Part shown: positions 1 to 36,006 of the stretch, in pieces
Layout of the letters: each line of letters begins with the position of its first letter
Position numbering within the stretch: position 1 is the stretch's first letter
Assembly: GCA_021782055.1 (NCBI GenBank)
Contig: JAJXVP010000011.1
Location: 1-36,006, forward strand
Direction: 5' to 3'
Origin: a bacterium
Lineage (GTDB): Bacteria > Spirochaetota > Spirochaetia > JABEVK01
Length of the DNA: 36,006 nucleotides
The notes under the pieces: generated by a model
What the model was told of the DNA's origin: nothing
What the model saw: the letters and a program-made list of their open reading frames with translations, nothing else
Database searches by the model: none
Made by a program: the position numbers and the translations under genes

Positions 1-12
1 CATATTTTATTT

Positions 13-198
13 ATGGCTGAAATAATTTTTACTATTGTTCTCTATGTATTCAATATCTTGAAGAATCCAAATGTGCCTCGCGAAGAGAGAACTTTGTGGG
101 TCGTATTAGTAATCCTACTCAGCTTTGCCGGAATGCTTATTTATTGGTTCTTGAAGATTCGGGGCTTTAGTCCACAAAAGCAAAGTGGGAAAGATTGA
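13..198 (+). CDS. Small membrane protein, phospholipase D N-terminal (PLDc_N)-like
   Basis: A 61-residue protein with two hydrophobic segments, about residues 3-17 and 27-48. Between them lies a polar turn (NPNVPREERTLW), and a basic tail follows. The pattern hydrophobic / polar-RTLW / hydrophobic-GxxIYW resembles the PLDc_N membrane module found alone or in front of cardiolipin synthases. No catalytic HKD motif is present, so an enzymatic role is not supported. The reading frame stays open to the left window edge, so the true start could lie upstream of base 1. No Shine-Dalgarno sequence is visible in the few bases before the ATG. The function is unknown, and the family match rests on pattern only. 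Confidence 0.5.
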   Translation: MAEIIFTIVLYVFNILKNPNVPREERTLWVVLVILLSFAGMLIYWFLKIRGFSPQKQSGKD

Positions 199-365
199 TA
201 AGCGGGACGGCGATTTTCTTTACTACCACAAGCAGTTCGATACACCAATCTTGTGCCCAAAAGTGAGCAGAAAAGTGAGCAGTCTAAATTCCCTGTATTC
301 ACAAGGGTTTTTAGTCTTCTGAAATCCCTAGGCTTGAATAATTTTCAGCATTTGATATACTTACC

Positions 366-390
366 CCAAGATTTGTTACGCAAATCTTGG
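366..390. terminator. Perfect 10-bp inverted repeat, terminator-like
   Basis: CCAAGATTTG at 366-375 and CAAATCTTGG at 381-390 form a perfect 10-bp stem with a 5-nt loop (TTACG). A GATTTTG stretch follows on the plus side. It could end transcription of the upstream gene or be an end feature of the adjacent integrated element. The 199-430 interval holds no other recognisable gene. Confidence 0.4.
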
Positions 391-430
391 GATTTTGCTT
401 GAACGATAAAGCCTGATTTTGGGTCTACTT

Positions 431-487
431 CTAGCTTGAGGTGCTTGTGGACATTAGTCCGTGGAGGTTCAAGTCCTCTTCGCCGCA
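431..487 (+). other. 3' fragment of tRNA-Leu(GAG), probable integrase attachment site
   Basis: The sequence reproduces the 3' part of a leucine tRNA: an anticodon arm with loop TTGAGGT (anticodon GAG), a long variable arm (GGAC-ATTA-GTCC), a T arm with loop TTCAAGT flanked by GGAGG and CCTCT, then the acceptor 3' strand TCGCCGC and discriminator A. The expected 5' half (starting near GCGGCGA, about 30 nt further upstream) is absent, so this is not a working tRNA gene. Such 3' tRNA pieces are the usual footprint of tyrosine-recombinase integration into tRNA genes, and an integrase gene begins about 150 bp downstream. Confidence 0.75.
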
Positions 488-495
488 ACCTCAAT

Positions 496-520
496 AAGGC
501 CCCCAAAAGGGGCCTTAATT
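496..520 (+). terminator. Rho-independent terminator behind the tRNA-Leu fragment
   Basis: AAGGCCCC (496-503) pairs with GGGGCCTT (509-516) across a 5-nt loop and is followed by AATTCTTTATTTT. It is a good intrinsic terminator, 8 nt after the tRNA 3' end. It was therefore probably carried along with the tRNA 3' end as its native terminator. Confidence 0.75.
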
Positions 521-635
521 CTTTATTTTCCAAAGAAATAACAACATTTCATTGATCCTGGTATAGGACACATGACTTTTCCAAAATCGGCCGTGTTAGC
601 AGTTTTGTTAGCAATTAGCCGTAAAGGGACATGGA

Positions 636-1859
636 ATGAGGTATCATCAACCCTTCACTTTATTCCCCAGAATCATGCCTTCTGGGAACACAATTTATTA
701 TTATCAAGCCTACGATTCCGAGGGAAACAGGACAGTTCCTCGCTCGACTGGCTGTACGACAGTCTCGGGTGCCAAGAATGTCTGTACGAAACTCTGGAAA
801 GAGGATCGTCTCGTCCAAGAGGCCACCCCCAAAAAGCTACATACCTTTCAATCCTTTGCCCAAACCTTCTGGGTGCTCGGAAAATCCGACTATTTGAAGT
901 ACCGGGAACAGCGGGGCTTCCCGACAAGCCTCAGCTATGCCTTCAATCAACATAAACAGCTCACCAAGTACCTGATTCCCGCCTGGGGTAAAAAGCTCTT
1001 GGACCAAATCACCGCCCCTGCGATCGAAACATGGTTCTTAGACCTCAAGGACCAAGGACTATCCCATCAGACCTGCAATCACTTGTTATCTAACCTACGA
1101 ACAATCCTTGGCGAAGCTCAAAGGAGGGGAATAATCTTAGCCAACCCTGCCGAGGCGATTAAACCCTTGTCTAAGGCCGCCAAAGCCCGGGGAATCCTCT
1201 CTGTAGAGGAAGTGAAGCAAATGCTCTCACCGTCCACCTGGCACCTGTATTGGTCGGATTGGTCGCTGTATATCGCTAACCTTCTTTCTGCCTCTACTGG
1301 CATGAGAATGGGTGAGATTCAGGCGCTAAGGTGGTGTGACTTCCAACCCACGAATAACCCTGACCGCATTGTGGTCAAACACTCCTGGGACCGCAAGTTT
1401 GGCCTCAAGGGGACCAAGACCGGGAAGGAACGGATCATTCCACTGAACTCAGAGCTGTTACGCTTGCTATTGCGGCATGGTAGCCCTGATTTGGCCTCGG
1501 AGAGCTTTGTCACGCCCAACCCCAAGGGTGACAAGCCGATCTACGAGAAATGCCTATCTGAGAGTCTCTATGAGGCATTAGAAAAGCTAGGGGTCACGGA
1601 AGAGGAGCGAAAGGAACGGAACATCACGTTCCATAGCTGGCGGCACTTTTTTAACACCTTTTTGAGGAAACAGGGGATTCAAGATTCCAAGGTACAAATG
1701 GTAACGGGGCACTCATCGGTTGAGATGACGGAGCATTACACCCACTTCGACATGTCGGATCTCAAAGAAATCGAGAATGCCCAACTTGATCTGTTGATCC
1801 TAGACGACCAGGCCAGCATTGATGAGCAGAAAACCATGAAGAAAGAATTGAAACATTGA
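636..1859 (+). CDS. Tyrosine recombinase / integrase
   Basis: A 407-residue site-specific recombinase. The N-terminal segment (IYYYQAYDSEGNRT) is the arm-binding-type region seen in Treponema-like integrases. A core-binding SAM-like domain follows at about residues 70-175, then the catalytic domain from about 185 to 380. Visible catalytic elements are Arg in TGMRMGEIQAL, Lys in GTKTGKERIIPL, the HxxR box in HSWRHFFNT, His in VTGHSSVEMTEHY and the nucleophilic Tyr in that last motif. All are present and the gene is full length, so it may be functional. The start is chosen because the family N-terminus is complete from here; the ribosome-binding site is weak. It lies next to a tRNA-Leu 3' fragment, which suggests tRNA-Leu targeting. 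Confidence 0.92.
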   Translation: MRYHQPFTLFPRIMPSGNTIYYYQAYDSEGNRTVPRSTGCTTVSGAKNVCTKLWKEDRLVQEATPKKLHTFQSFAQTFWVLGKSDYLKYREQRGFPTSLSYAFNQHKQLTKYLIPAWGKKLLDQITAPAIETWFLDLKDQGLSHQTCNHLLSNLRTILGEAQRRGIILANPAEAIKPLSKAAKARGILSVEEVKQMLSPSTWHLYWSDWSLYIANLLSASTGMRMGEIQALRWCDFQPTNNPDRIVVKHSWDRKFGLKGTKTGKERIIPLNSELLRLLLRHGSPDLASESFVTPNPKGDKPIYEKCLSESLYEALEKLGVTEEERKERNITFHSWRHFFNTFLRKQGIQDSKVQMVTGHSSVEMTEHYTHFDMSDLKEIENAQLDLLILDDQASIDEQKTMKKELKH

Positions 1860-1863
1860 AGAG

Positions 1864-1885
1864 GCTAGGGGGGGAGACCCCTAGC
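1864..1885 (+). terminator. Hairpin after the integrase
   Basis: GCTAGGGG (1864-1871) pairs with CCCCTAGC (1878-1885) over a 6-nt loop, a few bases after the integrase stop. The following TAATTTC is only a weak T tract, so termination is likely but not certain. Confidence 0.55.
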
Positions 1886-2017
1886 TAATTTCATGCCCAA
1901 AATCCCTTGTCAAAACAAACCTGGCAAAAGTACTTAGTTCGATCAGAATGCCGAACTGTTGAGAAAATAGAGGAAGCCCGTTATCATAAACTGAGTCTTG
2001 GAAGTAGGTGGATATCC

Positions 2018-2221
2018 ATGGCGACTACCGTTGACGCAATCCTTGAAGAAATCTCGGAACTCAGCATCGAAGATCAGGAAATGGTTGATCAGATAGTTCA
2101 TATGCGGATCATAGAGGGCAAGAGAGAAGAAATTCGTACCGACTATCAGACGGCTTTGACCGAACGTCAGCAGGGTAAAACCAAATCTGGCTCCGTGACT
2201 GACCTTTTCGGCGTAATCTAG
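2018..2221 (+). CDS. Putative type II antitoxin of a RelE-type module
   Basis: A small acidic/helical protein of 67 residues starting MATTVDAILEEISELSIEDQ. The composition and a conserved-looking DAILEEISEL / EDQEMVDQIV helix pair resemble short antitoxins that precede RelE/YafQ-type toxins. The ATG at 2018 is preferred over an upstream in-frame start at 1907 because TAGGTGG lies just before it. It is followed directly by a recognisable but broken RelE-family toxin in the same frame, starting right after this stop codon. That context is the main reason for the antitoxin call. If the toxin is dead, this gene may be a solitary relic. Confidence 0.6.
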   Translation: MATTVDAILEEISELSIEDQEMVDQIVHMRIIEGKREEIRTDYQTALTERQQGKTKSGSVTDLFGVI

Positions 2222-2224
2222 CCA

Positions 2225-2493
2225 ATTTTAAAACTCGACTGGTCAAGCGGGTTTGAGCGGGCTTTAAAAAGGTGACTCACCAAGCACCCCACTGACCATG
2301 AATCCATTAGGACAAAACTTGAACTGTTTACGTCAAACCCCTACAGCCCTGAATTGAAAAATCATAAACTCTCCGAAACGTTGAAAGGCCTACGTGCAAT
2401 CTCGGTGGCCCAAATTGCCGCATTGTGTTTTCTATGGTTGAAGATTCTACGGCTCCTTTACTATCGATCGGTACTCACGACGAAGTGTATTGA
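2225..2493 (+). pseudogene. Broken RelE/mRNA-interferase-type toxin
   Basis: Conceptual translation after the antitoxin gives LKLDWSSGFERALKR, then an in-frame TGA at 2273-2275, then LTKHPTDHESIRTKLEL and ETLKGLRAISVA in the same frame. A shift of one base near 2411 then restores NCRIVFSMVEDS and finally SIGTHDEVY before a TGA at 2491-2493. These pieces in this order match the RelE/YafQ toxin layout: WSxxFxRA start, NPYxPxLKxHKL middle, GTHDEVY end. The toxin therefore carries one nonsense mutation and one single-base frameshift, and the start codon appears to be ATT. It is almost certainly inactive unless these are sequencing errors. Confidence 0.8.
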
Positions 2494-2530
2494 ACGGTAG
2501 ACGGTGAGTGGAAAATCCCCGGGTTAATTT

Positions 2531-2881
2531 ATGCTCAAAACACACGGGTATCAGTCGGCCGGTTGGACGACGAGCAACACGGCTACAGGACCAAGCGCTA
2601 GCTATGCGGCGGGATCCTCGCTGACCATGGGTAGCGCCAACACCACGCTTTATGCGGTTTGGATTTCAAGCAACCTTAAAATTACCCCCTCAGGCTCCAC
2701 AATAACGACAACTGGCTCCGTCACCGAACCAAATGGATCCTTTACGGATCCTATTGGTGTAACTTCCGTCGGGGATGGCACGTTCGATGAGTGCCCCGGC
2801 CTGACGTGCGTGACAATGGGGTCGGCAACACCGCCCAGCCTTTCCGGTACTGCATTTAATGAATCGCCTCGGATCGACTAA
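2531..2881 (+). pseudogene. Fragment of a Listeria-Bacteroides repeat / BspA-type surface protein
   Basis: The first 38 or so residues (GWTTSNTATGPSASYAAGSS, then LTMGSANTTLYAVW) match half of an InlB B-repeat / Listeria-Bacteroides repeat. The rest (VTSVGDGTFDECPGLTCVTM, then PPSLSGTAFNESP) matches LRR_5/BspA-like leucine-rich repeats. Whole proteins of this type carry signal peptides and many repeats, and neither is present here. It starts abruptly and is cut at its 3' end where IS3-like sequence begins, so it is read as a fragment of a larger surface protein. The start codon chosen is nominal. Confidence 0.6.
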
Positions 2882-3409
2882 GGCGTTGTCGTAAGCCTCC
2901 CCAACTGTTCCTGCTGACGCGTCGATCTTGGCTACCGTGGTCGCGGGTGGATCAACCCAGCATTAACCGGTCTGGCCTTCCCTTCGACGATGCTTCCCTA
3001 CCTTACGACGGCCACAGACTTGAAAGTCCTATGTTCTGTCTTCGCGACAGACGCGTCGGATCGGCCTGGTTGCTTTGACTTCATGGTACGTGGATGGAGC
3101 AAACTGTAGGTTTTTTCAGATTGGAATTAAACATCATTTCTGTTGGCGGTCTGCCGCCTTGGCAAGAAACGCCGAGACTGCCTCCAGAATCTCATTTTTT
3201 CGGCGTAACTCGCGAACCTCCCGCTGAAGCCGCGTCAGTTCTGCGCATTCATCTGTATTTAGTCTAGACCTTAAAGGCCTCCGGTGAGCAGCCAGTTTTC
3301 TCGGCTATCGACCTGATAGCCACCCCTTGCGATGGCTAATCCTTGATCTGTTCCTGAACCAGCCGGACTGCTCGATCCCGTACTTCCGGCACACCCAGGG
3401 GCTTCAGGC
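2882..3409 (-). mobile_element. IS3-family insertion sequence relic (orfA and orfB pieces)
   Basis: On the minus strand, 3405-3260 encodes VRDRAVRLVQEQIKD, a stop, then AIRSIAEKTGCSPEAFKV. After a frame change, 3262-3134 encodes LTRLQREVRELRRKNEILEA, ending in RQQK and a stop. These are the helix-turn-helix and leucine-zipper parts of an IS3 OrfA. Further on, 2941-2882 encodes TTVAKIDASAGTVGEAYDNA, which matches the C-terminal SVGxxGDxYDNA region of the IS3 OrfB DDE transposase. Only about 530 bp remain of an element that is normally near 1.2 kb, with stops and frameshifts, so it is dead. It fills the whole gap between the surface-protein fragment and the cyclase gene. No terminal inverted repeats were identified. 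Confidence 0.8.
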
Positions 3410-6400
3410 CTAGTCTTCCACGAAATACATTTCGATTTCGCCCTTGTTTTTGGCAAGGATTTTTCCCCGGGGACGGGTACTAAATCTGTCTTTCACCAGA
3501 TTCCAGGTGGCTTCGCTCAGATTAATCCGACCGGGCTCCGAGTTTTGTTCGAGCCGTGCGGCGACGTTTACGGTATCGCCCCAAATATCGAACTGGAACT
3601 TTCGGGTTCCGACTACCCCGGCTACGACGGGGCCCGTGTGCAACCCAACTCGCGCCTGAAAACTCATCAGGCCGCGGTCCTGGCGTTTTTGGCCGACCAG
3701 AGCGATAAATTGTAGCATCGCTTTGGCTGCTTCAACGGCGGCAGGGGCCGCTGCGGCACCTCCCTCGGGAAGCCCCGCCACGGCCATGTACGCATCGCCC
3801 ATAGTTTTGATTTTTTCGAGTCCCCACTGGTCCATGATCTTATCAAAGCCTGAAAAATACTCGTCGATGAGGTCGACCAGGTCTTGGGCCTCCATGTTGG
3901 CGGCACCCGAGGTAAAATTGACAAAATCTAGAAACATAACAGTCACATTGTGGTACGTCTTGGCGCGAGTCCTGCCTGTTTTTTTTAGTTCCTCGGCGGC
4001 AGCTCGCGGCAGAATGTTTAAAAGTAAGGCCTCCGCGCGGTCGCGTTCCTTGACGAGGTCAACGTTGCGGCTCGAAACGCGGGCTTCCATTTCTTCAAGC
4101 AGACTTCGGCTTTCGAAAGCGGCCGCCGCTTGCGCCGCCAGGGGCCTCAGAGCCTCGATCCGGCGGTCGGGAAAAGCTCCAGTCAACAACGGGTGTTCCA
4201 GAAAGACCAGGGCCTGAGTACGCTTTTCACGGACCAGAGGCAAAATGGCCAAGCTTCCCCGATGCCCCTTGAGGTAGGGATCAGGAGTTTTTTCAAGCCC
4301 CCTACCGTCCACAACGATCAGCTCCTGCTGATCCCAGGCCCTGTGCAGGAGCAGAAGAGGCGCCTGTTTTTTCTCCAGTTTTTGGTTAACGCTCCCAAGC
4401 TGCTGCCACACCTGACCGTTGAGGACGAGTACCCGTATCTGCTCCTGGCCACCTTCGCCAAAAAGCTCCTCGACCTTAACCGCAAGGGCATCACGTGAAG
4501 GCTGTTGCATCAGCTCAAGCGATGCGTTGGCAAAGCTTTCCAAGGCAGCCAAACGCGAACCCACCTCGGCTGAATTGCCGGAAACCGGCGAAAGATAGCT
4601 CCTCGTCGCAGAAAGCAAAGTCGAGTGACGCAGGTAGCCCAGCTCGCGCCAGGTCCAGTAGGCGGCCTTCCAGTCTCGGCGTGCGAGTTCAGCAAGATTT
4701 TGACTATCAAGGATCCGCGCCCGCACCTCGAGGCCCATAGCGACCATCAGAGTCTGGTTTTCTTGCGAAAACTTGTCGATGGCGATCGTCGCCAACCAAT
4801 GCGCTTCGGCAAGTTTTTTGCTACTACAAGCAAGCGCTGACTCCAACAAGTACCTGTGAGCAAGAAAACTGACGGCACCTTTTTTTTCAAAACGTTTAAG
4901 CAGACTTTGGACCTTGCGAACCATCTTCGATCGAGGTTTGAGCCCGTTTTCCAGCAAACCAAACACCGTTGCCAGCACCAGGATGATCGGGTAGGTATAG
5001 GTTGCCAAACCTACCATGGACAATTTTGACAGCAACGTTTCAGCAATCTCGATAGAGTTTAAAACACTGCCGTCGAGCAGATCGGTCAACAGAACGAGGC
5101 CACCCAAACTAAAGTAAGTGGTCCAAACCTTTTTTTCACGGTGACTTGCTAGGCTGGCACGGAAATCTTCAAACTGCTCACGATCCCCACCAGACTGGTA
5201 GTCTAGAAAAGCTTGTACCCCGTTCAGCAGCATGAGGTTCTGACTGTTGCCTTGCATTTCTATCGTTCGCGTCTTTTCTTCCACGTGGCGCAGAACCGTA
5301 GAAAGTTCCTGTCCGCCCCAAAGTTCGTAAAACACTCCGATGACAAAACTGCTAAAGCCCGTGTCGTTCAGACCTTGAGCCAAGGCTGTCCTGGAGTTCT
5401 CAAACAGTGCTCGCCCGACATCGATCAACGGCAGGTGCCACCAGCGCACAAAAGACCAAGCCAAAAAATCGATGCGGACCTGAACCTCTGTTGATGGGTA
5501 GATTTTCAGAATTTCCTCAGCCCAGATCAACGTTCGGGAAGCCTGCCCCGGATTCTTAAAAATCACGGCTTGTTGAAAAGCGAGCGTCGCAAAACTGACC
5601 CCCAAGCCGGCCGAAAGCCCCGTTTTTAATCCATACAAAATATTTTTGGCCGTCAGAATGGGGACCAGCAGAGGACGGTGAAAAAAAGCCGCCGTGGACA
5701 AGATCTGAATGACCTCAAGGATCAAAAGGGAAGTTCTGCCCTTGGCCGCTGGTCTTACAAGAAGGTTTTCCAAACTCAGGGGACGGAGCGCTATCTGCAA
5801 GGGGATGGTTCCCAAAACTACGTCTAAAAGTTTGGGTTGGTAGGGAAGTTTGATCCCCTGACGCTTTAAAAGCGAAAGCCCGGCTTCCAGTGAAGAGCCC
5901 AAGGCTCCCAAATTGAGCCACCCTCGCGTGATGGTGTAATCGATTTCGATTCGTTCGAGCCCTGCAGGGGGGGCACTATTCAACAGAGAAACCAGCTCTT
6001 GAAAAGCTTCGTTTCGGCCGGCTAGAGCCGCAATTTTCATGACGTTCAAAACACCAGTGTCAGGTGCGTGCTGGACGTAGGCTTCTGAGGAAAGCAACCG
6101 GACAAGGTTCCAGGCCTTTGAATACGCACCCATTCGCATCAGGTTTTGAGCGCAGTCTAAGATCAGAGGGATGAACGCAAGCCGTCTTGTTGGAACAAAA
6201 CTTTCAAGCGCGCGGTAAAGAACCTGAATGTCTTCGGCGTCTTCTGGGGCCCCCGTGGCTAAACGGAAATTCGCTAGAGCCTCGAGAAGTTCAGCCCAGT
6301 TTAGCGGGTTGACGAACTCTTCCACAGCTTGTTCCAACGACCGCGAGGCCAGCTTCCATTGCGGTTCGCTCAGCACCCAACCATCACGAACTAACTGGCT

Positions 6401-8005
6401 CAAGATTTCGACGCTCACGTCGTGCTGGGGACCAAAAATAAAGGAGATTGCCGCTTTGATCTGGACGTGCGCCAGACCTGCAGGAAACAGGGTCAACAAG
6501 CTCAGCGCCCTTAGGGCCTCGGGCGCGAGAGAAGTTAAACGGACACGGAACCACCCCAAGGAGCTTTCGGGAATCTGTAAGGCACGAATGATCTCTAGGT
6601 TGAAGTACCAGCTTTTGGTCGAAACATCGGGTCTGACCGCGTCAAAAGTTTTAAGGTTCTCCCAAAAATAGTCCAAAGACCGAGGAATCCCCTGTGTCTT
6701 TGATGCTATCAAGTCAACCAGTTCTTCCCTTTGTTCGGGGTGGGCAGGAAGGCTTTCCACCAGTTCATGCAGGGCCGAAACCGAAAGAGGCTTCAACTCT
6801 ATCCGGATCTGGCGTTCTTTGCTGAAAGCCGGGATATGCCCCAAACCGGCCGCCCCAGCGGAACGCGTTGCCGCAATGCAAGCCAGACGGCTTCCTGAAG
6901 AACCCGCGACAACCAGCTCCAGGATGTCGAGAGTTTCCCTGCCCAAGAAGTCGGCATCATCCAAGAGCAGAACCAGAGGAACGTGCTTGAGCCAGGCCCT
7001 CAGGAGGGCGACCCAGGCAAAATCGAGCCGGGTTTTCAGAGCCCGGCTGTCCCCCATTACGTCCCCGTTTTCGGGACCCGCCCAAGCTTCCCAGGCAGGC
7101 ACCAGCCGCGAGAGCACTGAAGCTTTGTCGCCTGATTCTTCGACCAGAGAAGCAAAAAGCCGCTCACGAAAGGAATCCTGTTCCCAAACGGAGTGCGCAA
7201 GAATCTGAAGCAAGAGCCCCCTCAAAGCGCCATAAGGGGTACTGCGGTCAGCCGAGCCGTCAAGAAAAAACCATCCTTCGTTTTCTAGAGCCAGCTGCTC
7301 GCTGCTGCTCCTCAAAAAACGAGTTTTCCCCAAACCCTCCTCGCCGCTCAGCTGGACAAGGGTCGGCCCCAATCGGGAACGCGCTCGTTCGGCGGCCTCG
7401 GCTACCTGGGTTAATATTTCTTCACGGTCCAAAAGCTGGCTGGGCGGCACAAAAAGTTGCGGCACGTCCCGCGTGCGTAGCAGCGGTGTTTCGACAATCC
7501 CCCAGGTCGCGCTGTTCCAAACCTGATTCCAGTCGTGTTCAAGGCCTTCGAGTGAGCGGTAGCGGTCTGACGGGTTCTTTTTGAGGACGGTTTCAAGAAA
7601 AATCTTTAGGCTCCTCGGCCAGCCCGGCTCACCGGCCCACGTCAGATCCGGTACCCCGTCTAGGATCTGCCTGAACGGGTTCGCCGAGGAGTTTACCTCG
7701 ATCGGCGGCTTGCCCGAAGCCGCGTAACAGACAGAGGCCCCCCAATTGTACAAGTCGGCCTCCGGCCCCAGAGGCTGATCGAGCTGACCCGTTTGTTCCG
7801 GGGCCAGAAAGGGAATTCGAGTCCGAGGGTGACGAAAAACCGAGGGGTCACGCGTGCCAAAGGGCGTCACATGGCTGACGGAGTTCCTGAAAGGCGGAGG
7901 AAATAGACCCGAAAACACCTCACGTCGCTCATGGTAAGGTCTGAGTTCGTCAAGGAGTTCCCGGCCCAGAGCTTCAAGATTGTTCATAGTGGGGGTAAAC
8001 CTCAC
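3410..8005 (-). CDS. Adenylyl cyclase with kinase-remnant, AAA ATPase, helical repeat and GAF domains
   Basis: A 1531-residue signalling protein. Residues ~55-165 resemble only the C-lobe of a Ser/Thr kinase (FLAPEQTG, DLYNWGA, KKNPSDRYRS); the ATP-binding lobe and HRD/DFG motifs are missing. An AAA-type ATPase follows with Walker A GEEGLGKT (221-228) and a LLLDDAD Walker B. A long alpha-helical (TPR-like) region runs to ~1180, then a GAF-like domain (~1190-1300). The class III cyclase domain is ~1350-1531: metal Asp 1360 and 1404, EKIKT lysines, adenine-specifying Asp1473 (FDIWGDT), Asn1480 and Arg1484. These residues predict cAMP production. The first ATG overlaps the end of the carotenoid oxygenase gene by 32 bp, so the two are co-transcribed and probably translationally coupled. 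A second ATG at residue 7 is possible. Confidence 0.9.
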   Translation of the reverse strand: MRFTPTMNNLEALGRELLDELRPYHERREVFSGLFPPPFRNSVSHVTPFGTRDPSVFRHPRTRIPFLAPEQTGQLDQPLGPEADLYNWGASVCYAASGKPPIEVNSSANPFRQILDGVPDLTWAGEPGWPRSLKIFLETVLKKNPSDRYRSLEGLEHDWNQVWNSATWGIVETPLLRTRDVPQLFVPPSQLLDREEILTQVAEAAERARSRLGPTLVQLSGEEGLGKTRFLRSSSEQLALENEGWFFLDGSADRSTPYGALRGLLLQILAHSVWEQDSFRERLFASLVEESGDKASVLSRLVPAWEAWAGPENGDVMGDSRALKTRLDFAWVALLRAWLKHVPLVLLLDDADFLGRETLDILELVVAGSSGSRLACIAATRSAGAAGLGHIPAFSKERQIRIELKPLSVSALHELVESLPAHPEQREELVDLIASKTQGIPRSLDYFWENLKTFDAVRPDVSTKSWYFNLEIIRALQIPESSLGWFRVRLTSLAPEALRALSLLTLFPAGLAHVQIKAAISFIFGPQHDVSVEILSQLVRDGWVLSEPQWKLASRSLEQAVEEFVNPLNWAELLEALANFRLATGAPEDAEDIQVLYRALESFVPTRRLAFIPLILDCAQNLMRMGAYSKAWNLVRLLSSEAYVQHAPDTGVLNVMKIAALAGRNEAFQELVSLLNSAPPAGLERIEIDYTITRGWLNLGALGSSLEAGLSLLKRQGIKLPYQPKLLDVVLGTIPLQIALRPLSLENLLVRPAAKGRTSLLILEVIQILSTAAFFHRPLLVPILTAKNILYGLKTGLSAGLGVSFATLAFQQAVIFKNPGQASRTLIWAEEILKIYPSTEVQVRIDFLAWSFVRWWHLPLIDVGRALFENSRTALAQGLNDTGFSSFVIGVFYELWGGQELSTVLRHVEEKTRTIEMQGNSQNLMLLNGVQAFLDYQSGGDREQFEDFRASLASHREKKVWTTYFSLGGLVLLTDLLDGSVLNSIEIAETLLSKLSMVGLATYTYPIILVLATVFGLLENGLKPRSKMVRKVQSLLKRFEKKGAVSFLAHRYLLESALACSSKKLAEAHWLATIAIDKFSQENQTLMVAMGLEVRARILDSQNLAELARRDWKAAYWTWRELGYLRHSTLLSATRSYLSPVSGNSAEVGSRLAALESFANASLELMQQPSRDALAVKVEELFGEGGQEQIRVLVLNGQVWQQLGSVNQKLEKKQAPLLLLHRAWDQQELIVVDGRGLEKTPDPYLKGHRGSLAILPLVREKRTQALVFLEHPLLTGAFPDRRIEALRPLAAQAAAAFESRSLLEEMEARVSSRNVDLVKERDRAEALLLNILPRAAAEELKKTGRTRAKTYHNVTVMFLDFVNFTSGAANMEAQDLVDLIDEYFSGFDKIMDQWGLEKIKTMGDAYMAVAGLPEGGAAAAPAAVEAAKAMLQFIALVGQKRQDRGLMSFQARVGLHTGPVVAGVVGTRKFQFDIWGDTVNVAARLEQNSEPGRINLSEATWNLVKDRFSTRPRGKILAKNKGEIEMYFVED

Positions 8006-10151
8006 GATCCATAAAGTCGCTCAGCTCCCTCTTTTTTTCTGGGTCGGTAATGGTCTCCAAGACAGAATGATAATCGGCCCTCACGTCGTACAACGGGGTA
8101 CGAGGTGCAGGATCCAGTCGCGGGGCCCAAACCGAGTGAATCGTAAAGGCGTACGACAGATCTGGGTGTCCCAGCTTGGCAACGGGCCCCTGACGAAGTT
8201 GAGCGGCATCAAAAATCCAGATTTCTCGGGTGTACTCATCAACCGTGAGGTCGCGGCTTCCGTTGATCATGGTGCAAAGGATGTAACCGTCGAGCTCAGG
8301 GTTGGCGACAAGTTCGTCTTTGGCTCTTTTACGGGGAACAAATTGCAGAGATCTGAAATTTTCATTCATCTGAAACAACCAGCCGTCCACCAGCTCCTGC
8401 GTCGCCGTTTCCTGGCGCACCAGGCAGAAAGGGACGCCCTGGGCTGTCAGCTTCTTGATTTTTGACACCGAGATCTTTCGATTTTTGTAGTTAGAATAAA
8501 GTTCCTCGATGAAGTGCGTCAAAAGCCGCCTGTCTAGGCCGTAAAACTGCCAGAATAGCGAGGGAATCTTGGTAGGCAGGGCCTCAGCATCGTTTGAACC
8601 CCGGTACGTTGTCAGCCCTGTCGCCCAGGTGTGCAGTCCCGCCGGGGCCCCAGCGGCCGGCTTTTCGCCCCCAGTCTTCCAGACGATCTTTTGCTGTCGG
8701 ATTTTTCCCGTGGGAGCGTGGATCTTAAAGAGTCCCGTCCTCCCCACGTCCATCTCGCCCGCGGTTAGAAGCCCGATCGCATTTTCAGGAACGGGACTCC
8801 CGTCCACTGCCAGGGTATCGTAGGGGCGTACCCACTCGGCGACGCACATCGCCGCGTTGTGACTGGTGTAGACCGTGATAAGGTCCTCCGGGTCGTCGTA
8901 ATCCACAGAAAAATGCGCCGTTTCCAGGGGAACCCAAACCTTGCGTGTCGTCACATTGGTCGTCCCTGGAACCAAATCCTTGCGCTGGACTAAGTAAAGG
9001 GGGGTGATTGGCTGGATCGTTCGCGCCACCAAACGCCGTAAAAGCCTATTCAGCCAGGGGTGTTCTGGAAAAGGGTTATTCTCGAGCACGTCGAGAGCAA
9101 ACTTGAGTGACGAATCGACCAGGATTATCCAGTTCCGGCTCAAGGCCGTCTGGTGCATGGTCTGTTCGATGACGAGGTTCTTGCCCGTGTCCGGGTCGAG
9201 GAGGTTCCAGCTTTCCATCGGGCCGTTTTCGTTCCAACGTAAAAGCCTGACCTCGTTTTCCATGCCCAACCAGTCCTTGTTTTCAAGGACCTTGGGGGGA
9301 ACAAAAGGTCGGTTATGCCCCTCGCGGTGCTTGGTTTCCAGGTGCTCGACAAAGTGTTCCATCAGTGTCAGAAACTGCCGCCCCTTGATTTTTCGACGTC
9401 CCAAAACCTTGGTCAGGGTCTCGAGTTCTTGAGTCAGCCAATCCTGACGCGCGATAAGGTGGGGTTTAAATACCTGCGAAAAAGCCAGGGTCGCGGCGTC
9501 TTTGCGAAAGTTCACTGTCCAGAACTCACGGGTAAAAGGATCGTACGAGGGGTGGGCGCTCGACTGGTGGAGGGGAAAAACCTGGTTCATCATCCCTGGA
9601 AACTCGCCCCGCCAATCCGTATTCATACCCAGGGGCCGCAGAACCTCAAGGGTCACAGGGTCCACCTCGAAAGGTCTGCCCGCGTCAAAGTTCGCCGTCA
9701 GGCGGATGGCCTCGCTTCCTGAAACACGAAAGAGGTTGACCGAGGTGTTGATCTGATTTCGCGTCCCGATGGACAAACCCATCCGAGCCATCCCCCAGTT
9801 GTCAAAACGAAAGCCCCGATTCCAGTAGTCGGTGCCCTGACGGGTTGCCCAGTCCGCCCAAAAATCGGGGGTCTTCAAAATTCTAGATTTGACGTGAACC
9901 GTTCCTGCCTTGTCGAGGTCAAAACGGAACAGCATCCCATCGCCATTAAAGATCATGTTGCCCCACTCGGGGTTGTGGCTGCCGTCGGGCAAGGTCTTGG
10001 GCAAAGGCGTGCCCTCGGAATTGACGGTCCCTACAGGGCTGTTCATAAAAACATGACCCGAAAGGTCTTGGGGTAAGGTACCTTCAAGAACCTGCAAGTC
10101 GACGTCGATCTCTTTTCGAGTAGCCCAGGTCAGGGGATGATATTCTTGCAT
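7974..10151 (-). CDS. Carotenoid cleavage oxygenase (RPE65/CCO family)
   Basis: A predicted non-haem Fe(II) dioxygenase that cleaves a double bond of a carotenoid or apocarotenoid. Starting at the ATG at 10151 gives 725 residues, long for the family (commonly about 480-550). Part of the excess is an insertion around residues 245-290. The four iron-binding histidines have clear counterparts: His200 (SSAHPSYD), His333 (TMHQTAL), His413 (AHFSVDY) and His672 (FTIHSVW). The GNMIFNGDGMLFRF strand near residue 64 is also typical. The frame can be extended to a TTG at 10190, but a TATAGT box lies inside that extension, so the ATG is preferred. No signal peptide is visible. It heads an operon with a downstream adenylyl cyclase. 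The substrate cannot be told from sequence. Confidence 0.88.
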   Translation of the reverse strand: MQEYHPLTWATRKEIDVDLQVLEGTLPQDLSGHVFMNSPVGTVNSEGTPLPKTLPDGSHNPEWGNMIFNGDGMLFRFDLDKAGTVHVKSRILKTPDFWADWATRQGTDYWNRGFRFDNWGMARMGLSIGTRNQINTSVNLFRVSGSEAIRLTANFDAGRPFEVDPVTLEVLRPLGMNTDWRGEFPGMMNQVFPLHQSSAHPSYDPFTREFWTVNFRKDAATLAFSQVFKPHLIARQDWLTQELETLTKVLGRRKIKGRQFLTLMEHFVEHLETKHREGHNRPFVPPKVLENKDWLGMENEVRLLRWNENGPMESWNLLDPDTGKNLVIEQTMHQTALSRNWIILVDSSLKFALDVLENNPFPEHPWLNRLLRRLVARTIQPITPLYLVQRKDLVPGTTNVTTRKVWVPLETAHFSVDYDDPEDLITVYTSHNAAMCVAEWVRPYDTLAVDGSPVPENAIGLLTAGEMDVGRTGLFKIHAPTGKIRQQKIVWKTGGEKPAAGAPAGLHTWATGLTTYRGSNDAEALPTKIPSLFWQFYGLDRRLLTHFIEELYSNYKNRKISVSKIKKLTAQGVPFCLVRQETATQELVDGWLFQMNENFRSLQFVPRKRAKDELVANPELDGYILCTMINGSRDLTVDEYTREIWIFDAAQLRQGPVAKLGHPDLSYAFTIHSVWAPRLDPAPRTPLYDVRADYHSVLETITDPEKKRELSDFMDREVYPHYEQS

Positions 10152-10163
10152 AGGTCTAATACT

Positions 10164-10169
10164 ACTATA
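10164..10169 (-). promoter_or_regulatory. Candidate -10 box of the carotenoid oxygenase-cyclase operon
   Basis: On the minus strand TATAGT lies 12 nt upstream of the ATG at 10151, with a weak TTGCTT about 15 nt further upstream. There is no Shine-Dalgarno sequence before the ATG. If used, transcription would start only a few bases from the start codon, giving a leaderless or near-leaderless mRNA. Confidence 0.4.
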
Positions 10170-10284
10170 TTGCTCAAGATTCGCAAGCAACTTTTTAGTC
10201 AGGCCGTCAAAATCAGCGTTGAGAGAATCTAAAATCTCGATTCACTAGAGAAAAGTGTCAAAAAGGACGCTGGCTAAAAGTATA

Positions 10285-10393
10285 AAGAGTTCTTAAGTAT
10301 ATTGTAGCTGTTGACGCCTTTTCAGACGGTCTCGATGACCTAGATTTATTTCCTGACCCGGTAGATTTGATTCGTGAGGACCGAGACCGGTGA
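10285..10393 (+). pseudogene. 3' remnant of a VapB-like antitoxin
   Basis: A short frame ending in TGA at 10391-10393 encodes VDAFSDGLDDLDLF followed by PDPVDLIREDRDR. It is an acidic tail of the kind seen at the C-terminus of VapB-like antitoxins. It overlaps the GTG start of a PIN-domain toxin by two bases, the usual antitoxin-toxin arrangement. An in-frame TAA near 10283 and the lack of a start codon show that the N-terminal DNA-binding part is missing. The interval 10191-10284 contains nothing else recognisable. Confidence 0.45.
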
Positions 10394-10669
10394 TTATTGT
10401 CTTAGATGCCAAAGCCGGGATTCAAGTTTCGCTTGATCGCGCTAAGCCAGATTCTATCCGAGAATTTTTGGAGCAAGCCGAAGTGATAACGTCAGATCTT
10501 TACAAAGCTGAAACAACCACTGTCGTATTTAAATCTCTTTTACTTAACTGTGGCTCGGCGATTTGGTGCGCAGATATTGACATTGAATAAAAGGCTAAGA
10601 GACCTGGCAAATAGTTGGGGGCTAGAAACGGAGACAGCGTTCGGGGCAAAGGGCATACGAAAGTTCTAA
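10390..10669 (+). pseudogene. Broken VapC-like PIN-domain toxin
   Basis: From the GTG at 10390 the frame encodes VIIVLDAKAGIQVSLDR, then ITSDLYKAETTTVVFK, the N-terminal part of a PIN-domain RNase including the first acidic residue (LDA) and the KAET glutamate. The frame then runs into unrelated sequence and stops at 10588-10590. In another frame, 10568 onwards encodes ILTLNKRLRDLANSWGLE, the C-terminal PIN signature (TLDKRL-LA-xxG), ending with TAA at 10667-10669. The central part, with the remaining catalytic aspartates, is deleted. The two ends, their order and spacing support an internal deletion plus frameshift, so the toxin is inactive. Confidence 0.72.
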
Positions 10670-10686
10670 CCATTGAAAGCATCGTC

Positions 10687-10806
10687 GATCTGGACGCCAA
10701 GGACTTATCCGCCTTCAAGAAGGTGATGGTAAAGAACCAGCGTGCTTCGGGAATGGAACCGGCCGATGTGATTTGTACCTGGTTCGACTTTGAAAAGGTC
10801 GAATGA
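10687..10806 (+). other. Short unrecognised coding-like stretch
   Basis: After the VapC relic, one frame stays open to TGA at 10804-10806. It encodes a charged, protein-like sequence (VDLDAKDLSAFKKVMVKNQR, then ADVICTWFDFEKVE). No credible start codon or ribosome-binding site is seen and no family is recognised, so it may be the 3' fragment of another lost gene. The 10807-10920 interval shows no gene. Confidence 0.25.
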
Positions 10807-10932
10807 GCCAAACAAGTCTTCCATCCCGGGGAGATCGAACGAGCTCCGGTTCCCTGATCTTTTTGTTAAAACCCTGGTGATTTTCATCATAACTTCATGT
10901 TGATGCCTTATCCTAAAACTAAGGAGGACTAG

Positions 10933-11121
10933 ATGAATATTTCTAATCTTCAGAGTTCTGCTGTGGCGACAACACAAGCGCTGCAAAAACCGATGGTACC
11001 AGCATCCGAGGAACAGTTAGAAAGTCCAGCCGAGCGCATGCGCGAAGCCGCAAAAGCTACGCCTGTTGCTCAGTCAAACCTTTCGGTAGGGCAAGGGCAA
11101 AAAGTCAACGTCCTAGCTTAG
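10933..11121 (+). CDS. Small 62-residue protein of unknown function
   Basis: This gene has a textbook ribosome-binding site: AAGGAGG at 10921-10927, 5 nt before the ATG. It also has its own intrinsic terminator 7 nt after the stop, so it is likely a real monocistronic gene. The product is 62 residues, rich in Ala, Gln, Ser and Glu, without hydrophobic segments or cysteines, and probably largely helical or disordered. The start (MNISNLQSSAV) is vaguely like small motility-associated proteins, but no family can be claimed. Confidence 0.6.
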   Translation: MNISNLQSSAVATTQALQKPMVPASEEQLESPAERMREAAKATPVAQSNLSVGQGQKVNVLA

Positions 11122-11127
11122 TTCTTG

Positions 11128-11157
11128 CGAGGCTTCAGTGAGAAGCCTCGTCTTTCG
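11128..11157 (+). terminator. Rho-independent terminator
   Basis: CGAGGCTTC (11128-11136) and GAAGCCTCG (11142-11150) form a perfect 9-bp stem with a 5-nt loop, followed by TCTTTCGTTT. It ends the small gene just upstream. The 11158-11520 interval shows no gene I recognise; frames there lack ribosome-binding sites and family motifs. Confidence 0.85.
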
Positions 11158-11538
11158 TTTAGGATTTCTCTAGTGAACAGCAAGAGCAAGGCGAGCCGGG
11201 ACTTCTTGCCGCGACTTTAGCGGGAAGGCGCATGATCTCGGAACAAGTCGCGGTTTTTCATTGAGAAACGCTAAAAGCAGTTTTTGGTGCTTGCAACTCC
11301 TTCGAAATCTACGGTCGACCGGTCTACCTGGACTGTCGGTAAGGGGGCGCGGCCTAATCAAATGATCGAAGAAATTCACTGCTATATTCTCAAGCAACTT
11401 TCTTGACTGGTAAAGTACCGGCCGGGCAAATCGGCTGAATTTTCTAAATTAAACTTGCCAAAAAGATAATAAGAGATATAATCCTGAATTAGGCACATTC
11501 TGTGCAAATATAATAATTACTTTTCAAGGAGAGTGTTA

Positions 11539-13449
11539 ATGAGGCGTTTTCTAGGCCTATGTACAGTATTGTCAACAATATTTGTCCTTTCGTCTTGTCA
11601 GGTCCCCACAAGTTCTTCTAGTCCTTCCACTACACCAGGTTCTTCCAGCAACTCGTCGAACACCGGTAGCTTGACTATCAATATTCCGAGTGTGGCCAAA
11701 TGGATTACGGCGAGCACGAGTTTATCGCAATTTTCCGCTACCGGTGTGACGGGTAGTCAAAGCCGGACTTCACGAGCCTTGCTCTATGCGACGTCGGTAA
11801 CAATTTCGTTAACGACCTCGTCAGGGTCGAATGTCATATCGCCCGTTACACAGCAACTTTCAACAACGGCTTCAAGCACACAATCCTCAGCAAGCCTGTC
11901 TCAAATTACGAATATACCCGTAGGAACCTACACCGCAACGGTTTCGGTCTACAACAGCGCTTACTCTACTTACTCTCCGACAGTTAAGGGCTCTGCGAGT
12001 GTAACGATTACTGCCAACACAAATACAACCGCACAAATTACCTGTCTGCCTTATTCAGCATTTTCACTAACCGCTAATGTAGTTACGTCGACTTCCATTA
12101 ATGCCAGCGGCGAGACGTGGTACAAATTGTCAACTTTGGCAAATCTTCCCTATACGGTCTCCCAGGGAGGCACAGGAACTCTCTACACTTGTGTATTTGA
12201 CTCACTGGGAAATTATCTAGGCCAGGCCACCTCGTCAACACCCTATGTCATAGGAAGCTCAACCAGTGCTGCGTCAACTTATTATATTGGTGTCGCGGCC
12301 GGAACAGCGGCAGCGACGTCTTCGCTGGAAGTTACAGCCAATCTTCCCCCGGCTAATGAAGGTTCTATCGCCGCCCCGGTCGTCCTGACAGTAGATCCAA
12401 CGACGGATCATAGCTTTACTTTGGGGGCATCAGGTGCGCCCGATCAGACAAGCTACTATGAATTTACTACGACAACAGCCGGTAACTATGCCCTCGTTAT
12501 CGACTCAGCTAACGCTTATGTTTCTGTGAATTTATTCAGCGACGCAGCGTATACAAACTCAATAAACTACAATGGTTTTCAATCGTTTGGCTCTGTGTTT
12601 CAGAATTTGGCGGCCTCGACAACGTACTACATGGAACTGATAGACGACAATTCGAGTGATTCAACAGGATCACTAAAAATCGTTTCACCGACCACGATTG
12701 CCACCGCACAAACTAACGAAGGTTCCCCAGCTTCGCCTGTGGCTTTGACCTTGGGCTCGCCACACTCGGGCAAAACCGGAACTCACATTTATGACGAAAC
12801 AAGCTACTACACCTTTACTACAGGAGCTTCGCAGCCAAGTCTTTTATTAAGCCTGTCGAATTTAGTGACCCCCGATGAATATTTTTACGTTCAGATAGGA
12901 ACTGATTCGACGTTTAATAACTACAAAGTCTCAAATTTCGATACAAACGGAAACTCGACATTTACGCTGTTGCCCAATACTACCTACTATCTTGCAGTCA
13001 GCTCGTATTTCTCATTTAACTATCCCTATCCGGAAGCCGAAAACTCCTGGGCTTACACGCTGACACTAACCGGGTCAACTCCATCTGTAACCGTGTTACC
13101 GCTGAGCAATACCTCCTATACGGCGGGAAATCTCCCATCAACAACTTCACAAGTTTGGTATGAGGTAGATGTGCCTGCGGGCGGAGGTCTTTATGACGTG
13201 CAGTGGAACGACGCCTTCCAAGGGGACAATACCTATAATGGTCAAGTCGAAGTCAGCCTTTACCATCAGGATTGGACGCCATATTCTGGCGACGTCAATC
13301 TTACCAACGGCTATACTGTGCCAACCACTATAACAGTTCCCAGTACGGATTCAAAATTCTTTATCGAAGTAACGCCGTATAATTACGGAACCTTTGGTAT
13401 CGAGGCCTACCACCCTAGTGTGGGTAGTTTGACATTAACTGTCCAATAG
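11539..13449 (+). CDS. Large lipoprotein with PPC-like beta-sandwich repeats
   Basis: A 636-residue predicted outer-surface or periplasmic lipoprotein. The start ATG at 11539 lies 7 nt after AAGGAG; a GTG six bases earlier is less well placed. The signal peptide ends in the lipobox LSSC (Cys21 or so), followed by a Ser/Thr/Pro/Gly-rich linker. Around residues 200-280, 285-390 and 395-520 there are beta-rich units of the bacterial pre-peptidase C-terminal (PPC) type. The second and third both begin with NEGS, contain SYYxFTT, and end in a Thr-Tyr-Tyr strand (TTYYMEL, TTYYLAV). No catalytic motif is visible. A binding or surface role is inferred. Its codon and amino-acid use (very Ser/Thr rich) differs from neighbours, as expected for such lipoproteins. 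Confidence 0.8.
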   Translation: MRRFLGLCTVLSTIFVLSSCQVPTSSSSPSTTPGSSSNSSNTGSLTINIPSVAKWITASTSLSQFSATGVTGSQSRTSRALLYATSVTISLTTSSGSNVISPVTQQLSTTASSTQSSASLSQITNIPVGTYTATVSVYNSAYSTYSPTVKGSASVTITANTNTTAQITCLPYSAFSLTANVVTSTSINASGETWYKLSTLANLPYTVSQGGTGTLYTCVFDSLGNYLGQATSSTPYVIGSSTSAASTYYIGVAAGTAAATSSLEVTANLPPANEGSIAAPVVLTVDPTTDHSFTLGASGAPDQTSYYEFTTTTAGNYALVIDSANAYVSVNLFSDAAYTNSINYNGFQSFGSVFQNLAASTTYYMELIDDNSSDSTGSLKIVSPTTIATAQTNEGSPASPVALTLGSPHSGKTGTHIYDETSYYTFTTGASQPSLLLSLSNLVTPDEYFYVQIGTDSTFNNYKVSNFDTNGNSTFTLLPNTTYYLAVSSYFSFNYPYPEAENSWAYTLTLTGSTPSVTVLPLSNTSYTAGNLPSTTSQVWYEVDVPAGGGLYDVQWNDAFQGDNTYNGQVEVSLYHQDWTPYSGDVNLTNGYTVPTTITVPSTDSKFFIEVTPYNYGTFGIEAYHPSVGSLTLTVQ

Positions 13450-13474
13450 CGAACTGCCCTAGTACATGATGGAC

Positions 13475-13504
13475 AAAACCGGGACTAAGGTCCCGGTTTT
13501 TTTT
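13475..13504 (+). terminator. Strong Rho-independent terminator
   Basis: AAAACCGGGAC (13475-13485) and GTCCCGGTTTT (13490-13500) make an 11-bp stem with a 4-nt loop, followed by further T residues to 13504. It ends the lipoprotein gene. Because the stem is flanked by A and T tracts it could work in both directions. Confidence 0.92.
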
Positions 13505-13935
13505 GCGAGGTGGCTTCAGGTTCAAGTCTGAAGTCGAAGTGAGGAGGACCAGCAACCATCAAGTTTGCCCTCAGTGACACGTGAAATCGTGGTTTAGCAC
13601 GAGGGGAACACTCTAGGTCGACAGAGGGTGAATAGTTTTTAAGCCTTTTGCCGGTTAGATTGTTAATTTCAATGGTTGTTTTGAAAACATCAAAAGTTGA
13701 TCCCATTGACTGGATTGATAGTCACTAACGGGCTTGTGATTCACCATTTGTTAAATCTCAAGAGATTCACCCAGCAAGCCGGGGAGGTGTAAGCCCTCAC
13801 CAGCCAGCCTTATCGAAGCATGGTCCTGCAGCGTAGATGCCGTACAGCTACCACCAATCACCCCACGGGCCCGCGAGTGCGCCCAACAAACCCGAAGACC
13901 TTTGCCGCGATACCTTTCTTGACAGGAAAAAGTTT
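13505..13935. other. Gene-free interval downstream of the encapsulin
   Basis: About 430 bp with no convincing gene on either strand. Small structures are present: a 6-bp inverted repeat AATCTC/GAGATT at 13754-13767, a repeated GATTCACC, and a GC-rich imperfect palindrome near 13867-13886. No clear T-tract terminator for the leftward encapsulin gene was seen. Confidence 0.5.
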
Positions 13936-15315
13936 TTAGACGGACAGGTCTTCTAGTACACTGACAGCGTCGGGCGAAAGAATCGCCGCGGAATAGTAAA
14001 CGCTGATCAAATACGAGATCACAGCCTTGTCATCGATGTTCATGAAACGGACATTGGCGCCTGGTTCAATTTCGTCGGGGATGCCGGTCTGATTTAGGCC
14101 TATGACACCTTGGTTGTGTTCGCCGGTACGAAGCGCCAGAATCGACGATGTTTTAGTCTTGGAATCAACAGGAATATATTTGCTGGGTAACAGAGGAATG
14201 CCTCGCCAGGCCGGAACCTGAACCCCGCCCCATTCGAGAGCTTGAGGGTACAGGCCCAGGCGGTTGCACTCATGGCCAAAGGCGGCGATGGTTTTGGGAT
14301 GGGCAATAAGGTACTCTACGCCGCGTTGCCGGGTTACCAGATCATCAAGGTCATTGGGCGTGGGGGGCCGCCCTTGAGCCGACAGGGTTTGATCAAAATC
14401 AGCATTAGAAAGTAGCCCAAAGTCTGCGTTATTGATCAGCTCATACTCTTGGCGTTCCCGTAGCGATTCTAACGTGAGGCGGATCTGTTGTTCCGTTTGA
14501 TTCACGGGCTCATTGTACAAATCCGCTACCCGGGACTGAATCCGCAAAACGGTTTGGGCCACACTCAGCTCATAACGTCGGGGAAAGGTTTCATAGTCCA
14601 TATAGGCCGTAGGGAGAATGTCTTCTCCACCGTGGTCGGTGGCAAAATGGCTTGTTCCCAGGCCTTGCTTACTATAAGGCAGAGAAGCTTTGGGGGACGA
14701 ACCGCCCGAGGAACTTTCTTGCACCTTTTGGCGCAAGCTGGGGTATTCGGTTAACAGATCCTCGAAGGAGGCACGGGAAAGCGACAAAACCACACAGCGC
14801 GTTCTTGCCACGACCGACACGGGCCAAGTTGTGGCGGGTACGGTCAACACTTCAAGACCAAAGTAATCCCCTTTTCGTAGAACGGTTTCTTCCGCCGAGG
14901 GGGTCAGGGTGACCTGGCCTAGAGCGACCACAAAAAAATGGTCGGCCGGAGCTCCCTGGGCCACAATATCCTCTCCCGCTTGAATGCGGCGGATAATAAA
15001 ACGGTCAGAGATTTCGGATAAAATCTCCCTATTATGAAAATCAGACAGAAATGGTAGTTCCGATAGGGTACGAGGAATAATACGAAAATCCTCCCCCGAC
15101 TGATTAACGACCAGTTTGCCTGAGCCCACTTGGTAGTTGAGAACCCGGTTAACCTGGTAAACCCCACCGTGGACCTGAACCCAGGGAAGAACCTTAAGCA
15201 ACCACCGGGAACTTACTCCCGCCAGCTGAGGCAAGGACTTGGTTACGGCCGAAAGCTGTTGGGCTTCGGTTACACCCAAGCCACTCTGAGGACGATTCGA
15301 ATCATAATCGGACAT
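13936..15315 (-). CDS. Family 2B encapsulin shell protein with inserted cyclic-nucleotide-binding-like domain
   Basis: A 459-residue HK97-fold shell protein predicted to self-assemble into a protein nanocompartment. The N-terminal arm ([20 protein letters not shown], residues 36-55) and the shell signature [19 protein letters not shown] (318-336) are typical of Family 2 encapsulins. Residues ~85-197 form an inserted CNB-like domain ([33 protein letters not shown]). In the phosphate-binding cassette the canonical Arg is replaced by Trp164 (TTWPVSV), so nucleotide binding is not assured. A Ser/Gly-rich linker (200-212) leads back into the shell fold. AAAGGAG precedes the ATG. The gene starts 27 nt after the geosmin synthase stop, the known cargo-shell arrangement for terpene cyclases, so the synthase is the probable cargo. 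Confidence 0.88.
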
Positions 15316-15341
15316 AGAGAACTCCTTTCAAGATTATTTTC

Positions 15342-17501
15342 TCAACTCTTACTTTTCCAGGGGACGGACAAATGCGATACAGCATACCGTTGAGTTTGAT
15401 TTGCGGTAGCTTCCTTCCTAGCGCGGTAGCGAGCCACACTTTGGTGCCAAACCACCGAGGACGCCATGAAAGACCTTAAATCCTTGACATACGACAGAAC
15501 CTGCTGGCGATGTTCTTGGCTCAAGTCAAAATCGTCAAATAGAACGGGGAGTTTTGTCGCTTGGATTTCTTCAAATTGGTGTAGGCGTGCTGTGATCAAA
15601 GCATTTAACGAGTCCATGGCCGTTTGCACCGGAACCTCAAGGAAGTTGCTAAGAACGACAACCCAGTTTAACAAGCTTTTTTCTTCTTCCAGTTCTTTTT
15701 TGTACGAAAAAAGATCATTCACCATAACGGCGTGGTCCATCGCACAATCACACAGTTCGCGCATCCCTAGACTTTGATAGAACTCCGTGGGAACTCCTTG
15801 GCCAAAGTCTGCTAACCACGGAAAAATGATAATAAAATAGGCTCCGCCCGTGATGCGCCGCATTTCCATGTAGTCAACGGGGTCAGGGATGCGCCCCAGC
15901 CTTTGCTGGTCCAGCTCCCAAAGCCAACTTTGGTACATTCCTTCAATTCCTTGACGAAAGTCCTCAAGTGTCTTGGTGGGTAAATAGGAACTGGCCTTCT
16001 GCCAAAGATCACTTAAACCTCGTTCAACGGGATTCAAGGGGATTAAAGAGGCCCCCTCCTGTTTCATAAGACCAGAGAGGCGTTCGACAAAAACCCGAGC
16101 TCCAGACGCATCATTTCTCAGGAGGTAAAGTTGGCAAAAATAATCGTCCGAGAACGTTCCTAGCACCGTAAAGCAAGTATCCAGGAGCAATCGTTCCAAC
16201 GCTGAAGTCGGGTGATACGTCGCACAAAAGCGCGCTATATCCGCCGCACAAAAATCCGCGGGTTTCCAAACCGGTTCTCCCAGGTGTTCAGGAAGGGAGT
16301 CAAAGAACCCCATTTGCTGGGCCCAAGCCAAAGACTCGGTTCTCAACTTTTCTAAATGAGGACTAAAGGACACCTCCTGTGGCATTTCTACGGTAGGAAG
16401 ATGGAACGGCTGAACCTTTTGTAGCCAAGGGCTTTTAAATGTTTTGAAACGTTGCAGTCCTAAGGTTGCAGGGGAAGGCAACCACGCCTTCTTGGGTTGA
16501 CCCGTTTGACCGGCTTGACCATACCGGCTGGTCTTAACGTGCCATTCATGGGCTCCCGACTGCCAATCCTGCAAGCCTTTAACAAACGAGAGAACGGCCC
16601 TTTGTTCGTCCTCGGTCACGTTATACTTGAGGAACACCTCGGGGAGTTCGGTGATAACTGCATGCTCGAACTGTTGCAGGCGTGAGGTCAAAAGCTCATT
16701 CACCAACGACATCGCTTGCTCTGCCGGGACCTTGAGGAAGCGCTCAAAGACCAACACAGCGTTGGTGACTTCTCCTTGCACGAGAACTTCGCGATGGTAC
16801 GAAAAAATATCATTGCGGAGGTGGACGGCGTCAGCAAAACAATACCGGAGACTTTGAAGGGTTCGAGAGGCCATCACTCGTTCGGGAACGTTCGTCGGCA
16901 AGGTATGTTCCACCAGGTCAGCGGACCAAAGCGCAGCGCCTACCTGGCGACGCATCGCGATGTACTCAGCAGGATTGGCCACGCGATGGGCTTGCCTGTT
17001 GTCAAATTCCCACAAAAAAGCGTCAAGTAAGCGCTTGGTATCTTCAACGATTCGGCGTCTCCAGGCGAGGGGCTTAACGATGGCCGTTCTGAGCCATAAA
17101 TTCTGGAGAGCCTTTAGGGTGGGAGAATCGGCGGGGCTGGTGAATTCAAGGTCCAGGGGCAGGGAGCCTACAATACCTTTTAAGTATTCGCGAGCCTCAG
17201 CTCGCGTAGCCGGTGTCGGTTCAGGAAACCTCTTAATAAAATAGTCATCCACATAAAACGCCCAGACATTCCAGTCGGTCATTAGCTCAAGTTCTGTCAC
17301 TGACGCTTCTGGGTGGATCCTTGAACAAAAATCCGCATAATCGTGCCTGTCGAAGCTCTTTTCTTCCCAGACGCTAAAGTCGTTGGGTTCGGCAGAAAGA
17401 ATTCCGACTTCGAAGGCCCAGGCTTTAGCGTGGGTTCGCGCGGTCGCACAGTGGGGATTTTTCCTTGCGGGCCAAGGAACGTAAAAATCAGGTAACTTCA
17501 T
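15342..17501 (-). CDS. geoA: Geosmin synthase (two-domain terpene cyclase)
   Basis: A 719-residue bifunctional sesquiterpene cyclase, about the usual length of geosmin synthases. The N-terminal domain converts farnesyl diphosphate to germacradienol and the C-terminal domain is needed for geosmin formation (family knowledge). The N-domain carries metal motif DDYF (85-88) and NSE motif NDIFSYHRE (230-238). The C-domain carries DDYF (452-455) and NDLFSYKKE (595-603). Stretches such as LPDFYVPWPARKNPH, QDWQSGAHEWH and DPVDYMEMRR parallel the Streptomyces coelicolor enzyme as I recall it. A Gln/Gly/Lys/Pro-rich interdomain linker (~328-372) could hold an encapsulation signal. There is no Shine-Dalgarno sequence before the ATG, while AT-rich -10-like boxes end 3-10 nt upstream, so the mRNA may be leaderless. 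It is the first gene of an operon with the encapsulin. Confidence 0.92.
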   Translation of the reverse strand: MKLPDFYVPWPARKNPHCATARTHAKAWAFEVGILSAEPNDFSVWEEKSFDRHDYADFCSRIHPEASVTELELMTDWNVWAFYVDDYFIKRFPEPTPATRAEAREYLKGIVGSLPLDLEFTSPADSPTLKALQNLWLRTAIVKPLAWRRRIVEDTKRLLDAFLWEFDNRQAHRVANPAEYIAMRRQVGAALWSADLVEHTLPTNVPERVMASRTLQSLRYCFADAVHLRNDIFSYHREVLVQGEVTNAVLVFERFLKVPAEQAMSLVNELLTSRLQQFEHAVITELPEVFLKYNVTEDEQRAVLSFVKGLQDWQSGAHEWHVKTSRYGQAGQTGQPKKAWLPSPATLGLQRFKTFKSPWLQKVQPFHLPTVEMPQEVSFSPHLEKLRTESLAWAQQMGFFDSLPEHLGEPVWKPADFCAADIARFCATYHPTSALERLLLDTCFTVLGTFSDDYFCQLYLLRNDASGARVFVERLSGLMKQEGASLIPLNPVERGLSDLWQKASSYLPTKTLEDFRQGIEGMYQSWLWELDQQRLGRIPDPVDYMEMRRITGGAYFIIIFPWLADFGQGVPTEFYQSLGMRELCDCAMDHAVMVNDLFSYKKELEEEKSLLNWVVVLSNFLEVPVQTAMDSLNALITARLHQFEEIQATKLPVLFDDFDLSQEHRQQVLSYVKDLRSFMASSVVWHQSVARYRARKEATANQTQRYAVSHLSVPWKSKS

Positions 17502-17504
17502 CTA

Positions 17505-17517
17505 TTTATACTTATTA
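17505..17517 (-). promoter_or_regulatory. Candidate -10 region of the geosmin synthase-encapsulin operon
   Basis: On the minus strand TAATAAGTATAAA occupies 17517-17505, ending 3 nt before the geoA ATG. Either TAATAA or TATAAA could serve as -10, and a TTGACA lies further upstream at a non-ideal distance. The 101-bp gap to the divergent kinase gene must hold both promoters. Confidence 0.35.
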
Positions 17518-17567
17518 GCAAGACTAGGTTATGAATTCCTGGTTGTCAAATCGAATCTTCAAAAGGA

Positions 17568-17595
17568 TTGAAAACTAAAGATTTTAGAGTATACT
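17568..17595 (+). promoter_or_regulatory. Promoter of the hybrid kinase-cyclase operon, probably leaderless
   Basis: TTGAAA (17568-17573) and TATACT (17590-17595) are separated by 16 nt and match sigma-70 consensus well. The ATG begins only 8 nt after the -10 box and has no Shine-Dalgarno sequence, so the transcript would begin at or next to the start codon. An inverted repeat TTCAA-N5-TTGAA (17558-17572) overlaps the -35 box and could be an operator. Confidence 0.6.
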
Positions 17596-17602
17596 ACCGC
17601 CT

Positions 17603-20191
17603 ATGAGCCAAGAACAGACACTGGACCAGTTAGAACAGGCCCGAAGGCTGGCGTTTTCTCGAGCGTTAACGAAGTATTTGCTTCCTGTCTCGTTGGCCAA
17701 CTTTGTGATTACCCTCGTTTTTTGGTTGATCTTTCCCGCCTATTCGCAATTCATCATTTATGGGTTAGCGCTTTTACCGATTGCGGGCTTAGCCTTACTT
17801 CTTGAGGTTTTTATCCAAAAGGCGTGGTTAGACCAGTGGACCGTTTTACTCTCAGTTTACTTGGCTGTGGTCAGCTCCACGCTTTCTATCGTCATCCCCG
17901 AAATCCAGATTGCGGCCATGCTCACCATTCCCTTGATTTACACAGCGTTGGGCAGCCTCTTGAAAAAGCGCAACATTCTGCACCTGATGTTGATCATTGC
18001 CGGAGGAACGATTCTCACGGTTCTGAACCAGAGGGGATTGCTTCCGTTCCATTTCACCCAGCTCCCCCCGACCCTTAGCCTGCTGTTAACCCTTGTGATT
18101 GTGCTGTTTGCTATCGTCATTGTCGGTGTTTACTACATGCATTTTTTAAGGGACCAAGATCGGCTTTTTCGCAACCTTCAAAAAGCCCAGGTGGAAAGTG
18201 ACCTTGCCAAACAGGACGCTGAGGCCGCCAGCAACGCCAAAACCACTTTTCTGGCGACGATGAGCCACGAAATCCGGACACCGATGAACGGTGTCATCGG
18301 CATGACCATGCTTCTGCTCGATACCGATTTAACCCCCGCCCAAAGGGAGTACGCCTTAACCATACGCAACAGTGGCGAAGCCCTCTTGTCCATCATCAAT
18401 GACATCCTAGATTTCTCAAAAATTGAATCGGGTAAGGTTGAGCTGGAGTTGCGTCCCTTCCCGTTGCGTGAGGCTCTAGAAGAAGCGATCAGTTTGTTGG
18501 CGAGCAAGGCTGCTGAAAAATCCATAGAATTAACCTGTCTCATCGAAGAGGGGGTTCCCCGTGCCATTCTTAACGACGAGGGACGTCTTAGGCAAATCCT
18601 TTTGAATCTCTTGGGCAACAGTCTCAAGTTTACCGAGAAAGGTTTCATCTCTGTTCACGTCAGTGTTCAGGACTACACAAACGAGGCCGGCTACACCTTA
18701 AAATTCTCTGTCAAAGACACGGGCATTGGAATCCCTCCCGAAAGAATCCCCCTTCTTTTTCAATCGTTTAGGCAAGCCGATAGCTCGATCAGCCGACGCT
18801 TTGGCGGTACAGGCCTGGGGCTGGCTATTAGTCAACGGCTGACCGAAATTCTCGGGGGAAAGATCTGGGTGGAAAGCACAGGTATACCAGGCGAGGGCAG
18901 CGATTTCATCTTCACCATTCAAACGCAAAGTTCCTCTATGCCCACCCGAGAGTTCCTTCAGCATGCCCATATCAACCTCAAAGGCAAAAAAGTTTTGGTG
19001 GTTGACGACCGAGAAACCAATCTCAAAGTTTTAGAACAACAGTTTACCTCTTGGGGAATGAAGCCCCACCTTTTTAACAATCCTCTCGTTGCCTACGAAA
19101 ACGTCGTTAACGGAGAAGCCTATGACATAGGGTTTGTCGATTATGATATGCCCGAGCTGAATGGCATTGAGCTTTGCCATAAAATCCAAAGTCTTTCCGC
19201 TTCGCCCCCGTTTCCCTTAGTTCTTTTAAGCTCCAGCAATCCCGAAGCTGTTCCCGATTGGGATCCTCAACTCCGCTTTCTTTTGAAACCCGTGAGATCG
19301 TCTCAGCTTTACAATTCGGTCATTGATATCTTTGCCCTTGCCAAGCCCGAAGCGCGTCAACACTCCGGCGAGTCCGCCGTCTTTGATAGTACCATGGCCA
19401 GCCGCCTGCCTCTAAGGATTCTTCTGGCCGAGGACAATCCCACCAATAAAAAGCTGGCACTCCTTACCCTCGAGCGACTCGGCTATTTAGCCGACTCTGC
19501 GGGAAACGGCATCGAAGTTCTTCAGGCTTTGGAACGTCAACCGTACGACCTGATTTTGATGGATATGCAAATGCCCGAAATGGATGGTCTAGAAGCCACG
19601 CGCCAAATTTGCCAAAAATGGAGCCTTGATGAACGCCCACGCATTGTGGCGATGACGGCCAACGCCTCCAAAAGTGATTTTGAAGCTTGCATGGCCGCCG
19701 GCATGAACGATTTTATCGCCAAACCTATCCGGCTTCAAGAATTGATTGACGCCTTAAATAAGTGTTCCCCCACAACTCTCGTCCCCAATGCAACTGGCGA
19801 TGAAACAGAGACCACCGAAAACCCTGCCAATGTTACAATTTTCAACCCCCAGGTTTTAGATAAATTGAAAGACCTGATTGGTGATAAGCCCGAAAACTTA
19901 CTGGTTCTTGTTGATAGTTTTGTTACAGAAACACCTAAACTTTTAAAGGACTTAGCTAAAGCCGTCCAAGAACGAAATCAGGAGCTTTTTCAAAGATCCG
20001 CCCACACCCTCAAGTCGACAGCCAGAGACTTTGGAGCGTTGGAACTATCCGCTCTAGGACAAACGATGGAAGAGGATGCTAAACAAGCCCGCTTTGAGAA
20101 CTCGACCGCTTTGTTGCAACAAGCCCAGAAAAGTTTTGACACCGCCCAAGCCCTGCTCCTAAACTATATCCAAGGAGCTACCCATGTCTAA
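17603..20191 (+). CDS. Hybrid sensor histidine kinase (TM-HisKA-HATPase-REC-REC-Hpt)
   Basis: An 862-residue BarA-like tripartite kinase. Residues ~25-183 contain about six hydrophobic membrane segments with no large periplasmic loop. HisKA follows with phospho-acceptor His222 ([11 protein letters not shown]). HATPase_c shows N339, DTGIGIP (372-378) and [10 protein letters not shown] (401-410). Receiver 1 (~462-580) has Asp513 in FVDYDMP. Receiver 2 (~603-720) has Asp654 in [11 protein letters not shown] and Lys707. The Hpt domain at the C-terminus has His801 (SAHTLKS). Phosphate can thus relay H-D-H within the protein and on to the receiver of the next gene, which overlaps this one by 8 bp. 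It is therefore the likely activator or repressor of that cyclase. It is divergent from geoA, sharing a 101-bp intergenic region. The sensed signal is unknown. Confidence 0.93.
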
Positions 20192-21245
20192 CGAGCGGGG
20201 ACACATTCTCGTTGTTGATGATTTTCTCCCTAACCGTTTAAAAATGTCGCTAAGCTTAACCCAGCAGGGTCACACCGTTGAGATTGCTGAATGTGGTACC
20301 AAAGCTCTCGAAATGCTGGTTCGTGGAGCCTTTGACATCGTTCTGTTAGATATCGTGATGCCCGAAATGGATGGGTACGAGGTTTTGCGGCGCATGAAAG
20401 CGGATGCCAACTTGCGCAATATCCCTGTCATTTTAGTTTCGGCTCATGACGAGATTGAGAAAATCGTCCAAGGCATCGAGATGGGTGCTGAAGATTACTT
20501 ACCTAAATCGTTCGACCCTGTACTTTTGAAAGCTCGTATTGGGGCGTGCCTTGAGAAAAAAGGCCTTCGTGATCAAGAACAACTTTATTTACGACAAATC
20601 CAACTCGAAAGGGAAAAGTCAGAGCGGCTCTTGCGCAATATTTTGCCCGACTCGATTGCGGACCGCCTCAAAGAAGCCGAAAACATCATTGCCGACAATG
20701 TCGAAGATGTCAGCGTCATGTTTATTGATATTGTTGACTCGGTGCCTCTTTCAGCTCACATGCCCGCTGTTGACCTGGTTCAAATGCTGAATCAAATCTT
20801 TTCGAGTTTTGATTCCTTAGCTGAAAAGTACCACCTTGAAAAAATCAAAACGAGCGGGGATTCCTACATGGTTGTCGGAGGTTTACCCCTCGCCCAGGAA
20901 GGACATTTAGAGGCCGTGGCCAACATGGCCTTAGACATTATCCAGGAATCCCACCAATTTGCGCGCTACGACGGAAGCCCTATGCAGTTTCGCATCGGAA
21001 TCAACTGCGGGCCGGTCATTGCGGGCGTGATAGGAACCAAAAAGTTCGCCTACGATCTGTGGGGCGAAACGGTCAACGTGGCCAGCCGCATGGAATCCCT
21101 TAGTCTGCCCCACTCGATCCAGGTTACCCAAGAGGTGTATGACCGCCTCAACCACCACTACCTTTTAGAACCTCGAGGTACCATTGACGTCAAGGGCAAA
21201 GGAAACATGCCCACCTTTTTGCTCAAGGGCAAAAGAAATCCGTAA
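20184..21245 (+). CDS. Response regulator fused to class III adenylyl cyclase
   Basis: A 353-residue output protein. The receiver domain (residues 7-125) has Asp12/Asp13, phospho-acceptor Asp56 ([11 protein letters not shown]) and Lys108. A helical linker with the cyclase-transducer-like [13 protein letters not shown] (151-163) precedes the cyclase domain (~172-350). Metal-binding Asp182 and Asp226, the EKIKT lysines, Asp291 (YDLWGET), Asn298 and Arg302 are all present, which predicts active cAMP synthesis rather than cGMP. The ATG lies within the end of the upstream kinase gene (8-bp overlap) after CAAGGAG, so the pair is translationally coupled. It should be phosphorylated by the upstream Hpt domain. 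Its cyclase domain resembles that of the 1531-residue cyclase at 3.4-8.0 kb. Confidence 0.93.
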
Positions 21246-21246
21246 G

Positions 21247-21278
21247 CCCAAACCTGTTAAATATTTAACAGGTTTGGG
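21247..21278. terminator. Perfect 32-bp palindrome after the cyclase gene
   Basis: The two 16-nt halves, CCCAAACCTGTTAAAT (21247-21262) and its exact reverse complement (21263-21278), have no spacer, 1 nt after the cyclase stop. It may fold into a strong hairpin at the mRNA 3' end, or bind a dimeric protein. There is no T tract directly after it, but AAAAATT-CGC-AATTTTT and a T run follow at 21303-21320. The remaining interval to 21551 holds no gene I recognise. Confidence 0.65.
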
Positions 21279-21551
21279 TACTGCCGGAAGCGTTCACCCG
21301 TGAAAAATTCGCAATTTTTTTAGCCTAGGGTACACGATTTTACCTTGAAAACGCGTTCCTACCACGCTTGTGACAACAAAAAGCGCTGTAGAAGTCTACA
21401 AGTTTTGACAATTGAGACTGTTTCATGAGGTGAAATAGTCGATAAGCTAAAATGCTTTAACCACGAACCTTAAAAATTTGTGACCTCATTAGAAAAACAA
21501 ACCAATTACAGGTTCTTGAGGTTGTAGTGGTGAGCTTTTTGCAAGTTGCGG

Positions 21552-21583
21552 CTTCAACCTGTTAATTCTTTAACAGCTTGAAG
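21552..21583 (-). terminator. Hairpin overlapping the glgC stop codon
   Basis: CTTCAA-C-CTGTTAA (21552-21565) pairs with TTAACAG-C-TTGAAG (21570-21583) around a TTCT loop, with one C-C mismatch. The glgC stop codon (21570-21572) lies inside the stem. The core AACCTGTTAA is shared with the palindrome at 21247-21278. Confidence 0.5.
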
Positions 21584-22841
21584 AAGCCGGAAAGATCGTC
21601 ATTCCGCTTTTTACCGTGTTCGACAGGAAATCTGCTTCGACCACGCCCGAGAGAATACGGCAGTTTCTTTCGATGGTCGTTCCAGGGGGGATGTGTGTCG
21701 CTTTTCCAACGACATTAAGACCGGTGTGAAGGATGTGGGGTACCTCTCGGTTTTCTGGAGAGTCGCTTCCACACCCAATCCGGCACGAGGCACCGACGAC
21801 AACTTCTTTATCGAGAATGGTCCGGTCCAAGAGACTTCCCCGTTCAACGACGGTCCGGTCAAAAATGATGGAGTTTCTCACGATGGCGCCTTCCTCTACA
21901 ACGACGTTGGGCGAAAGCACTGAGTTCTCGACAGTCCCGTGGATCAAGCAACCTCCTGAGACGATACTGCGAACGACAGTTCCGGTTTGGCTGACTTTTG
22001 CCGGAGGGAGCTGATGACTCGTCGTGTGCACTGCAAAACGGTTACTACGGTCGTAAAGATCAAGTGGCGGAGAAGGTTGAAGCAGTTCCATGTTTGCGTG
22101 CCAATATTCCTCGAGAGTCCCAACATCGCGCCAGTATCCGCCATAGGGGTAGGCAAAAGCTCGATCAGTTTCGATGATGCGTGGAATAACGTCCAGACCA
22201 AAATCAATCGCTAGACGCTGACGGCATACCTCTTGCAAAACCTGACGCAAAAAAGAGACGCGAAAGACGTAGACCCCCATCGAGGCTAAATTCGACTTTG
22301 GACGTTCCGGTTTTTCTTCAAAGTCTCGAATTCTGCAGTCTTCATCGATCGAAAGAATCCCGTAATTCTTGGCGGTTTCGTTTTCAACGGGAATCGCGGC
22401 AAGGGTCAGGTCAGCATCAGAGGCTTCGTGGGCCAGAAGCATAGGCCGGTAGTCCATTCCGTAAACATGATCACCACAAAGAACCAGGACATTCTCGGCG
22501 TCCTGCGACGTCAAAAAATCAAAGTTCTGGAAGACCGCTTGCGCCGTTCCGCTAACCCATTTTTTTTGACCGGCGGGATGGGGAGTAAGAATGTCAACAC
22601 TGTTGTCATCCTTGTCAAAGTTCCACGGTCGGCCCACGCCGATGTGCTGACTAATCGTACGGTGAAAATGCTGAGCCAGCACGGCGACGTTTGTTACCCC
22701 AGAGTTGGCACAGTTGCTGAGTGTAAAATCGATAATGCGGTATTGGCCTCCGAAGGGGACAGCGGGCTTGGCCCGATGTTCGGTCAAAATATCGAGTCTG
22801 GTTCCCGCACCGCCTGCCAGAATCATGCCAACGGTCTTCAT
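21570..22841 (-). CDS. glgC: Glucose-1-phosphate adenylyltransferase (ADP-glucose pyrophosphorylase)
   Basis: A 423-residue enzyme that makes ADP-glucose from glucose-1-phosphate and ATP, the committed step of bacterial glycogen synthesis. The N-terminal nucleotidyltransferase domain starts [20 protein letters not shown] and contains [32 protein letters not shown] and DFEEKPERP. The C-terminal part (~290-423) is the left-handed beta-helix with repeated hexapeptides such as [15 protein letters not shown]. The ATG at 22841 is chosen because AGGAG lies just upstream and the family begins here; an in-frame extension to 22901 is unlikely. No other glg gene is in the window. It is divergent from the ATP synthase operon, with about 155 bp between start codons. 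Confidence 0.95.
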
Positions 22842-22925
22842 CGGTGATCTCCTGTTTTGGAGCCCTTTTTCACAGTATAACCCGAGAAAAATCCCGGTCA
22901 AGACGAAGGCGAGTGTGACCTAAAT

Positions 22926-22955
22926 TTGACAGACGGCCCGAGGTGGGACGATACT
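22926..22955 (+). promoter_or_regulatory. Candidate promoter of the ATP synthase operon
   Basis: TTGACA (22926-22931) and GATACT (22950-22955) are separated by 18 nt, about 40 bp before the proposed atpB start. The -35 is perfect and the -10 is 4/6. It is the only good promoter-like site upstream of atpB. Confidence 0.45.
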
Positions 22956-22996
22956 ATAAAAAGGCTCGGTTCGAAAGCCTTTCAACGAGGTGGACC

Positions 22997-23788
22997 GTGT
23001 TACTTGTTGGTGGACCTTCTTCCGATGTGTCCTCGACTCTTCTAGAACACATCCTCGACAACACAAAGTGGAACCTCCTCCCTGGACTAGTGCCGTTGCA
23101 ATTGCCCTTCGGCCTGAGCGTACATGTTCTAATGCTACTCTTCGCGGTAGTCCTAATCATCGGAGTGCTGTGGCTTGCTGTTCGCCACCAGTCGTTGAAG
23201 CCCCGAGGTTGGTCCCTAGCTGTGGAAATTGTTGTTGTTTTTGTCAGGGACGAGCTGGTTGTTCCCATCCTAGGTAAAGAACGAGGCCGTCGTTGGCTTC
23301 CCTACTTTTTGACCCTGTTTTTGTTCATCTTCGTTCTTAACGTGCTGGGGCTGGTGCCGTTGTTTCGCTCGGCCACGGGTAATCTTGCGGTCACTTCGGC
23401 ACTCGCGGCTCTGACACTCGTGTTGATTTTGGCGAGCAGTTTCGGACGTCTAGGCGTGGGGGGCTTCTTTCGCAGTTTAGTTCCGTTGGGTATCCCTTTC
23501 GGGGTGGGCCTTTTTGTCGCCGTTCTGGAGTTTGGCGGGCTGTTCTTGAGGGGGGCAGTGCTCAGCCTGCGGTTGTTTGCCAACCTTTTTGCCGGTCACC
23601 TAGCCATTCTTTGTTTTTTGGTGCTGGCGATTGTCGTCAACCCAGCGATGGTGGTTTTTTCGCTGCCGTTTGCGTTGTTCACTTCGCTACTCGAGGTGTT
23701 GATCTCGTTAATTCAAGCGTTGGTATTCACGCTGTTGGGATGTCTGTTTCTCCAGATGGCGAGTTCGTCCCATGAAGTCTCAGCGTGA
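22997..23788 (+). CDS. atpB: ATP synthase F0 subunit a
   Basis: A 263-residue membrane subunit forming the proton half-channels next to the c-ring. Five or six hydrophobic segments are visible. The helix with the essential arginine reads LSLRLFANLFAGH, followed by the usual LLEVLISLIQALVFTLL segment. The GTG at 22997, preceded by GAGGTGG, is preferred to an upstream in-frame start at 22943 because the added N-terminus is not family-like. It is the first gene of the operon, and no atpI precedes it. It is followed 15 nt later by atpE. Confidence 0.93.
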   Translation: MLLVGGPSSDVSSTLLEHILDNTKWNLLPGLVPLQLPFGLSVHVLMLLFAVVLIIGVLWLAVRHQSLKPRGWSLAVEIVVVFVRDELVVPILGKERGRRWLPYFLTLFLFIFVLNVLGLVPLFRSATGNLAVTSALAALTLVLILASSFGRLGVGGFFRSLVPLGIPFGVGLFVAVLEFGGLFLRGAVLSLRLFANLFAGHLAILCFLVLAIVVNPAMVVFSLPFALFTSLLEVLISLIQALVFTLLGCLFLQMASSSHEVSA

Positions 23789-23803
23789 TCAAGGAGGTAG
23801 CTT

Positions 23804-24034
23804 ATGGACACGACGCAATTGGCTCATGCCCTCGCCGTCATCGGGGCCGCTCTCGCGGCAGTGGGGGGCTGTATCGGCATCGGCTTGATCGGTGCCAAAG
23901 CGATGGAAGCCATAGCCCGGCAGCCCGAAGAAAAAAAGGATATTCGGACCAACATGGTACTGATGGCGGCCCTGATTGAGGGGCTGGCCTTTTTTTCGGC
24001 GATTATCGCGCTATTGGTCGTCTTTGGAAAATAG
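23804..24034 (+). CDS. atpE: ATP synthase F0 subunit c
   Basis: A 76-residue hairpin of two transmembrane helices around the polar loop ARQPEEKKDIR. The carboxylate that carries the coupling ion is the Glu in ALIEGLAFFS. Sodium-binding c subunits have Gln in the first helix and Ser/Thr after the Glu. Here these positions are Ile (GIGLIGAKA) and Gly, so proton coupling is inferred. A strong ribosome-binding site (AAGGAGG) precedes the ATG, fitting the high c-subunit copy number. Confidence 0.96.
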   Translation: MDTTQLAHALAVIGAALAAVGGCIGIGLIGAKAMEAIARQPEEKKDIRTNMVLMAALIEGLAFFSAIIALLVVFGK

Positions 24035-24057
24035 GGACCGGTCCCAGGAGAAAAATC

Positions 24058-24540
24058 ATGGATCTTTTTCGTCTCGATCCCGGCCTAGCGATTTGGACGT
24101 GGATCACGTTTGGTCTTCTGTTTTTCATCGTGGCAAAAGTGGTGTTGCCACCGCTTCTTCGCAATCTAGAAGAACGCGAGCGTTTGATAGCTAAATCCGT
24201 TGACGACGCTAGCGTCCTCGAAGAACGCCTGCAAGCCATTGACCGTGAAAAAGAAGAAGTGCTTGCCTCGGCTCGCGCAGAGGGCGAAGACATGCTTCGC
24301 CAAGCGCGCGAAGAGGCCGCATCGTTGCGGCAGAGTTTGCTTGACGAGGCCGTGCGCGAAGTCGAGGCCGTGTCCGCGCAGGGACGAGTCCGAGTCGAAG
24401 AGGAGCGTAGAGCGGCACTTGACGCCTTGCGCGACGAGCTGGCGGACTTTGCTCTTGCCTGCGCTGGCGCCATTGTCGGAACGGCTTTGGTTGGCGACAA
24501 GGAACGCGCGTGGGTGCGAGACCAGGTACGGCATTTATGA
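24058..24540 (+). CDS. atpF: ATP synthase F0 subunit b
   Basis: A 160-residue peripheral stalk subunit. It has one N-terminal membrane helix (IWTWITFGLLFFIVAKVVLP, residues 12-31) followed by a long charged, Ala/Glu/Arg-rich coiled coil. AGGAG lies just before the ATG. The stop overlaps the start of atpH (ATGA). Only one b-type gene is seen, so the stalk should be a homodimer. Confidence 0.94.
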   Translation: MDLFRLDPGLAIWTWITFGLLFFIVAKVVLPPLLRNLEERERLIAKSVDDASVLEERLQAIDREKEEVLASARAEGEDMLRQAREEAASLRQSLLDEAVREVEAVSAQGRVRVEEERRAALDALRDELADFALACAGAIVGTALVGDKERAWVRDQVRHL

Positions 24541-25079
24541 GTCCTCGTCCGATCGCTCAACACTACGCCCTGGCTCTGTTAGAAGCCGCCCGAGACACCA
24601 GGAAAGTTTCCGAAGTAGAGCAGGACATGAAGGTTCTGTCTCGCCTGTTAGCCGAAGTTCCCGGAGTGTCGACCTGGTGTCGGCAGGGTCGTGTTCACCA
24701 CAAGACAGGACTCACTTTTGTCCGCACGGTGTTTCTCCCCTACGTCGGAGCATTGACAGCAAGGGCTTTGCTCCTAGCCGCCGACTATCGGCTCGAGGTT
24801 ATTCCCGAGCTCCCTTCGGCTTTCGAAACCGTCATAGGCGAAGGCGAATTCGTTTGTATAAAACTTGAAGCCGCCCACGTACCTGATACCGAACTTGTTC
24901 AGCAGGTGAAAGAGACCCTAGAAGCCAGAACGGGAAAACCCGCTATCGTGAAGGTCACCATCGTTCCCGATCTGCTGGCTGGGTTCCGCGTCTTTTGGAA
25001 CGACAGGATGATCGACCTTTCAGCGAGGGGCCGATGGCAAGCCCTGCGCACGCGGCTAAAAACAGGAGGCCTACGTTGA
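24537..25079 (+). CDS. atpH: ATP synthase F1 subunit delta
   Basis: A 180-residue stalk subunit (OSCP type) linking F1 to subunit b. The N-terminal helical bundle (IAQHYALALLEAARDT) and the C-terminal signature (KVTIVPDLLAGFRVFWNDRM followed by IDLSARGRWQALR) are typical. The ATG at 24537 overlaps the atpF stop by 4 bp and is preferred to an in-frame GTG at 24510. The stop codon overlaps the TTG start of atpA. Confidence 0.93.
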   Translation: MSPRPIAQHYALALLEAARDTRKVSEVEQDMKVLSRLLAEVPGVSTWCRQGRVHHKTGLTFVRTVFLPYVGALTARALLLAADYRLEVIPELPSAFETVIGEGEFVCIKLEAAHVPDTELVQQVKETLEARTGKPAIVKVTIVPDLLAGFRVFWNDRMIDLSARGRWQALRTRLKTGGLR

Positions 25080-27241
25080 GAGACGAGGTTCGGCCCGCAG
25101 AAATTTTAGAGCGGCTAAAGCGCACGATCGCGGGGTTTGCCCCCGACCAGACAGAGGTCGAGGTCGGCCAAGTTGTCCAGTCAGGCGACGGAATCGCTCG
25201 GGTGTGGGGTTTGCGCGAAGTTAGGACTGGTGAAATCGTCGAAGTGGAGGTGGACGATGAAACTCCGGTACACGGCCTGGTGATGAATCTCGAACAAGAC
25301 ACCGTAGGTGTTGTTCTGTTCGCGGGTGCTGAGAGGGTCAAGGAAGGAGCCCTTGTTCGGCGTACAAAACGCATGCTCGAAGTTCCTGTCGGGGAAACCC
25401 TGGTGGGAAGGGTTGTCGACCCGCTGGGAAATCCCCTCGATGGCAAAGGGCCGCTCTTCCCGACCAGCTTCCGTGCCGTCGAAGCGAAAGCTCCCGGCAT
25501 CGTCGACCGCGAAAATGTTGGCCAACCACTTCAGACCGGCATCAAGGCGATCGACGCCATGATTCCTATCGGATGTGGACAACGTGAACTAATCATCGGC
25601 GACCGACGGACAGGAAAAACCACCCTTGCCGTCGACACAATTTTGAACCAGAGTCGCGTCTTTGGTGGACCCGACCAGGTGCAGTGTTTTTATGTAGCCA
25701 TCGGACAGAAGTTATCGTCGGTAGTCCGTTTAGTCGAAATCCTTGATGCCCGGGGAGCAATGGCATATACGACTGTTGTTGCCGCCACAGCCTCGGACCC
25801 AGCATCGCTACTGTATTTGGCTCCGTACTCAGCGACAGCTATGGCGGAATTTTACCGTGACAGTGGTTGTCACGCCCTTGTGGTCTTTGACGATTTAACC
25901 AAACACGCTCAGGCGTATCGGGAACTGTCTCTGCTGATGCGTCGTTCGCCCGGACGCGAAGCCTTTCCCGGAGACATTTTTTATGTGCATTCGCGGCTTT
26001 TGGAACGGGCAGCCAAGTTGAACGCGGCCCATGGCGGAGGGTCGCTCACGGCGCTCCCCATCGTCGAGACCCAAGAGGGCGACGTCGCGGCCTACATCCC
26101 TACCAATGTGATCTCGATCACCGACGGTCAGATCTTTCTCGTCGCGAACCTTTTCAACGCGGGGTTACGGCCCGCATTGAATGTTGGTATTTCGGTGTCC
26201 CGTGTCGGAGGCGAGGCCCAGGTCAAAGCGATGAAACAGGTCGCCAGTTCTTTACGCATCGACTTGGCCCAATTTCGGGAGCTGGCTGCCTTCTTGCAGT
26301 TTTCGTCCGAGCTAGATTCCACGACACGGCGCCACCTCGACCGAGGCGAACGGCTGACAGAGATTTTAAAACAAGGGCAATACTCCCCGCTGGATGCTTA
26401 CCAGCAGGTGATGATTCTTCGTGCCGGTGTTTCAGGTCGATTGGATCGCTACCCCGTAGACAAACTGAGTCTTTACCAGGAGCGGCTTTTTGCTTACCTC
26501 GACGGGCCGGGCGCACCCTTTATGGCTCGTCTGCGCGAGGCGGGACAGTTCGACGCGCAGCTCGACCGTGAAGCCGAAAACGTATTTGTCGCTTTCGAAG
26601 CGACTCTGGGGCCCGAAGCCGTCTCGCACGGTGTCGATGCCGGTTATGCCATGAATTTGGCAATGGCTCTAGGCCAGAATACAGCCCGCCCCGAGGCTTT
26701 ACAATTGGCCCAAAAGTTGACAACTCGTGAGTTGGCCAGACCCTCGCTTGCAAAGGAACTCGAAGACATTGTGAATGGTCGCGACCTTCTGGATCAGGAT
26801 CGTCTGCAAAAGCTCTTTCAGGCGTGTCCCATCCTTGACGTCGAGGTTGCTGATCGCCTAGAGGTGTTCCATGAGGCATCGCGCTATCTCGCGGAAAGGT
26901 TGGGTGTCTCAGACCAGGTGATCTTTGACGACCTGATGGCACGCGAGGCTGCTCGATCGTCAGCCGTTCCACCGGGATTTGCGATTCCGTCAACGATCGC
27001 CGGGAGAAAGGGAGCCTTTGAGCTTGTCATTCTTCGCTCGCGGCAGGGCCTTGAGTTCCCGAGTGTACCCAGCGTTCACCTGCTATTTTTCTTAGCAGGG
27101 GCCTCCGACCAGTGGCATTTCACCTTGGTGGTCATTTCCGCGTTGGCGGCACTTTTCACCGACCAGACGTTTCAAAAGAGTGGCCCGGAGGCGTCTATCG
27201 AGGACCTTCGCCGGTTGATCTTAAACCGGGGCACAAAGTGA
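25076..27241 (+). CDS. atpA: ATP synthase F1 subunit alpha fused to a degenerate PTS EIIA domain
   Basis: 721 residues against about 500-510 for normal alpha. The TTG start at 25076 is supported by AGGAGG at 25064-25069 and the 4-bp overlap with atpH. Residues 1 to ~513 form a complete alpha subunit: P-loop GDRRTGKT, Walker B-like ALVVFDD, arginine-finger motif SVSRVGGEAQ, and the family's C-terminal helices. A helical linker (~514-595) follows. Residues ~596-715 match the PTS EIIA type 2 (fructose/nitrogen, PtsN-like) fold: RYLAERLGVSDQVIFDDLMA, AREAARSSAVPPGFAIPS, VHLLFFLAGASDQWHFTLVV. In active EIIA the motif is AIPH with a phospho-accepting His; here it is AIPS (Ser639), so PEP-dependent phosphorylation on His cannot occur. 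The fold is otherwise intact, so a regulatory or binding role is inferred. The reading frame is continuous with no stop between the domains. Confidence 0.95.
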   Translation: MRDEVRPAEILERLKRTIAGFAPDQTEVEVGQVVQSGDGIARVWGLREVRTGEIVEVEVDDETPVHGLVMNLEQDTVGVVLFAGAERVKEGALVRRTKRMLEVPVGETLVGRVVDPLGNPLDGKGPLFPTSFRAVEAKAPGIVDRENVGQPLQTGIKAIDAMIPIGCGQRELIIGDRRTGKTTLAVDTILNQSRVFGGPDQVQCFYVAIGQKLSSVVRLVEILDARGAMAYTTVVAATASDPASLLYLAPYSATAMAEFYRDSGCHALVVFDDLTKHAQAYRELSLLMRRSPGREAFPGDIFYVHSRLLERAAKLNAAHGGGSLTALPIVETQEGDVAAYIPTNVISITDGQIFLVANLFNAGLRPALNVGISVSRVGGEAQVKAMKQVASSLRIDLAQFRELAAFLQFSSELDSTTRRHLDRGERLTEILKQGQYSPLDAYQQVMILRAGVSGRLDRYPVDKLSLYQERLFAYLDGPGAPFMARLREAGQFDAQLDREAENVFVAFEATLGPEAVSHGVDAGYAMNLAMALGQNTARPEALQLAQKLTTRELARPSLAKELEDIVNGRDLLDQDRLQKLFQACPILDVEVADRLEVFHEASRYLAERLGVSDQVIFDDLMAREAARSSAVPPGFAIPSTIAGRKGAFELVILRSRQGLEFPSVPSVHLLFFLAGASDQWHFTLVVISALAALFTDQTFQKSGPEASIEDLRRLILNRGTK

Positions 27242-27250
27242 GGTTAACGC

Positions 27251-29729
<2,479 letters not shown>

Positions 29730-29807
29730 CAATATAGATTGCGGGGTTGAGGCTGAAAGAAAGTTCCTGTTGGGACAAAGACGAGCCACGTGGACAAGGA
29801 GGAAACC

Positions 29808-32495
29808 ATGGGTGAAGTCACGAAGTATGTGTTCTCTTTTGGGGCAGGACGAGCCGAGGGCTCGGGCGAGATGAAAGCTCTGTTAGGCGGAAAAGGTGCC
29901 GGCCTCGCCCAGATGACAAACATCGGCCTGCCCGTACCCGCCGGGTTCACCATTACAACGGAGGTCTGCGATCTTTTCTATAAGAACGGCCGACAATACC
30001 CGGCATCTCTTTATGAAGAGGTCGCCGAACATCTGGCAAAACTCGAGGCTACGACGGGCAAGACGTTAGGTGATCCTAAAAATCCGCTGTTAGTTTCGGT
30101 GAGGTCAGGAGCCCCCGTGTCGATGCCGGGAATGATGGAGACCATTCTGAACCTCGGGCTTAATGACGCAACGGTCGAAGGTCTGGCCGCCTTGACGGGC
30201 AACCGGCGTTTCGCTCTGGATGCTTATCGCCGGTTCATCAGCATGTACGGCTCCACGGCTAAGGGTGTTCCTTCGGAAGCGTTCGACAAGATTTTTCAAG
30301 ACATCAAAAATAGCCGGACGCGCCACCGTCTGGGCGCCGAAGCGGGCAAGAGAATCCAAGACATCCAAGTCGACGAAAAGGAACTCGACGAGCTTTTACC
30401 TCGTTTTAAGAAGCTGTACCGTCAATACACCGGCGAGGAATTTCCACAGGAACCCCAGGTCCAGTTGTGGGGAGCTATCACGGCGGTTTTCGAAAGCTGG
30501 TCGGCACCCAAGGCCGTTACCTACCGCGAGGTCGAAAAGATCACCGGCGTGGCAGGAACGGCCGTGAGCGTTGTCCAGATGGTTTTCGGAAACCTGGCCG
30601 AACGCTCGGGAACTGGCGTTTGTTTCACCCGCGACCCTAACCGTGGCGAAAATGTCTTTTACGGTGACTATTTGCCGAACGCACAGGGCGAAGACGTCGT
30701 TGCGGGCATTCGAACACCAATGACCCTCTGCGAGTTCGAGCGAACGCAACCCGATTCTTATCGCCAATTACTTGAAGTTCGTCGAAGGCTGGAAGCCCAC
30801 TACCGAGACATGCAGGATCTAGAATTCACGGTCGAAGAAGGCAAACTCTATATGCTTCAGTGCCGGACCGGAAAACGTTCACCCTTGGCGGCTTTTCAGA
30901 TTGCTGTCGATATGGTCAAGGAAGGCCTGATCAGCAAGGCCGAAGCCGTGTTACGCATTCGGGATAAAGACGTCGAGGGACTGTTTTACCCTGTTATCGC
31001 CCCGTCGGAACAAGACAAACTGAAGGACGCCTGGCTGGCACGTGGTATCGATGCTGTTCCTGGCGCCGCAGCGGGTAAAGTCGCCTTCACCGCCAAGGAT
31101 GCCGAACAGTGGGCGGCACGCGGCGAAGCGGTCATCCTTGTCAGAAAAGAAACCAGCCCCGAAGACGTTGGCGGTATGCACTCTGCCAAGGGCATTTTGA
31201 CGGCGACGGGAGGCAAGACCAGTCACGCTGCGGTAGTTGCCCGAGGCTGGGGTAAGTGTTGCATTGTCGGTTGTGAGGCGCTGGAGGTTGACTACGAGGA
31301 CAAACTCTTTCATGTGGGCAATCTCGTCGTCCACGAGGGCGAAGAGGTCACGCTCAACGGTTCGACTGGCGACGTTTACCGAGGCAGTCTGGCTCTAGCG
31401 CGATCTGAGCCTTCCGAAGCGTTCAAGACGCTGATGAGCTGGGCTGATGCCTTTCGTAGCTTGGAGGTTTGGGCCAACGTTGACACCCCGTACGACGCTG
31501 TCAAAGCCAGGGAACTCGGGGCCCAGGGCGTTGGGCTTTGCCGAACGGAGCACATGTTTTTCGATTCCGAAGAGAGAATCCTTGCCTTGCGACGGATGAT
31601 CGTCGCAACGACGCCGCAGGAGCGGCAGATAGCACTCGATGCTCTGATGCCCCTGCAAAAAGAGGATTTTGTCGGGATTTTTCGGGCAATGGAGGGACTT
31701 CCTGTCACCATTCGCCTCCTTGACCCGCCGTTGCACGAGTTCGTGCCACATGACGAGGAAGGGCAGAGGGGGCTGGCACAGGCAACTGGTAAGAGTTTTG
31801 AAGCCATCCGCCTGCACGTCGAACGTCTCCACGAACAAAACCCGATGCTGGGGCACCGGGGCTGTCGACTTTGCATTACCTTTCCCGAGATTCTCGACAT
31901 GCAGGTCAAAGCCATCATTGAAGCGGCTTTGGTTTGCGTTCGGCACGATATCGAGGTATTCCCCGAGATTATGCATCCTTTGGTGATCGATCGGCGTGAA
32001 TTCGCCTTCTTGGAGGCGCGTACACGCAAGGTGGCGGACGAACTGATCAAAGAATCGGGGCTCGATCTTCGCTACGAGGTCGGCTGTATGATCGAGACTC
32101 CTCGGGCCGCCTTGCTTGCAGACGGTCTTGCCGAAAAGGCTGAATTCTTTTCGTTTGGAACCAACGATCTAACCCAGATGACTCTGGGGATTTCTCGAGA
32201 CGATGCCGGTAGGTTCCTTCCCGATTATGTTGACGAACACCGGGCGGCGATCTTTCGCCAAGATCCGTTCTACACGCTCGATCAAGAAGGTGTCGGAAAA
32301 CTGATGGCCATGGCTATCGATCAAGGCCGCCGCGTGCGTCCACACCTCAAAGTCGGAATCTGTGGGGAGCATGGCGGTGAGCTAGAGTCGGTTAAGTTCT
32401 GTCACAGCTTAGCGATGAACTACGTCTCGTGTTCGCCCTACCGTGTACCGATTGCCAGGCTTGCGGCCGGACAGGCCGCCATCCCCCACGTTTGA
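29808..32495 (+). CDS. ppdK: Pyruvate, phosphate dikinase
   Basis: An 895-residue enzyme interconverting ATP + phosphate + pyruvate and AMP + pyrophosphate + PEP. The ATG at 29808 is chosen because AAGGAGG lies 5 nt upstream; the in-frame GTG at 29790 lies before that site. The N-terminal nucleotide-binding domain starts YVFSFGAGRAEG, GGKGAGLAQM. The swivelling phosphohistidine domain has His473 in GGKTSHAAVVARG. The C-terminal PEP/pyruvate TIM barrel has GCRLCITFPEI, FFSFGTNDLTQMTLGISRDD and catalytic Cys852 in GICGEHGGE. It is full length. It lies 78 bp after atpC on the same strand, possibly in one transcript, linking pyrophosphate/ATP/PEP metabolism to the ATP synthase locus. Confidence 0.96.
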   Translation: MGEVTKYVFSFGAGRAEGSGEMKALLGGKGAGLAQMTNIGLPVPAGFTITTEVCDLFYKNGRQYPASLYEEVAEHLAKLEATTGKTLGDPKNPLLVSVRSGAPVSMPGMMETILNLGLNDATVEGLAALTGNRRFALDAYRRFISMYGSTAKGVPSEAFDKIFQDIKNSRTRHRLGAEAGKRIQDIQVDEKELDELLPRFKKLYRQYTGEEFPQEPQVQLWGAITAVFESWSAPKAVTYREVEKITGVAGTAVSVVQMVFGNLAERSGTGVCFTRDPNRGENVFYGDYLPNAQGEDVVAGIRTPMTLCEFERTQPDSYRQLLEVRRRLEAHYRDMQDLEFTVEEGKLYMLQCRTGKRSPLAAFQIAVDMVKEGLISKAEAVLRIRDKDVEGLFYPVIAPSEQDKLKDAWLARGIDAVPGAAAGKVAFTAKDAEQWAARGEAVILVRKETSPEDVGGMHSAKGILTATGGKTSHAAVVARGWGKCCIVGCEALEVDYEDKLFHVGNLVVHEGEEVTLNGSTGDVYRGSLALARSEPSEAFKTLMSWADAFRSLEVWANVDTPYDAVKARELGAQGVGLCRTEHMFFDSEERILALRRMIVATTPQERQIALDALMPLQKEDFVGIFRAMEGLPVTIRLLDPPLHEFVPHDEEGQRGLAQATGKSFEAIRLHVERLHEQNPMLGHRGCRLCITFPEILDMQVKAIIEAALVCVRHDIEVFPEIMHPLVIDRREFAFLEARTRKVADELIKESGLDLRYEVGCMIETPRAALLADGLAEKAEFFSFGTNDLTQMTLGISRDDAGRFLPDYVDEHRAAIFRQDPFYTLDQEGVGKLMAMAIDQGRRVRPHLKVGICGEHGGELESVKFCHSLAMNYVSCSPYRVPIARLAAGQAAIPHV

Positions 32496-32500
32496 ATCCC

Positions 32501-32532
32501 TAAGGAGGAAAATAATTTCGTGATGAGGTGAA
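32501..32532 (+). promoter_or_regulatory. Orphan ribosome-binding site after ppdK
   Basis: AAGGAGGA lies 5 nt after the ppdK stop, but the reading frame that follows (GTG ATG AGG TGA) closes after three codons. It looks like the leader of a lost downstream gene, or of a very short peptide. The following 32-bp stretch before the next gene has no other signal. Confidence 0.4.
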
Positions 32533-32563
32533 ACTGACGGCACTTCGGTTGGTTTGATAAGTT

Positions 32564-33793
32564 GTGGCAAGAAGAATGATGGTGGCACCAAGAAAAGTCG
32601 GGGTGGTTTTTCTGGTATTTATGACTCTGTTGGCTAGTGCGAAGGCCCAGGCAACAGAAAATACCGCGATCGCCGTTTCTGTCGTGTCACCCAATTCTTC
32701 ACGGGGAATCATGAACGATGACTCTGTTACAAGGGTCTTGATTGTCGCTATTCAAAATGGCACTAGCGAAGGAACGGGAACTTTAATTAAAGGGTATTCT
32801 GCTTGGAGGGGGAGGTTTCTGGTTACTGCCACGGGGCCAACCGACTTTTGGGCGTATGCGTACAATGCCAGTAATGCGGTGGAATGGATAGGGTTAACCT
32901 CGGGTTTTACAGTTCACAGCAGAGAAATGAACGCTGTTTCGATCAGCATGAGTCCGCTGCCTTTTGAGACCTCTCCTAATATCGGGACGATGGTCCCTGT
33001 AGCTGGGGGAACGTTCACCCTGCGAGCCGACGGGCCGAATATGACCGAAAGTACCTTTTACATGAGCGCTAACTTGATAACCCGAGAGCAGTTTTGGTCG
33101 GTTATGGGAGCTGACCCCAGTGTCACAGCAGTCTCAAGAGGTACATCAGACCCCGTACAAAATGTTAACTGGTATATGGCTATTACGTTTTGCAATAAGC
33201 TGAGTTTGCTTGAGGGGTTGACGCCTGTTTACTCCGTTTCGACGGTATCGAACTGGTCTAGCCTGCGCTTTTCGCACATTCCGAGGTATAATAATTTGAA
33301 CTGGGATGCTGCGACAATCAATGACGGGGCCAATGGCTACCGCCTACCCACCGAAATGCAGTATCTGTGGGCGGCGATGGGCGGCATGAGCGACGGGCTT
33401 TCGGGTGACCTTGTCCAAGGAATAAACGTTCTCGGTTTTAAAAAGGGCTATGCGGGAAGCGACGAGGCTGATGGGGGGCAATCGAACATCGGGAATTTTG
33501 CTTGGTATTACTCCAATGATAACATTTCAACCCAGCCCGTTGGCATGAAAAACGCCAACGAGTTAGGGATTTTTGACCTGAGTGGGAATGTCCTGGAATG
33601 GGAATGGGACTGGATAGGAGTTTACCCAACCACACCAACCACCGATTATCAGGGCGCGGCTTCGGGGTTGTACCGTATGGCCCAAGGCGGCAGTTGGGAT
33701 TTCGTTGCATCCTACTGTACCATTGCCGGCCGCCTCATCATCGCCCCCTACTACCAGGGGAGTATCACCGGTTTCCGGGTGGTACGCCAATAA
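32564..33793 (+). CDS. Secreted SUMF1/FGE-sulfatase-domain protein
   Basis: 409 residues. An N-terminal signal peptide (VGVVFLVFMTLLASAKAQA) is followed by a short beta-rich region (~35-140) and an SUMF1-like domain (~145-409). Typical family stretches are MVPVAGGTFTL, DPVQNVNWYMAITFCNKLS, GYRLPTEMQYLWAA, QPVGMKNANELGIFDLSGNV and GFRVVRQ at the end. The paired catalytic cysteines of true formylglycine-generating enzymes are not evident, so sulfatase activation is not claimed. Such SUMF1 proteins are abundant in spirochaetes. The GTG start at 32564 is uncertain; ATGs at 32576 and 32579 are alternatives and all have weak ribosome-binding sites. Confidence 0.85.
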   Translation: MARRMMVAPRKVGVVFLVFMTLLASAKAQATENTAIAVSVVSPNSSRGIMNDDSVTRVLIVAIQNGTSEGTGTLIKGYSAWRGRFLVTATGPTDFWAYAYNASNAVEWIGLTSGFTVHSREMNAVSISMSPLPFETSPNIGTMVPVAGGTFTLRADGPNMTESTFYMSANLITREQFWSVMGADPSVTAVSRGTSDPVQNVNWYMAITFCNKLSLLEGLTPVYSVSTVSNWSSLRFSHIPRYNNLNWDAATINDGANGYRLPTEMQYLWAAMGGMSDGLSGDLVQGINVLGFKKGYAGSDEADGGQSNIGNFAWYYSNDNISTQPVGMKNANELGIFDLSGNVLEWEWDWIGVYPTTPTTDYQGAASGLYRMAQGGSWDFVASYCTIAGRLIIAPYYQGSITGFRVVRQ

Positions 33794-33845
33794 ACGATCG
33801 TAAAGGGAGGCAAGAGGCTGGCGGCTGAGTTACCCTGACAAGTCT

Positions 33846-34277
33846 TTAGTCAAATTCGTGATGCTCTTGGTGCCAATGATGGTGACGCTGAAAGAATTTT
33901 GCCTTGAGTTCATAGTAGGCTTGGTCGCCGACTAAAGTGTGAATCTTGGCAGCTGCTTCCAGCATATTTTTTTCGATAGCCGCGGTGAGTTCCATTTGTT
34001 GGTCGACAAGGGCATCGATGGCTTTAAGGTCGGGTGCCGACGAAGTCATAGCTAACCGAATCTTTGCTTTAACCACCCCGAGCTTAGCTCGTTCTACCCG
34101 GATAAACGCTTTCGAGCCCTCAAAGATTGACTTGACACGGCTCATTTGATCCTGAGTCAGACCCAACACGGACCAGTAGGGCTGTTTGTGAGGGCCCACA
34201 GGCGCCTCTTGTGCAAAAGTTGTTCCCCCGAAGCCTAGGAGAACGACAGAAAATGCCAAAAGCAAAAGTTTTTTCAC
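33846..34277 (-). CDS. Spy/CpxP-like periplasmic protein
   Basis: 143 residues starting at a GTG with GGAGGA 5 nt upstream. It has a signal peptide (LLLLAFSVVLLGFGGTTFAQ) and then a helical protein containing LTQDQMSRVKSIFEG, an LTxxQ-type motif of the Spy/CpxP/CnrX family of periplasmic chaperones or metal-stress sensors. The C-terminus is His-rich (RHHHWHQEHHEFD), which suggests metal binding (inference). It is convergent with the SUMF1 gene and divergent from the GH16 lipoprotein. No sensor or efflux partner is in the window. Confidence 0.75.
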   Translation of the reverse strand: MKKLLLLAFSVVLLGFGGTTFAQEAPVGPHKQPYWSVLGLTQDQMSRVKSIFEGSKAFIRVERAKLGVVKAKIRLAMTSSAPDLKAIDALVDQQMELTAAIEKNMLEAAAKIHTLVGDQAYYELKAKFFQRHHHWHQEHHEFD

Positions 34278-34484
34278 AAATTCCTCCGTTGCTTAGTTAT
34301 AGACGATTTTGAAAGCATGAAAGCTTATCAAATTCTTAGGTATTTCTTATTGCCTTTTACGTGCCTGAATACTCATGTAAACAAACTTTACGACTAATGA
34401 TCGTAATATTTTTAGACCTTAAGTCGTACATTCAAGATACGAATCTGCCCCTAGACTACCTTAAGATTTTTTTAGGAGGCCCTT

Positions 34485-36006
34485 ATGCTGACGTTAAAAC
34501 GGCTACTGGGCGCTGGTCTGACAGCGCTGGTGCTACTTTTGACTGCTTGTCAGTCGCCCCTGAACATCACTCAAAACCACGCTGCGGCGCGAGATGTCAC
34601 TTTGAGTGGTAGTGCAGGTACGATTTCGGTCACAAATATGACCAACACATCCCTGACGGTGACGTATTCCCCAGGGACGCAATACACCTCGGTTCAACTT
34701 TATCTGTCGCAAGGCAATGGCACAGGTTTAGTTCTTGCTGCCCAAAACATGAATTTTAGCGCAGGAACGTATTCGTATACATTTAGCAACGCCAGCTATA
34801 CCAGTGGAGCACTGATCTATGTTGCTTTGGAGCAGAATAATAACGGTGTCGAAACCACACTCCCCAGCGGTAGCCTTTCGAATGTGGCGACTTGGATGTC
34901 CTTTACTTATGCGGCTGCTACTCCCACACCGACAGCATCGCCAACCCCAACGCCTGCCAGCTCCGGACTCACCGTTTCAGGTGCCAATGGTAGCCTTGAA
35001 ATGAGCAACATGACGGGGGGCAATTTGACAGTAACGTACGCACCGTCGGCAAGTATCTCGTCAGCAGCGTTGTACGTCTCACAAGGAAACGGAACTGGGT
35101 TGGTTGTTGCCAACCAATCGATGACCAATACTTCCGGTACCTGGACGGCAACCTGCGCGAATGCCTCCTTTACGTCTGGGGCTGTAATCTATGTAGACGT
35201 TCTCACGACGGCAAATGGTGTCCAAACCAGCGTTCCTCAGGGAAGTTTGTCAAATGTAACCTCCTGGGCATCGTTTACATATGGTTCCGCCGCGCCATCT
35301 CCTTCACCTAGCCCAACACCAAGCCCTACGCCTGGAAATCTAACGGTGAGCGGAGTCAATGGCACGTTAACTCTAACGAATATGACGGGAAGCAATCTGA
35401 CGGTTTCGTATGCCCCGTCGTCGGCGATTTCTTCCGCTTTCCTGTATGTTTCCCAAGGGAATGGTACTGGACTCGTGGTTGCCAACTCGGCAATGACCAA
35501 CACCAACGGCACATGGTCAGCCACTTGTAATAACGCTACCTTTGTTGCCGGTGCGCAAATTTATGTTGATGTCTTGGTTACCGCCAACGGCGTCCAGACT
35601 AACGTTCCGCAGGGTAGCTTGTCGAACGTCACGTCGTGGGGTTCGTTTACCTATCCGGCGCCTGCTCCGACGCCTACGCCTAGTCCCACCCCGACACCCA
35701 CACCGTCTCCGACGCCTGCACCGATCACTTCAACTGGTGACCCCTGGTACGGCGGGCAACTACTCTGGGATGACGAGTTTAACGGACCAACAATCGACCC
35801 CACCAAGTGGACCTTTGATACAGGGGCTGGCGGTTGGGGTAATAATGAGCTTGAAACCTACACGACCTCGAACGCCTCAATCCAAAATGTTGCCGATGGT
35901 TCTTCCACCGATTCCTGTTTGGTCATTACGGCACAAAAGGATGCTCAAGGGAATTGGACCTCAGCCCGTTTAAAAACCTTAGGTCTTCAGAGCTTTACCT
36001 ATGGAA
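34485..36006 (+). CDS. GH16 beta-glucanase lipoprotein with three tandem beta-domains (3' truncated)
   Basis: The frame is open from 34485 to the window edge, 507 codons. AGGAGG at 34474-34479 lies 5 nt before the ATG. The signal peptide ends at lipobox LTAC (Cys22). Three homologous units of ~105 residues follow (about 36-142, 161-266, 285-390). Each contains SQGNGTGLV and GSLSNVxxWxSFTY, and they are separated by Pro/Thr/Ser linkers (PTPTPSPTP). They are probably carbohydrate-binding, weakly like CBM56 (low certainty). From residue ~420, YGGQLLWDDEFNGPTIDPTK and WGNNELETYT are the N-terminal signature of GH16 laminarinase-type glucanases. The catalytic ExDxxE motif lies beyond the window. 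The protein probably hydrolyses beta-1,3-glucan at the cell surface. Confidence 0.88.
   Translation, partial: MLTLKRLLGAGLTALVLLLTACQSPLNITQNHAAARDVTLSGSAGTISVTNMTNTSLTVTYSPGTQYTSVQLYLSQGNGTGLVLAAQNMNFSAGTYSYTFSNASYTSGALIYVALEQNNNGVETTLPSGSLSNVATWMSFTYAAATPTPTASPTPTPASSGLTVSGANGSLEMSNMTGGNLTVTYAPSASISSAALYVSQGNGTGLVVANQSMTNTSGTWTATCANASFTSGAVIYVDVLTTANGVQTSVPQGSLSNVTSWASFTYGSAAPSPSPSPTPSPTPGNLTVSGVNGTLTLTNMTGSNLTVSYAPSSAISSAFLYVSQGNGTGLVVANSAMTNTNGTWSATCNNATFVAGAQIYVDVLVTANGVQTNVPQGSLSNVTSWGSFTYPAPAPTPTPSPTPTPTPSPTPAPITSTGDPWYGGQLLWDDEFNGPTIDPTKWTFDTGAGGWGNNELETYTTSNASIQNVADGSSTDSCLVITAQKDAQGNWTSARLKTLGLQSFTYG

Follow-up and report, generated by a model that had tools for sequence, protein, structure and literature searches.

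Gene content of the window

The window, the whole stretch of 36,006 nucleotides analysed here, encodes a complete F-type ATPase operon on the forward strand in the usual order a-c-b-delta-alpha(EIIA)-gamma-beta-epsilon. Genes for subunits a (atpB, 22943..23788; PF00119, 154.5 bits), c (atpE, 23804..24034; TIGR01260, 61 bits), b (atpF, 24058..24540; PF00430, 74.4 bits) and delta (atpH, 24510..25079; PF00213, 72 bits) precede an uninterrupted atpA-EIIA frame (25076..27241), followed by genes for gamma (atpG, 27251..28051, 266 aa; PF00231, 199 bits), beta (atpD, 28057..29472; TIGR01039, 772.8 bits) and an 86-aa epsilon consisting of the beta-sandwich only (atpC, 29469..29729; PF02823, 34.5 bits over residues 6-80). 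The same gene order is found at nine related loci (L001, L002, L003, L004, L009, L011, L012, L014, and L015). The subunit c site reads LIEGLAFF, without the usual Na+ ligands, and protons are therefore the likely ion of this ATPase. A conserved association of the operon with PPDK (encoded downstream at 29790) as a source of PEP coupling was considered and found no support, as the next gene differs among L001, L002, L009, and L013, the four loci examined. Between 22700 and 33000, promoter-like matches were at chance level (4 versus 3.5 expected) and terminator-like matches (18 versus 12.8 expected, s.d. 3.6) were given no weight; scans of the window with Rfam (gathering threshold) and for tRNAs returned nothing.

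Elsewhere, the window carries a phage-type integrase (636-1859, forward strand), so it may border a mobile element, and a protein of 738 aa from the RPE65 (carotenoid oxygenase) family (7974-10190, reverse strand). An SrpI-like encapsulin with a cyclic-nucleotide-binding domain (459 aa) is encoded beside a large terpene synthase (719 aa; 13936-17501, reverse strand). Pairing of an encapsulin with a terpene synthase is a known arrangement, here located within a few kb of the fused atp operon. This cNMP-binding encapsulin lies between genes for two adenylate/guanylate cyclase-domain proteins (3410-8005, reverse strand; 20184-21245, forward strand), of which the one also matches AAA, GAF, and, weakly, kinase models and the other has a receiver domain.

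An alpha subunit with an EIIA-Ntr-type tail

The F1 alpha core occupies residues 1-509 (25076..26602, forward strand) and is complete before the tail begins, since the match to the curated AtpA equivalog TIGR00962 (714.2 bits; cutoff 484.45) spans residues 6-509. Translation is assigned from a TTG at 25076 with AGGAGG 6 nt upstream, a start position that is the same in the homologues. Arg376, in the VSRVGG motif, is intact in the window and invariant across 20 fused proteins. The P-loop reads GDRRTGKT (25598-25621), and at its variable position, where Q is usual in alpha subunits, R or K occurs in 18/18 fused alphas of the alpha-core comparison, from which rows with a core of <430 residues were left out. 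The motif was rejected as a special feature, as the residue varies among unfused alphas of spirochaetes (Q, K, G, S, or R).

Beyond the core, the frame continues through a helical linker (residues 510-574; 26603..26797), part of a module shared with APC permeases, into an EIIA-Ntr-type domain (residues 575-716; 26798..27223), both on the forward strand. Pfam PTS_EIIA_2 matches residues 586-701 (33.5 bits; cutoff 27), and the predicted structure of the tail has an EIIA fold with high confidence, while the linker helices are predicted with low confidence; a full-length AlphaFold model of the fused alpha was poor (pLDDT 61) and was set aside as unusable. The fusion is real, and most of what the earlier note had read from the letters is upheld: a complete alpha, a frame unbroken from 25076 to 27241, a helical linker, an EIIA fold, for which it had proposed structure prediction as a check, and the loss of the phospho-histidine at residue 639. 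In alignment to PtsN, the active histidine (PtsN H73) is replaced by Ser639 (codon TCA, 26990..26992) and, beyond what had been noted, the second histidine (PtsN H120) by Thr683 (codon ACC, 27122..27124), while Arg623, Arg654, and His681 are retained. With Ser639 at the active-histidine position, the window domain is EIIA-like in fold but, judged by its sequence, no working phosphocarrier.

Histidines across the family

An initial search with the window tail returned three relatives besides the window itself. A scan of genome contigs identified 18 loci: 14 full-length fusions, a partial alpha with the tail that is missing the N-terminal part of alpha (L010), two tails whose alpha is cut by the contig end and which are followed by gamma (L013 and L016), and an unrelated Vibrio PTS protein, a PTS-permease-like frame with EIIA (L018), which was excluded from fused counts. 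Both histidines are kept in 17/17 of the fused loci. A search with a His-bearing tail returned 99 proteins, comprising 96 fused proteins (95 new and P0003), two amino-acid permeases, and P0103, which lacks an EIIA domain. Leaving out the permeases and P0103 and adding P0001, P0004, and P0005 to the 96 gave a collection of 99 fused proteins, some of which come from the same genomes as loci L001-L017. One of the fused proteins is named Spirochaeta cellobiosiphila, for which the NCBI taxonomy gives strain DSM 17781, another Candidatus Omnitrophota, and five are on contigs >2 Mb. The window belongs to this family, with its alpha core inside the fused clade and a linker-EIIA tail.

The earlier note had proposed searching for further long AtpA proteins and mapping residue 639, and in the resulting 99 fused proteins this position is His in 97 and Ser in two (the window and P0003). 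Position 683 is His in 96 of the 98 proteins with a letter there and Thr in two, the remaining protein being truncated. Judged from these alignments, the lost histidine is an exception in a family where His is the rule, and the non-phosphorylatable state is derived, because 97/99 fused proteins keep His. The non-phosphorylatable domain, which the earlier note had suggested could act as a docking or sensory site, does not describe the family for the same reason; the ancestral role was probably PTS phosphorylation, rather than docking by a dead domain. The view that no F1 subunit with such a fusion had been described agrees with the open-access papers listed in literature searches, among which no description of an AtpA-EIIA fusion was found, though the fusion itself is not unique to the window.

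Phylogeny and distribution

In an alpha-core tree of 18 fused and 39 unfused sequences (without L010, L013, L016, L121, and L122), all of the fused alphas fall on one side of a branch with 100/100 support. P0003 is the sister of the window (100/100), and the His-bearing P0004 and L001 are the neighbours of this pair, so the loss of the histidines is secondary. The tree also includes rows from metagenome-assembled genomes (MAGs) that their submitters named Kiritimatiellota, Lentisphaeria, and Fibrobacter, making lateral transfer likely. Within the phylum of G001, an F-type alpha occurs (at E 1e-100) in 133 of the 392 genomes drawn, and four of these 133 have the tail, including one whose frame is partial. 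The order of G005 has an F-type alpha in 9/100 genomes and the tail in four; this order is probably outside the phylum of G001, as its genomes, except for G005 and G009, were new to the sample. Among 46 genomes in the order of G002, a fusion-level match occurs in G002 alone. On one contig (L001, JAIFLN010000059.1; genome G001), two divergent F-ATPase operons lie back to back, and their alphas are fused in the first case and unfused in the second. A V/A-type ATPase D subunit is also present in 18/18 fusion genomes searched.

Apart from the fusion, the tail is matched best in the order of G002 by the C-terminal parts of APC amino-acid permeases; these matches begin at query positions 10-38 and include much of the linker; four Na+/H+ exchangers examined in the same order also end in EIIA domains. 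A tree of 54 EIIA domains, midpoint-rooted near the long branch of the window and P0003, groups 20 fused and nine permease domains against 25 others (100/100). The permease domains form one clade (99/88) among the fused domains, which do not occupy one side of a branch (two changes, forced by starred branches), and with this arrangement the tree gives no direction for transfer of the module between permease and alpha. On five contigs picked because V-type D subunit and EIIA matches shared a contig, four have a PtsN-like EIIA gene downstream of the gene for D (L129:687-2271, L130:8006-8953, L132:5544-7261, and L131:1188-2772), with a universal stress protein gene between the two in L129, L130, and L132 (3/3 tested). 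A second rotary ATPase thus has EIIA as a neighbour. With EIIA domains on permeases and Na+/H+ exchangers and EIIA genes near those of V-type ATPases, the coupling of EIIA to ion-moving machines is recurrent in these bacteria.

Short epsilon subunits and the window gamma

The window epsilon has no long-helix domain by Pfam. Unbroken epsilons of the fused operons are all 82-96 aa long without C-terminal helices (15/15, a count without L006 with its broken frame, L114 cut by a contig end, and loci whose epsilon lay out of sight), while the unfused epsilons (n = 31) include four short (82-106 aa) and 27 of 126-146 aa. Pfam detects the beta-sandwich in 16/16 fused-operon and 31/31 unfused epsilons and the long-helix domain in 0/16 and 5/31, respectively; as this model matched only 5/31, the C-terminal helices of unfused epsilons were judged by length. 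The broken epsilon (L006:5288-5461) ends at 57 aa inside the beta-sandwich, through either a frame break or an error in the MAG sequence. An exclusive tie between the gain of EIIA and the loss of the epsilon tail is weakened by the four short epsilons in unfused operons. Since the fused clade is a single group with one origin, the association may represent one event. Two of the short unfused epsilons (L079 and L080) belong to the group that joins beside this clade, so the epsilon tail may have been lost earlier and for an unrelated reason.

The window gamma lacks, by an in-frame deletion, a segment after residue 190 (27821) that is present in the 51 other gammas compared (15 other fused and 36 unfused, 52 rows with the window). 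The deletion as a feature unique to the window lineage holds only within these 52 rows, and mitochondrial gammas in the PDB are also short (270-278 aa). By rough numbering, the gap would fall near the mycobacterial catch loop.

A proposed PTS-gated F-ATPase

Genes for EI (PF05524) and HPr (PF00381) are present in 16/16 fusion genomes, all of them genomes of the window's relatives. The explanation that we regard as best for the whole, and as somewhat better than an even bet, is a PTS-gated F-ATPase in the family, with the His-less branch fixed in a phosphate-independent state. The operon would encode an F-ATPase with an EIIA-Ntr-type domain on each of its three alphas, located at the membrane-facing side of F1 near gamma and epsilon. 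Across the wider family, a PEP-EI-HPr chain would phosphorylate EIIA at the conserved histidine, and the phosphorylation state would alter the contact of EIIA with the rotor or stalk. Through PEP, the glycolytic energy state would gate the enzyme, most likely in its ATP hydrolysis. EIIA would thereby fill the regulatory place of the absent epsilon C-terminal domain, comparable to the mycobacterial alpha tail that hooks gamma. In the window lineage, with both relay histidines gone, EIIA would be a fixed, phosphate-independent, and permanent structural or ligand-binding element.

As the full-length model is poor, the placement on F1 draws on precedent. Of the two locations put forward in the earlier note, the surroundings of the b/delta stalk do not agree with the position of delta, which sits at the end of F1 opposite the alpha C-terminus. 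The other, the membrane-facing side, is favoured by Mycobacterium smegmatis, in which the alpha C-terminal tail touches gamma on that side, at its lower globular part (PMC8617483). Loss of the histidines need not stop EIIA from binding a partner: in Escherichia coli, unphosphorylated PtsN exerts its effect on K+ transport proteins through direct contact, although there is more than one model of this action (PMC13104625). A more specific version, to which we would give a little under an even chance, has HPr~P on up to three alpha-EIIA domains setting whether the motor runs, in replacement of ATP sensing by epsilon; the window would have frozen this switch by losing both relay histidines, together with the deletion in the facing part of gamma, leaving either a fixed lock or a sensor for some other signal.

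The state of the domain in the window and P0003 bears on whether it is instead a relic, a decaying tail that is still present after the relay was lost. Both catalytic histidines are gone, with the same Ser and Thr in P0003, and the two proteins share a long branch in the EIIA tree. Their identity is 91% in the core, 86% in the linker, and 70% in EIIA, and EIIA change exceeds the core trend by >2 SD for the window against 7/18 His-bearing relatives and for P0003 against 14/18 (the trend is taken from His-bearing pairs, which are not independent); this faster change fits decay as well as new use. Among EIIA positions conserved in at least 16/18 His-bearing proteins, the window keeps 34/41 and P0003 27/41, with six losses in common, including both histidines, and for the conserved core positions the values are 275/294 and 276/294 with 15 losses in common. 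In a leave-one-out control, His-bearing members keep 0.91-1.00 of the EIIA positions, except for the distant L121 (29/36, 0.81) and L122 (28/38, 0.74), than which the window is no worse. EIIA is nevertheless full length with an intact frame in both species, which share 70% identity in it, the linker has changed at near the expected rate except against L121, the EIIA fold is predicted with high confidence, and a single stop codon would easily remove a useless C-terminal tail. A relic seems less likely than not.

Even in His-bearing members the domain could be a platform for docking or dimerization that links ATP synthases to one another or to a partner, similar to the EIIA-fold cytoplasmic domains of SLC4 anion exchangers. 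Such a platform is improbable: if there were no phosphotransfer, it would be difficult to account for histidines at both relay positions of almost every member, and the linker helices are of low confidence in the model. An assembly or sequencing artefact, conceivable for the window with its fusion on a single contig, has a negligible probability and was rejected given the independent records of the fusion: 98 further fused proteins, several on contigs >2 Mb, 14 full-length fusions in named genome records, and the shared Ser and Thr of P0003.

If PTS gating is correct, a PTS domain held covalently in F1 would connect glycolytic PEP with the ATP synthase by a direct molecular link, and a whole family of F-ATPases would be wired directly to the PEP phosphotransferase system. 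F1 alpha ranks with the most highly conserved proteins known. The fusion occurs in a species with a deposited strain, which makes the proposal testable, and the natural His-less branch provides a ready comparison. Control of F-ATPase direction has been attributed to epsilon, zeta, IF1, or, in mycobacteria, the hook on alpha (PMC9317440 and PMC8617483).

Comparison with known systems

Among the closest known systems is EIIA-Ntr (PtsN; PDB 2a0j and 1a6j), in which the relay histidines are present, whereas both are replaced in the window copy and that copy is fused to F1 alpha. The same linker and EIIA module, in one tree group with the fused domains, occurs at the C-terminus of APC permeases, where its host is a membrane transporter rather than F1 alpha. 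An EIIA-like fold on an ion-transport protein is also known from the cytoplasmic domain of SLC4 proteins (Band 3, AE2, and BTR1), though these are human proteins with an N-terminal domain, the likeness is taken at the level of the common EIIA core fold, and the fused alpha has its domain at the C-terminus. The mycobacterial alpha hook is likewise an extension at the alpha C-terminus, and in M. smegmatis this short extension catches a loop of gamma, by which it has been proposed to act as a tether on gamma that prevents hydrolysis (PMC8617483); it spans residues 520-548 without an EIIA domain, and its likeness to the fused alpha is an analogy only. In alpha-proteobacteria, a truncated epsilon accompanies zeta as a substitute inhibitor, a newer regulator where epsilon has lost its inhibitory function (PMC9317440). 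Zeta is a separate subunit, while EIIA is built into alpha, and the two are alike by description.
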